DNA from: Salvia splendens
Lineage: Eukaryota; Streptophyta; Magnoliopsida; Lamiales; Lamiaceae
NCBI RefSeq assembly: GCF_004379255.2
Contig: NC_056043.1
Span: forward strand, 1,612,001 to 1,676,000
DNA length: 64,000 nucleotides
Direction of reading: 5' to 3'
Under the pieces are notes generated by a model. The model was not told the origin of the DNA. It saw only the letters and a program-made list of their open reading frames with translations, and ran no database searches. Of the stretch, positions 1 to 64,000 are shown in pieces; positions within the stretch are counted from its first letter, which is position 1; every line of letters begins with the position of its first letter. A program made the position numbers and the translations under genes.

Positions 1-1600
1 AGTGCAGCGTTACTTCACTTCAAGTGAGAATCAAACATTTATTTTTTTCTTGGTTTCGATAATTTGAATATATATATTTATTGAAATGGTGAATTTAATT
101 TAGGCTGAAGTCTCAGTGTTATCACCACGAGTAGCTTATTTGGACCACCAACGCCTCGTACTAAATGTTGACAACAGTGTTCTTAAGCAAAGAATCGCAG
201 CTTTAGCTCAAGATAAAGTTTTCAAAGATGGTAAGTTTCCTATTTAATTAATTACTTTTTTTCATACAAATTATTAGGAATTTTATAATGTGATTTAGAT
301 CATGATACCATGCCTTAATTATTTTCTCCATGCTCATCAAATTGATATATACATTTTTGTGTTTCATAAAATAGCCTACAAATTTTATGCTAATTTTTTG
401 CATTAGTAGTGTAAATATATTATTCCTAGAGTTTACATTAAATAAACATGATTTTATTCAAAATGAAGTTTACTTTCATGAAATACTATTAATTAATAAC
501 TTCTATATACCTAATCTACACTAGTACTTTGTAATTATGCACAGTGACGGATCAAGAATATAATTTTGGATGTGGTAGAATAAAATCACTAAAAATTAAA
601 TGTAATGCTCCAATTGTAGATTGTGGAGTATAACCCTAATTCTTTTGCTATTTTGAATCGGGTGTCTCCCTTGTGGGAAAAATCATTAAAAAATAAATGT
701 AATTCTCCAATTGTAGTTCTTCACATGCATGTGATATTAGAACCTCAACATGGGAGAATAATCCAATCTCCTTTCTTGGTCAATATTACTCCCTCTGTCC
801 CCGATTAATTGTCACTCTTTAACCGGGCATGAGTTTTAAGAAATGTAAAGAAAAATTGGTTGAAAAAGTTAATGGAATGTGGGACCTACTTTTTTTATAT
901 TGGTTTTATAATAAAATGTGAATGAAGTGAGTTAGTGGAATGTGAGACCTACTTACCATTTATGGTAAAAATGAAGTGTGACAATTATTGAGGGACGGGC
1001 CGAAATGAAAAGAGTGACAATTAATCGGGGACGGATGGAGTATTAATTACACAAATATAGATTTTTAAAAATAATAGTCATATAAAAAAGCAGAAAGAGG
1101 TAGCCAAAGATAAATCCAGTAACTTTTTAATCTTTCTTTCTTTGCCAAGAAATAATTCAATAGCAAATTTTCTCTATATTCCAAACTCTTGCAATAATTG
1201 GACAATTGATATACATACTTGTTAGTGGATAGAACACTATAATATATGTGACAGCACAAACCCATCTGCACTTCTATCCACCAAAATACATTTCTTGATA
1301 TTAGTGGTACATAAATTTAATTAAACATGGTAAGTAGTAGTATTTTACTTATTACATATTCATGAAATGATTATACACTCACACCTATTTCTTGTGATAC
1401 CCAAATCTCTAGTTATATTGAATTATAATTTTTTATTTAACAAAAATGCAGCTCATCAAGAAGCATTGAAGAGGGAAATTGAGAGACTGAGGCAAATATA
1501 TTACCAACAAAATATGAAGAATTTGGAGAATGACACAATTCCAAATTCACCATCAAGACTTGCCGATAATGCTGAGGAAGAACAACTAGCAGTCAACTGA
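1..1600 (+). CDS. Group I bZIP transcription factor, C-terminal exons (5' partial)
   Basis: DNA-binding transcription factor of the plant bZIP34/bZIP61 type; only the leucine zipper and tail are in the window. Visible exons are about 8-23 (VTSLQ; the upstream edge is uncertain because the window starts here), 104-230 and 1452-1600. They join in frame at GT-AG sites: AEVSVLSPRVAYLDHQRL, then LNVDNSVLKQRIAALAQDKV, then across the intron to AHQEALKREIERLRQIYYQQ. The zipper heptads and the LDHQR and KQRIAALAQDK blocks are characteristic of this subgroup. The stop is TGA at 1598-1600. The basic region and N-terminus lie upstream of the window. The intron at 231-1451 carries a Stowaway-like MITE. 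An acceptor-like TGCAG at 1735-1739 suggests an intron in the 3' UTR. Family call is firm; the exact orthologue is not. Confidence 0.85.
789..1040. mobile_element. Stowaway-like MITE (252 bp) in the bZIP intron
   Basis: Terminal inverted repeats CTCCCTCTGTCCCCGATTAA and its near-perfect complement ending ATCGGGGACGGATGGAG, each flanked by TA (787-788 and 1041-1042), the Stowaway target duplication. There is no coding capacity. Confidence 0.85.
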
Positions 1601-3008
1601 CATATATTTATGTCACACATTAATTAATTTCTAAGGTACTATACTAATTTCGGTCATTTAATACATTTTTCGTTAATATATACATGTGACAATAAACCCA
1701 ATTTTGAAATAATTACAATTAATTTTATCTTTGATGCAGGATTCTAGCACTACCATAAAAGAGGAGCCTTTGTGAACTGTAGAGTAATCAAGTTTACAAA
1801 TAAGAAGCTCTTTATTTTTGTGGGCTTAGCAAAAATCTCTTTTCTTGGCTTAATTATTAGGGAGAACTGAGAAGAGTGTTTATTTGATTTAATTTCATTT
1901 TATTTTAATTTTTTTGGATTATCAGCCAATCATCAAATTTTATTCTTCAGAAGCATGTCTGTAGATGATTAATTGGTGTATGTATAATGTGTGTATCATT
2001 TATTGTCAGATTTAGTGGTCATTGGATGTCAGATTATGGTCCCTTTTCTTTTCTTTTCTTTTCTTTGTTTCTGTTATTGTAATTCCCTATGTCTGATCTG
2101 ATCTGATCTGCATTATTTAACATATTTGTTCTTTTCAAGAAAAAGAAAAAAGTAGCAATACCATTTGTAAATATTTATATTTTGACTGTAATTATAAATT
2201 TGGGACCTCTTTATTAATGGCCATGTTCTATAATTATCAATTTGTGATATCTTTATTAATGGCCATTTTCTACCCATCTTGGTTGAGTAATTTTTTTGTA
2301 AATTTTGAAACTTCGGTAAATTTAAAATGTGTTTACTAATGATGTGAAGTATTACATTCCAGTCTAAGCGAGACGTTTCATTTTCTCACATGCTTTGGAA
2401 AATGATTATAAATAGTTAAAGTGAAGATAAAATTAAGTAATAGAGAGAATGCCTATCTCTCTTACTTAATTTTATTTTCACTTTAACTATTTATTCCAAA
2501 AATGAATCGTCTCACTTAGGCCGGGACATAATGAGTATTAATTTGATCTGATTTTGCAATCGTTAGAGATTTTCGACGGATACTAATGGCGTGGTTTAGT
2601 TGAACGAGTTATACTCACCAAAACTACATCGTTTTCATCAAGTTATGTCAGTTTTAATATTTGTTGAAATCTTAATCAATTGCAAAATTATATCAAATCA
2701 GTAGTTCAATAATTAACACATGAATTTTAAATCTGATGAGCAAAAATTGAAATGTTGATGCAAGTTCATGAATAAACAAACAAATGAAGACTTTGTTTAG
2801 TATTCATGTTACTTTTCACTATTCTTAGTGACTTTTAGCCTGAATTTTGAAGTCCGTATGAGTCAAAATTTTTAGCCAATTGAAATGGACATAATATAAA
2901 ATTGATCATAACTTTCGATTAAATTCCAAACCATAACACATCCTAGAAGAAATGTTCACATTAAAAGGTTAAACCAGCAAGTAGTCCTAAACATCTCCTA
3001 GATCAAAA
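1601..3008. other. Intergenic: bZIP 3' UTR and AT-rich spacer
   Basis: Contains the probable 3' UTR of the bZIP gene up to about 2150, a (TTTTC)n tract near 2041-2066, a short GATCT repeat near 2096-2111, and the hairpin element listed separately. No ORF with family resemblance was seen on either strand. Confidence 0.6.
2350..2537. mobile_element. Hairpin-forming Stowaway-like MITE, degenerate ends
   Basis: A near-perfect inverted repeat: the arm ATAGTTAAAGTGAAGATAAA at about 2413 is answered by TTTATTTTCACTTTAACTAT near 2474-2493, around a short AGAGAGAATGCCTATCTCTC centre. The outer part (CTAAGCGAGACG and CGTCTCACTTAGG) matches the TIR pattern of the element at 40217. The outermost bases are diverged, so the boundaries are approximate. 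Confidence 0.65.
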
Positions 3009-3022
3009 GTGAGGAATAACAA

Positions 3023-5782
3023 TCACTCAATTGGTAGAGTTTCTTCTGCAGCTTCAACCAATTTTTCATCTTTTTCTTCTTCACTTTGTGGAATTGCTAT
3101 ATCTTCTGCAGCTTCAGCCATTACTTCGTCCGCCTCCGTCTCTGGTGGAGGCCCGGGAACTTCTTCCGCCACTGCAGCTTCCTCAGGTTCCGCCACTGCA
3201 ACGGCTTCCTCAGGTTCCGCCACTGCAACAGCTTCCTCAGGTTCCGCCACAGCAACGGCTTCCTCAGGTTCCGCCACTGCAACGGCTTCCTCAGGTTCCG
3301 CCACAGCAACGGCTTCCTCAGGTTCCGCCACTGCAACGGCTTCCTCAGGTTCCGCCACTGCAACAGCTTCCTTAGGTTCCTCCGCGGGGGGTTGAGTTTC
3401 AGCTACTTCGTGCTCTCCCTCCTCCGCTTCTGGGATTCTTTTCTTTGAAGAATACGAAGCAACGAGCTCTTTAGCATCTTCCTCGAGACCAATCAACCTC
3501 TGATAGAAAAGATTGATCTTGTCGACAAATCCATCAAACCGGGCGCTGTATTCCTCTTCGACTTCCCTCGCCTTCTGTTCAACGATCAAGCAGTTCATCC
3601 TGAATTCCTCCTCCCTTTTCTTGCGTTGCCTCTCCATCTCCGCGGCAGTCAGCATCAGACCCCCGTGCCCAGCGTCCTTGTAAGTCGACTCCTCAGGAAG
3701 CTGCGCCCGTTCCTTGTATTCTGCAAACGACTTCTTGACTTCCTTCAACGCCTTCCTGTAACCGCTCAGCACGCTCCCCATTAGGTACAGCTCTCGTTCG
3801 AGGCGGTTAATTTCAAAATCCTTCTTCTGCATCTCGTCCACTCTGACCTTGTGAAGATGTTCAATCATAGCATCCCGTTTCTGCAACTCGTTCATCAAGA
3901 TCTGTTGGTTCATCCCCGACTGCTCTGCAGCCTGTTCCCGTTCCTCGTACAGCATCCGAGCCCTCTGGGCCATTTGCTGAATTTGCTCCATGCACATTCC
4001 GAAATCTGCTGGCTCGTTGATCCTCAGTCTCTTGCTAATGTCGTTGACACCTTGGTGGTAGTCGTGCTCGATCACCCTCTTTCCCGAGTTGTTGAAGAAC
4101 GACGGCGTGGAAGCTATATGCTGCTGCACATCAGCCCTAACATCCACTGTGGATGCATTAGGAAGGTGTTGTTCCAGCGAAGTGAAGCCAATTTGGTTCG
4201 ACTCGATTCCTTGAATGAAATTCCCAGTAAACCCGTCCCCATCCAGAGAATCACTGTTGAAAACATGATGAAAATCATCCCCTTCTTCGTCGCCATCCAT
4301 GTCTTCTTCTTCTTCTTCCCCATCTTCCTCCCCATCCATCTCTTCTTCTTCCTCGTCTTTCCTATCCCCAAAGACACCAAATTCCTCAGTGCTTTCGTTT
4401 TCTGCAGTACAACGCTGCAAGAAAAACTCCCCCCGATCGTTCTTCCCATCCAACAGCCACTGCCCCTGCTCTTTCTCTTGTTCATGCTCGTGCTCGTGCT
4501 CATGTTCGTGTTCATGCTCATGTTCATGCTCATGTTCATGCTCATGCTCGTGTTCATGTTCGTGTTCATGTTCATGCTCGTGCTCAACCCCTCCCCCTTC
4601 CGGATCACTCTGTTTGCAGGTCTCAGTATCCATCAATTGGACTTCCTTCACTTCTTCCTCCTCCTCCTTCTCACTATCCTGTCCAAGGGTCAGCTTAGTG
4701 CTCGGCCCTTCCACAACCGAATCATCCCTCCCATCTCCGACGCTCTCAGCCAAATCACTCTCCTTCACAGCCACCTCATCATCCCCATCCTCCACAACCA
4801 TAACCTCCGCAACCGACTCCCCCTCACCATTCCCGGGATCCTCCATCAAGAAAACCTCCGAGCGCTGATGCCTAATCAAGTACTGCAGATGCGACGCGTA
4901 GAAACAATCCCTCAACCCACCCCCCTGCCTCAGCTCCTTCTCCACCATAAACCAAAGCATCCCCGCCCAATCCACCTTCTCCGGATGCCCATCCCTAATC
5001 GATTTCATCCAATTCATCACCTCGTTCGGCATCATCCACATATCCTCGTGCAAAAGCAACCAATTCTCCACAAACCCCACAACAAACCCCACCGCATCAG
5101 CACCCCAATCCTCCCCATCCAAATCCACCTCCGCCCCTCCCGCATTCCCCTTATCCCTCTTCAGCTGCAGCGCCCGCGCCAAATCCGCCCGATTCACCTT
5201 CACACTCCACCCATTAACGCAGCTACTCCGCGATTTAGGGTTGTAATTCGCGATCAGCTCCGCAATTAAGTCAACCCTAACAGTCCTATCGAATTCAATT
5301 TGGGCGAAATCCCAAAGCCCTAGCTTCTTCAAAACCCTATCGTGAACGCCGAAATCGATAATTTTGCTAGGGATAAAGGGGACGGGATTCAAATTCGACC
5401 TCAAATTCTGCAATTTCTCATTAATCACTTGCAATCTCCTAGCGTGGGGTTTTCCCTTACCTTTGGCCTTACCCTTCTTCCGCTTGAAGCTTCCCCGCCG
5501 GGCGGCGGTGGAGGCGAGGGCGGCGGAAACGTGGAGGTCAGTGATTGGGGGCTCAATGCGGAGATCCATTGATGAATCGGCTTCTTCTCCCTCTTCGTCG
5601 TCTTCTTCCTCTTCTCCGGCGCTGTGATCCTCGGTCGGATCGGGGACGGAAACAGCCCGATTGGCGGATTCCGGGTCGGGTTGAATTGGGGTTTCTTCGT
5701 TGGGAGGCGGGGAGCCTTCTCCGGATAGGGCGTCGGATTGAAGGGGGTTTTGCTGTGGTGGGGAGGGAGAGCGATCTGACAT
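3023..5782 (-). CDS. Acidic, coiled-coil plant protein with EH and EEAVAVAEP repeats (919 aa)
   Basis: A single-exon reading frame from ATG at 5782 to the stop at 3023. I do not recognise a named family. In order: an acidic, Ser/Pro-rich N-terminus (about 1-85); a basic patch KRKKGKAKGKGK that could be a nuclear localisation signal; a globular helical region (about 110-320) with FGVHDRVLKKLGLWDF, RADLARALQLKRDK and WAGMLWFMVEKELRQG, which looks conserved; a long acidic region with 17 Glu-His dipeptides and poly-Glu runs; a coiled coil rich in Gln/Glu/Lys (about 600-770, QQILMNELQKRDAMIEHLHK onward); and a tail of seven EAVAVAEPE repeats. Nuclear location is an inference from the basic patch and acidity. 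The frames opened on the opposite strand by the two repeats are shadows. Confidence 0.8.
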   Translation of the reverse strand: MSDRSPSPPQQNPLQSDALSGEGSPPPNEETPIQPDPESANRAVSVPDPTEDHSAGEEEEDDEEGEEADSSMDLRIEPPITDLHVSAALASTAARRGSFKRKKGKAKGKGKPHARRLQVINEKLQNLRSNLNPVPFIPSKIIDFGVHDRVLKKLGLWDFAQIEFDRTVRVDLIAELIANYNPKSRSSCVNGWSVKVNRADLARALQLKRDKGNAGGAEVDLDGEDWGADAVGFVVGFVENWLLLHEDMWMMPNEVMNWMKSIRDGHPEKVDWAGMLWFMVEKELRQGGGLRDCFYASHLQYLIRHQRSEVFLMEDPGNGEGESVAEVMVVEDGDDEVAVKESDLAESVGDGRDDSVVEGPSTKLTLGQDSEKEEEEEVKEVQLMDTETCKQSDPEGGGVEHEHEHEHEHEHEHEHEHEHEHEHEHEHEHEHEHEQEKEQGQWLLDGKNDRGEFFLQRCTAENESTEEFGVFGDRKDEEEEEMDGEEDGEEEEEDMDGDEEGDDFHHVFNSDSLDGDGFTGNFIQGIESNQIGFTSLEQHLPNASTVDVRADVQQHIASTPSFFNNSGKRVIEHDYHQGVNDISKRLRINEPADFGMCMEQIQQMAQRARMLYEEREQAAEQSGMNQQILMNELQKRDAMIEHLHKVRVDEMQKKDFEINRLERELYLMGSVLSGYRKALKEVKKSFAEYKERAQLPEESTYKDAGHGGLMLTAAEMERQRKKREEEFRMNCLIVEQKAREVEEEYSARFDGFVDKINLFYQRLIGLEEDAKELVASYSSKKRIPEAEEGEHEVAETQPPAEEPKEAVAVAEPEEAVAVAEPEEAVAVAEPEEAVAVAEPEEAVAVAEPEEAVAVAEPEEAVAVAEPEEAAVAEEVPGPPPETEADEVMAEAAEDIAIPQSEEEKDEKLVEAAEETLPIE
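3177..3380. repeat. 27-bp coding minisatellite, seven copies plus a partial
   Basis: The unit GCTTCCTCAGGTTCCGCCAC followed by WGCAACR is repeated seven times from 3177 to 3365, with a partial diverged copy after it. On the minus strand it encodes the nine-residue unit EAVAVAEPE near the C-terminus of the acidic protein. Copies differ at only a few third-position bases, so the array is recent or homogenised. Confidence 0.95.
4484..4585. repeat. Hexamer repeat encoding 17 Glu-His dipeptides
   Basis: 102 bp of YTCRTG hexamers. On the minus strand they encode (Glu-His)17 in the middle of the acidic protein. Synonymous variation (GAA/GAG, CAT/CAC) is scattered through the array, so it is not a pure recent slippage tract. 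Confidence 0.95.
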
Positions 5783-6787
5783 GGCTATGGCTTCTCTCTC
5801 ACTCTCCGCCGTCTCTCTGTCTCTCCGCCGTATCGAGTGAGCTTTCGATTTTGGGGAAGAATTGTAAGAATTTTGGGGTTTTCTCTAACTTGTATTTCTA
5901 ATTTTGAAATTCTTGGGTTTAATATGGAAATTAAAGTAATATTTGTAATTTTCTGTATATATTTCTAGAATATTATTGGTAAATGAAAATTTACATATTT
6001 ACAAAATATTACCAAACTTTGATGGTTTTGGTTTGGGTTTTTTTCTCGTAATTTTTGTTTTGTATAGTACTGTCATGTGACAAATATATGAATTTTATTA
6101 ATATATGCATACATTTCAAATAAAGGTTCATATAATAGATAATTATTTATTTGACTATAATTGATTAGAATTTGGTCAAATAAAATAAGAGGGTGTATGA
6201 TTGGTGAAATAATAATCACTCTGAAATAATAATCTCCATCGATAAGGTCATGCATGTCATGCACGCCCCTAGCAACACACACAAACTATTACATTTTACT
6301 AAAAATTATTTTAATAAAAGAGTGATTTTATTGAAAAAAGATTGGGCGTTTATCGGCTACCATCATTTTTTTAAAAAAAATTTAGAATATTACACGCCTT
6401 TTATATACTACTCCATATTCTATTTTAAGCTGTTTCAAAATATTTAAATAATTTTTATAATTAAAAATAAAAAAACATTTATTCTCTCGCTTCCTAACCT
6501 ATCTTATTCTACTTTATTTAATTTTTATTTAATCCATTAAATTCACGAGGAAAAAAAAAGAGAATCTCTCAAATTAGTACTATTATTGCGACAGTAGTAT
6601 GCTTACCAGCAAAATTTCCGGTAGTTTTCTTCTCGAGATTGAAAATCAGTTCACAGTTCACACTCAACAACCTTAAAAACTGCTCAAATTTATCTCATGC
6701 GCTCTGTATTCTTCACTTCCTTCTTCAAGTTTCTCCTCTCAAATTCTCATACCCCATTAGCTCTCTCTCTCTCTCCCTCTCTCCTAA
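5783..6787. promoter_or_regulatory. Divergent intergenic region (about 1 kb)
   Basis: Head-to-head spacer between the acidic coiled-coil gene (-) and the X8-domain gene (+), so it must hold both promoters. The right side ends in a CT-rich stretch (about 6760-6787) directly before the ATG, typical of plant 5' UTRs. The middle (5890-6600) is AT-rich with no recognisable gene. I could not pin a TATA box with confidence. Confidence 0.5.
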
Positions 6788-7706
6788 ATGGATTCCGGAG
6801 TTGATATCTTTTTCGCCTTATTCTCGCTCATCTCCGCGGCGGCGGCGGCGGCCCAGGGAGGCGGCGGAGGGGCGGCGAGGCAGCTGTGGTGCGTGGCCAA
6901 GAACAATGCCGAGGACGCCGCGCTGCAATCGGCGCTGGATTGGACGTGCGGGCCGGGCGGGGCCGATTGCGGGCCCATCCAAAACGGCGGGCCCTGCTAC
7001 GACGCCGCCGATCTTCAGAAAACGGCGTCGTTCGCCTTCAATGATTACTTCCTCAAGCACGGCCCGTCGGAGGAGACCTGCAATTTCGCCAACACTGCTG
7101 CTATCACCGATTTGAACCCTAGTGAGCTGTCTATGTTGATTAAAAATTGAATCTTTACTGTTTTTGGAGTGAAATTGGGATTGAATTTGTGTTTTTTGAT
7201 TCAATTGCAGGCCATGGTAGCTGCAAATTTCCATCCAGGTGAGTGATCTTGCTTGATCTTACTGAGATGTGTTGGATTTTAGAATTTAATTAAGAAAATG
7301 GTGGTTAGTGAGGTTAAAAGATTTGATTTTTTGTTTAGCTTGGGATGTTACGAAAAGGAATACGGATCAATTAAATTGGGACGGAGGGAGTAATCGGAAA
7401 TGTAAATGCTAAGATGTAGGTGGTTTGTGAGTGTTAGTTTGATCTAATATTGTGAAAAGAACTGAATTTGGAGCTGTGAATTTGAAATGTAGGTGAATCT
7501 TAGGTTTCAGTTAAGTTGGATTCTGGTTTTGGAATCTTTACCATTGTGTGTGTATATGTCCTTGCAGCTTAACTGCGGGCAACGGTAACTTTAGTGGGGC
7601 GGCCGGTGTGGATTCAGGTGGCGTGGATCCGAGTAGCTCTAGTTCAATCGCTCGCTTGAGATCACTTGTGAATTTTATGTTGCTTGCAATTCCACTTGTA
7701 GTATGA
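6788..7706 (+). CDS. X8/CBM43-domain, probably GPI-anchored, callose-binding protein (PDCB-like)
   Basis: Binds beta-1,3-glucan (callose) at plasmodesmata in characterised relatives; the role here is inferred from family. Three exons, 6788-7121, 7211-7238 and 7568-7706, join in frame at GT-AG sites and give 166 residues. Order: signal peptide (about 1-22, FFALFSLISAAAAAA), X8 domain starting WCVAKNNAEDAALQSALDWT, then ADCGPIQNGGPCY, ASFAFNDYF, CNFANTAAIT and HGSCKFPS from the 28-nt second exon; the conserved Cys residues are all present. A Ser/Gly-rich linker and a hydrophobic C-terminus (LVNFMLLAIPLVV) resemble a GPI-attachment signal. The continuous reading of exon 1 into the intron (LSMLIKN) would cut the X8 domain short and is rejected. 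A single X8 domain without a glucanase domain fits PDCB rather than a glycosyl hydrolase 17 protein. Confidence 0.87.
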
Positions 7707-8646
7707 TGATTTGAGGCCACATTTTTTTGATGCAACGGCAAAAGCAAAATGCGTTTGTTGAGGCGATGTAATGGAGTGATGATTATTGGTTTGATGAGTT
7801 AAAAGTTGAAGCTTGGTAAATGCTAAGCTTGTTTCTCTGCTCGGATCTATTGTTGTTGTGAAATATCGAGCTTTTTCTTGCTGCGTTTGATCATATTGGT
7901 GAAGTTGTGATTCTGTGATGATTTTGTCTCTGTTTCTTAGTTGACTGTGTAAAGATGTTGGTGTGTTGGACGCGATCTTGAAGTTAACGTATACGTGCTA
8001 GTTTCGAATCCCTTGCATATTCATGTTTCTCTGTTAAGAGTTAGAGTTAGAGTCGAGCTGTGTTTAAAGAATGTTGAAACTGATCCTTGCATTCGTCTTC
8101 TGATGAGACGAGACTATGCTCGTTGAAAGCACTGTTCAAGAATCGCTTGCATTACATTTTTTAGTGCATTTGTTAGTGCCTCGTGGCCATGTATGCTCGT
8201 CTTTTGCCCCGTTTTTGGAGTAGATTTTTCTCTGTTTATTTGATCAAATGTTGTCAATGAAACTCTCCATTGTTCTTATCTACTAGTTTGCTAAAGGAGT
8301 TCATAGGTGACTACTGAGTATGTTATGTTGATATTTTCTCTTGTCTACCCGTTCTTGGTGCTGTTCGAACGGTGTACACAGGCGTTTTCGGGGGAGTGGG
8401 ATGGCCCGTGTCCAAGGTAACTCTTCTGGTTGTCGTTGTAGCGTGAGCTTGCTATGAACGTTGTTGCTACGACTAATGTAACTTCTACAATCGTCTGCTT
8501 GAGCTACCGATGAGCGTACGATTCTACATCTGATGAAAATTATCAGTTATATTTATGTTTGGACATATTGCCGGAAAATTTTTGAATTTTGATTAAATTC
8601 TGATCTATAACGCAATTTTAGAAATTACCTGTAAAATTTTAAAAAC
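7707..8646. other. Intergenic: 3' UTR and unclassified spacer
   Basis: Downstream of the X8-domain gene. The first few hundred bases are probably 3' UTR. No ORF, RNA gene or transposon terminus was recognised. Confidence 0.5.
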
Positions 8647-8742
8647 CATAAATTTTGACAATTTACATAATTTTCCTATGACGATCCGACATTCCATAAA
8701 TTTTGACAATTTACATAATTTTCCTATGACGATCCGACATTC
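8647..8742. repeat. 48-bp tandem duplication
   Basis: Two adjacent, nearly identical copies (8647-8694 and 8695-8742) beginning CATAAATTTTGACAATTTAC and ending in GATCCGACATTC. Noncoding. Confidence 0.9.
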
Positions 8743-10640
8743 TATTTGTAAATGTGGTAGATTTGGCGCACAAGTGTTTCAAATTATGATGTGGTTGAAA
8801 TATTTGGTAAATATGCTGAGTAAAATGATAAAATTAATAGGCGGTTTCGTTCTCACAAATTTCACCCAAAATAGACCATGTGCAAAAGTTGAGAAAAAAT
8901 ATTAAAATTTATGGTTTTAAAGTTGAGAAACGAATCAAAATTGATGGTTTTTCTAGTGATTGGCCAAAGAGATGAGGTATTTTAACAATATTTTAGCTAA
9001 ACTTGTTCCTCAATTATGCTTACAACTCTATTTATAGCCAAATAATCTTAATTTCCTAACTAGCACATGGAAAACAACAATACATTTAAGGGTGAACTAC
9101 AATAACAGTCTCTGATCTTGTCGAAAAATGTACCAATGATCCATAAAAAAAATTTATAGCTTATTTGGTCCCTAAAAAATTACATTTTTAGTACTTATCG
9201 GTCTTTTATACCCCTCTGCATTCGAAAAATCTCCTAAATGTTATGGAGGGCATTTTTGGTATCTGAAAATTACAGTTTTGGTACCTCTTTAATCATGCAA
9301 TTATTTTGGACATAAAAACACCTTTTACAACAAAAAATATTTTCTTTTGAATTAATTCACTTAAATTTTTTAAATAGTTATTGAATAACGTATAGATTAT
9401 GTTTCATAATGAAAAAATTACTAGTTCACTTTAATATTTTTAATAAATAAATGTTACTTGCAAGAGTTCGCTTTAATTTACGTTAGATATAAATCACTTA
9501 AATTTTAATTGTTATATTTAAAAAATATTTTTCACTATACTATATTTTAATTAAGGTAATTAAAATATTTATTTTTCACTTAAGTATAGTAACATTTTTT
9601 AAATAAAAAATTACTATAATTCACTATAACATTTTTCTTGTGTGACGCTCAATCTTTTAATCGGGTGCTCCTGCTGCATGCCATTTGTTCTGACTTGAAC
9701 AGTTTGCACAGCGAGTTGACTCCTTTTCCTTGATCCATTCGTCCGCCTAGTTGATCCACTTGTTTTATGAATATGACGGACTTTCACACACACCTGACTC
9801 AAAATTAGACGTTAGGTCACAGATTTGAATGTAGTTTTATCACAGAACACATGCATGAAACGAGCATCATCATAGGCCCATAAATTTGTGCTTACTAAGC
9901 CTATTCACACTACTTAAACATATGATATGCTAATAAACAAAAACAAATATTTAATTATTTTCCAACTCCAATAATCTTTTCTTATTGTTTCTATTTTAAT
10001 TGTCCATTCTATTTATTGGGCGACGCCGATAACGGAAACATTATTTATTTATTAGCCATTTTATAGATACATGTCTTTATTCTTTTCCATTTTAGTTATT
10101 TTATGTAATTTAGTAGGCTCCATATTACTACTCAAGTTCAAGAAAACAAAAGTACACATATAAAAAATTGTAAAACACAAACAAATATAATAATGACATC
10201 ATAAACTAGAAATAAACACATGCAAAAACGAGTTTTAAAGGTATCTTCATTTTTTGTATTTTAATCATATGTCTTAATCCACATAAAATAATAACAATAA
10301 CATATTCTACACATAGTTTCTTTAAACGAAACAAAACACGCATTCATACCAAAATGCACTTCAAAATAAACAACAAATCTAATCAACGCAACTCTCCATA
10401 ACAACTAAAGTAACTAAATGAATGCATATAGAATCTAGATTAAATATTAATAAATTCAAGATTCCAATTACTAACTTAATTACTAAATTTAATCCCCTCC
10501 AATAAAAAAAAATAATTTCCCCCACACTCAATAATAGTATGCATTTTCATCATCCCAAACTATTCAATTTTTTTCCAAACTTAATTCAAAATTCTCAATC
10601 CCAACCATTTTTTTCAAATTTCCCTCTAATTAACAATCCT
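8743..10640. other. AT-rich intergenic spacer with no recognised gene
   Basis: About 1.9 kb of AT-rich DNA between the X8 gene and the KEN/D-box gene. 9090-9310 has the look of an old transposon remnant but no termini could be assigned. From about 10458 rightwards the sequence resembles the 5' flank of the paralogue near 19569 (shared AAGATTCCAATTA and TTAATTACTAAATYTA blocks), so the duplication included the promoter. Confidence 0.5.
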
Positions 10641-10648
10641 TATAAAAT
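10641..10648 (+). promoter_or_regulatory. TATA box of the KEN/D-box gene
   Basis: TATAAAAT 47 bp before the ATG at 10695. A matching TATAAAAC lies 43 bp before the ATG of the paralogue. Confidence 0.7.
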
Positions 10649-10694
10649 CCCCACACTCACTCAATTTCCTCATCACAATCACAAATAATCATCA

Positions 10695-11009
10695 ATGGAG
10701 GCAAAGAACATCTCTGTCTTGGAGCAGGACACAGTCAAGGAGAACATCCCACCATTTTCGACGTTGAAAAAGCCCGGCCCAAGCGAGGAAAAGGCCAAAC
10801 CCGCCTTGGCGAAGAGGAAATGGAGGAGAAAGCCTTTGAGGGATGTGACTAATTTTTATAGAGAAGCTGAATTTAGGGGATTGAATTTTACAATGGCTTC
10901 CCCTGTTTTAGCCTCTGTTTTTTCGAGTAGTCGAAAACGAAAGCTTGTTGAAGATGGTGAAGAGCAAAGGCCTTCTTGCTCCAAGATTTTGAGAAGAGAG
11001 TATAGATAG
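10695..11009 (+). CDS. Small basic protein with KEN box and D-box (104 aa)
   Basis: Single exon with a TATA box upstream. Family not recognised by name. It carries two degrons read by the anaphase-promoting complex: a KEN box at residues 15-17 (VKENIPP, with the downstream prolines seen in many functional KEN boxes) and a complete D-box at 45-53, RKPLRDVTN, matching RxxLxxxxN. Basic clusters KRKWRRK (40-46) and SRKRK (about 79-83) suggest a nuclear protein. Known plant APC/C substrates and inhibitors are often small disordered proteins of this build, so a role in cell-cycle control is a reasonable inference, but no homology to a named regulator is claimed. A second copy at 19828 preserves the same N-terminal half, which supports this as a real gene. 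Confidence 0.75.
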   Translation: MEAKNISVLEQDTVKENIPPFSTLKKPGPSEEKAKPALAKRKWRRKPLRDVTNFYREAEFRGLNFTMASPVLASVFSSSRKRKLVEDGEEQRPSCSKILRREYR

Positions 11010-11094
11010 ATTAGTATGGTATAGAGAGGGGGAGATTAATTTAGTTAGATAATCATGTTTTAGACTTCAATTCTTGTTTAGAATGACATCCAAA

Positions 11095-11096
<2 letters not shown>

Positions 11097-11179
<83 letters not shown>
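11097..11179. repeat. (AT)n microsatellite, left boundary of a Mutator-like element
   Basis: 83 bp of pure AT dinucleotide immediately before the terminus GGTATTTGATC. The same arrangement recurs at 12961, 14615 and 18854. Confidence 0.97.
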
Positions 11180-11181
<2 letters not shown>

Positions 11182-12956
11182 TATTTGATCAAAACAAAAA
11201 TGGCCTTAAACCAAGAATTGCAGACCGTTTTATGTCCATTGGATTAGACAATCTAATCTTAAGATTACATTAATTAACGGCCCGATTTAATGGGAAGATA
11301 TTATTATTTTAATTATTTATAATCTAAAAAGGTTAATTAAGTAAATTGCAGTATGTTGGTAGTTATAGTATTTCCTATAATTTTGCTCCGTCATCTCTCC
11401 ACTAATTGCTCTTTAGCGTAGTGTATTAGAGTATTCAATTGGTATCAACGTTTTTGTGATATGCTTATATGTGTGTTTAGTATGACCCATTTTTGTATAG
11501 GGTAGTTGTTTCACTTTTATGAAGCAATTTCATCCTATTATGACATATAATCATACTAATTCTCGTGTTATGAAGGAGATGAAATTATGGATTGTTAAAT
11601 CAATTACTTCAATTTTTCTTCTCATTTTTCATTTCTGCGGGCATATTTTATTTAACCTAGAATTTAAGTATCTGAATTCTCATTTTTTTGACATGATTAC
11701 GTATGACCTCAGTCCGTACTTAGTATGACATAACTTTATCATCAATTATTTTTATTCTTGATTCTGTATCAGTATCATTAATGATGCAAGTATGACTTAT
11801 TTGTATTGCTAATATGACATGTTATTGTACGACCGTTTGTATGCACTAAGTATGACCGATTTGTCCGCTATGTTTCGATTTTTGTATAGTATGACCCATT
11901 TTCAAATAAGATAGTGGTATGAGTTGTATGCCGCGATTTCATCCTATTATGACCTATTATCATTATACAGCCCAGAAGAAGAAACTAATGGAGGAATTTT
12001 ATGGTGTTGAGGCACCCCAGGAGGTAGATGTACAACCTCCTGAAGTCGTCAGCACGAAGGGATGTGGAAGTAGACTCCCATCAAGAGTGGAGAAGGTTTT
12101 GAAGCTTAAGAGCAAGCCTTTGCGTCAATGTAAGAAATGTCAGGAGTGGGGTCACCACGATTCAAGGAATTGCGACAAATTCAAAGAGAAAGAAAAGCTG
12201 CGGTCGAGAAGAAATTCTGATGTTTGATACAATGTATTTTGTTTTTTTAAGTAATACGTCGGTTTAAATCTTTTTCTTGGAGACCATTTTATTTGCAATG
12301 TTACGTTGTTAGAAATGACTGAGTTCATTCTTAATTTTATTTGGCATTCTGTTTGTCAATAGTTTTATGTCATGTCTTGAACTGTGGTTTATTATGACTC
12401 AGTTTTACATTAACTTTGCATGACCCATATATTCATCTAGTATGACCCAAGTGAATAAATTAATATCTTGGCGTATAAAACACTAGTTTTATATGATGAC
12501 TCTAATGTTGCCTAAATATGACCCAATATACCCACACAATGATATGACATATAAAATTGTTTAGTATGACCCAAAAGCATAATTAATGTTCATAACAATT
12601 GTTTTTGCATGATTCAATCGCTCTAACTTTTTTAATATGTTAAAAACTTGCATAGAATCTCGTTTTTGTTTTTAAATATGTTCAAAACACGAGAATATTC
12701 TTCGTTTGTACTAATAATTAGTTTTTAATATGTTAATAACGTGTGGAGTAATGATTTCAATTAATCCGCTCGTAAATAACGGAAGGCAGTTGTTAATATT
12801 TTCTATACCTAAATTACCCTTTCATGACACAACACCCTCCTATTATGACCCAACAAAATCATTCACAACACTAGATCGTGGCCATTCATTTCCAGATCTC
12901 ACGGTACATATTTGGTCTGTATTTCTTTACATAAGGGCTTCTTTTGGTAGATTAAA

Positions 12957-12960
<4 letters not shown>
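11180..12960. mobile_element. Mutator-like element 1 with FAR1-type remnant and TATGACC motif array
   Basis: 1.78 kb bounded on both sides by (TA)n. The left end GGTATTTGATCAAAAC and the reverse complement of the right end, GGGTTTTAATCTACCAAAAG, align over about 55 bp (shared GCAGACC/ACAGACC and ATG blocks), which supports diverged terminal inverted repeats. The interior holds a FAR1-like zinc-knuckle exon and many copies of TATGACC or TATGACAT. Mutator affiliation rests on the FAR1/MULE-type remnant and on the sister elements; no intact transposase is present. Confidence 0.6.
11971..12227 (+). pseudogene. C-terminal exon remnant of a FAR1/FRS-like (MULE-derived) protein
   Basis: The frame after a splice acceptor (TTATACAG ending at 11970) reads AQKKKLMEEFYGVEAPQEV, then TKGCGSRLPSRVEKVLKLKS and RQCKKCQEWGHHDSRNC, a Cys-Cys-His-Cys zinc knuckle. 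The KGCGSRL block followed by a knuckle is the arrangement found at the C-terminus of FAR1-related proteins and their Mutator transposase relatives. No transposase core or DNA-binding domain is found upstream, so it is taken as a remnant. Domesticated use cannot be excluded. Confidence 0.6.

Positions 12961-12990
<30 letters not shown>
12961..12990. repeat. (TA)15 tract between two elements
   Basis: Pure TA dinucleotide joining the CCC end of element 1 to the GGGG end of element 2. Confidence 0.97.
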
Positions 12991-12993
<3 letters not shown>

Positions 12994-14611
12994 GAGCGTT
13001 ATTCTCCTTTTCACATCTTAGATCCTTTTTCCTTCTTAATATTACGCGTTAGATCTAAGGCATCAACGGATCAGATTGATTCTATAAAACTGGTTCCGTG
13101 TTGCATTATAGAAGGTGGTTGTATGCATTACAGGGTTATTATTGACATTTGACGGAAAAGTAACTGCCACATTTTGGTATCTGCGAATAATGCACCACAT
13201 GGTCACGAGTAATGCATATAATTGACTATATAATGCACAATATGTGAAATGCAATGCATACGAATAAGATGTACCATGTTATGATGTTTGGACGCACGTT
13301 TCTTGTTTCCCCTAAGGGTTTAATAAGCTTAGGGGCTAGAGTATAGTACGTAGACACGTATGTAATCTTCACATGGTAACGAGTAATGGATATAATTGAC
13401 TATATAATGCACAATTTGTGAACTGCAATGCATACGAACAAGATGTGTTGTGTTATGATGTTTGACACACGTTTCTTGTTTCCCCTAAGGGTTTTAATAA
13501 GCTTAGGGGCTAGGGTATAGTACGTACGCATTAATAACAAATTATATAACGATACGAATAATTCACCAAATTGTCACGAGTAATGGATGTTATTAACTAT
13601 ATAATGCACAATATGTGAACTACAGTGCATACGAATAAGATGTACCATGTTATGATGTTTGACACACGTTTCTTGTTTCCCCTAAGGGTTTAATAAGCTT
13701 AGGGGCTAGGGTATAGTACGTAGACATTACTAACAAATTGTTGTTATTGGAATATACGTATGTGCATTATTTGGTTTAGGTAGTGCATTATGTAGCTGTT
13801 AATTGTCATTATCTCAGTATATTATGCATTATTAGAGGTATTGTGTATATGGGTTAATCAACGGATTGAAGATTACATACGTGCATTTAGTAATGTCTAC
13901 GTACTATACCCTAGCCCCTAAGCTTATTAAACCCTTAGGGGAAACAAGAAACGTGTGTCAAACATCATAACATGATACATCTTATTCGTATGCATTACAG
14001 TTCACATATTGTGCATTATATAGTTAATAACATCCATTACTCGTGATAATTTGGTGAATTATTCATATCGTTTTATAATTTGTTATTAATGCGTACGTAC
14101 TATACCCTAGCCCCTAAGCTTATTAAACCCTTAGGGGAAACAAGAAACGTGTGTCAAACATCATAACACAACACATCTTGTTCGTATGCATTGCAGTTCA
14201 CAAATTGTGCATTATATAGTCAAATATATCCATTACTCGCTACCATGTGAAGATTACATACATGTCTACGTACTATACCCTAGCCCCTAAGCTTATTAAA
14301 CCCTTAGGGGAAACAAGAAACGTGTGTCAAACATCATAACACAACACATCTTGTTCGTATGCATTGCAGTTCACATATTGTGCATTATATAGGCAATTAT
14401 ATGCATTACTCGTGACCATGTGGTGCATTATTCGTAGCGGTTTCCAGCCATTATTAGATTACTATTGTACCCTCATAATGCACAAAATATGACAAATAAT
14501 GCAACACGGGATTAATTACCCAATGTTGATCTTGACCGTCTATTTCTCTAATCTAATGGCTGATATTAAGAAGGAAAAAGGAGGAAATATAGGAAAAGAA
14601 AATGAATACAT

Positions 14612-14614
<3 letters not shown>
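12991..14614. mobile_element. Mutator-like element 2, fold-back type, with TAATGCA motif array
   Basis: Starts GGGGAGCGTTATTCTCC and ends AATGAATACATCCC, with (TA)n on each side. Left terminus and reverse-complemented right terminus share CCTTTTTCCTTCTTAATAT and GTGTTGCATTAT, giving inverted repeats of roughly 120 bp with gaps. Inside, a unit containing ACACGTTTCTTGTTTCCCC and TAAGCTTAGGGGCTAGGGT occurs three times forward (near 13300, 13475, 13670) and three times inverted (near 13905, 14100, 14275), making a very large palindrome centred near 13800. No protein-coding frame was recognised. Confidence 0.72.

Positions 14615-14648
<34 letters not shown>
14615..14648. repeat. (TA)17 tract between two elements
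   Basis: Pure TA dinucleotide joining the CCC end of element 2 to the GG end of element 3. Confidence 0.97.
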
Positions 14649-14650
<2 letters not shown>

Positions 14651-17600
14651 ATTGTATTCAAATCCTTTTCCCCTAATTAATCCAATCTCCTTCTCAATCT
14701 CGGTCATCCATTTTCAAGATCCTAAGGCCGAAAATAGAGCCTGATTATTTCTTTTTTATTCATTGAAAAAATAGAAAAGGGCTTTTATGGTATACATATT
14801 AACGTCGGTTATGGAAAGTGCTTGATTATCTCCATCTAAAGATTGCAGCGGTTTTATTCAACGATTCCAGAATCATTTCTTCTCTGTCACCGGTTATTCT
14901 CCCATCATTCTCCATTGAAGACAATTTGTGTTCTAAATTTTTTGGCGAAATTTGCATTGGTTTTTATTTCGCGTTCAAATTCTATTTTCTTGGAGCACAC
15001 CCGCATCGTTTTCGGCATATTATTGTTTTCGTTTTCTTCAACAATGGAAGAAGGTAATCTAAGTAGAATTTATGCTGAGATTAAATGGATTAGAGAACTT
15101 GAAAACCGTTTGGTTGTAGGTTTCATTCATTGCAAAAAGGTTTTCCCATGTTTTGAAGCCTATGATTATTTTTCCCACGTTTCATTTATTCCCAAGGTGT
15201 TTAACAATTCTGGGGGCTAGGGTTGTAGTATATTGTGTGAAACACAAACTCTACGTAGAACCGCGAGTATGATGCATTCCTTTATGTCTTAGTTTTCGTC
15301 GTGGCTAGGTTAGTAGTTTAAACGGCTTCAAATAATGCACCAAATGTGAATATGCAATGGATGTTATTGCCTATATAATGCATGATATGTAAACGACAAT
15401 GATTAGGTTTAATGAGCCGGTAGTCATGTCTCAATATATTTATATGGAAACATGATTCCAGGTTTTGATAAGGTGGGGTTTAGGTTTTCTTCATTCCCCT
15501 AGGGTTGCCCAATTCCGGGGGCTAGGGTAGTAGTATATTGGGTGAAACACAACTTGTACGTAGGACCGCGAGTATGACACACGTAATGTACGTATTATAT
15601 TATATAATGGTTTTTTTAGGATATATAATGCATGATTTGTTATATGTAATGTAAATTTCTTCTGACCAGTTTTATTTACAGTTGGTCGTGTATGATAGAT
15701 AGACGCACGTTTCGTCTTTTCCCCGAGGGTTTAAGATTCCTTGGGGGTAGGGTGTAGTATGTACTAAGTTAAGCAAACCGTCGCCAAAGTACACGAGATT
15801 CAGTCATTCATTTAGGGTTTATAAATCATATCCGCTAGGTAGTAGTTTTTAACTGATACACATAATGTACATATTATAGTATATAACGGTCATTTTAGGT
15901 TCTGTAATGCACGGTTTGTGATCTATAATGTACACTTTTACTGACAAATTTAATTAAAGTTTGTCTGTGTTTGATTATTCGGCGCACGTTTCTTATTTTC
16001 CGAAAGGGTTTAGTAGTCCTTGGGGCTAGGGTGTAGTATGTTCTAAGCCTTAAAAACATCGTCAAAGTACACGAGCTGCAGTCATTCATCTAGGGTTTAG
16101 AAAGCATAGCGGCTAGGTAGTATTTTGTAACTGATACACATAATGTACATATTTTGTAATATAATGGTTGTTTTAGGTTCTGTAATGCATCATTTGTGAT
16201 CTATAATGTACATTTTTCATGACCACTTTAATTTAAGTTTTGTCGTGTTTGCTTGTTCGGCGCACGTTTCTTGTTTTTCCAAAGGGTTTAACAATCCTTG
16301 GGGCTAGGGTGCAGTATGTACTAATTGACAAAATCATTACCAAAGTCCACGAGTTTCAGTTATAAAGCGAGGGTTTAGATATCATCGCGGCTAGGGAGTA
16401 GTTTTGACTGATTTACATAATGTACATATTATACTAAATAATGGTTATTTTAGGTTCAGTAATGGTCGAGACATGAGCTGTCCTACATACAACATCATAA
16501 CATTATTTAAATGGGAAGCTATCAATATTGTGTCACATTTTCATTAAATAATGCACCATGTCAACCAGCAGCCACATGATGCATGGAACATGGTATATAA
16601 TTCATTAAAATCACCAAATAATGCACATATTAAATCAAGTAATGAACATAACAAATATTCCATTCACTCTTTGACCATATACAAAAGCAGTAACATGCTG
16701 CATTAAATAAGGATATATAATGCATTGAATGAGTTACATAATGTAAAGATTTAATCATGTAATGAACATACAAATAATACATTCACTATTTGACCAAAGT
16801 ACAACTGCAGTTACATGATGCATAACAAAAGGATACATAATGCATAGAACAGGATATTATATCGGGTAGGGAAGTAGTTTTTAGTGACACACATAATGTA
16901 CATATATTACTCTATAATGGTTATTTTAATTTCTGTAATTGACCATTTATGATATATAACGTAAATGTTGGATGAGATGTTTTTTTGGTGATTTTGTACA
17001 GTGGTGATTGTACTCATGTACACAAGCAGTCAACTAATGCATAATACTTGGTAAATAATGTATAATACTTGATAAATAGTGTACAGAAGTAATGAAATAA
17101 TGCACAAGGAAATATGACTTTCACCTATTCACCTATGTACACAGCGGTCAAATAATGCATAATATTTGATACATAATGTATACTACTAGTTTAATAATGT
17201 ACAGATTCGTCTTCATCCATCTGCCTTCACAGTATTTATCTGCGATTTTTTTCACTTCATTGTTCCTGAATCTCAGCTACTTCGCTGCTGTCCTACATAC
17301 AACATCATAACATTATTTAAATGGGAAGCTATCAATATTGTGTCACATTTTCATTAAATAATGCACCATGTCAAACAGCAACCACATGATGCATGGAACA
17401 TGGTATATAATTCATTAAAATCACCAAATAATGTACAGATCCGGTCAAAAAATGAACATACAATTATTGCATTCACTCTTTGACCCATGTCAACCAGCAG
17501 TCACATGATGCATGAAACACGGTACATAATGCATTAAAATATCAAAATAATGCACAGATTACATCAAGTAATGATCATACAATTAGTACATTCACTCTTT

Positions 17601-18853
17601 GACCCATGTCCAACAGCAGTCTCATGATGAATAAAACATGGTACATAATGCATTCAAATAGCCAAATAATGCACATATTAAATCAAGTAATGAACATAAC
17701 AAATATTCCATTCACTCTTTGACCATATACAAAAGCAGTAACATGCTGCATTAAATAAGGATATATAATGCATTGAATGAGTTACATAATGTAAAGATTT
17801 AATCATGTAATGAACATACAAATAATACATTCACTATTTGACCACAGTACAACTGCAGTTACATGATGCATAAAACATGATACATAATGCATAGAAAAAG
17901 TAACACAATGAAAAAATTCAATCATATAATGAACATACAAATACTACATTCACCAAGTAATTCATGTACAGAATCAGGCAACTATTCCATTAAATCGACA
18001 TGCAAATGAGATAGAATGCCCACCTTCAGATTGAGATTGCTGAGAGGTTGAAGGACGTCCTCTTTTCGTCAATATTAATCTGGGAAAAGTACCAAAAAAT
18101 CTGAACCCTAGCAGATTTCGTATACAAATTGGGTCACGAAACACTTGTAACCCACCCAATAATTACCATATCAATTAAAGAGCCACCCCTAACCACAATG
18201 AATACGAAATAATTATTTAAATGGCAATCGTGTCGAATAAGATTTTGAAAAGATCCCGTTTTTGTGGGTTAAAAGTTGTGAATCCCCGAGTTGGTGTTTT
18301 GGTAGGCTGCGAAAAACGAGGATAAAGCGGCGACAATCGGCGAAAATGGCGAAAATCGAGTTGATGGAACCCAGAAATTAAACTTATTCAAACCTACCTC
18401 TTCGCCGACTTTTGGACCGGGAACCAGGCGACGATCAACGGCTAGGGTTTTTGAAGCGAGAATTGCGTTGAGCGATTGCGTTGGGAGATTGAGTGGAGAA
18501 GAAATTGTGGCGGCTAGGGTTTTTTAGTGAGGAATGTGTAGAGAGACTGCGTTGAGAGACGATTTGTGAAGACGATTTTGGAGAGAGAAGCGGGAGTAAA
18601 TACGGTTTATGATGAATGAGGCGGTAGATGGAAAGTAGTGGGTGTATCACGCTAAAATCGCGGCTCCTCGTTTTCTTCAGATTTGATAACATAAATTTAC
18701 TGTTTCACCCTCATAATGAATCAAATTAACGAAATAATGAACTACGGAATGCTTATATACTACTTAAATCCGCTTCGTTCATCTAGCATATCCAACGATC
18801 AAAATCAAATTGGAACTTAAATCTAAGCATAGAAAAGGACTTTAACATGACCC
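14649..18853. mobile_element. Mutator-like element 3 (4.2 kb) with TAATGCA array and internal direct repeats
   Basis: Starts GGATTGTATTCAAATCCTTT and ends GACTTTAACATGACCC; the reverse complement of the end (GGGTCATGTTAAAGTCCTTT) matches the start in pattern. It shares the GGGGCTAGGGTRTAGTA unit with element 2. Direct repeats: about 150 bp at 16477 and again at 17287, and about 190 bp at 16623 and again at 17680. The motif AATGCA/ATGCAC recurs every few tens of bases through most of it. The right end holds a GC-richer stretch (18000-18660) that may be captured or former coding DNA on the minus strand, with an AT-hook-like RGRPSTSQ segment; no family could be assigned. Confidence 0.6.

Positions 18854-18884
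<31 letters not shown>
18854..18884. repeat. (TA)n tract, right boundary of element 3
   Basis: TA dinucleotide tract interrupted once (TACATA), starting directly after the CCC terminus of element 3. Confidence 0.9.
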
Positions 18885-19777
18885 TTAATTGTGTAATCAT
18901 AGCATGAAACCTTTTTTTTCAATGAGAATTTTTAATTTTTTTTAAATTCATAATAGTTATGTAAAATAAAATGTGGGTTACACAAGTTAGTTATGCAAAT
19001 TTTCCATAACGATTAATTGCAAGAAGGATCTATGATTTGTACAACATTAAATTAAAAAACCACTTCAATTCACATAAAATCTTAGACTTCAAATATCAAC
19101 TATTTCTATTGTTCGATTAATACACATACAATTGTTCCATCCATATTTTTTTATAGTATACTCGTTGTCACTTATAACATGGAATTGAAATAATTTTAGT
19201 ACTTAATTCTTTTATAAAATAAATAAATTTTTGTTTTCATTTTTCCATTCCAAATATGGGAAATTTTCTCTTCATTCTGATTGTGACTAATCATTCCATT
19301 TCCAAAATTTGCTCCTCAAACAAGTAACAAATCTATTGTATTTAAAAAAATATATAACTAAATTGCGCTTGTATACCAACAAATCTATTGTATTTCATTT
19401 AGTTCAAACAAAATCTAGTCTAAGTAATAGTACTCCATAATAATGAAAGTATCTGAAATAAATACATAAACTGAATTTCCAAAATAAGTAACAAAATTAT
19501 TTAATCCAACATCGAAAAGGCGCCATCGCAGCGTTACATAAAGTTGCCACCCGCCGATTTCCATTTCAAGATTCCAATTAATGATTTAATTACTAAATCT
19601 ACTTCCCTCCACTCCAAATATTTCAAATTTTCTTCACAAACTCAAATTATTTCCCAAACCAAACTCCCAAATTGTAAAATAAAAAATCCCTCCATCAACC
19701 CAAAAATTCCCATTTTCAATCACAAACAACTTCAAACCAATTTCATTCAAACTTCCCTCCAAATTATAATCAATCCC
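18885..19777. other. AT-rich spacer and 5' flank of the broken KEN/D-box paralogue
   Basis: No gene seen. From about 19569 it matches the 5' flank of the intact paralogue near 10458. Upstream of that it is unclassified AT-rich DNA. Confidence 0.5.
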
Positions 19778-19785
19778 TATAAAAC
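19778..19785 (+). promoter_or_regulatory. TATA box of the broken KEN/D-box paralogue
   Basis: TATAAAAC 43 bp before the ATG at 19828, matching the position of the TATA box in the intact copy. Confidence 0.6.
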
Positions 19786-19997
19786 TCCAACCAATTCACA
19801 ACCATCACCACCACAATTATCAAATCAATGGACAAGGAGAACATCCCACCATTTTCGACGTCTAAAAAGCCCGGCCCGAATGATGAAAAGGGCAATCTCG
19901 CCTTGGCCAAGATGAAATGGAGAAGAAGGCCTTTGAGGGATGTTACTACTTTTTATAGAGAAGCTGAATCGAGGCGATTGGATTTGAAGATGGATCC

Positions 19998-20002
19998 CCC
20001 TG
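19998..20002. repeat. Target site duplication CCCTG, left copy
   Basis: Identical to 27582-27586 on the far side of the retrotransposon. Confidence 0.95.
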
Positions 20003-20692
20003 TGATGAGTCGGCGAATTTTTGATGGTGATGAATGCTCGTAAAAATAAAGGAAGATCAACACACAGAGATTTACGTGGTTCGATTTACTGAGGTAAATC
20101 TACGTCCACGGGAAGAAAAGAGGGCAGAGTTGTACTGCTTGATCTGTTTTCTACAGCTAACAATACAAACTTGCTATTTGCTATTTTCTCTCTAGAGAGC
20201 TTAACAGAAGTTAACAGAAGGAGATTATCTATCTGACCTAGGTTCTATTTATACATTGAACCAAGATCGTGGCATGCAGCATTTATTAGGTAGTGGATGT
20301 CGTGGAGGTCGTGGCGACCTTGCATGGGTCCACTATCCTGCATGAGTTAATGACTGCTTGACACCACTAAATAGATCGTCGGTGTTGCGGAGGTGGAAAT
20401 CTTGCATGAGTCCACTATTTCCTAGTTCGGTCGAATACTGAGACCGGACTGCTGAATTATTGCCGAGCAGCTTTTGCCGATCTGAGAGTAGAGCTTGATG
20501 CCGACCAGAGAGCAGAGTTTGATTGGTTGGCTTTTACCGAGCTGTAGGCTGGGGCCGAACTCTGTGGTTGTGCCGAACTGAACTCTTGAGTCATGCCGGA
20601 CTGATACTCTTTAGCCATGCCGAACTGATACTCTTTCTTGGGCTTTACTGCTGTTGGGCTTGTTTAGTATTTGTTTAGTACGTACTCCATCA
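20003..20692 (-). repeat. LTR, left copy (3' LTR of the element)
   Basis: 690 bp, TGATGAGTCGGC to TACTCCATCA. Offset from the right copy is exactly 6,889 bp. The only difference I found is A at 20168 against G at 27057. Confidence 0.97.
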
Positions 20693-20708
20693 CTACCCCC
20701 CCCGAAAA
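20693..20708 (-). promoter_or_regulatory. Polypurine tract
   Basis: On the minus strand a run of eight G followed by TAG directly precedes the LTR start (TGATGGAGTACG). The position and composition fit the plus-strand primer site. Confidence 0.8.
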
Positions 20709-21444
20709 GTGAAGTGAATCACTTCGGCATTCTGGATAAAGGTACGGGGTAAGTTGATGTTTGTCCTTGGTCTGATGAAGTGAACTCTTCTTTGACCGGA
20801 CTTGGTTTGTGTCCTAATTTGGCGAGTTTTATCGCTCGGATCGAACTTTCCGTTGTCCTAATTTGGGGATCGGACTTTCCCTTGTCCTAATTCGGCGAGT
20901 TTTATCGCGTGGATCGGACTTTCCCTAGTCCTAATTCAGGCAAGTTTTATCGCGAGAATCAGACTTTTGTTGCAGTTCGTTTCAGACGAAGTGCTTGATT
21001 CTTAAGCTGAATTGTGGTCTTGTATCCTCTTTAGAAGCTTGGACTTCACAATCGTTGGCTTATTGCAGCTCGTTTCAGACGAACTGCTTGTTTAAGCTGA
21101 ATTGTGGTCTTGTATCTTCTGTAGAAGCTTTGACTCACAATCGTGTGCTTGTTGCAGCTCGTTTCAGACGAACTGCTTGTTTAAGCTGAATTGTGGTCTT
21201 GTATCTTCTGTAGAAGCTTTGACTCACAATCGTGTGCTTATATATGTTCTAAGAAGGGGATCAGCCTTCGAAGAACAAGATACCTCAGTAACATTTGTAA
21301 GAGACGACACGCACAGAGACAGACAAAACACATAGACAAAACGCATAGAGGCAAATAAAAAGCACATAGAGAAACAAAGATCAAGCAAACCAAATAAAGC
21401 ACATTGACCGGACAGGACTCAAGACTGACTGACCGGACTGTCTC
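20709..21444. repeat. Element 3' noncoding region with tandem repeats
   Basis: Between the pol stop and the 3' LTR. Three tandem units of about 90 bp begin at 20970, 21063 and 21152, each with GTTTCAGACGAA, AAGCTGAATTGTGGTCTTGT and GTAGAAGCTT or a variant. A shorter repeat with TCCTAATTYGG and GAGTTTTATCGC lies at 20815-20960. Noncoding tandem repeats upstream of the 3' LTR are common in Tat-type elements. Confidence 0.85.
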
Positions 21445-24400
21445 TTACAAATGAAACTTCTTGAGGTTGGAAATGTGCCATGTTCGGGGTACCTGTTCTC
21501 CTGACATGTGAGCCAATTTGTAAGACCCTTTGCCGAGGACTTCTGACACCCGATACGGACCTTCCCATGTGGGTTCGAGCTTGCCCAGCTTTTCTGCTCG
21601 GCTTACTTCGTTGTTTCTCAAGACGAGATCTCCCACTTGAAATTGCAGCTTCTTCACCCTTTGGTTGTAATATCGGGCTACTTGCTCCTTGTACTTGGCT
21701 GCTTTTATGCATGCCAATTCTCTTCTTTCTTCGGCAAGATCTAGCTCGGCTCTCAGTCCGTCGTCATTCATTTCTGAGGAGAAATTTAGAGTTCGGGGAC
21801 TGGGTACGCCGATCTCCACCGGAATTACGGCTTCAGTGCCGTACACAAGGCTGTACGGAGTTTCACCGTTGGAGGTTGTGGGTGTAGTTCGGTAGGACCA
21901 TAGGACTTGAGGGAGATTTTCTACCCATTGTCCTTTGGCTTGTTCTAACCGAGCTTTTAACCCTTTCACCAGGATACGATTTGTTACCTCCGTTTGTCCG
22001 TTTGCTTGTGGATGAGAGACCGAAGTGAACCGCTGTTGAATATTCAGCTCTTGGCACCAATTCTTGAACGTCTTGTCGGTGAACTGAGTCCCGTTATCCG
22101 AGATGAGGATGTGGGGTATGCCAAATCGGCACACTATGTTCTTCCAGACGAAATCCAATGCCTTCGAGCTTGTTATCGTAGCTAATGGTTCAGCTTCCAC
22201 CCACTTCGTAAAGTAGTCCACGGCAACGATTAGGAATTTCATTTGCCGAGGAGCTTGAGGAAGTGGTCCCACTATGTCTATGCCCCATTGCATGAAAGGC
22301 CAAGGGCTTTGCATAGTGAATAGATCGGTCTGCGGCATCCTTGGGATATTTGCATGGATTTGGCACTTCGGGCATGTCTTGACGAGCTGCACTGCTTCTT
22401 GTACCAAGGTTGGCCAATAATATCCCCATCTTAGAACTTTTTTAGCTAAAGCTCTAGCTCCGATGTGGCTGCCGCACGATCCTTCATGAACTTCTCTGAG
22501 GATGTAGTCCGTCTCTTCTGGTCCTACGCACCGCAATAACGGCTGGAGGTAAGACTTTCTAAAGAGGACTCCTTCATGAAGTTCGTACCGAAGTGCTCGG
22601 CACGTGATCTTCCGAGCTTCTCTCTTATCCTCGGGCAATTGTCCTTGATCCAGATACTGCAAGATCGGCGTCATCCAGTTCGGCGAGCTGGATACTGAAT
22701 GTACCTCGGCTTCATCAATGCTTCGATGCATTAATTCTTCCGCCTTTGAGCTCGGATCTGAGGCCAACTTACTTAAGGTATCTGCTCGGCTATTTTCCGC
22801 TCTGGGAACGCGGATTATCCGAAAATAGGAGAAACTTCGGCTGATGCTTTGCGCTTTGTCCAAATACTTCTTCATTCTCTCGTCACGAGCTTCACTTGTA
22901 CCCAACATGTGATTTACTATGACTTGTGAATCACAATGGACTTTGAGAGATTTGACGAGCAGACTTTGCGCTAACTGGAGTCCGGCCAGGAGGGCTTCGT
23001 ACTCGGCTTCATTATTAGTAGTGGGGAATAGGAACCGAAGTGAGTAGGTTACCTCGTGTCCGTCGGGAGCGATGAGTATAATACCAGCTCCACTTCCCAT
23101 CTTGTTTGAAGCTCCATCTACGAATCCGCTCCAGCAGTCTGGCGGCTCTACTTCGGATTCCAAGGGCTGTGCTAGTTCGGCATTGGCAGACTTTTTCTGT
23201 TCGGCAATGACAGGAATTGCTTGATCGAACTTGGCTTCTGTAAGAAAATCTGCCAAGGCTTGTCCCTTGATGGCTTTCCGAGGTAGGTACTCGATTGAGT
23301 GTTCTCCCAGCTCTATGGCCCATTTGGCGATTCTGCCTGATGCTTCTGGCTTGGTCAAAACTTGCCGAAGAGGCAGATCGGTTAAGACGCATACCTTGTG
23401 AGCATAGAAGTATGGCCGCAGTCTCCTTGCTGCATTTACTAACGCCAGAGCAATTTTTTCCAGAGGTTGATACCTTGTTTCTGGACCTCTTAATGCTCGG
23501 CTTGTAAAGTAGATGGGAAACTGCTTTAGGCCTTCTTCTCGTACAAGCACCGCGCTGATGGTTTGATCTGATGCCGCTAAGTATAAGAATATTACTTCGG
23601 CTTCGGTTGGAGCAGAGAGAATAGGAAGCTCGGCTAGATAACTTTTGAGCTCGTCAAAGGCCTTTTTCTGCTCAGCTCCCCACTCGAATTTTGGTGCCTT
23701 TTTCAATACTTTGAAGAACGGCAGTTGCTTTTCGGCTGCTTGGGAAAGGAATCGATTCAGTGCGGCTAGACATCCGGTTAGCCTTTGCACGTCATGTATG
23801 GACTTCGGCATTGCCATGTTCTGAACGACTTGAACTTTTGAGGGGTTTGCCTTGAGTCCGTCCTTTGAAACCCAACAACCCAGAAACTTTCCCGAATCTA
23901 CCAAAAAGGTACACTTTTGGGGATTAAGTTTGAGGTTGGCTTTCTTGAGCACGTTGAGAGTGGACTTGAGGTTGTGCTCGTACTCCGAAGTGCTTTTGCT
24001 TTTGACAACTATGTCGTCGACATACACTTCAACCTGTTTTCCGATTAGGCGCCGAAAAAGCTTGTCTACCATCCTTTGATAAGTGGCTCCGGCATTCTTT
24101 AAACCGAATGGCATCTTTTTATAAGCGAAAATGCCGAAATCGGTAATGAAAGCTGTTTTCGGAGCGTCACTCTCATCCATCAATACTTGGTGATATCCTT
24201 TGTATAAATCAAGAAAACAGAAAATTTCGAAGCCGATCAAAGCTTCTACTTTTTTATCTATATTCGGAAGGGGATAGCAATCTTTAGGACAGTGCTTGTT
24301 TAGATCGGTGAAATCTATGCACATCCGCCATCCTCCTTCCTTTTTCTTGATCATGACAGGATTGGCCACCCACGAAGGATACTTCACTTCGAATAACACA

Positions 24401-24549
24401 TCCGCCTTCAATAATTGACGGACTTCGTCATGGATGACTTGACTTCGTTCTGCCGCAAAGAGTCTTTGCTTCTGTTTTATCGGCCGGACCGAAGGATCAA
24501 TATTTAACCGATGAGTGATTACCTCGGGGGGCACTCCGGTCATGTCCAA
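21445..24549 (-). CDS. Retrotransposon pol: reverse transcriptase, RNase H x2, integrase
   Basis: A 1,034-residue frame. Reverse transcriptase at about 1-250 with the active-site YVDD at 176-179 and the conserved FLDLYKGYHQ and MPFGLKNAGATYQ blocks. The RT-linked RNase H follows (about 290-410). A second RNase H begins SGFVDGASNKMGSGAG with the later VHCDSQ. Integrase has an HHCC zinc finger (HEGSCGSHIG, CPKCQIH) and a core with GIDIVG, ISDNGTQF and the Glu in NGQTEVTNR. The catalytic residues I could check are present. The first Met (24549) is probably not the true start, since the same frame stays open for some bases upstream. Confidence 0.93.
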   Translation of the reverse strand: MDMTGVPPEVITHRLNIDPSVRPIKQKQRLFAAERSQVIHDEVRQLLKADVLFEVKYPSWVANPVMIKKKEGGWRMCIDFTDLNKHCPKDCYPLPNIDKKVEALIGFEIFCFLDLYKGYHQVLMDESDAPKTAFITDFGIFAYKKMPFGLKNAGATYQRMVDKLFRRLIGKQVEVYVDDIVVKSKSTSEYEHNLKSTLNVLKKANLKLNPQKCTFLVDSGKFLGCWVSKDGLKANPSKVQVVQNMAMPKSIHDVQRLTGCLAALNRFLSQAAEKQLPFFKVLKKAPKFEWGAEQKKAFDELKSYLAELPILSAPTEAEVIFLYLAASDQTISAVLVREEGLKQFPIYFTSRALRGPETRYQPLEKIALALVNAARRLRPYFYAHKVCVLTDLPLRQVLTKPEASGRIAKWAIELGEHSIEYLPRKAIKGQALADFLTEAKFDQAIPVIAEQKKSANAELAQPLESEVEPPDCWSGFVDGASNKMGSGAGIILIAPDGHEVTYSLRFLFPTTNNEAEYEALLAGLQLAQSLLVKSLKVHCDSQVIVNHMLGTSEARDERMKKYLDKAQSISRSFSYFRIIRVPRAENSRADTLSKLASDPSSKAEELMHRSIDEAEVHSVSSSPNWMTPILQYLDQGQLPEDKREARKITCRALRYELHEGVLFRKSYLQPLLRCVGPEETDYILREVHEGSCGSHIGARALAKKVLRWGYYWPTLVQEAVQLVKTCPKCQIHANIPRMPQTDLFTMQSPWPFMQWGIDIVGPLPQAPRQMKFLIVAVDYFTKWVEAEPLATITSSKALDFVWKNIVCRFGIPHILISDNGTQFTDKTFKNWCQELNIQQRFTSVSHPQANGQTEVTNRILVKGLKARLEQAKGQWVENLPQVLWSYRTTPTTSNGETPYSLVYGTEAVIPVEIGVPSPRTLNFSSEMNDDGLRAELDLAEERRELACIKAAKYKEQVARYYNQRVKKLQFQVGDLVLRNNEVSRAEKLGKLEPTWEGPYRVSEVLGKGSYKLAHMSGEQVPRTWHISNLKKFHL

Positions 24550-24596
24550 CGGAGACCATGCAAAGACGTCTTTATACTCCTTGAGGAGCTGGATGG

Positions 24597-24603
24597 TTTT
24601 TTT
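24597..24603 (-). other. A7 homopolymer at the change of reading frame before pol
   Basis: Seven T on the plus strand. On the minus strand the frame downstream of the gag stop carries pol-leader coding up to this run, and the recognisable pol frame continues beyond it shifted by one base. It is either a one-base insertion or sequencing error in the run, or a programmed shift. Confidence 0.6.
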
Positions 24604-24736
24604 CCCGAAGTAGAGGTGTTCCCGCGAAGCCGATCTTAACCGTTCTGGATGGATCGTCTTCGTACAGCTGAACTGTCATCGAGTTCGGCTCCGGTATGAC
24701 TTCGGTCATCGCCTCTGACTCCGGCTGCTGTGATTG

Positions 24737-26815
24737 CTATGCTTGGTGGTGCCGATCTGACTGCTCGGCACTTCTAAGCGCAATTTGCAGACATTCCTTT
24801 GCTCTCTTTTGGTCACCTCGGATGACCGCTATCCCACCTTTAGTGGGGATCTTGATGGTGAGGTGATAAGTAGAGCAAACGGCCCGAACTGTGTTGAGCC
24901 AGTCTCTCCCCAGGATGATGTTGTACGGGGACCGAGCTTTCACCACAAAGAACTCGATCATCGTATTGGAGCTTGTAGGCGCTTTTCCCACCGTGATTGG
25001 AAGGCTGATAATACCTTCCGGGCGGGTGTCCTCCTGGGCGAAACTTTTCAGAGGAAGCGGAGCCGGACTGAGCCGAGCTGGATCCACTTCCATTTTATCG
25101 AAACATTCTTTAAAAAGAATGCTGACTGACGCTCCTGTATCCACAAATACTCTGTGGATCAATTTGTTTGCCACTCCGGCTTGAATGACAATAGCGTCTT
25201 GGTGAGGAGAGATGGCTGGGACGGGATCGGCATCTGAAAATGTAATCACTTCGTCTTTCTTCAGCCTTTTATGTGTTGGCTCCTCTTGATTGGAACCTCT
25301 GCGTTCTGCTTTTAGGGACGACTTAGTCTTCCCGGCAGGGAGAGCATCAATAGTCAGGATTACTCCATCATATTGCGGCTCGTCGTCGTCTTCGGGATCC
25401 TCATGCCTTTTCGGATCCTGAGGATTGCAGTTCGCACCTCCCTGCCTTTTGTTCTTTTTCGACTGCTTGCTTTGGTATTTTTTTAACGTTCCTGTTTTTA
25501 CAAGAACATCAATACCTGCAGCCAAATCTCGGCACTCCTCGGTATCGTGACCGTGGGTTTGATGGAAGGAGCAATATTGATCCTGAGGTCGGCGCGCGGC
25601 CGATTTCGTCATCCGCCTTGGTTTTTCGAACATATCGGAATGTAGTTCGAAAATTTCCGCTCTTGACTTGTTTAAGGGTACGAACTGAGCGGGCGGTTTC
25701 TCAGGATTGAGACGTGGTCCCAATCTGCCTTGTACCGGTGCCCTTTGAATTCTTTCAAAAGGAGTTCGGCGAGGAAGCCTCTGATCGCTATGATCGGGCT
25801 TCTTTTCGTCTCCTCGGGATGAGCTGTCTAAAGACCGTTTTCGACGGTCTGCCTCATCCGCACGGGAAAACTGGTCCGCAATGTCCCACATTTCTTGAGC
25901 TGTTTGCGGACCGCACTCCACGAGCTTTCTGTAGAGAGCTCCGGGCAGGATTCCATTTTGGAATGCCGAAATGACAAGTAGATCATTGAGATTATCTACT
26001 TGTAGGCATTCCTTATGGAATCTCGTCAGGAAATCGCTGATCTTTTCGTCGCGACCTTGACGTATAGAAAGCAGCTGAGCCGAAGTGATCCGGGCTTCTG
26101 CTTTCTGAAAGAACCTCCTGTGGAAAGCATCCATTAGATCTCGGTAGGATCTAATGCTGCCTTGAGGAAGGCTGTCGAACCACCTTCTGGCGTTCCCGAT
26201 GAGCAGCTCGGGGAACAGCTTGCACATATGGACCTCATTGAGACCCTGGTTCGCCATATTATATTGGTAGCGTCCCAAGAAGTCATGAGGATCCTCTAGC
26301 CCGTCATAAGTCATTGACGGTGTCCGGTAGTTCCGCGGCAAAGGAGTTCGGGTGATGTCGTCCGAGAACGGAGTCTTTAATGCTCCGTACATGGCGAACC
26401 CGACATCTCTTCGGTACGGAGGAGATGGAGTTCTCCTGTGGTTCCGGTACCGAGGAGGAACTGGAACATGTCGGGGTTGAGGATTCTTTCTCCTGGAAGA
26501 CACGTCACTACTGCGGTAGTGACTTTCATGTCTGGATGAGGAGGGAGAATCCGCCGTTGTCTTCTCCGGCTGTTGGCTCTTCTGCAGGAAGGTTAAGAAC
26601 TCCTCCTGCTTCTCGGCCAAGAACAGCTTGACAGCTTCATTTAAATCGGGCTGCTGGGAAGACTCGGTGCGATGACTCCTGGAGTGGCTTGTTCCTCCTT
26701 CGTGAGAACCGGAGGTAGATGTCTCCCGAGGCCGTTTTTCAGACCTGCGAGCTGGACTAGCTTCCTCACGGTGATCACGAACGGTATTACGGGTGGTATG
26801 TGATCTGGTATGCAT
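24737..26815 (-). CDS. Retrotransposon gag-protease polyprotein
   Basis: A 692-residue frame starting MHTRSHTTRNT. It has a charged, Ser/Arg-rich N-terminus; a plant retrotransposon gag domain with NARRWFDSLPQGSI, FHRRFFQKAEARI and ISDFLTRFHKECLQ; a zinc-knuckle-like CSFHQTHGHDTEEC; and an aspartic protease with the catalytic FVDTGASVSILF. It ends at UAG (24737-24739). The bases after the stop read CAA UCA, and coding resemblance continues in the same frame past the stop. Confidence 0.9.
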   Translation of the reverse strand: MHTRSHTTRNTVRDHREEASPARRSEKRPRETSTSGSHEGGTSHSRSHRTESSQQPDLNEAVKLFLAEKQEEFLTFLQKSQQPEKTTADSPSSSRHESHYRSSDVSSRRKNPQPRHVPVPPRYRNHRRTPSPPYRRDVGFAMYGALKTPFSDDITRTPLPRNYRTPSMTYDGLEDPHDFLGRYQYNMANQGLNEVHMCKLFPELLIGNARRWFDSLPQGSIRSYRDLMDAFHRRFFQKAEARITSAQLLSIRQGRDEKISDFLTRFHKECLQVDNLNDLLVISAFQNGILPGALYRKLVECGPQTAQEMWDIADQFSRADEADRRKRSLDSSSRGDEKKPDHSDQRLPRRTPFERIQRAPVQGRLGPRLNPEKPPAQFVPLNKSRAEIFELHSDMFEKPRRMTKSAARRPQDQYCSFHQTHGHDTEECRDLAAGIDVLVKTGTLKKYQSKQSKKNKRQGGANCNPQDPKRHEDPEDDDEPQYDGVILTIDALPAGKTKSSLKAERRGSNQEEPTHKRLKKDEVITFSDADPVPAISPHQDAIVIQAGVANKLIHRVFVDTGASVSILFKECFDKMEVDPARLSPAPLPLKSFAQEDTRPEGIISLPITVGKAPTSSNTMIEFFVVKARSPYNIILGRDWLNTVRAVCSTYHLTIKIPTKGGIAVIRGDQKRAKECLQIALRSAEQSDRHHQA

Positions 26816-26872
26816 TTTTTTGGGGTGGAAAAAGGGTCAAAAATTCGCTTTATCACAAATTTGGTTCTTCGT

Positions 26873-26890
26873 TTCCCACAGACGGCGCCA
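26873..26890 (-). promoter_or_regulatory. Primer-binding site
   Basis: On the minus strand TGGCGCCGTCTGTGGGAA begins one base after the 5' LTR. The TGG start pairs with a tRNA CCA end. I do not assign the tRNA species. Confidence 0.8.
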
Positions 26891-26891
26891 G

Positions 26892-27581
26892 TGATGAGTC
26901 GGCGAATTTTTGATGGTGATGAATGCTCGTAAAAATAAAGGAAGATCAACACACAGAGATTTACGTGGTTCGATTTACTGAGGTAAATCTACGTCCACGG
27001 GAAGAAAAGAGGGCAGAGTTGTACTGCTTGATCTGTTTTCTACAGCTAACAATACAGACTTGCTATTTGCTATTTTCTCTCTAGAGAGCTTAACAGAAGT
27101 TAACAGAAGGAGATTATCTATCTGACCTAGGTTCTATTTATACATTGAACCAAGATCGTGGCATGCAGCATTTATTAGGTAGTGGATGTCGTGGAGGTCG
27201 TGGCGACCTTGCATGGGTCCACTATCCTGCATGAGTTAATGACTGCTTGACACCACTAAATAGATCGTCGGTGTTGCGGAGGTGGAAATCTTGCATGAGT
27301 CCACTATTTCCTAGTTCGGTCGAATACTGAGACCGGACTGCTGAATTATTGCCGAGCAGCTTTTGCCGATCTGAGAGTAGAGCTTGATGCCGACCAGAGA
27401 GCAGAGTTTGATTGGTTGGCTTTTACCGAGCTGTAGGCTGGGGCCGAACTCTGTGGTTGTGCCGAACTGAACTCTTGAGTCATGCCGGACTGATACTCTT
27501 TAGCCATGCCGAACTGATACTCTTTCTTGGGCTTTACTGCTGTTGGGCTTGTTTAGTATTTGTTTAGTACGTACTCCATCA
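26892..27581 (-). repeat. LTR, right copy (5' LTR of the element)
   Basis: 690 bp, same length and termini as the left copy. It holds the element's promoter on the minus strand. Confidence 0.97.
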
Positions 27582-27586
27582 CCCTG
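27582..27586. repeat. Target site duplication CCCTG, right copy
   Basis: Identical to 19998-20002. Host gene sequence resumes here. Confidence 0.95.
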
Positions 27587-27688
27587 TTTTAGTCTCTGTT
27601 TTTTCTGAGTAGTCGAAAACGGAAGATTGGTGATGATGGTGAAGAGCAGAGGACTTGCTCCAAGATTTTGAGAAGGGAGTTTAGATAG

Positions 27689-27991
27689 ATAAAATAGAGA
27701 GATAATTAGATTACATTAGATAGATTATCACGGATAATTGTATGTGATGTGAATTCTTTTTTTTTCTTATTAATATAGTAGAATTTGTGATTCAATAGAA
27801 CAAGGAAGATGAAATCAAGTTTAACTTTCTTACTTGTACAAAAAGAATTACTTTTCATTTATGGTAAAAGTACATTTTTTAAATTCAGCCAATAAAGAGA
27901 CATTTGTAAGAAAGGAGAAATCCAAAAACTAATATTTTAATCTTTCCTATTTTATTTTACTACCTTCAATATATCAATTTAATTACAATTT
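27689..27991. other. AT-rich spacer downstream of the broken gene
   Basis: Probable former 3' UTR of the paralogue followed by AT-rich DNA. Nothing else recognised. Confidence 0.5.
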
Positions 27992-28197
27992 CCACCACCC
28001 GACCCAACATTTTACATGGTTAGGGAGTAAGTTAGAGCACCCACAACCGTGCTCTTGCCAGCGAGCACGGTTGTGCCCGACCCCATTTTTTCTGCCACCA
28101 CCCGACCCAACATTTTACATGGTTAGGGAGTAAGTTAGAGCACCCACAACCGTGCTCTTGCCAGCGAGCACGGTTGTGCCCGACCCCATTTTTTCTG
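27992..28197. repeat. 103-bp tandem duplication spanning the left end of the PIF/Harbinger element
   Basis: Two adjacent copies, 27992-28094 and 28095-28197, nearly identical. Each contains flanking DNA (CCACCACCCGACCCAACATT), the TTA target site and the element terminus GAGCACCCACAACCGTG. So the duplication copied host flank plus transposon end. Confidence 0.93.
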
Positions 28198-29879
28198 CCA
28201 GCTCTCTGGCAAGAGCACAACATCCACAGCTGTGCTCTTCCGCAAGGAGGAGCACAATTCAATTTAAAATTCAATTAAACAAAACATTTTCATAAAATTA
28301 AAATTCATTAAAAAACCACAATAAATATTACAAATTACAAATAAAATAAAAAATTACATAATTAAAATCCTAAAAATTAAAAATTACATAATTAAAATAC
28401 TAAAAATACCTAAAAATAAAAAATTACATAATTAAACTCCTAAAAATTAAAAATTACATAATTAAAAGCTAAAAATACCCCTGTGGACGACTACTCATCC
28501 GGCGGCACTACCCCCAATTGCCTTTGGAGGCCCAATATCATGGCCTCGTGCGATCAAAGTTGCGAGGGGGTCATAGTGGACCTATCGGCCATATTGAGTT
28601 GGGCCAAAAGCTGCCACAACGAGTTGCTGGGGGGTGGAGGTGGCGCATATGGAACGGGAGCGGGAACGGGAGCATCGGCAGTTGCAGCCGCGGCTCGACG
28701 GCGGTTGGCCGCCGCCTTCTTCCTTCCTTGCGGTCGGCGTTGGGAACCGCTCGGGCCGGCGTCGGGGCTACCCAAGTTAGCTCCGGCGAGTTGGCTAGCC
28801 ACTTCTTCGGAGCCGGCGTCGGATAGGGATACCGACCTTGACTGTTTGGAGGAGCCGCTAGAGGAGGATGTTACGCCTCCCATATACTTCGGGTGCGTCC
28901 ACGTCCCCTGCCAAACGTTGAGGTACTTGAACGACTTGTAGTTCATGGATTGGTAGGTGCTCAACGCGGCAGTGATGATGTCGACCTCGCTCCGTCCGCT
29001 CCCCGCATTCCACTCTTCCTGGAGGAAATAGCCATTGAACTTGCCAATGTCATCGTTGGCTCGGTAGATGGCGTTGCGCACCATACTCTCGTTGCGCTCG
29101 ATTTTTCCCGGCGGCCGGATTTCATTGTACCGGCGAGCGATGCGCCACCAAAAGTGATCGCCGGATTGGTTTGTGCCAACCACCGGATCTTCGGAGATTT
29201 CCAAGTACGCCATGAACAATTTATCCGTCGGAGTTTGGGAGGGGGCGGTAGGCCTAGGCTCCGGTGTCCACCCGTATCGCCCTTCGGGGGCACCTTGGTC
29301 GTCGATTGGGTATGGCCGGTAGCCACCCGGAATGCCCGAACTTTGGGTTTGAGGAGGGGCTGAATATTCCGTTTCCGGACTAGGAAACGGTTGTGAACCG
29401 AACCATTCGGGGTTCCAACCGTGGGAGGGCTGGGGGTCATCGCCTTGGCCGGACATTGTTATGTTGTAGGAGTGGAAGAAAGATTGAGAATGGATATGAG
29501 AGAATGAAAATGAGAATTGTGTAGTGTGGGGTGAATTTTTGGGTGTGAAAGTGGGGTATTTATAGAATGTGTATTTTGGGGGAAAAAATAAAAAAATTTA
29601 AAAAATGATGGAAAACGGTAAAAAACGGATATATTTTTTTTGGGAAGTGGGAATTTTTTTTTATTTTTAATCGGCCTTTTAAATTAAAAACTGATTTTTA
29701 ATTAAAAACAATTAATTCAAAGGCAACGACATAGCCGTTGCCCAATCGCGTGCCGCCACGTCAGCTACTCGCTGACACGGACGTGCTCGATGCATCGAGC
29801 AGCGCGAGCGCAGCGGCGGTGGAGCTCATTCCAACGGCACGGACGGACGGACGACGTCCATCCACCGTTGCATATGCTC
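28035..29879 (-). mobile_element. PIF/Harbinger-type element carrying only ORF1
   Basis: Left terminus GAGCACCCACAACCG; the right terminus, reversed, is GAGCATATGCAACGG. Flanking TTA at 28032-28034 and 29880-29882 is the PIF/Harbinger target duplication. A second left terminus at 28138 comes from the tandem duplication. The interior encodes the Myb/SANT-like accessory protein. No DDE transposase is present, so it should depend on another element for movement. 28260-28470 holds an A-rich tandem repeat (AAAATTACATAATTAAA units). Confidence 0.75.
28554..29456 (-). CDS. PIF/Harbinger ORF1, Myb/SANT-like protein
   Basis: A 300-residue frame starting MSGQGDDPQPSHGW. After a Pro/Gly/Ser-rich N-terminus it has a trihelix-type block: LFMAYLEISEDPVVGTNQSG, FWWRIARRYNEIRP, then SMVRNAIYRANDDIGKFNGY and STYQSMNYKSFKYLNVWQ. 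This is the domain often annotated in plants as glutathione S-transferase T3-like, which is really the DNA-binding partner of PIF/Harbinger transposase. The C-terminal half is Ser/Ala/Pro-rich with a basic stretch QRRPQGRKKAAANRRR. The frame is intact although the element lacks a transposase, and its GC content is well above the surroundings. Confidence 0.78.
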   Translation of the reverse strand: MSGQGDDPQPSHGWNPEWFGSQPFPSPETEYSAPPQTQSSGIPGGYRPYPIDDQGAPEGRYGWTPEPRPTAPSQTPTDKLFMAYLEISEDPVVGTNQSGDHFWWRIARRYNEIRPPGKIERNESMVRNAIYRANDDIGKFNGYFLQEEWNAGSGRSEVDIITAALSTYQSMNYKSFKYLNVWQGTWTHPKYMGGVTSSSSGSSKQSRSVSLSDAGSEEVASQLAGANLGSPDAGPSGSQRRPQGRKKAAANRRRAAAATADAPVPAPVPYAPPPPPSNSLWQLLAQLNMADRSTMTPSQL

Positions 29880-29882
29880 TTA

Positions 29883-30824
29883 CATTTTCTTCTCTCATTA
29901 TTATTAAAACGCATGTTGCACTATTTTTAAGGTACAGAGAGAAATGTATTTCAACATGATTTTATTTTTATTTTGGTGGAATGTGATGAATGAAGAATCT
30001 TATTGTTAAATGATTAGAATATAGTGGTGCTTGCGTTTTGGAATATGCCATGAGACATCTTCTCATGATGATGGACACTCCACAATCCAAAAGGCCATAA
30101 ATTCTACCTCATGACACAAAAATCACTACTCACACCACCCATAGATTCCCTTTAGAGAATGAATCTTTTATTTTCATTCTTTTTATTGATAGTATCAATC
30201 ATGATATTTTTATAAAAATACAAAAAAAAAAAAAAAACTCTTAATGAGAGAGAAAGTTGATGAGAGGGAAATTAAGTGGCGAGCAAACTTCATTTTATTT
30301 GAACCTTTCGACATTCAAATGGTTATTTGAAATGCTGCTGCTGAGTAGACCAACACTCTGTGGAGAATTTAACAATGGAGTTCTTTTGTTAGTTCAAATA
30401 TAAAATCTTCTCTTAATTTTATTATTTTAAGGTACAATATGTTCTTTTGTTACTTTGCTTTTTTTTTTCGTGGCCTTCTTTGGATGGAGCGTTTGTTTTT
30501 GTCAATGAGTTTATTTCATCATTTAAAGGATAATTGTCATTTAAATTACTAGTATACCTTTTAGTTGATTTGTAGACAATCCTATAACTTCGAAATTAAA
30601 ATATAAAATTAACATATTATAATCTGAGAGGTTAGTTAGAAAATGTCCATATCATACTTGAATGTTTTATAAAAATTCCAACTTCAAGATTCTATCCCCT
30701 TGAATAATGACGTGGACAGCTCAAAGGTGACTAGGAATTGGTTACATACATTAGATCATCAAATACCTAAAAATGTCCAAAAAAAGCAATTAGAAAATTG
30801 ATGGGAACAAATGTACTCTGCTAT
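29883..30824. other. AT-rich intergenic region, 5' flank of the first CLE gene
   Basis: No ORF or transposon terminus recognised. A poly-A/G-rich tract lies at 30220-30265. The right end is the promoter of the CLE gene at 30874. Confidence 0.5.
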
Positions 30825-30832
30825 TATAAATA
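30825..30832 (+). promoter_or_regulatory. TATA box of the single-domain CLE gene
   Basis: TATAAATA 49 bp before the chosen ATG. The in-frame ATG at 30811 lies upstream of this box, which argues against it as the start. Confidence 0.7.
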
Positions 30833-30873
30833 CCTTTGATCTTAGCCCTTTGTATCTTCATCCCTTAACCACA

Positions 30874-31089
30874 ATGTTGTGCACTAAATTCTTCTTGCTT
30901 CTCCTATTGTTGTCCGCAGTGACATTAAGTTATGGAGCTCGTCAAGGGATTAGCACGACCGAATCTTTTCGAGCAATTTTCGATAGAAAGATGTTATTCA
31001 AGGGAGATCAGGGTGACTCGAGCTTGGATGGTCGGTACAAGCCTCGTCGGTATAGTCCCGGAGGACCCGATCCTTACCATCACCTTTGA
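30874..31089 (+). CDS. CLE signalling-peptide precursor, single domain (71 aa)
   Basis: Secreted precursor of a CLV3/ESR-related (CLE) peptide, the 12-residue ligands of plant receptor kinases. Signal peptide at 1-21 (MLCTKFFLLLLLLSAVTLSY), a variable middle, and a CLE motif at residues 59-70, RYSPGGPDPYHH, one residue from the C-terminus. Compared with the usual RxVPxGPxPxHH, position 3 is Ser instead of Val and position 10 is Tyr. The start at 30874 was chosen because it gives a clean signal peptide and sits downstream of the TATA box. The 3' part of this gene, with about 1.3 kb of downstream DNA, is duplicated at 34261. Receptor and function are unknown. Confidence 0.85.
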   Translation: MLCTKFFLLLLLLSAVTLSYGARQGISTTESFRAIFDRKMLFKGDQGDSSLDGRYKPRRYSPGGPDPYHHL

Positions 31090-32421
31090 GTCTTCTTCGA
31101 ATCACACTTACTTTTTGAATAATTTTTATTTTTATTTTGGTTATGTTAGTGTTGAATTTAACTAAAAATTCCTCATAGAGCTGAAGATATGCATGTGTTG
31201 AACTTTTCTAAGGCATTACTAATATTATGCCTGTCTACAGATTAAAGTACAAACCAATTTTAAAGTGGTTTTCATCTGATTTTGGATGTTGTATTTGGCA
31301 TCTTTGTGATTGCCTCATTTTATTTGAATTAGTTTTAGGAAAAGCTTTGTTGGTGAAGTGAGTGAATTCATGATCAAAATGTGGATGAATAGTATCTTAC
31401 ATAGTTACATAAGCATCGTTTTGGTTTAGTCAATATTGTTTTGTTTTGAATGATTGTATTATCTCAAAAATGATCAGTATGTTGTTAATTTTATAAATTA
31501 ATTAATATCAAAGCTCAGCGTTTTTTTTAGTTTCTACAACTTTAAATAAATGGTTAAAAGCAAACTAAGTTTTGTTTTTTTAAGTTGTTTATAAAATTAA
31601 TAATGTGAATAATAATTTTGAAATATTATAATTAAACTCAATGTATAAAACAAAAGAAATATTACTCTAAATGTGTATTATACGAGATTGATGCTCGCGA
31701 ATGAAGCCAAAATAATAATATACATATTAAAGCTAACATTTTTCTCTTTATACTATTTAACTTGTTGAAAAGGAACGTAATACTAAAAAGAAATATGAAT
31801 TTGAGGGTAAACGTAGATAATGTAAAACTCATCGATACTAAATCACAATAAACCATGAAGTTTGGTCAAATTCTGATTAATTCCACAACTTTAAAAAATA
31901 GCTAATTATATCATAACTTTAACATTTTTCTAAACTGTCTCATTTATTTGTGTTTGAAGTAAATTGTGTACGACGTGGAAGCCCAAATCTATGTTTTATT
32001 GATTATCAAATTTGTATTTCACTCACGAAAGTTATTGATTTTTTTATGAAAAATATAGAATATACCAATATAGAATACATCCAGTCATCCAGGAATATTA
32101 TGCTAAAGTATTATGGCTTCCAAATCATACATAAATTCCCCTCAAATCTAAATCAATAGTGATAATTGAGAAAAATGTCAAATATATGATATAAGTGGCA
32201 AATTTTTAAGTTAGCCGGATTAACTAAAATTTGCCTTTTAAGATAGCTGGATTAACTAAAATTTGCCATAACTCTATAAATTTTATGGCGATTAGCCTTT
32301 TAGTTTTGTTAGAAGAATTACACTTATACTGCATATCCTTTTTAATTTACCTTCCTGTAATAAATTTGTAATAATCTCTCATAGAGAAATAAAATAAAAT
32401 AAAATATTTGCCGTCTCCTCC

Positions 32422-32429
32422 TATAAAAG
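32422..32429 (+). promoter_or_regulatory. TATA box of the truncated CLE copy
   Basis: TATAAAAG 43 bp before the ATG at 32465, duplicated exactly at 32715. Confidence 0.75.
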
Positions 32430-32464
32430 CTTCACATGCACCTCTTGGTTTTATAACAACAAAA

Positions 32465-32638
32465 ATGGCTCATTCCTTAGCTAAATTACTATTTTCATTC
32501 TTGATTGTACTTTGTGCATCTCAGGTGATACTCTCACGCCCGATGAATAGCCGCGAACTTTTTCATGAACTAGGGTTCGATGCTACCCTAGACGAATTCT
32601 TTTTCGAGAATTACACTTATACTGCATATCCTTTTTAA
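32465..32638 (+). CDS. Truncated CLE-gene copy: signal peptide without CLE motif (57 aa)
   Basis: Reads MAHSLAKLLFSFLIVLCASQ, then the conserved SRELFHELGFDATLDEF, then leaves homology at the duplication junction and stops at 32638 after FFENYTYTAYPF. It has a promoter and signal peptide but no CLE dodecapeptide. It could be a nonfunctional by-product, or its promoter could drive transcription into the complete gene 120 bp downstream. I used the ATG at 32465; the upstream frame has no ATG. Confidence 0.6.
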   Translation: MAHSLAKLLFSFLIVLCASQVILSRPMNSRELFHELGFDATLDEFFFENYTYTAYPF

Positions 32639-32714
32639 TTTACCTTCCTGTAATAAATTTGTAATAATCTCTCATAGAGAAATAAAATAAAATAAAATAT
32701 TTGCCGTCTCCTCC

Positions 32715-32722
32715 TATAAAAG
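32715..32722 (+). promoter_or_regulatory. TATA box of the four-domain CLE gene
   Basis: TATAAAAG in the context CTCCTATAAAAGCTTCACAT, 43 bp before the ATG. The same context precedes the five-domain gene. Confidence 0.8.
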
Positions 32723-32757
32723 CTTCACATGCACCTCTTGGTTTTATAACAACAAAA

Positions 32758-33279
32758 ATGGCTCATTCCTTAGCTAAATTACTATTTTCATTCTTGATTG
32801 TACTTTGTGCATCTCAGGTGATACTCTCACGCCCGTTGAATAGCCGCGAACTTTTTCATGAACTAGGGTTCGATGCTACCCTAGACGAATTCCACCTCAA
32901 AAGTGATGTAGGTTCGACATTTGTTATTGTGCCCAGTGGACCAGATCCTATACATCATGGTAATACTCCTGTGTCATCCAAAGTGAGCGGGGATGCTTCA
33001 TTGGTGAGGTTGTCACGCAATATTGATGTAGGTTCGTCGTTTATTACCGTGCCCGCTGGACCAGATCCTATACATAACCCTCCCGTATCATCCAAAGTCA
33101 ATATTGATGAAGGTTCGTCGCTTAGAAAAGTGCCTGGTGGACTGGATCCTTTACATAACGGTGTTGCTCCTCCCGTTTCACCCAAAGTCAATATTGATGT
33201 AGGTTCGTCGCTTAGAACAGTGCCTGGTGGACCGAATCCTTTACATAACGGTGCTGCTCCTCCGGTTACATCCAAATGA
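32758..33279 (+). CDS. Multi-domain CLE prepropeptide, four CLE motifs (173 aa)
   Basis: Signal peptide at about 1-24 (AKLLFSFLIVLCASQVILS), conserved leader SRELFHELGFDATLDEF, then four CLE motifs: 56-67 VIVPSGPDPIHH, 96-107 ITVPAGPDPIHN, 123-134 RKVPGGLDPLHN and 153-164 RTVPGGPNPLHN. The spacers contain repeated GDASLVRLSRNIDVGSS or KVNIDVGSS segments. Motifs 1 and 2 lack the usual first Arg. Motif 3 has Leu in place of the Pro that is hydroxylated and glycosylated in CLV3-type peptides. If all motifs are released, one transcript would give four different peptides. Start ATG at 32758; no ATG exists further upstream in frame. Function unknown. Confidence 0.88.
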   Translation: MAHSLAKLLFSFLIVLCASQVILSRPLNSRELFHELGFDATLDEFHLKSDVGSTFVIVPSGPDPIHHGNTPVSSKVSGDASLVRLSRNIDVGSSFITVPAGPDPIHNPPVSSKVNIDEGSSLRKVPGGLDPLHNGVAPPVSPKVNIDVGSSLRTVPGGPNPLHNGAAPPVTSK

Positions 33280-33562
33280 CATGGGGATGCTTCTTTGTGG
33301 GTATCTCGCGCAAGCTAGAACAATCCTCTTCATGAAAGATAATGTATGAATAAGGCAATATAGTTGCTAAATCTCCTTTTGAATGTCTATGTATCATTAG
33401 TTTGAAATTTAACATTTATCAAGTGAATTTTATGAGTTGATTAGAAACTAAAACATATATTGAGAAAATATCATTACCATTAAAACCACCTCATTACTTC
33501 TTTATAATATACTCTTATTGTTTTGGGACATTTAATTCAATTTGACACATTTTTGCAAAAGA

Positions 33563-33825
33563 CTCCTTCCGTCCCATAAAAATATGGACAATTGATACAG
33601 CATGAGAATTAAGACAAAATTAGTAAAGTAAAAGAAAGAGGGAGAAGAGTGGTGTTAATGGATAGTGAGATCCACATTATTAGAAGTGTTTAATAGTGGT
33701 ATAAGTTGTAAATAAGTTGATGGATATAGATAATAAATTTGGATAACTTTCCAAAAATGGAATGCACATATTTTTATGGGACAGACGAAAATGGAAAGTG
33801 CACATATTTTTATGGGACGGAGGGA
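33563..33825. mobile_element. Stowaway-like MITE downstream of the four-domain CLE gene
   Basis: CTCCTTCCGTCCCATAAAAA at the left and its complement near ATTTTTATGGGACGGAGGGA at the right, about 260 bp apart. No coding capacity. Confidence 0.8.
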
Positions 33826-34260
33826 ATAGAAATATTATTATTTTATTTTTTTTAATCTGCTTAACTAACAAAATAAAACTATACTCCTATATGGATTCTA
33901 TAAATGTACAAGGTTTTGATTATCACAAGTCGACTTAATCATGTAAATCACATTTAATTTTTTTTTAAAACTTCTTTTGTTTCTATCACTTGTTATGCTA
34001 TTTAGAAATATAGACCATGCCAAATTGCTAATGGATTCTGCAAATGTGCGAGATTGATTATTACATGTTGAGATAATCATGTAAATCACATTTTCTGTAA
34101 AATCGCCTTCTGTTTTTTAGCTCTTGTTGCTATTTAGAAATATGAGGAATTAACGGTTGTGAAATACTCCATCACAAATGGTTATATATATACATATTAA
34201 GTGTATAGTAACAATTATCAACATATTAAGGAAATAATTTGAGGGTGTCACCATATTTAG
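33826..34260. other. Spacer with an internal direct repeat
   Basis: A block with ATGGATTCTRYAAATGT, GATTATYACA and ATAATCATGTAAATCACATT occurs at about 33890 and again at about 34030, and a diverged copy follows the five-domain CLE gene near 36570. No gene. Confidence 0.6.
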
Positions 34261-34347
34261 GGCGATCAGGGTGACACGAGCTTGGATGGTCGGTACAAGC
34301 CTCGTCGGTATAGTCCCGGAGGACCCGATCCTCACCATCACCTTTGA
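34261..34347 (+). pseudogene. CLE 3' fragment with intact dodecapeptide, no signal peptide
   Basis: 28 codons homologous to the end of the CLE gene at 30874, including RYSPGGPDPHHH and the stop at 34345-34347. The in-frame codon just before is TAG and there is no ATG, signal peptide or promoter homology: the duplicated unit B begins inside the coding region. The motif has changed from PYHH to PHHH. It would be expressed only if spliced to an unseen upstream exon. Confidence 0.75.
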
Positions 34348-34964
34348 GTCTTTTGTGAATCACACTTATTTTTTTACTAGTTGAATAAGTTTTTCTTCTT
34401 TTTTTGTTATGTAAGTGTTGAATTTAACTTAAAATTCCTCATAGAATTGAAAGTGTGTTGAACTTTTATTAGGCATTACTAATATGCCTGTCTACAAACC
34501 AATTCTAAAGTAGTTTTAATTTTGAATTTTGTATTTGACATCTTTGTGATTGTCCCATTTTATTTGAATTAAGTTTTAGGAAAAGCTTTGTTGGTGAAGT
34601 GAGTGAATTCATGATCAAAATGTGGATGAATTATATCTTACATAGTTACCTATATATATATGCATTATTTATAAGCATCGTTTTGGTTTAGTCAATATTG
34701 TTTTGTTTTGGATGATTCTATTATCTCAAAAATTATCAGTGATGTTATTAATTTTATAAATTAATTAATATCAAAGCTAAATTTTATTTTTGATTCTACA
34801 ACTTTAAATAAATGGTTAAAAGCAAACTAAGTTTTGATTTTTTAAGTTGTTTATAAAATTAATAATGCGAACAATAATTTTATAATATTATAAGTAAACC
34901 CAATATTAAAAAATATTACTCTAAATGTGGGTTATACGAGATTGATGCTCGCGATTGAAGCCGA

Positions 34965-35024
<60 letters not shown>
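34965..35024. repeat. (AAT)n microsatellite
   Basis: About 20 units of ATA/AAT in unit B; the matching place in unit A (near 31711) has a short imperfect run. Confidence 0.95.
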
Positions 35025-35025
<1 letters not shown>

Positions 35026-35651
35026 TATATTAAAGCTAGCAATTTTCTCTTTATTATAAATTTTTTAATTATTCAACTTGTTGAAATGGAACATAATACT
35101 AAAAGGAAATAGGAATTTGAGGGTGAACGTAGATAATGTAAAACTCATCGATACTAAATCACAATAAACCTTGAAATTTGGTCAAATTCTGAATAATCCT
35201 GCTACTTTAAAATTGTCTCATTTATTTATGTTTGAAGGAAATTGTGTACGACATGGAAGCCCAAATCTATGTTTTATTAATTATCGAATTTGTATATCAC
35301 TCACGAAAGTTACATATTTTTTTATGAAAAATATAGAATATAGCAATATAGAACATAGCCAGGATTATGCTAAAGTATTATGGCTTCCAAATCATACATA
35401 ATTTCTCTCAAATCTAAATTAATAGGATAATTCAGAAAAATGTCAATCATATGATATAATTGGCAAACTTTTAAGTTAGCTGGATTAACTAAAATTTTCC
35501 ATAACATCATAATTTTATGGTAATTTGCCTTTTAATTTCGATAGAAGAATTACATTTATACTGTTAATCCTTTTTTTTATATATGTTCTTGTAATTATTT
35601 TGTAATAATCTCTCATAAAGAAATAAAAATAAAATATTTGCCATCTCCTCC

Positions 35652-35659
35652 TATAAAAG
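35652..35659 (+). promoter_or_regulatory. TATA box of the five-domain CLE gene
   Basis: TATAAAAG 43 bp before the ATG, in the same CTCCTATAAAAGCTTCACAT context as the four-domain gene. Confidence 0.8.
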
Positions 35660-35694
35660 CTTCACATGCACCTCTTTATTTTATAACAACAAGA

Positions 35695-36387
35695 ATGGCT
35701 CAGTCCTTAGCTCAATTACTATATTCATGCTTGATTGTACTTTGTGCATCTCGGGTGATACTCTCGCGCCCGTTGAATAGCCGTGAACTTTTTCATGAAC
35801 TAGGGTTCGATGCTACCCAAGACGAATTCCACCTCAAAAATGATGTAGGTTCGTCGTTTAGAAAAGTGCCCAGTGGACCGGATCCTATACATCATGGTGA
35901 TACGCCCGTATCATCAAAAGTGAATGGGGATGCTTCATTGGTGAGGTTATCACGCAATATTGATGTAGGTTCGTCGTTTATTACTGTGCCCAGTGGACCA
36001 GATCCTATACATAATCCTCCCGTATCATCCAAAGTGAGCGGGGATGCTTCATTGGTGGGGTTATCGCGCAATATTGATGTAGATTCATCATTTGTAGAAG
36101 TGCCCCGTGGATCGGATCCTATACATAATCCTCCCGCACCATCCAAAGTGAGTGGGGATGCTTCATTGGTGCGGTTATCACGCAATATTGATGTTGATTC
36201 ATCATTTGTAGGAGTGCCCCGTGGATCGGATCCTATACATAACCCTCGCGCACCATCCAAAGTGAGGGGAGATGCTTCGTTGGTGGGTTTCTCGCTCAAT
36301 ATTGATGTAGGTTCATCGTTTAGAAAAGTGCCTGGTGGACCGGATCCTTTACATAATGGTGCTGCTCCTCCCGTTACGTCCAAATGA
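35695..36387 (+). CDS. Multi-domain CLE prepropeptide, five CLE motifs (230 aa)
   Basis: Signal peptide at about 1-24 (AQLLYSCLIVLCASRVILS), leader SRELFHELGFDATQDEF, then motifs at 56-67 RKVPSGPDPIHH, 96-107 ITVPSGPDPIHN, 134-145 VEVPRGSDPIHN, 172-183 VGVPRGSDPIHN and 210-221 RKVPGGPDPLHN. Motifs 2 to 5 are spaced exactly 38 residues apart, each preceded by GDASLVxxSxNIDVxSSF, so the array grew by tandem duplication of a 114-bp unit. Motifs 3 and 4 have Arg at position 5 and Ser in place of Pro at position 7. Motifs 1 and 5 are canonical. Multi-CLE precursors are known in a few plants and in cyst nematodes but are uncommon. Processing and receptors are unknown. Confidence 0.9.
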   Translation: MAQSLAQLLYSCLIVLCASRVILSRPLNSRELFHELGFDATQDEFHLKNDVGSSFRKVPSGPDPIHHGDTPVSSKVNGDASLVRLSRNIDVGSSFITVPSGPDPIHNPPVSSKVSGDASLVGLSRNIDVDSSFVEVPRGSDPIHNPPAPSKVSGDASLVRLSRNIDVDSSFVGVPRGSDPIHNPRAPSKVRGDASLVGFSLNIDVGSSFRKVPGGPDPLHNGAAPPVTSK

Positions 36388-36490
36388 CACGGGGATGCTT
36401 CTTTGCGGGTTTCTCGCGCAAGCTAGAACAATCCTCTTCATGAAAGATTATGTATCAATAAGGCAATATAGTTGCTAAATCTCCTTTGAA

Positions 36491-37154
36491 TGTTTTATGT
36501 ATCACTAGTTATTTAAAATCTCTATGTTTTTAGCTCTTGTCATTGCTATTTAGAGCCAAAAATCAAGCTAATGGATTATGCAAATTTACAAGATCGATTA
36601 TTACGTGTCAAGATAATCATGTTTTGAAGGAAAAATGGTAAGTGGGCCTAATGTTGGGCATAAGATGGTAATACTAAAATATCGTTAACATGGTCTGATC
36701 TAAGGTGTCATTCAAGTTCCAACGCATGTCGTCAATTTTATTTGGATATGTTTTTGTCAATGACAATTAACAAAAATTAACTATTTTTAAAACAATTAGT
36801 TTTTAGCCTACGTGTATCAATAATCACAAGTCGTTAATGATTGAAGATTTGAAAATTGTGATACAATTATTTTGAACTGATAATTTTTATAATGTTGTTG
36901 TAATAACTGCCATATAATCTTCGAAAATATAAAAATACTTTAATTTTAGTAGTTGTAATACTATCAAATCATGTAAATTTGCATTTCGACGGCGCAAGAA
37001 TGGCTCCTTCCTGCCAAATTGAAATTGAAATTGAAATCATAGTGAAAGTGTATATTGAAAGTGTATATTGAAAGTGAAATTTCAATAATTTATTATTTAA
37101 AAATCATAGTAAAAGTATTGTTTCGAGTGGTGTTATTAGTTACCGTTGTTATTA
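36491..37154. other. AT-rich spacer
   Basis: Contains a diverged copy of the repeat described at 33826-34260 (about 36520-36630). No gene seen. Confidence 0.5.
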
Positions 37155-37541
37155 GATATTGGCATCTAATATCATAAAATTTTCAAAAAGTTGACGTTTT
37201 TTCCATGAACTTTAAAATTGGCAAATAATATCACGAACATTACCCCTGGTTTGTTTTTTTCCCACGAATGAAAAAATTCTTACAAATAATATTATGATAC
37301 AGATTTGTTTTCGTAATTTCTCGACAATAATTTTGAGAGCTTCAAGTTTTTCAATCTATAAAGATAGTTTTTCTTGAAGCACACCCTCAAAAAGTTCTTC
37401 AATCTATTAAAATAACATGAATTTTTTCATTCGTGGGAAAAAATAAATTTGGGGTAAAGTTCGTGATATTATTTGCCAATTTTAAAGTTCATGGGAAAAA
37501 TCCAACTTTTTGAAAGTTTCATGATATTAGATGCTAATATC
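37155..37541. mobile_element. Fold-back MITE with about 115-bp inverted arms
   Basis: The left arm includes GCATCTAATATCATAAAA, TTCAAAAAGTTG and ATGAACTTTAAAATTGGCAA; the right arm is its close complement through TTGCCAATTTTAAAGTTCAT to TAGATGCTAATATCCC. The loop is 37275-37420. No coding capacity. It sits about 170 bp before the PPR start codon. Confidence 0.85.
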
Positions 37542-37709
37542 CCATTTAAAAAAGCATTTCATAATAAAATTTGTTAACACACAAGTGCATAGAAAGGAAT
37601 AGTATCGCAGTAATTGACCAAAACGCAGCCGTTTGATACAGCAGAGGATCCAAACGCAGTCGTTTAACATCGATATTCTTGATTACCCAATGTTTCAAGA
37701 ATCGAAGGA

Positions 37710-40022
37710 ATGAGAAAAATTGCATCCTTCTCCCCCAAATCCAATTCTCTCTCCACAGTGAAAAACAATTCAAATTCTCACACGCAGAAGCTTCTTTTCT
37801 CAGCCAGCTCTAATGCACAATACATCAAACACCATAGCTACATTGGCCTGCTCCACGACCCCTCGAGAATCGCTACGCTCAACGATGCGAAGCGCCTCCA
37901 CGGACTCTCCATCACCCTGGGATCCTTCCCGACGCAGGAGCCCGTCTTCCTCCACAACAACCTCATCGCGAGGTATGCTGCACTGGGGGATTTTTCCATG
38001 GCACGCAAGCTGTTCGATGAAATGCCGCAGAGAAACGCAGTGAGTTATAATTCCATGATTAGTTGCTATGTTCGGCAAGGGCTTATGCTGGAGGCTTTTG
38101 GGATCTTTTCTCAGATGAGAAACCGCGGTTTTCAGCCGACGGAATTTACGTTCGGAGGCTTGCTATCGTGTCGTTGGATGGATGTTTTCGAAGGAATGCA
38201 GCTGCAGGGATTGATTGAAAAGAGTGGATTGTTTTGCATTGACGCTTTTGCTGGAACTGCGTTGCTGGGAATGTACGCGAGGCACGGTTGCTTCGATGAA
38301 GCTCTTGGGATTTTCGAATTCATGCCGATAAAGAACTCAGCTTCATGGAATACTTTGATATCTGTTCTTGGCCAGATGGGGTGTGTAAAAGATTGCATTT
38401 TGATGTTTTCTGAGATGCTAATGAGTGGAATTCGAGTGTCTGAGTCGACTTTCGTTACTATTCTATCAAATTTGCAAGAGATGGATATGGATTTAGGGGA
38501 GCAAATGCACGGTTTAGTGATAAAGCATGGATTTGACAATGTAGCCTCTGTTTACAATTGCCTGATTCATATGTATGTGAAGTCCGGCGCCTCATTCTTG
38601 GCTGAGAAAGTGTTCGAGACTGCTCCTGCAAAAGATGTAGTCTCGTGGAACACGATAATTGGCGCCATGGCGAATGGTGATAAGCCGACAAGAGCACTCT
38701 GTACCTTCCAAAAAATGAGCGCCACCGGTCTTGCTCCGAACGATTCAACACTTGTCAACGTGCTCCAGTCTTGCTCAAGACTGCGCCTTTTGTCGCGTGG
38801 AGAATGCATCCATGCTGAGATGATCAAGAAGAGTTTCGAATGCGATGTGGTATGTGGGAGTGCTTTGGTTAGCTTTTATGCCAAGTGTGATAAAGTGGAA
38901 GAAGCACATTCTTGTTTTGATGCCATAACTCAGAAAAATTTGGTTTCTTGGAATTCTTTGATGTTGGGGTACTCGAACAGGGGCTCTTCGTTTACAACGA
39001 AGATTCTCCGAGACATGATCCATTCGGGTTCTTACCCGAATGGAACGTCTTTCTCTATCGCTATTAAATCAGCAATGACGAGAGAGTTGCCACAGCTGCA
39101 TTCTCTAGCAACCAAAATGGGCTACAACGACGTTGCTCATGTGTCGAGCTCTCTTATACACTCTTATGCGCTAAATGGCCTAATATCCGATGCTCTGCGA
39201 TTTGCAGAGTCTGGTGATTGTAACACAAGGCTTCCTGTTGTTCCGTCAAATGTTATTGCGTGGATTTATAACCGGACCGGGCAGTACGAGAAAACTCAGG
39301 AGTTGTATGTTGAGGTGGAGAATCCTGACACTGTTTCCTGGAACATTCTGATTGCTGCTTGCTCTCGCAATGGCTATTATGCAGAAACATTCGACCTCTT
39401 TAATCACATGCTTAGATCCCAAGCGTTCCCGGACAATTACACCTTCGTTAGCCTCTTCAGTGTTTGCACCAGGCTCTGCAACCTTGCTCTAGGCAGCTCC
39501 CTTCACGGTCTGATTGTGAAGGTGGATTTTAGTCTGTGCGACACGTTCGTCTGCAACACGATGATTGACATGTACGGGAAGTGTGGGAGCATTGGGAGCT
39601 CGGTCAAGATCTTCAATGAGATGAAGGGGGAGAAGAATGTTTTCTCGTGGACAGCTCTTGTCTCGGCCCTAGGGCTGCACGGGTATGCAAACGAGGCTCT
39701 GGAGAGGTTCGGGGAGATGGAGGGATTGGGGATCAAGCCGGATAAGGTTGCTTTCTTGGCGGTGCTCTCTGCTTGTAGGCATACGGGATTGGTGAAGGAG
39801 GGGATGGATCTGTTTGAGCAAATGGGAGTGAAGTATGGCGTGGAACCGGACGTTGATCACTATCTTGTCGTTGTCGACTTGTTGACAAGATACGGGCATA
39901 TAAAGGACGCTGAGCGGCTCATCTTGGGAATGCCTATCGCGCCTAATGCGATGATTTGGCGTAGTTTCCTCGAGGGCTGCAAGAGACGAAGCGCGGCAGG
40001 AGAGCTTGCTCTTGCAGTATAA
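37710..40022 (+). CDS. PLS-class pentatricopeptide repeat protein (770 aa)
   Basis: RNA-binding organelle protein; PPR proteins of this class act in mitochondrial or plastid RNA editing, splicing or stability. Single exon, as usual for the family. An N-terminal Ser/Lys-rich stretch (about 1-35) fits an organelle-targeting peptide. Repeats run from about residue 75 to the end, with typical units such as NNLIARYAALGDFSMARKLF, VSYNSMISCYVRQGL, VSWNTIIGAMANGDKP, NTMIDMYGKCGSIGSSVKIF and FSWTALVSALGLHGYANEAL, and PDVDHYLVVVDLLTRYGHIK near the end. It stops shortly after MIWRSFLEGC, where an E motif would begin, so there is no E+ or DYW domain and no editing deaminase. It lies within the CLE cluster but is unrelated to it. 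Confidence 0.93.
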   Translation: MRKIASFSPKSNSLSTVKNNSNSHTQKLLFSASSNAQYIKHHSYIGLLHDPSRIATLNDAKRLHGLSITLGSFPTQEPVFLHNNLIARYAALGDFSMARKLFDEMPQRNAVSYNSMISCYVRQGLMLEAFGIFSQMRNRGFQPTEFTFGGLLSCRWMDVFEGMQLQGLIEKSGLFCIDAFAGTALLGMYARHGCFDEALGIFEFMPIKNSASWNTLISVLGQMGCVKDCILMFSEMLMSGIRVSESTFVTILSNLQEMDMDLGEQMHGLVIKHGFDNVASVYNCLIHMYVKSGASFLAEKVFETAPAKDVVSWNTIIGAMANGDKPTRALCTFQKMSATGLAPNDSTLVNVLQSCSRLRLLSRGECIHAEMIKKSFECDVVCGSALVSFYAKCDKVEEAHSCFDAITQKNLVSWNSLMLGYSNRGSSFTTKILRDMIHSGSYPNGTSFSIAIKSAMTRELPQLHSLATKMGYNDVAHVSSSLIHSYALNGLISDALRFAESGDCNTRLPVVPSNVIAWIYNRTGQYEKTQELYVEVENPDTVSWNILIAACSRNGYYAETFDLFNHMLRSQAFPDNYTFVSLFSVCTRLCNLALGSSLHGLIVKVDFSLCDTFVCNTMIDMYGKCGSIGSSVKIFNEMKGEKNVFSWTALVSALGLHGYANEALERFGEMEGLGIKPDKVAFLAVLSACRHTGLVKEGMDLFEQMGVKYGVEPDVDHYLVVVDLLTRYGHIKDAERLILGMPIAPNAMIWRSFLEGCKRRSAAGELALAV

Positions 40023-40216
40023 ACATTAGTTTGGGAAATTTGGATTGTATATATAGTAGTAGGAGTAGTATACATTTATGTTCTTTATTTACATTTATAC
40101 TCTTTCTGCTTATGATCCAAACTAATATTTGTGGATTATAATTTGGGAAGTTCAAAGTTTAAACACATTCATTATTCATAAGTTAGTTTGAATTCTAGTA
40201 GTGTATATATGTAGTA

Positions 40217-40450
40217 CTCCCTCCGTTACACCATAAGCGAGACACTTTATTTTTTTGCACTCGTTTTTGAAAAATAATGTCAAGTATAGAGATAGCATAA
40301 TGTAGATGAGACTCTTCTTGACAATATTCTCTCTCTAACTTTACATTCTCTCTACTTTTTTTTCTCTCTACTTTTACTATTTTATACTCCTATTATTTTT
40401 ACAAAACGAGTGCAAAAATGAATCATCTCGCTTATGTGGGACGGAGGGAG
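40217..40450. mobile_element. Stowaway-like MITE 3' of the PPR gene
   Basis: CTCCCTCCGTTACACCATAA at the left and its complement pattern CTTATGTGGGACGGAGGGAG at the right, with internal TTGCACTCG and CGAGTGCAA arms. TA precedes the left end; the right flank (TT) is not a clean TA. Confidence 0.82.
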
Positions 40451-40700
40451 TTTATTTTTGTAAAGCTAGTTGACCTTGAATTTGCATTGATTACATTTAT
40501 AAGTATATTTTATTTTTTGGCAAATTGTTGAAAAAATACAAAGTTTGATCAAATTGTATTCAATGCCCAAGGACGGAGGGAGTTTATTTCAGTAAAGCTA
40601 GTTGACCTTGAATTTGCATTGATTACATTTATATTTTTTATTTTTTGGCAAATTGTTGAAAAAACGCAAAGTTTGATCAAATTCTAGTTAATGCCGTAAC
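40439..40700. repeat. 132-bp tandem duplication including a MITE terminus
   Basis: GGACGGAGGGAGTTTATTT, then GTAAAGCTAGTTGACCTTGA and TTTGGCAAATTGTTGAAAAA, recurs at an offset of 132 bp (40439 and 40571). The duplicated block begins with the last bases of the Stowaway-like MITE. Confidence 0.9.
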
Positions 40701-41166
40701 TTCAAAAAATGTTAATCATGATTTTGTCATTTTTTAAAAATTGTCTCATTCATACGTATTTGGAGGAAATTGTGTTTGGCATGAAGCCGAAACCCATGAT
40801 CTTTTTGCAAATTTATATATCACTCATAAGACCAATTGGTTTTAATATGAAAAATATAAAAAAAATTTAGATTAGACTTAAGTTTTTGGCTTCCAAAGCA
40901 CACATAATTTCCCCTCGAATCTAAATCAATAGTACAATTGAAAAAATGTCAAACGTAATAATATAATACTATTAACTAAGTATTCTTTAAAGTTGTGGGA
41001 ATGATCAAAATTAATGATTTTTTCCTTTTATTTTTAGAAGAATTTCATTTATACTGGATATCCTTTTTTATATATCTTTTTCTTGTAATAAATTTGTTAT
41101 AATCTCATCTTCAACATGTTATATAAAGAGGTTTCACCCACACCTCTTGGTTTTATAATTGTAAGA
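40701..41166. other. 5' flank of the two-domain CLE gene
   Basis: Resembles the 5' flanks of the 32465 and 35695 genes (ATCATACATAA/CACACATAAT and CAAATCTAAATCAATAG blocks), so the promoter was duplicated with the gene. A TATA box, TATAAAGA, lies at 41122-41129. The ATG at 41116 overlaps that box and was not used. Confidence 0.65.
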
Positions 41167-41493
41167 ATGGACCCTTCCTTAGTTAAATTACTAATTTCAT
41201 GCTTGATTGTACTTTGTGCATCTTCGATGATCCTCTCACGACCGTGGAATAGTCGAGAACTTTTTCATGATATGGGGTTTGATGTTGCCCTAGACGAATT
41301 CAGCCTCAAGAATGACATAGGTTCGTCGTTACAACATACTGTGCCCAGTGGACCGTATCATCTTAACCATGGTGTTACTCCAGTATCATCTAAAGTGAAC
41401 GAGGATGCTTCATTGAGAGGTGTATCGCGCAATACTGGTGTAGGTTCGTTGCTTAGGCCTGCACCTAGTGGTCCAGATCCTCTACATCATTAG
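41167..41493 (+). CDS. CLE prepropeptide with two CLE motifs (108 aa)
   Basis: Signal peptide at about 1-24 (VKLLISCLIVLCASSMILS), conserved leader SRELFHDMGFDVALDEF, then motif 57-68 HTVPSGPYHLNH, which is degenerate in its second half, and motif 97-108 RPAPSGPDPLHH at the very C-terminus, with Ala in place of Val at position 3. It is clearly paralogous to the 32758 and 35695 genes. The TATA box lies 45 bp upstream. Only the second motif looks likely to yield a canonical peptide. Confidence 0.82.
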   Translation: MDPSLVKLLISCLIVLCASSMILSRPWNSRELFHDMGFDVALDEFSLKNDIGSSLQHTVPSGPYHLNHGVTPVSSKVNEDASLRGVSRNTGVGSLLRPAPSGPDPLHH

Positions 41494-43038
41494 GTAATGT
41501 TTGATCTAAGATGGTCATCCAAGTAGCAACTATCTTTAATTATATTTGGATGTGTTGTTAACAATGACAATTAATAAAAGTCAACATCAAACTCTTGCTC
41601 AAGTTAAACTATTTTTAAGAATATCAGTTTTTAGTCATAGGTAGCTGAATGTTAAGATGTCTAGAATCACAAATAGTGAATATTTGAAGATTTCAAAATT
41701 GTGATATGTAATAAAATAGACTAAAGTCCAAAATTTGTCATTTACATTTGTTCGAAAAATGTTTTTGGTCATACATAATAAGTGTCATGGCTTCTGATCC
41801 TAAACAATTCTGTCAAAAAAAATTAACAGCCAACAATATTTTAAGCATATTAGTAACTTAACTATATTGCATCTAAATTAAAAATTATAAGGAGAAGAAA
41901 GTCCTTTAATATTTTTATCTTTAATATATGTGTTTTGTCAAATATAAGTATTTCTTAACTCTTATAATTAGAATATTATTTAGCTCACAGATTTGGTCAA
42001 AATATTGTTGACCGCCAACTTTTAGATAAAACCGTTGAATATGGACTAAAACATATCGTTTAGGATACATAGTATTGCATTTTGTGTAGGACAATTTTTT
42101 TTCTGGCAAATGTAGAGAACCAATTTTAAATTTTAGTCTATAATATATTTTTGTGATCAAATCAACTAGTTTTGTAAATTTTTGTTCTATAATTAATTTA
42201 TGCGTGTATAGTTTCTTAAAGAATTGTTTTGAAGAATAAATTTAAGTATGTTGTTAATTGTTATAGTAACTGTCATATAATCTTAAAAAACCTAAGTATT
42301 TTAATTTTAATATTGTAATATTATCAAAACATGTGCATTTGATTTATTGTCAGATCTATTAATGTTACTATTATTTGTTCTATATCTAAACTATTATTGT
42401 GTACATATATAATTATAATAATTTATAATAAAATCATTATTTATCTCAAATAATTTACTCAAAGCAAGTAAAATTAAAACAAATTAAAATTTCGTACATC
42501 ACACGGGTGTAACTTGAATTGTAGCATTGTAATATAATCTAGTGATCAAATGAGTCATATACCTTCAAATTTTGAAAGTCCTTAAAATAATCCCCTTTTT
42601 TAATAATAATAATGATAATATAATAATGATAATATAATAATAATAACAACTATTGTTACAATAATAATATATGGCACAAAATATTTTGACAATAGCATGG
42701 ACGGTTATTAATAATATACTATAACAAAGGGTTATTATGTTTCTCTACAATGATAAATTGTGGAATTTGCATCATTTTTTAGTTTGTGGGATCTACCATC
42801 TTTGGCCAAATATTTGTGATTTTATGGAATAATACCCCTTACTCTTACATCGATCTATACATTAATTATTATAAAAGAATTACATTTACATTGGATGTCC
42901 TTTATTAATTCACGAGATTACCTTGTTTTAAAAATTGTACTAATCTTTCATTAAGAAATAAAAATGAAATAAAGGCAATCTCCTCATCAACATGTTATAT
43001 ATATGGGTTTGACACCTCTTGGTTTTATAACTGCAAGC
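41494..43038. other. AT-rich spacer within the CLE cluster
   Basis: No gene. 42600-42680 is a low-complexity ATA/ATG stretch. From about 42880 the sequence again resembles the CLE 5' flanks (AGAATTACATTTACATTGGAT, TTATATATATGGG). Confidence 0.55.
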
Positions 43039-43383
43039 ATGGCTCCTTCCTTTGTAGCTAAATCACTATTTTCATGCTTGACTGTACTTTGTGCATCTCC
43101 GGTGATCCTCTCGCGCTCGTTGAATAGCCGAGAACTTTTTCAATAATTAGGGTTTGGTGCTGCCCTAGACGAATTCCACATCAAAAATAACGTAGGTTCG
43201 TCGTTTAGAAAGGTGCCAAGTGGACCTGATCATTAACATATTGGTGTTACTCTCGTATCATCCAAAGTGAGCGGGGATGATTCATTGGTGGGGTTCTCGC
43301 ACCATATTGATGCAAGTTCGTCGTTTAGAAAGGTGCCCCGTGGAGCGGGTCCTCGACATAATGGTGTTCCTACAACATCCTAA
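43039..43383 (+). pseudogene. CLE multi-domain pseudogene with two in-frame stops
   Basis: ATG GCT CCT TCC onward reads through a CLE-paralogue signal peptide (LFSCLTVLCASPVILS) and leader, with TAA at 43144-43146 in place of the His codon of SRELFHELGF. A second TAA falls inside the first CLE motif (KVPSGPDH, then stop). The second motif is decayed to RKVPRGAGPRHN. The frame otherwise stays in register to TAA 43381-43383, so these are point mutations without frameshifts. Confidence 0.88.
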
Positions 43384-45214
43384 TGGCATGGATGCTAAGC
43401 TAGAAGAAATAATATGGGTTGGTCGTTTAGGAATGAGCCTGGTTGTTCATGTATAATGAATTTGAAATATACATAGGACTTAGGAGTATTTATTAAGTGA
43501 ATGTTATTGCATGATTACAAACCTAAACATATCTTAAGAAAATACCATTAAAACTACTTAATTACTTGTCTATAATATACTAGTTCAATTGCACTCATAA
43601 AGACATTTTTTTGGGGATATGTGACTCAAATCGACACATTTCCTATAATAAAAATTTCGGCTAATAATTTTCGACATGACATGAAAAAGCATGACGTTAA
43701 ATGGTAACTATCAAATCTTATTGTGATCGTGTTCTTTTTGGATTGATTCGACAAGGACACGATAATTTCGAGGTGGGTTCAGGCGGATTTGGGTTCGACC
43801 CTCATAGGCTGTAGGATCGTGAACCCTAGACTTCACCTGAATTTGACATTACTAATAATTTTGGATTGTCATTTGCTTCTACTATTGAAAAAGGAAACAT
43901 GACATAGTAATATGGAATTGCATTTGATTGGATTATTGTATATCACTATTGCTTCAGCGGAATAACTATTTCATTTAAACCAACAACCCACTACTATGTT
44001 ATAGCTACTTCTTGATGTGTCATATTCATATATATTCAACATCAGAAAATTCATTTCAAATTGCAATTGGCCTCTTTTATTTGAAATAACAAAATACTCT
44101 AATGAGTTCAACTACCTTTTAGGTTTATTTATTTTGGGATCATGAAAATTAAACTAGCCACTTTTTGGAATGAAATTCAAAATATATAGTAGAAGTACTA
44201 AATAATTTAATAATTATATATACCAGTGCCTCCAAGTACCTTTCAGGTTTATTTATTTGTGGTAATTAAAAATAAACTAGCCATTTTTTATTTTATAAAA
44301 ATTTATACTATAATTTAAAGATTTAGGCCATCTTGAATATATCCCTATTTATTACTCCATTTGTCTATGTTGTTTTATAAATTTTATTTACACGCAATAT
44401 TAACTAAAAGCGTTACATTGCGAGCGACCCACTCTTATACACTGATAGAAATTCATTAGGTTTTGTTTTTAAAAAAATCAACAATGAAAAAAATAATTTA
44501 TAATACTTATAAATACTAATTTCACTTTTCTTTTTATACATAACACCTTCCATGATAAACTAGCAAAATAATTTATGATTCTTCTCCAAATTTTCCACTT
44601 ATTATATATGGTGTCGAAATTCGAGTGGTTAAATTAATTTTAAATTTTGAGTTGAACAAAGTGGCATGTCAATTTTTCTTTCAACTTAATTATATATGTC
44701 TCATTTAATTAAAATAATAATAGAAATATGATTAGTTATACGAGTCAAATTCAAATTGGGTCCTTTTCTTAAGCAATGAAATCTCTAATTAATTATATAT
44801 ACAATTTTAAGTGCAAGTTCAACCACTATTAAAGCAACTTAGTAACTTTAAATTTAGAGATAATGTTACAACAACTACAAGATTTATGAAAATGATATTT
44901 GGCCTTGGCTCATTCCGGCAGTGGATCGTTTATGAAAGTTTTCACTATTTTAAATTTTTAATAGAATTAAAAAAATTTGCAAAATATTTTCTCTGTTGCA
45001 CTCAATATGAACCGTATTCACTAAATAGGCACATTTTCGCGACGAAAAAAGCGTCAATCATAAGTTTGCGACTGTTCCGAAGACTCTGCGACGGAATTAG
45101 AGACGGACATTTCCGTCGCAAAACAAAACATTATATATTCATTTTTTTTATAAAATTAGCTCCTATATAAAGGAGAAAATTACAAATAAACTCATATACT
45201 ATAGATATGAGGAA
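43384..45214. other. Intergenic; transposon remnant near 45020-45125
   Basis: AT-rich, with no gene recognised. 45020-45125 (TTTTCGCGACGAAAAAAGCG to GACATTTCCGTCGCAAAAC) looks like the end of a plant DNA transposon but a partner terminus was not found. Confidence 0.45.
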
Positions 45215-45300
45215 ATTAAAACAAATATCAAGAGGGCTCAAACTCAGCACCTCATGCAATAATGTCTAAGCTCCTTGCCGTTAGGACAAAGGCTCTGGAG
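45215..45300 (-). repeat. Possible tRNA-derived SINE head
   Basis: On the minus strand, TCCTAACGGCAAGGAGCTTA (A-box-like) is followed after about 30 bases by GAGTTTGAGCCCT, close to the B-box GGTTCGANYCC. Spacing and order fit a pol III internal promoter of a tRNA-derived SINE. The B box is imperfect and the element tail was not delimited. Confidence 0.35.
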
Positions 45301-45624
45301 ACATTATATATTCATATTGGACACATTATATATTCATATTAAATTATAAGATAGTGTAAGTATAATCATGATCCAATTTAAAGCAATTGCACTTGTGTAA
45401 ATCTCCATTTCTGCGGTGGAACTTATCGTTTCTTTGACAATATCATACTAGAAACAGAGAACTAAGTAATTATAATTAATGGTCGAGTCAAATTGATGTA
45501 ACATAGAGACAATTATCCAAAGCTCATAATTCTTACTAATATTGAAGTCATAAATAAAATTTTGAAACAAATGTCACATTCTATCCACTTTGCTCGGTCC
45601 CTATTTTCCTCTTATACTCTATTC
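45301..45624. other. 5' flank of the CLE gene at 45718
   Basis: AT-rich; a short direct repeat (ACATTATATATTCATATT) at 45300-45340. Nothing else seen. Confidence 0.5.
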
Positions 45625-45632
45625 TATAAATA
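45625..45632 (+). promoter_or_regulatory. TATA box of the CLE gene at 45718
   Basis: TATAAATA in CTATTCTATAAATACCCAT, 93 bp before the ATG. Confidence 0.7.
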
Positions 45633-45717
45633 CCCATGCAATAAATAGATACATGCAATAGTATTTATTTGACTCCATTTTTCTTGGGCTTTATCATCTC
45701 CATTTGTCAATTAATTA

Positions 45718-45987
45718 ATGGCTTATTCAAGAGTTGTGTACTTGTCCCTCTTCTTCCTCCTCTTCCTCTCGTTATTGACCGGAGAGGCGGCGGGTGTGGT
45801 CCCAGCCAACCTCAAGAGGCAACATTTCGGGAGGAAATTGGGGCTCACTGGAGCTGAATTAGAGTATTATTACCGAAAAAGATCACTCGAGACGGGTTAT
45901 GATGATAGAGTTGTTCCCGGTGGCCCTGATCCTCATCATCACTATTCCGTGCCACCTATGAGCGTCACACAAGATCCTTTATTATAA
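45718..45987 (+). CDS. CLE signalling-peptide precursor, single domain with C-terminal extension (89 aa)
   Basis: Signal peptide at about 1-25 (VVYLSLFFLLFLSLLTGEAA), a variable middle rich in Arg/Lys, and a CLE motif at residues 64-75, RVVPGGPDPHHH, followed by a 14-residue tail. The motif is close to the CLV3-type consensus. It lacks the SRELFHELGF leader of the multi-domain genes and is more like the gene at 30874 in build (PGGPDPxHH). Probably an older member of the cluster. The C-terminal tail must be trimmed if the peptide is released. Confidence 0.88.
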   Translation: MAYSRVVYLSLFFLLFLSLLTGEAAGVVPANLKRQHFGRKLGLTGAELEYYYRKRSLETGYDDRVVPGGPDPHHHYSVPPMSVTQDPLL

Positions 45988-47267
45988 ATAGTGTTTGTTT
46001 TATGTTTTGATATTGACTATTATGGTACAATATAGAATGTTGTACTCCATAACTCCGTTAATGTGACTCTTCGTGACATTAATGTTGTTGAAATAAAATA
46101 TATGTTATATTATGGAGTTTTTTAAATATGTACCACTCTGACATATATCGGTATAAAATAATGAATCAGCTCGTAGAATTCTTTGGTATATCGAGCTATG
46201 AATTACTTGCTGCAGATTGTTAGGTGCTTCCACCTGATAATCCTGAAACTAACTCATTATTTCGTTGTCTAAATAGGTCAAATGCAATATAAATCAAACT
46301 TTTCATAACATTGACGTTTTTAAAATGAAAAATAATCTGGCCTCTCACATTTCAACGAGCGTAAAAAACATGCACGATTTCATTGGCGCAGTGGCTGCGT
46401 CGCCGCACATGTATGTGCGTGGGTGGCGAGCGGCCATCGACTTTCCCTCCCCCACGCCCCATCTTGTCCCACCACATAGTACAACGCGGGCCATGCCCGT
46501 CTCATTTTTACGAGACAGGCTAGCGAGCCCGCGTTGCTGATGCCCTGAAAATGAGATCTAAAATTAAATAGAAATCCAAATAATATGCGGACCCAGTTCG
46601 GGTCCGAGAGGAAAAAAACCCATATTCTTCAAGTCAAGTCAACTCCGCCAAATCTGGGGATTCTCCACGCGCCACCACCGAGCGTGGGAGTTGAAGGTCA
46701 AGCTCATGTACAAGAAACACCTTCATTTACATCCCGACCGTCCATCGTCATCAGCAGCTAATAAAACGTAATCGCAGCCGTTGAAGCTCCCCGTGTTCAT
46801 CACGCTCCATCTATGCGCATGGTCTTCCCTCTACTCGCCGGTCTCCTATCTTTGTCCAAGATAAGCCATTAATCATTGTTGAGTAAAGACAGATCGCAAA
46901 GAGGGGGAAAAAAATCTTCGAAAAGGTATGTTTCAAAGCCCTAATCTAAGCTCTCTGCCGATTGCGTGTGTAGAAACAGAACATACCCTGTTTTGATTGA
47001 ACTCGGCGAGCTTAGTTTGTAATTTATGTGGATTGATTAGGGTTTGACTTCTCTTTGAATTTTCGAGAAATTGAGCTTGTGTGTGTGCTGTGTGTCACGT
47101 GGATTGATTAGGGATTGACTTCGCGTTGGAATTTTGAGAAATTGAGCTGGTTTTTATGTGTCGTGTGGATTGATTATGGCTTGACTTCGCGTTGAAATTT
47201 CGTGAAATTGAGCTGGTGTGTGTGTTCTGTGTGTTTCTCTGCGATAATTTGGTTGAGGCGTGGTGCA
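45988..47267. other. Intergenic; GC-rich transposon-like patch and GTE 5' UTR
   Basis: 46350-46545 is a GC-rich patch whose right end, reversed, reads GGGCATCAGCAACGCGGGCT, resembling PIF/Harbinger MITE termini; no left end was fixed. 46860-47267 is probably the 5' UTR of the GTE gene, with a likely donor site AAAAG/GTATG at 46925 starting a 5' UTR intron. A direct repeat around TGTGGATTGATTAGGG lies at 47025-47180. Confidence 0.45.
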
Positions 47268-49267
47268 ATGTTGGGGGATGGGAATGAGGGATCGGAGGAG
47301 GATAAATTGGGGGAGCGTAAGGTTTACAGTAGAACGCCGTCGTTTAAAGGGCTTGAAAACAGTCACAGCAGTAGTAATTTGTTGATGGAGCAGCAGCAGC
47401 AGCTGAAGTCTCAAGCTATGGCCTCAGATGGCTTGAATTCTATGAGAAGAATGCATGATTCTGGTGTTGGTGTGGGCCGTGATGGCTTTGTTGGGATAAA
47501 TTTGTCTACGAAGTCGAAGCGTGATGCTCTGGAGCTGAGGAGGAAGCTGGAGAGCGAGAGGGATAAGGTGCGGAGCTTGATGAGGAGGATTGAGTCGCTA
47601 AAGAATGGAGTTCAGGGATTTGGTGGTAGAGATCGGGATTACGTAGCTGCGGGATTGGGGACGCCTCGGACGTTGAAGCCATTGAATCCATTGAGTGTGG
47701 TTGTGAATGAGAATGGCCAGCCGGGAAATGATACTGTTGAGAAGGAGAAAAGGACGCCAAAGGCAAGTAAATTATATGGAAATACCGAGTTTTTGCTTGC
47801 GAAGGACAAGATTCCGCCCGGTGAAAGTAACAAGAAATTGAAGGCGAACGGGAAGAAGGGAGGAGGAAGTGGGGCGGGGATGGAGTATTTTCCCAATCAT
47901 GTTTTCAAGAGCTGTAACGCGCTCTTAGAAAGATTGATGAAGCACAAGCATGCTTGGGTGTTTAACAAGCCGGTTGATGCAGTTGCTCTTGGTTTGCATG
48001 ACTATTTCGAGATTATTAGAAACCCTATGGACCTCGGTACTGTGAAAGGCAGGTTAACTCAGAATTGGTACAAGTCCCCTATGGAGTTTGCTGAGGATGT
48101 CGTGCTTACGTTTCAGAATGCTATGACATACAATCCGAAAGGGCAAGATGTTTATGTGATGGCTGAACAGCTGTGCAAATTATTCGAGGATAAATGGGCT
48201 CCCATAGAGGCTGGTTATAAACGTGAGATGAATCTAGCTGCGGAATATGATGTGGGGCCACCAACGCCTACATCTCGGAAGGCTCCTCAGCAGCCAAGGG
48301 AGCGGCCTGATATGGAAAAGCCTTTAGATAGATCGGCAATGGCCTACTCGGGTGATCCAAAAAGAAAGAAACCAAGTAGCGCACAGTCTGGCAAGGTTCA
48401 TGCGCCAAAGAAGCCAAAGGCAAAGGATCCGAATAAAAGGGAGATGACATATGATGAAAAACAGAAACTTAGTGTAAACTTACAGGAGTTGCCTTCGGAG
48501 AAGCTAGAAAATGTTGTTCATATCATTAAGAAGAGGAATCCGCCTGTTTCCCAGCAAGACGATGAGATTGAGGTTGACATTGACAGTGTTGATACTGAAA
48601 CTCTTTGGGAGCTTGATCGGTTCATCGCAAATTATAAGAAGAATTTGAGCAAGAACAAAAGAAAGGCTGAAATTGTCAGTAATTTAGTAGCTGGTCAGGA
48701 GCAGATCCCCAACGATATGGTAATTAATTTGCTTTACTTACTATCTCAATTTGTATTAGTTTAGAGCATTAGAGTGTTTATTGATGCATTTCATTTTTGT
48801 GTTTTTTTCGGCAGGTTGCTACCTCTGTTGTAACGGAAATGCCAATACCAAGTAGAACAGGTAAAGATTTTATCGAGTAAACTAGAAGTTTCGAATGATG
48901 CAAAAAAAAAAAGATTAACGTGATCATTTTGTCTACTCTTTTTCTTGAGCAGATGAAGAGAAAATCGCCTCACCTCCTGCTGAAGTAGAAGTGTCGGACA
49001 TAGAGCACTGTGACAAGAACCAAGGAGCCAGCCAAAACAGCTCTAGCTCTGATTCGGGATCTTCTTCCAGTGGTAGTAATTAAAAATTATTTCCTGTTGT
49101 TTCTAAAACAGCTCTTTTGCATGTTGTAGCGCATTAAATGCACATTTATTGGATACGTTACTTGAAAGTCATGCATGTCCTCTTACTAATCCTATATTTT
49201 CGTAGATTCTGAAGGAGAAACTTCCTCAGCAGATGGCTCTGATGGCAAACGCTCACCTGAGAATTGA
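47268..49267 (+). CDS. GTE-type bromodomain and NET-domain transcription regulator (559 aa)
   Basis: Binds acetylated histones through one bromodomain; plant GTE (BET-like) proteins act as transcription co-regulators in the nucleus. Exons 47268-48719, 48815-48860, 48953-49072 and 49206-49267 join in frame at GT-AG sites. Order: Gln-rich and basic N-terminus with a short coiled coil (KRDALELRRKLESERDKVRS), bromodomain at about residues 210-315 (CNALLERLMKHKHAWVFNKP, DYFEIIRNPMDLGTVKGRL, AMTYNPKGQDVYVMAEQLCK, with the acetyl-lysine-binding Asn in TYNP), NET domain at about 390-465 (MTYDEKQKLSVNLQELPSEK, EIEVDIDSVDTETLWELDRF), and an acidic Ser-rich tail from the last exons. The ATG at 47268 is preferred over 47202 because the extra 22 residues are Cys/Trp-rich and unlike the family. 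Closest in build to GTE2/GTE7 types. Confidence 0.92.
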
Positions 49268-51178
49268 GTTATCGAGGTACTAAATTGGACTAGGATAAAG
49301 TAGGTTACAATTAACATTACAGTTCCTAGCTATATGATGTAGCATTTGAACATATATTGGATTAAGATGAGCTGGCTGGATAGATGCTATAAGATTATGA
49401 TGTGGAGCATGGTGATGGAGAACGTAATATGATCTTGAACCGAAAGATAAGGGCAGCAGAGATGAGAATAACACTATTTTGGATAAAATTGGTAATTGTA
49501 TTGCTTTGTTTTTAGGTTCTCTGTGTAGAATAAAAACTACCATTGTAGAACTATTTACAAATGCAACGTGAAGGAACGTTCCTGGATATATAGATGCATA
49601 CTATGGTGCCAACTAAAATTGTAAATACATAATCAATCGAGAGTTGGGACTAATTTAAGTCCCGATCTTTTGTAAGTTGTGCATAGTTGAGAAATATCAG
49701 TAAATGCATTTCAAATGTGTCTCCTTGATCGACATTCATGATGCTCAGTAACCGTTTCTTGCTATGCTTGAACTGGATTTTTCTCGACTTTGATTTTCTT
49801 ACTGATCTCATACTCTGATGATTATTTCACCACGTCGATTTGCAGATATTGGCAAATCTCACTCTGACGATAAGGCTAGAAGTGTACACTTGAATGACAG
49901 GAATTCTTGGTCATTTGCTCAATCTGTAAATACCTGTAGTGGGTGGTAACTGTAGATTTTTGCTAAGGGGACGTGTATGGTAATCACGTTCGTCTCGTAG
50001 AGGTACGTTGCTCACAGGTAGTCGCTTGTATGATATGCTTAGGCCGTGCACCCCGATTGTACAACTCTTGATCTGTAATCACATGAAAGCTCCGTCTTCC
50101 CCCAGACGTCGTCCGTGTTCGGGTTTTGTTGATGTCTGTAATCGGCTCCACTGGTGCCCAGTTAGACTCTCATTTGAATCGTTGTCCTGTGTTTATGTGT
50201 ACATAAAGATTGCAAATTACAAATTTATTTGAAATGGTACATCATTTGAAATGACGAGCATCAAATATTATCAAAACATTTATTCCGAATAATTTGTTTA
50301 AAACAATTATGATTCGATTTAGCTTACGCAATAGTTGTCACTCTTTTTGCCAAGATACTTTTTTATTCACTTTATTCTTAGAAGCATGTACCATGACAAC
50401 TAAAAAGAAAAACCATGGAATATTAATGTAGCCTCTATTTAATGAATAGTTAGGTCGTATAATATTGAAAAGAATCAAATTAGTAGATAGTTATAACCGT
50501 TGATATATGATTAAATATAGTTTATTGTATAGATGCATTTCCAAATATCTAATCACATGCAGTGAGCCTCATACGAGCATAAACCACACCTCATTTGTTA
50601 TATTATTTATTTTTGTTTTTCCATTCCTCCTTTTGGTAAGAAACCTAATCTAGTTAATAAGCCCAATTTATACATTAAGTCTGTTTATTTTAAAAATTGT
50701 GTTTTGGTATCTTAAAGTTTAATAACCTATTGTCGATATAAAACAATGAATTGTAGCTTAAGACGTTTCAAATAGAGGAGAGTTCAAGTCATCTCGGCAG
50801 TAAATGAGGAATTATTATTGATCCATATTTTAAAAAAAATATTATCAATATAAAAAAAATTATAAAGAAAAATAGAAAGAAGAGGTGAACCATACTTTTA
50901 TCAAGTTTTGATTTAGTATATCCACTTTAAAATTAATATAATTAGATTTTGCAATCAAACAAGATTTTAGTACTTAGTATAATTTAATTTGAAGAATGAG
51001 AATAAAGTTAACCACAACTACTTGGTTTATTCATTATTGAATAACTTAATCCATTCATCACCTTCACTTACAATATATGCAAATATATTCATACTATCAC
51101 ACACTCATCCTTTCTCCCAAAAAAAAAACGCAAAATCTAGATCGAGAGCCAAAATCGAGGCGGCGAAAGCAGTCTCCG
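49268..51178. other. Intergenic: GTE 3' UTR and promoter of the microprotein gene
   Basis: 49268 to about 50230 may contain a spliced or long 3' UTR; no coding family was recognised. The rest is AT-rich. No transposon termini seen. Confidence 0.5.
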
Positions 51179-51521
51179 ATGTGCTGCGACGGCGATTGCA
51201 GGCCTCTAGGGTTTCTCCTCGGCCTGCCTTTCGCGTTTCTCTCTCTGATCATCTCTCTCGTCGGCTTACTCTTCTGGATCGTCGGGTCAGCAACTAATTC
51301 AATCCAGTGATCGATCTCTGATTTTTTTTTTTCAATTTTCGCGTCGTTGAATCGGTGGTGGTGAAAATTCGATACAAATGCGTGTTTGTGTGTGTAGGTT
51401 GGTGCTGAGCTGCGTATGCCCGTGCTGTTACTGCGTGACGCTGCTGGTGGAGATGGCGCTCGAGCTCATTAAAGCTCCGATTCGCGTCATGGAGTGGTTC
51501 ACTTCTCAGATCCCTTGCTAA
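51179..51521 (+). CDS. Cysteine-rich membrane microprotein (76 aa)
   Basis: Two exons, 51179-51285 and 51398-51521, join at GT-AG in frame. The product starts [20 protein letters not shown], has a strongly hydrophobic stretch of about 30 residues ([11 protein letters not shown] to LLFWIVGLVL), a Cys cluster CVCPCCYC, then an amphipathic segment and the end [17 protein letters not shown] recall a conserved family of short plant proteins with this build and the [13 protein letters not shown] and PIxVMEWFTSxIPC blocks, but no established function. Likely an integral membrane or palmitoylated protein, given the paired cysteines near the membrane. Without the second exon the frame stops after SATNSIQ, so the splice is required. 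Confidence 0.85.
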
Positions 51522-52879
51522 TTTTTCATTTTTTATTTTATTTTGCTCTGTGTTTTTATGATTTTTGTGATATTTTTGGTGAGTTTATGGGATTTGTGTG
51601 GAAATGCCTAATTTTGCAGATTAACTCTGTGATTATTGATGAGATGTTATCTAGTAACAAAAATACTATTAAATGATAAACGTTTTGTTTTGTTTTACTA
51701 CTACTCCTTGTTCGGGACAAATATTTAATTTTTGTCATATTATTTTAAGGAAAATATCTCAATATTGGAATAATTGTGGAAAATTATTTGCTTCGTTATG
51801 ATGAGACAATTTTTTGTTCTCCTACTATAATTGAGACATTTTTTATAAAATTGAGAAAATTATAATTTAAATGAAAAGATAATAAAACAAAACAAATTAA
51901 ATAAGTTATTTTGTAGTATTAAAAAAGTTATACTACTATTAGTACTAAATTATAGTGGAATAATACAAAAAAGAAAACGGCTCAAGTTTGAATGCAGAAT
52001 TATAATTTTATCTTAAATATGTCCTGCAAAAAATTCCGACCAAATTGCCCTTGGAGTATTTCAACATTCCTCCGAGCTATCGGGGCAATTTGGGCGTAGA
52101 ATTTTTTGGTGCGATATGCAAATTTGATACGCTGAATGCTCTTTGCAGTTAACTTAAATTTCAGATTTTTTTGTATAAAATGCTGAAACTATAGAATATA
52201 AACTGAATATTTATCATGATTTAAAGTTTTATTTGTATTCTATTGAGGCACATATATATTCAGTACTTTGTAAAAAAGCATCATGTCTAGCTGTTTGTGG
52301 GTTGCTTTTAATGTTTGGAGGAGAAGAAAAGTGTTCAACTTTTACAAAAAGTTGCTTTTATTATACTCTGCTTCGAATATAGGATCATCTTTACCTTTCA
52401 ATATTAGTGATGAGATTAGTTATTGACAAAAGTCAGAGAAATAAAAAGAAAAAATAATATTATTAGTAAAGAATGATCTGTATTAAAATAAAAATAAACT
52501 ATTTTTATATAATGGACAAAAACAGAATTAGTGTTTATAAGACAAAAGGAGTATTGTATAAGATTGAACAAACTGGTACATAACTTGTAATCTTCTTCCA
52601 TTTCACCAATATGAGGCACTATTTAGATGTTCAATTGCCAAAACAATGAGCTAGTTTACATTTGAACCACCAACACACCATTCTTATTAATAACACTTTC
52701 ACAACAAATATGAAACTAGAAAGAAAGAAAATGAATTTCCTCTCCTCTCTATCAACAAACCCTCCCTCCTCCCTACACACACGAGACCGTCTATTTTCTA
52801 TCCCGTCCCGTCCTATAAACACATAAATACGAACCAATGGAATAAATGAGACTCGTCCGGGAAATGGAGAATCCAGTCC
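51522..52879. other. Intergenic: facing 3' ends, AT-rich
   Basis: Convergent spacer between the microprotein gene (+) and the TBL gene (-). An inverted pair of TTTTTGCCAA-like blocks was not found. No gene seen. Confidence 0.5.
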
Positions 52880-55800
52880 TCAGCCAACGAGCGCCGTGTA
52901 GAGCAGCTGGTTCCACGTGTCGGGAAGACCCGGGAGGCACCAGTGGCTGCAGTCCAAGCCGCTGTGGGTGCTATAGAAGGTAGGGTGTGCGTCTTTTCGG
53001 TATTGGGAGAGCAATGTGATGTCAAGCAAATACACAGGTTTCTTGATTCTGCTCAACACTTTGTTCACCACAAGTGCTGCTTGAGGTGTGCTTGCTGGAT
53101 ACCTCAACCCGAAATATGGTTGTGTTTCGCTTTTACATGATCTAGTTGGCTCGTTCCATTCCCTTCCCCTGCGCAAGTTTCGGTCAAAAATTAAATTTCC
53201 AGTCATTCGCAAATACAATAGACAAATGTGATAGACAATCCGATGCATATATCGCTGGAAATGTTCGTTAGCCAAGGCTTTTCGCTCTTATGGTTCGCCA
53301 TCAATGGCGAGACTCTAGGTCCCGGCTATTGCCTATAAATAGGTTTAGAGAGTGTGAAACACACTAATTCACGCAATAACGCAATTCATACATAGCTTAT
53401 TAGGTCATCTCATTGGCTCGACTTACATGCTTTGGTCGTTTTTCAGTTGTTTTTCGGTTATGTTGGATTCGAGTTCAAAGATAAATTAGTCAAAATAAAC
53501 GTAAAAGTACTTACTCGTAATGCATGGGAGAGACTCCTTGAAAGAAGACTTTAGTTTTGGAAGGATCGATATTTCGATTGACCCATCTTGACCAAGTAGT
53601 TAACCCTTTGTAATATGCCACAAGTCGGTTCGTGTCTTTGTACATTTTCCCGCCTTCTTCTATGTAATCAAATCTACATATATTCACATACCAATCCAAA
53701 TAAAATTCAATTAAATGAAACTCAATTTTTTCAATAGCTAGCAAGAAAATATATAAGTAGAGAAAACGTACGGCTGAGAACCTCCGGTGTGAGTCCACCA
53801 ATGCCACGTGTTGAAGATCAGGACGTCCATTCCTAGCCATGCATTCCCGCTCCGGATCGAATCCAGCTTCAAAACCCGGCCCGCTTTTTGGGTCTCCATG
53901 TCAACTAGGTATAGAGTGTGATACAATAGCAATTTCACCCCATAATCCTGAATATTTCCCCATCCAATATTAATTTAAGGACCAATTTTTATCTATTTCT
54001 AAAACAATAATAGATAAAACATGGTACTTAGATCATTCAAGATATCATAATGTATTACAAAAAATCCACAAAATCAACGTATACAATATAAAATTATCTA
54101 AAAATCATCACGGATTGAAAGCAACGAACGAACGTTAGAAAACATAAGCAAAAGGGCGACGAATACGATACAAATCATGTCATTAACTGTCAATTTTGAG
54201 ATAGAGTTATAACACAAAATAGAAGACAAACTAACTTACAATCTTATGAAAAGATAAAAAAAATGACATTTGTGAAAGGACATCATTGTTCTTACTATTT
54301 ATATGCTTAAAGTTGGTTTATAAAGTGTAAAGGAAAAAAAATTGAGCAAGTAACACCAAACTCTTTTCAGGGACAACTTTATAGAACAAATTGGTGGACC
54401 AAAATTATGTAAATAAAACTAACCATAATCGTACAAGTATTATCTCTTTGCACATGGGGTGAAATTAAGTAAAAAGAAAAGAAACTAAATAATGAGGCAA
54501 CAAATGGACCACGAATTTATTCCTTAATACTAAATCGTTCTGATTAACTCTATTATACCTAATAAACATTGATTAACTTATAGTTTCCACGTTTTTTGTC
54601 TTACTATTCGTCTACGAAAAATAATCATATTTTTTTCAGTTTGTCCACCAACCATCATTTATGATATTTTTTTCTATGCAACTCTATTTTCCATTAATAA
54701 TATTTAAATCATTTTATTTCGGTATCACTCTCTTATTTTAGATTGATTTTTTTTTTATCTTGGTGGGCCCTCGTGGTCACGTTGTCCATATCCCATGTGT
54801 ATGGAACTCAATAAGTTGACATTGATCTATGTAGTTTCAAATTATGTCGGCAAAATTTCCATAAATTATTATGAAAAGATACAATGTTATATCTCAAATT
54901 ATAGCCATAGTATATAATTTTATTATTAAATTTATAAAAAAAATATTTATGACTAATGACATTGTGACCCCATAACTCTATTCAATTGTTAAAATAACGA
55001 TATCATATGCTCCTAAATTTTTTTTTTCTTTTTGCACGAGTCTACTACATTTAGTGTGTCATTAATGAACTGAAGTATACATGGACATTAATTTCGATGC
55101 AAAATAATTGAGGCAAAAGTGGGAAAAAATTAATAATAAATGTACTAACCCCACTATTTTATTGTAGACAGAGGTCGTTAACGTGTACGCAAAATTAACT
55201 ATTAAAAATTGTTTTTAATTCAATCGTATTAAAATTGTCACCAAATATTGGTGTGTACATTATGAAGGAGATCAGATTTTTGGTTTACGATATGTTGTAA
55301 TTAAATATACGGATAATATTCGTGAAGTGTTAGATTATTTAAACTAAATCATCATTAATTCTTCATTATGCCAAAAAAAAGGTATACTTATTTATTGAAC
55401 TTAATTGAGTAGCTTCTAAAGAAGAAGAAAAATGACATGGATAATTAAGTGGAATTTGGTGAAATCAATTATTGGCTGTCTTTTATTTTTTCAAAAATTA
55501 TCATGAATTCATCACATAAAGTCCTCATTTGAATTTGAGTCCTTAGTCAAATTACGTCATCTAATTGAATACATATATAGGCGCCGATTATGCAGAAATT
55601 TCATGATGACACATTTTGATATTTTTCATGATTTTCGCATATATTGCCAAACATATATAAATTTACACAATCATCTTTTATTTGCTTTTATGATGAACTT
55701 TACCATTGTCAGTATATAATATACATAAAAAATAAAAATATGAAACGATAAAGTATAATAATGTATTCTAAGAAAATAACTAAATTTAATTATTGAAAAT

Positions 55801-58014
55801 TTACCTTAATTTTTTAGATAAACAATTTAAATAAAATAATTTCCTAAAGGCATCACGACTTTTAAAAAGTGTGTTTTGTGGGGCTATAATTTCAGCACGA
55901 TTATCGCCTTTAATGTTTCAATAATTGTTCATCACTAACAAAAAGTGTAACCCTTTTTCCGCCTCCAAAATTATTAAATTCAATTTATGACTTCAATTAT
56001 TTTTTATTAATATTGTTAACAGATATTGTGACTAATAATACACTACTAATACTTATTATTTCAATTTGTTCAAGAAATAAAACATGGTAGAATTTTGCCT
56101 TTCCTTTTTCCAACCCATTGCCACTACGCTATGACACTTGCAATACTTTTTAAATCACTTTATAATAAATATACTTTGTCATATCTATACATTTATACAA
56201 GGACATAAGCACTTTATAAATCACTTTATAATAAATATACTTTGTCATGTGTATATATTATAAAAGGATAAAAGCACGTGCAGATTTGGATATATTGACC
56301 CTGTATAGTCTATATTTTGATGAAATTGTAAGTCATTCATACATAGATATATATCTCATCCATGTTGGTTTATTTTTGGTAACTAGAGAATATATTAACG
56401 TCTTATCAATTTTCTTCACTGATGATTAATGGTCATAATATCATCTAAATTATGTAAACAACAAATAAAAATTCTGAGGATAAATTGAAAATATTATTAT
56501 GAGAAAAAACAACAAGATGACGTTTATGTTTTGACTATTCAACCCAATTATTTTATATTATTCTTTATGATTTATCTAGTCACTATCACTAGTAATGATT
56601 TATAAAACTATCAAACTATGGGATGTATTCATTTCATTTTTTTTCATATTTCCTCCTTTTTCCTTCTTGATTTCAGCCCCACGATTTTGTCATCCGACGG
56701 TTAGATTGATGCCACGTGTCATTTAATAATGCAGATTTTCAGTTGAATGATGCACACCGACTAATAATGCACCATTATAGCGTAATAATGCAGATTTTCA
56801 GTTGAATAATGCACACCGACTAATAATGCATCATTATAGTGTAATAATGCAGATCATCTGGACCGTTGATGAATGGGATCTAACGGCCCATATTAAAAAG
56901 AATAAAGGATCTAAGGGATGAATAGGTAAATAACGCTCCCCATCAAACTATAGCATATAAAAATGCTATAGAGTGTTTACTTGGTTTTTTTATTATAAAG
57001 TTTTTTATTCCATAATTGTTTAATTTCAGAAACATTTATGATCTTTATAAATATTTGTGCCTATAATATTAGTATATACATTTATTTTATATAGAGAGAG
57101 AATCCCAAACATTGCTACATGATGATTATATAGAATTAAAAGTCCACAAAATATTGCAACAAAAAGAGCAGAAACCAATCAATACACTGACCATTTTCCC
57201 TAAAGTTTAAAAAGGGCAAATTAAATCCCCAATTATTAGAATTTCAAGCTGGCCCAAATAAATAAAAGCTAAAATCAACCTTTTTCCTATAAATTAGTTT
57301 CACTCCCTTACTATAATTGTGGTAAATTTCCAAAAATTCGCAATTATTTACTTTATAGTGACGTGAGATAAATAATTGTTATAACTAATTGCAAAAACCC
57401 CAAAATAAAAGGTGAAAAAACGCAAGGGTAAAACGGAAAAGGTAAATAGGAGGGTAAAAAAGTAATTCGAACTAACCAGGAAAGTGAGTTGACTCAGTCC
57501 CTCAGTTCGAACGATTGAGGTTCTCGCCTTCGGCACTCCCGCGTGAATCATACAACTCAGCGATTCCCACATGTTCAGACTCAGCGAGTCACCAACAAAC
57601 ATGATCTTCTTCCCCCTCATTCTCTCCAAAAAATTCAAACCATTAAACCTGCATTTTCCAGCTCAAATCAGCTCAAAATCGAAAATATCACCGATTCCTC
57701 CACAATGCGGCGACTGTGAGTGAAATTGAATCAATTGATTACCTAGCTAGGTTGCAGGAGAAAGGCTGCCACCGGTACTTGAGGTAATTCCGATCGGGAC
57801 GGCGGTATTTGAGGCAATTGAACTGGTCGTCGATGAAGGGGCAGGTGGAGAAGTCGTAGAGCGGGTAGGAGGCGTCGTACACCCATTTACCGCGGAAAAT
57901 GTTGCAATTGGCGGCGCCGGCAAGGGCGCGGCGGGTGGTGTTGAGCTCGGCGGCGGAGGCAGGGGAGAGGAGGAAGAGAGGGGAGAGGAAAAGGAGTGTG
58001 AATAGAAGCCCCAT
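52880..58014 (-). CDS. TRICHOME BIREFRINGENCE-LIKE polysaccharide O-acetyltransferase (355 aa, five exons)
   Basis: Golgi enzyme family (PMR5N plus PC-esterase domain) that adds acetyl groups to cell-wall polysaccharides such as xylan, mannan or xyloglucan. Exons, 5' to 3' on the minus strand: 57743-58014, 57477-57648, 53772-53947, 53515-53673 and 52880-53168. All join in frame. Order: signal or anchor segment at 1-22, PMR5N with [20 protein letters not shown] and the [13 protein letters not shown] block, the catalytic [12 protein letters not shown] (GDS serine), then [11 protein letters not shown], and near the end the [14 protein letters not shown] block with the Asp and His of the DxxH motif. 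A short TBL of about 350 residues fits the TBL37-43 subgroup. Intron 2 is 3.5 kb and holds a mini-Mutator element. Substrate not assigned. Confidence 0.92.
56620..56941. mobile_element. Mini-Mutator element of the TAATGCA family in TBL intron 2
   Basis: 322 bp starting GGGATGTATTCATTTC and ending ATAACGCTCCCC. The start matches the reversed right end of element 2 (14614) and the end matches the reversed left end (12991). Flanked by a perfect 10-bp duplication ATCAAACTAT (56610-56619 and 56942-56951). 9-11 bp duplications are typical of the Mutator superfamily. It contains seven copies of the ATAATGCA/ATGATGCA motif within about 150 bp. Confidence 0.88.
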
Positions 58015-61000
58015 TTTTTCTGAAATTGGAGTAGGAAATTTGAAGGAGACAGTTGGATGCTATTTATACTCCTATGCATGTAAGCATAGCAGAGTTTGTT
58101 GTGAGGAGGTGGGGTGGGTGAGTAGGGTAGGGGTATAGGTTGACGGAGAAATTTATTTTGGTTGAAGCTATATATACTAAACTTTCGAGTTTGAAATTTC
58201 GAAATAATAATTTTTCTATGTTTTTTGTAGTAATGGAGGTTTTGTGCGTCGATTTGCATGAAATATCAAAAATTCGAAGATGATAGAAAGATATTGATTT
58301 TTGATCTGATTTTAGTTTTTCCCACATTTTTAAAAGGCGGCGACTATAAAAGAATTTCTAATATATCCAAAAAATTCTACGAAGATGAGATCATTTATGC
58401 TGAGTTACCGTTGTAACTTTTTTAAGAGTAAATTGGCGGAACCGCGAAAGACATGTTTTTTTTGTCAAATACCGGTCTGTCCGGCAACTTTAACCATCAC
58501 CGTTGAAAATATGAATTTTATCATACAACCGTGTTATCAATTTAAAACGATACATCAAATTATCAATATATTGGTTATCGAAAATTGAAATTATTTGTCC
58601 AGGAAAAATTGAGAAAATATTAAAATTATGGAAATTTACAATATATTGCAAATTGGAATATTTTTATCTAGGAAAAATTATGGTAAATTTAAAATTGTGG
58701 ATTATTATAGTATTTGATCAAAATTTATGATTTTAAGGTAATTTGCTTTTCCAAAAAGTTGCATTTGTAGGAGAACATATATTGTTTCTGAAATGAAAAT
58801 GTGCAGTTACAGCAGCCACATATATAGATGTATATAGTTGTAGCGAAAAAATAAATGAATAATTAATGTACGAGTAGTGGAAATAAATGAAAATTTGGAT
58901 ATGTATGATGAATTAAGTGCATGTGGGGTGAGATCAATTATATCGACTTCTTTATTGCATATAGAGAAGTAGTGAAAGTTGTGTTGGTTTTTGTGATGTG
59001 TGATAAAGATAAAATAAGGTCGGATCACATATTTTTATGAAATTGCAAAATTATGTGACATGTGGTGAGGTTGGAGGTCGACTGGCTATATCGCCAGCTA
59101 ATAAGAGCGAAAAACTTCATTAAATTCGATCTTTAAAGTTATATCGTTTTAGTTCGGCCATAATCATGTGGAGTGATATTCACTTATGTTCTTCTTTTGT
59201 CACTCATCGATGTAGCAGTCACATTGTTTCTATTTTCTGACGCATCGTCAAATTTTTTTATTATACAATCTCACGAGTTTCGTTGGTCATCACACAACTT
59301 TTACTAGATATTTTTTTCGATAATTAATATGTTTTATTCTACAAGTGTAACAAGAGGGCTAAATAGGCAAAATCAGTAATAACTAGTAAACTACAATTTT
59401 ACATTGTTATAACTTGCAATATTATAATTGGAAAAATATTTCGGATAATATGAAAATGACGAATATCTGTTAAGTTGTTTTCGACAGAAAATAAGAAAAT
59501 TTGGAACACGCAAAATCCCCACCAAAGGTGATGGCGAAGGACCAAATAAACAGTACAAAACATTTACTAATTTAATTCATATAATTATTTAATTTTATGT
59601 AGTGTATAAATAATAGATGTGTGTGTATATAATAAGTGGTCACCAGCTAATTAAACTATTTGTCAATGTAGTACTATTAATTTTGATTTTGATAGTATGC
59701 CTAGCTCCTATGTTCCTATGCATCTATATATTTATACATAATTAAAATATCAAGTCTAATTAAGACATAATTAAAATCCTATAGAAAAAGTAGATAATTA
59801 AAACTCTATGATCCCATTAAGATGGCATCTCATGTTCTTACTTTAGTTAATTTATTGTACCATTAATGCTTTTAAGAGTGAGCAGACATAAAATGTTTAT
59901 TTATTCATATATACGAAATATTGCAATTGTTGGTACGATAATTAAAATAAAGGATCGTGTCACATTCATTTTCTGAAGATAAATTAAATAATGATAGATT
60001 ACAAATCCAACAAAAGTTAAAATAAAGATTAATTATGGATCTCGAGTACATTGATTGATCTATTAAATTATAATTGAGATAATAGTCGATGTATATTTAA
60101 CTCACGTAGTATTTTTTTTTCTAGTTATTAAAAGAGAATATTGCGTAAATAATCATACTCTCATAATCATACAATTTATTACTAAAAATAGGTGCACGAT
60201 AATTTGTTTATTCTTATATACTCTTTCGATCTTCTCTTTTTCATATATCAATAAATCACATGGAATAATAATGATACTATACGATTGTAAGAACTAATAA
60301 AACATAACATTTCACTGTCTTAGGAAGTACTTATAAAAAAATGTGTGAATCTATTTTCTTTGTATTATCAAAAATGTAGTATTTGTTTTCAAAAATGGAG
60401 TTGTAATTATTGAATAAAATCAGACAGTAAATTAAACATTGCACTTGAATCTAAATCTTCGCACCAAAATATAGTTTCAAATAAAATTTAGGAAGCATGA
60501 CTCATATCGATATTTTTTTTCTGCATTCACTTCTTGGAATAGGTTACATGTATTGTTTATTGAACAACTTTATTAATGAAGAAAACTCAAAAAATGATCA
60601 CTCATTTCTTAGACATTAATTAACCAATCCTTAATCTTAGTTATTTCACTTTTGATAGAGAAGGAATTGAATATATCCACCAGCTGGTGAAGTAATCGAA
60701 GATGAATGATTGTGATCTAATTTGGAATCATTATCAATTAGTTAAATTCCAAGACACCTATGTAAAGTGTGACATCTAATTTATAATTTTCTAGAATGTT
60801 GAATAATCTTCACCAATAAACACAATACAATTATACTAAATATAGGAGTTTATTGATTTTTTTATCCACTTTCTATTGTATATCTTAATCAGACTGAGTT
60901 CAAGTTAAGTCATTTAATAATAAAAGAAGAGAGTCCAAAATTAAAGAAACTTATGAAAATTATCTAGACCACAACTTACGATACATTATTAATGCCTTTT

Positions 61001-61380
61001 TTTCCCACAAATAAGTAGCGACGTGTTTGGCCTTTTCTTTTGACAAGGGTAATGTAGGGTCCGAGCAATCCTTATTGAATATTTGCATACTAATTTCATA
61101 TTTTTCACAGGAAATTTCATTATCGAAATGGTGAAAGATGAATTTTAATATGATTCATTTGAATAATATAAAATTTTGATAATATTATAATTAAAAAAAT
61201 TGCTTGATCGGGTCTCGAGCCCGTCGTGGTTGCCACTTGTGTCCGTCACTATTTGTGGATGAAATAAAACATTCGAAAAATAGACCCGACAATTTCCCAC
61301 TTGTCAAACGGGCCATCGACTATGATGCGTGGTTACTTTAAAATCACACATGAAAACTAGAAGGTATAGTTTTTTATACA

Positions 61381-61427
<47 letters not shown>

Positions 61428-62583
61428 TTTTTATTTTATTTAGGTATTTATGTTGGAGGGACCCTAGCCCTAATTATTGTACTTTGATATTACTTGACTT
61501 GCATTTCGGTTTTATGCAAAAACGACTTTCTTTGTAGTTTGTTGCATGAATTGTAAGTTATAACATGAAATTTTCAGATATGTTCAAGTTTAAAATAAGA
61601 TCCTATAAAAAAAATTCATCCCAAATCCATTTAAGGCTTATTTTCAGAGTACTATTTTATTTTGTTAGTACAATTATGCTAAAGTCAAATTATTGCTACT
61701 AAGCCTTACCATTGTGGGCCTTGAATGGTTTTAGAACCGCTCGAACAATCCATCATCCATTATTCCATTGGGCTATGGCCCTATATTTGAATAAATTCAT
61801 CAATTGATTATGTACAATAAATATCATACATATAGCGGATATATAGAAAGGAAGTCGTCTGAACACAACGACAACGAAAAAGGTCATTGTCAGCATTAGA
61901 AGATTAAAGTGGTGCGCCAGTCATCACTGCCAATGAACGACGGACGAATAACAGAAATGAATCTCAACCCTAAAGAATTGAAGTGAAGTTGTTGCACCGT
62001 TGATGCGGCATTGTCGACTTTCATGGATAGAAGGTGTCTCAAGGTGAACTTTGTCTGCCCCTGATCTGGCCCAAGTCTGTCATTGCATATACACAACCCA
62101 TTACATGACATCAAAAGCTAACAATATTACATACACCACCATACTTACTTTATTTGGAAATCATGGAATTTTCTCATCTAACAACACCCAATTCCATCAA
62201 TTTTCATAATTCTTTTTTTTGAATTGTGAACCATCATAATATTTTTAGATCATTTCAACAGCATCACAACCAATTCATACTTTTAAGCAACAAAAGGTCA
62301 ATTTCAATTATCAAATTGGAACAAGTTGTTATGTTAATGGGGTAATAATGGCAAATAAAAAAATAATTTTGAATTGGACTAATTTACCAAAAGCAAAAAT
62401 GACCCACAGGCACCTTTGCAAAAGTTGTTACGAAAGTTACTTTTATAACAACCATGCAAAAGTCCAAAAAATACACTACAATATTTATTTGGTAGTATCC
62501 TTTTGTCCTGCCCAAAATGTCAATTATGATGATATAAGAAGCTAGTAGAAAAAAATAAAAATTGGCCAATTTACCTACTTTAA
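58015..62583. other. Gene-poor AT-rich region, 5' flank of TBL at the left
   Basis: 58015 to about 58150 is the TBL leader and promoter. The rest is AT-rich with an (ATT)n tract listed separately. A GC-balanced stretch at 61860-62115 stands out from the surroundings but gives no recognisable protein in any frame. No transposon termini were fixed. Confidence 0.5.
61381..61426. repeat. (ATT)15 microsatellite
   Basis: Uninterrupted ATT trinucleotide tract. Confidence 0.95.
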
Positions 62584-63191
62584 GAGCATCCATAATTATT
62601 TTCGCCCAATCATATTCCAACCACAAACTCCTCCTGCCACATCATCAGCACTAAAAATCCTCCTGCCGCATCATCAGGACAACCAAATAACCCAGCAATA
62701 GCCTAGCTACATCACTCCTAATTATATAAAACAAATAATAATTGACAATCACACAAAATACAGAATTAAATTTACGACACAGATACGAGAAAATTCAATA
62801 ATATTATTTAAATTTAAAAACTACATTAATTTTTAAAAAAAGTACATTAAAATTAATACATTAATTTAAGAAAATTACATTTAAATTAATACATTAATTT
62901 AAAAAAATTACATTATTTAAAAAAAACCTGACCTCCGCCTCACTCCGTCGCCACCGTCGGCCCCGAATGAAAATGACGTGCAAAACGCATATATATAGTG
63001 TTTTGAAAAATTTTTTAAAAAAAGAAAATTTCGCTCGCCGGTTCGGAGCCTGCAATGGCGGCGAGCGCATCGGCCAGCGCTCGCCGATTTTTTCGCCGAA
63101 ATGGAGCTCGCCGGTTACAATGGTTCGGCGAGCGAACCGGCGAGCACCGTAGATCGGCTAGCCGGTCCGCTCGCCGCCATTGTGGATGTTC
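62584..63191. mobile_element. PIF/Harbinger-type MITE (608 bp)
   Basis: Left end GAGCATCCATAAT and right end ATTGTGGATGTTC are inverted repeats of each other with few mismatches. Flanked by TAA at 62581-62583 and 63192-63194. The left half is AT-rich; the right third (63020-63180) is GC-rich with repeated CGCTCGCCGG and GGCGAGCG blocks that can fold. No coding frame. Confidence 0.82.
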
Positions 63192-63194
63192 TAA

Positions 63195-63806
63195 ATGATA
63201 AAGAGGACTAAGCACTTGCACTATAAAAATAAACGGGTCACTCACAGTTTTTTCTATCATGATTTCACTAAAAAATTCATCGATAATTCATTTCAACAAC
63301 AAACATCGAGCGTAATTGAAATCAACATTGGTAAGAGAAATACCGACGGATTCATCCCTTAGTCTCGGAAGCTGAACACGGCCGGCGTCGTTAAAATTAT
63401 TTAGTTTACATATTTTTAAAAATAAATACTTACTAGTAATATGAAGCAGGAAATGGAATGCAATGCGGATTTGATTTGGAGTTTGGTTGTGGAACTGTGT
63501 GGTGTGTTTTCCATGCCTGCGAAGTGTTCGACGAAATGTCAATGTGTTTTTCTAGTTAACTGCTTGATTACTTTACTGATTCTATTTTTATGTGAGTAGT
63601 TTCTAGTGATTTGAAATTGCTAGTGAAATATTTTGCTTCAAGAATATCTTTTTGTGCTTTGTCATAAGCTGAAAATGATCAGACCTATACACTGAGGAGC
63701 TGAAATGATGGTTTTTTTTTTATTTGGAATGTCACACTTGTTATGTTGTGTTCCATTAAGTAAAGTGGCCCTTGTATTTTACATGACACTCTGTTTGTCA
63801 CTACAG
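63195..63806. other. Spacer near the right edge of the window
   Basis: No gene established. It may hold 5' UTR or intron of a gene extending past the right edge, suggested by the possible exon at 63807. Confidence 0.35.
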
Positions 63807-63884
63807 AGTGAAAGGGACCAGTCACCTGTGAAATCTAGCAAACGTCGGGAGCTCATCACCTACGACGTCATCCAACGTTGGTTG
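63807..63884 (+). CDS. Possible internal exon of a gene running off the right edge
   Basis: After an acceptor-like CACTACAG the frame reads SERDQSPVKSSKRRELITYD, then VIQRWL, up to a GT at 63885. GC content and codon use look coding compared with the flanks. The family was not recognised; the end could also be at 63880. Only a longer sequence could settle it. Confidence 0.25.
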
Positions 63885-64000
63885 GTACTCGTTGTGCTCT
63901 CTTACACTCACACACACTACTGATATAGCTTTATAAGTTGCTGTGTCTTCAATTTGTATGTGTATATGCGATTCTTTGGAAAGAGTTTGGTACTATCTTT

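Follow-up and report, generated by a model that had tools for sequence, protein, structure and literature searches.

The clustering of CLE peptide loci within 15 kb of the Salvia splendens genome raises the question of whether open frames that hold several CLE motifs are precursors of multiple ligands or remnants of a decaying array, and of how old the cluster is. The window, a 64,000-nucleotide stretch of contig NC_056043.1, was scanned on both strands, which revealed 15 CLE-like motifs on the plus strand and none on the minus strand. The number of motifs is far above chance expectation: a strict CLE pattern matched 12 times in the window compared to zero in each of 60 first-order Markov shuffles, and a loose pattern matched 14 times compared to a shuffle mean of 0.17 and a maximum of 2. 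The eight CLE-related loci that the earlier note had placed on a single strand were all re-found on the plus strand at the same coordinates. They comprise three open multi-CLE precursors (A, B, and C), two open single-CLE genes, and debris consisting of a signal-peptide stub, a CLE fragment, and a pseudogene (D) with two stops. The features of the locus are as follows.

30874..31089, plus strand: single-CLE gene, 71 aa, with a signal peptide and the motif RRYSPGGPDPYHHL at the C-terminus
32314..32606, plus strand: upstream copy of a 293-bp direct duplication, in which the promoter, signal peptide, and leader of A are found
32465..32638, plus strand: signal-peptide-only ORF, 57 aa, a by-product of the 293-bp duplication
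32758..33279, plus strand: gene A, multi-CLE precursor, 173 aa, with four CLE motifs (VIVPSGPDPIHH, ITVPAGPDPIHN, RKVPGGLDPLHN, RTVPGGPNPLHN) at residues 56, 96, 123, and 153
32923..33249, plus strand: CLE motif array of A (32923-32958, 33043-33078, 33124-33159, 33214-33249)
34259..34347, plus strand: 3′ fragment of a single-CLE gene without start or signal peptide, matching 31001-31089 at 86 of 89 bases
35695..36387, plus strand: gene B, multi-CLE precursor, 230 aa, with five CLE motifs (RKVPSGPDPIHH, ITVPSGPDPIHN, VEVPRGSDPIHN, VGVPRGSDPIHN, RKVPGGPDPLHN) at residues 56, 96, 134, 172, and 210
35860..36357, plus strand: CLE motif array of B (35860-35895, 35980-36015, 36094-36129, 36208-36243, 36322-36357)
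37710..40022, plus strand: neighboring PPR protein gene (Pfam PPR), between B and C
41167..41493, plus strand: gene C, multi-CLE precursor, 108 aa, with a degenerate first motif (HTVPSGPYHLNH) and a second (RPAPSGPDPLHH) that ends exactly at the stop codon
43039..43383, plus strand: pseudogene D of the A/B/C family, with two degenerate CLE motifs and two in-frame TAA codons (43144, 43234)
45718..45987, plus strand: single-CLE gene, 89 aa, with RVVPGGPDPHHHYS and a C-terminal extension; syntenic copies with an open frame exist on C11, C7, and C8
47268..48764, plus strand: neighboring bromodomain/BET gene (Pfam Bromodomain and BET), the synteny anchor

In each of genes A, B, and C, one open frame holds a hydrophobic N-terminus, then a conserved leader, which reads SRPLNSRELFHELGFDA in A and B, and then two to five dodecapeptide units separated by 15–28 residues. 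The CLE domains (four in A, five in B, two in C) are regularly spaced: the intervals between motif starts are 40, 38, 38, and 38 aa in B, and 40, 27, and 30 aa in A. The last motif is located 9 aa before the end in A and B, and at the end in C. As judged by hydropathy, an N-terminal hydrophobic stretch lies within residues 7–20 in all six ORFs, with best 10-residue Kyte-Doolittle means of 2.7–3.3. The single- and multi-CLE ORFs span 71–230 aa with 0–2 Cys residues, and may include introns. Earlier in-frame ATGs are present at 30811 for the first single-CLE gene and at 41116 for gene C, but the later ATG was chosen in each case because the signal peptide begins there. The shared plant-style TATA boxes of the earlier note are present as TATA-like boxes at −41 to −49 at six of the seven ATG-bearing loci and at −93 at 45718, but carry little information. 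A Pfam search with the five CLE proteins of the window returned no family above its cut-off; relatives such as P0005, P0009, P0012, and P0013 carry a precomputed PF27922 assignment.

Residues Pro-4, Gly-6, Pro-9, and His-11 are present in all nine units of A and B, and Pro-9 and His-11 are absent from the first unit of C. Most CLE peptides carry Arg-1, and Arg (or His) is the residue by which a CLE motif is recognized at this position. The oddest trait of the arrays is the replacement of Arg-1, which is retained in four of the nine A/B units, by Val in three and Ile in two. Units of the RKVPSGPDPIHH type resemble CLE25/CLE26 in sequence, and VPRGSDPIHN units resemble CLE26/CLE45, the dodecapeptides used for comparison being those in the accessible part of PMC5538625. 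The region is probably a tandem CLE locus whose main genes, A, B, and C, encode secreted multi-CLE prepropeptides and which predates the last two genome duplications of S. splendens. The products of the three genes would be secreted, whereupon plant proteases may cut out dodecapeptides that receive the modifications of other CLE peptides and are bound by CLV1/BAM-type receptor kinases. One transcript could thereby release several, partly different ligands, and the earlier note's proposal that each precursor holds several different potential ligands is supported. Intron removal of units, reported for MtCLV3 in the accessible part of PMC4526924, also is conceivable for the sage arrays.

The comparison of A with B shows a signal of purifying selection at the codon level. 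Across 140 collinear codons dN/dS was 0.34 (Fisher p = 0.0023), and for units 1-2 the value was 0.27 (p = 0.006). The last unit (p = 0.076) and the B3/B4 pair, with four synonymous and three non-synonymous changes (dN/dS 0.25, p = 0.077), were suggestive only. In the signal peptide and leader, the A/B comparison gave no sign of purifying selection, with dN/dS of 0.90 over 48 codons (two synonymous and six non-synonymous changes) and 1.03 when 50 codons of the same region were taken. Among 19-codon cores of the nine A/B units, dN/dS exceeded 1 in five of 36 pairs and was undefined in one, values which derive from tiny counts. The 420 bases of three coding blocks, which were chosen as collinear, contained no gaps, against 18 gap events in the noncoding part of the same duplication (1105 aligned bases). 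Simulated neutral retention of the open frame with indels was 0.024 (A) and 0.005 (B), whereas survival with substitutions alone was 0.46 (A), 0.28 (B), and 0.56 (C). The open-frame argument leans on indels because substitutions alone often leave neutral frames open.

The array has a fixed place in Salvia, close to the single-CLE gene and the bromodomain gene, and this gene order recurs on three paralogous chromosomes (C12, C8, and C7). Chromosome C12 harbors three open arrays, C8 one open and one broken copy, and C7 damaged copies. In C11, the closest homeolog, both neighbors are kept and the cluster was not found. Copies of the bromodomain gene are present on C11, C7, and C8, with one stop (C7) and two stops (C8) inside the matched frame; no second copy of the PPR gene was detected at E ≤ 1e-100 among the 58 of 1325 candidates that were scored. 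The genome-wide family list, derived from single-protein searches, is a lower bound. Given the missing block on C11 and the damage to most C7 and C8 copies, genes A, B, and C look dispensable. The neighboring single-CLE gene 45718 is stably kept while array copies turn over. These losses (the C11 homeolog without the array, the C7 copies, and half of the C8 copies), together with pseudogene D, the lack of a database entry for A and B, and the frequent survival of frames under substitutions alone (0.28–0.56), are what would be expected if the array were a dying relic whose ORFs are open by chance and from which no product is made. This view is unlikely in light of the dN/dS of 0.34 (p = 0.0023), the retention of the A and B frames amid dense flanking indels, and open relatives in other species. 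The contrasts in one genome around one single-CLE neighbor, from three open arrays to none found, and the non-Arg1 units in frames seemingly under constraint make dispensability, ligand mixing, and turnover directly testable.

An absence of conserved frames in close relatives, which the earlier note had named among the findings against its reading, was not observed: open frames with the layout of the sage genes, seen at protein level only, are present in Salvia divinorum P0001 and in Sesamum alatum P0003, P0010, P0012, and P0013; the further proteins P0002, P0007, P0009, and P0011 have the same layout. Genes A, B, and C themselves were absent from the database proteins found in protein searches. 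Unit 1 of B is identical to unit 1 of P0003 at 12 of 12 residues, and at 16 of 18 over a wider core. The S. divinorum protein has its best overall score with B (69% identity), but its N-terminal part scores best with C, and its C-terminus ends at the stop as in C. The S. alatum hypothetical proteins Salat_2905500, Salat_2529600/2529700, and Salat_0215200/0215300/0215600 possess a signal peptide, a leader, and GSSFR-x-VP-x-GPDP-x-H-H/N units similar to those of the sage genes. Locus tags that neighbor each other on one contig suggest copies in tandem, and Salat_0215600 and Salat_2529700 are partial. The S. alatum units (REVPGGPDPRHH) are more alike within the species than those of sage, and all 10 units scored in four of its proteins have Arg-1, compared with four of nine in sage A and B. 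The earlier proposal of a lineage-specific expansion is not supported in that form, as Sesamum, which belongs to another family of the Lamiales, has proteins with a similar leader and similar units, and the place is shared with the older paralogous regions on C7 and C8; a young, Salvia-only expansion was rejected on the same grounds.

Plant-parasitic nematodes also possess multi-domain CLE effectors, and derivation of the genes from these animals has only this general likeness of layout in its favor. Such an origin is exceedingly improbable given the plant neighbors, the gene order common to C12, C7, and C8, and named relatives that are all plants (in one search, among the candidates scored). 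In agreement with the earlier note, which saw no sign of such transfer, the genes are not encoded in a nematode genome, and nematode transfer was rejected.

The birth and decay of copies that the earlier note envisaged is supported, and the turnover is rapid. In the 293-bp direct duplication, 32314-32599 and 32607-32892 are identical at 285 of 286 bases (99.65%). A larger tandem duplication, which includes the 34261 fragment, pairs 31001-32599 with 34259-35829 at 80% identity with gaps counted, and the sole other match of the 30874 gene in a genome search was the 34259 fragment. Copies are gained by tandem duplication and changes in the number of units, and are lost when stops or deletions arise; those that look young are limited to local ones, namely the A/B pair and the 293-bp duplication. 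The near identity of the latter would fit an assembly collapse or duplication artifact behind the tandem copies, which is very improbable since A and B differ by ~6–12% over the blocks compared, N runs are absent from the window and the C11 stretch, and the Sesamum locus tags also suggest tandem copies; the 293-bp copy alone remains doubtful in this respect. Units 1-2 of A and B have a dS of 0.28 while the flanks differ by only 9–12%, a mismatch that suggests unit exchange or mispaired units. For CLE gene 45718, dS between C12 and C11 was 0.24, whereas the published peak lies at 0.08. Dating by synonymous sites is shaky because A/B dS exceeds flank divergence and the 45718 value exceeds the published peak. 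In a check for concerted evolution, 18-residue cores had a mean identity of 0.61 among S. splendens units, 0.76 among Sesamum units, and 0.60 between the two, figures that are rough as unit C1 is longer by one residue and the excised S. divinorum unit 1 was out of register.

Multi-CLE precursors are known from rice, wheat, legumes, Brassica, and radish (PMC2254619, PMC6747155, PMC5570945, PMC4526924, PMC11172632), to which the sage cluster adds seemingly unannotated genes; comparisons here follow the accessible parts of these papers. Among the literature matches listed, no CLE-gene study in Salvia or Sesamum was found, but subscription papers lie mostly outside them so that absence from print is not established. 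Like the sage genes, legume MtCLE14, MtCLE22/26/27, LjCLE32/33/46/47, and GmCLE37a/b encode a signal peptide and 3–9 CLE domains with mostly regular spacing, and MtCLE14 shares 9 kb with two other CLE genes (PMC5570945, PMC4526924). The repeat unit is 24–35 aa in legumes and 27–40 aa between motif starts in sage, a comparison of layout and not of leader or locus, and a few legume genes have Thr, Val, Lys, or Leu at position 1 (PMC4526924). Rice CLE75/CLE76, wheat CLE30/31, and TaCLE26 also have several motifs per precursor, encoded in a single exon in rice, and the sage motifs have close counterparts in wheat, for example RPVPSGPDPIHH (PMC2254619, PMC6747155). The grass spacers differ from those of sage, and the accessible parts of these papers describe no locus where intact and broken multi-CLE genes stand in tandem. 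Brassicaceae CLEm precursors (BnCLEm, RsCLEm1/2) have 5–8 tandem domains; the units of BnCLEm3 are nearly identical to one another whereas those of sage differ, including at position 1. The multi-CLE genes of Brassica napus, as cited in PMC11172632, provide a functional precedent.

Plant processing of multi-CLE precursors is little known, according to the accessible parts of PMC4526924 and PMC6747155. It is a serious possibility, short of probable, that one unit per precursor works as ligand, for example the first (RKVPSGPDPIHH) or last (RKVPGGPDPLHN) in B, with the others being spacers or by-products of slippage. The 12-residue identity of B unit 1 with its P0003 counterpart while middle units differ, the several units without Arg-1, and a similar guess by the wheat authors for TaCLE26 (PMC6747155, accessible part) point in this direction. 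In contrast, Pro-4, Gly-6, Asp-8, Pro-9, His-11, and Asn-12 are kept in the middle units of both A and B, and the B3/B4 ratio (dN/dS 0.25, p = 0.077) leans the same way. A more speculative and quite unlikely extension of the several-ligand reading is that one precursor co-releases Arg-1 agonists of the CLE25/26 type together with Val-1/Ile-1 variants, which would keep the C-terminal anchor (DPIHN or DPIHH) with a changed N-terminal anchor, and may reach other receptors or compete with the Arg-1 forms. It is weakened slightly by the non-Arg1 units of several other multi-CLE proteins, which suggest that such units are perhaps tolerated drift. If true, the array would act as a built-in ratio device for mixed ligands. 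A possible third class is the His-1 unit with which gene C and its S. divinorum relative begin.

The eight CLE loci proposed in the earlier note were all recovered at their positions on the + strand of the window. A motif scan identified 15 CLE-like motifs on the + strand and none on the - strand, and a strict CLE pattern matched 12 times compared to no match in each of 60 shuffles. The four-, five- and two-motif precursors that had been described correspond to genes A, B and C, respectively, and the claimed stop-containing pseudogene is D, in which both motifs are degenerate and the frame is interrupted by two TAA codons. A hydrophobic N-terminus was evident in all six CLE ORFs examined. Repeated motifs within a precursor are termed units and are numbered from the N-terminus.

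30874-31089, + strand: single-CLE gene
32758-33279, + strand: multi-CLE gene A
34259-34347, + strand: 3′ remnant of a single-CLE gene
35695-36387, + strand: multi-CLE gene B
41167-41493, + strand: multi-CLE gene C
43039-43383, + strand: multi-CLE pseudogene D
45718-45987, + strand: single-CLE gene

Self-comparison of the window revealed a tandem segmental duplication (31001-32599 and 34259-35829) that took along one single-CLE and one multi-CLE gene; the 3′ remnant (86 of 89 bases identical) is all that remains of the single-CLE gene in the second copy. The signal-peptide-only ORF at 32465 is explained by a direct duplication of 293 bp (285 of 286 bases identical) that took in the promoter of A together with its signal peptide and leader. 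C and D are copies that have diverged further; their aligned parts share 72-77% DNA identity with A and B. Within B, units 3 and 4 are most similar (dS 0.15, dN 0.04; 38 codons). In the stretches 32607-33098 and 35546-36035, the synonymous difference between A and B was 0.06 in the signal peptide and leader and 0.28 in units 1-2, and the flanks differ by 9-12%. Gene conversion in the 5′ part combined with unit exchange in the arrays is a possible source of the synonymous contrast.

Comparison of A with B over 140 collinear codons yielded a dN/dS of 0.34 (Fisher p 0.0023). Values were 0.27 for units 1-2 (p 0.006), 0.25 for the last unit (p 0.076), and 0.90 for the signal peptide and leader, the latter from only eight changes. 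Pairwise comparison of the nine A and B units, in which counts were tiny, gave ratios >1 in five of 36 pairs and an undefined ratio in one. The A/B coding blocks contained no gap in 420 bases compared to 18 gap events in 1105 aligned noncoding bases of the same duplication; the three blocks were picked as collinear, and whole units differ between A and B outside them. Under a simple neutral model in which each lineage received half of the A/B divergence, two thirds of indels were frame-breaking and C was given the same rates, open-frame survival at noncoding rates was 0.024 (A), 0.005 (B) and 0.095 (C), and with substitutions only was 0.46, 0.28 and 0.56, respectively. Transcription aside, the sequence comparisons favor A and B being functional.

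Protein searches returned five, and at least seven, matches at E≤0.01 and 33 at E≤0.1. A, B and C themselves were not among the matches at either threshold and therefore appear unannotated in that protein database. The multi-CLE layout of the window recurs in Salvia divinorum protein P0001 (142 aa, three motif-like units), in Sesamum alatum P0003, P0010, P0012 and P0013, and in P0002, P0007, P0009 and P0011; S. alatum P0015 and P0016 are partial, and neighboring locus tags occur within the S. alatum set. At least two filter-passing motifs were present in 17 of the 20 relatives, among 36 retrieved, that the motif count covered. Multi-motif relatives include Lonicera, Oldenlandia, Melia, Rubus, Hibiscus, Rhamnella, Pisum (listed as Lathyrus oleraceus), Zingiber and Magnolia. 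Sarracenia P0020 is a single-motif precursor with a similar leader (SHDLSHELGFD), which suggests that the CLE arrays expanded within a single-CLE ancestor.

This kind of precursor is already known from other plants, and the S. splendens locus adds a new member. Multi-CLE precursors have been reported in rice, wheat and Medicago (PMC2254619), soybean (PMC4526924), wheat again (PMC6747155), radish and Brassica napus (PMC11172632), and Medicago and Lotus, with 3-9 domains and with MtCLE14 in a tandem setting (PMC5570945); one Medicago case was later attributed to a missed intron (PMC4526924). For tomato, two studies describe single-CLE genes only (PMC4195864, PMC9670457). Among the titles listed by literature searches pairing CLE terms with Salvia or Sesamum, there was no multi-CLE report for either genus.

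By sequence, the precursors comprise a hydrophobic N-terminus, a conserved propeptide and several CLE units that would be cleaved out, modified and receptor-bound like other CLE peptides. The window peptides RKVPSGPDPIHH and RKVPGGPDPLHN resemble CLE25 (RKVPNGPDPIHN) and CLE26 (RKVPRGPDPIHN), and VPRGSDPIHN resembles CLE26 and CLE45 (RRVRRGSDPIHN) (comparison sequences from PMC5538625). BAM3 is the CLE45 receptor, and root-active CLE peptides act mainly in protophloem (PMC5538625). From these findings, a vascular or root role for the window peptides is at most a fair guess.

Position 1 in the Salvia/Sesamum-like group (28 filter-passing units in 13 proteins, one of which contributed no unit) was Arg in 22 units, Val in three, Ile in two and Trp in one; the filter excluded degenerate units, for example both of the gene on chromosome C8 (Arg1) and the first of C and of P0001. 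All five Val1 or Ile1 units belong to A and B. Non-Arg residues also occur in more distant multi-CLE proteins (Lys in Sesamum calycinum, Hibiscus and, twice, Rhamnella; Phe in Oldenlandia; Ser twice in Pisum), as do Thr, Val, Lys and Leu in a few legume single-CLE genes (PMC4526924), which counts against a special role for Val1/Ile1. According to a TDIF-TDR study, in which the compared CLEs carried His or Arg as first residue, this residue is critical to binding specificity (PMC5383425). In C and its S. divinorum relative, the first unit has His1 preceded by an extra residue, which may provide a lead only.

The published S. splendens assembly spans 807 Mb in 22 pseudochromosomes, and its authors place duplications of the genome at Ks values of roughly 0.08 and 0.26 (PMC8408255). 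The bromodomain gene at 47268-48764 has copies on chromosomes C11 (94% identity), C7 and C8 (84% each), the latter two with one and two stops, respectively, in the matched frame. Open copies of the single-CLE gene at 45718 lie near it on C11 (91%), C7 (61%) and C8 (55%), and multi-CLE loci follow on two of these chromosomes.

C8, 33,013,477-33,014,616: multi-CLE loci, far side of the 45718-type single-CLE gene
C7, 35,467,131-35,468,461: multi-CLE loci, far side of the 45718-type single-CLE gene

C8 carries an open two-motif gene (127 aa from ATG) and a broken second copy; of the C7 copies, one is frame-shifted and the other lacks an in-frame signal peptide. Beyond these loci, both chromosomes carry tandem copies of a neighbor gene that encodes an HDNKENIPPF/PLRDVTNFY-like protein and has window relatives, likewise in tandem, at 10509-11011 and 19515-20004. 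The order of the four markers (bromodomain, single-CLE 45718, multi-CLE and tandem neighbor) is common to C12, which bears the window (1,612,001-1,676,000), C7 and C8, as judged from the markers themselves and a small part of the C7 and C8 sequence between the bromodomain gene and the multi-CLE loci. The deposited C7 model P0008 (SASPL_121689), which had no Pfam match at E≤0.01, appears to join the tandem-neighbor gene to pieces of two damaged multi-CLE copies; the fused model is probably an annotation artifact. In a genome search, C16 and C13 also yielded members of the family.

The closest homeolog is C11, which matches window positions 1-11011 and 43614 onward. In 28.5 kb of C11 without N runs, the part expected to hold the PPR gene (37710-40022), the 30874 gene and the multi-CLE loci was absent. 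Matches to window 11-43 kb comprised only the tandem neighbor gene and three repeat-like pieces (120-135 bases), and whole-genome searches with B and the 30874 gene gave no C11 match. As C7 and C8 carry multi-CLE loci, loss of the block on C11 is the simplest reading. Judged by identity, we infer that C11 derives from the younger, and C7 and C8 from the older, published duplication.

Additional elements were noted in the window.

19999-27582: LTR retrotransposon, 695-bp terminal repeats 99.7% identical, gag match in Pfam
27992-28200: exact direct repeat, 106 bp, period 103 bases
28557-29456, - strand: ORF, weak NAM-associated C-terminal match below the Pfam cut-off

The retrotransposon is probably a recent insertion; it sits inside the second tandem-neighbor copy with homology on both sides, and a simple test found no target-site duplication of 4-6 bp. 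The ORF at 28557-29456, which has four similar ORFs in C7 and C13 stretches, is probably transposon-derived.
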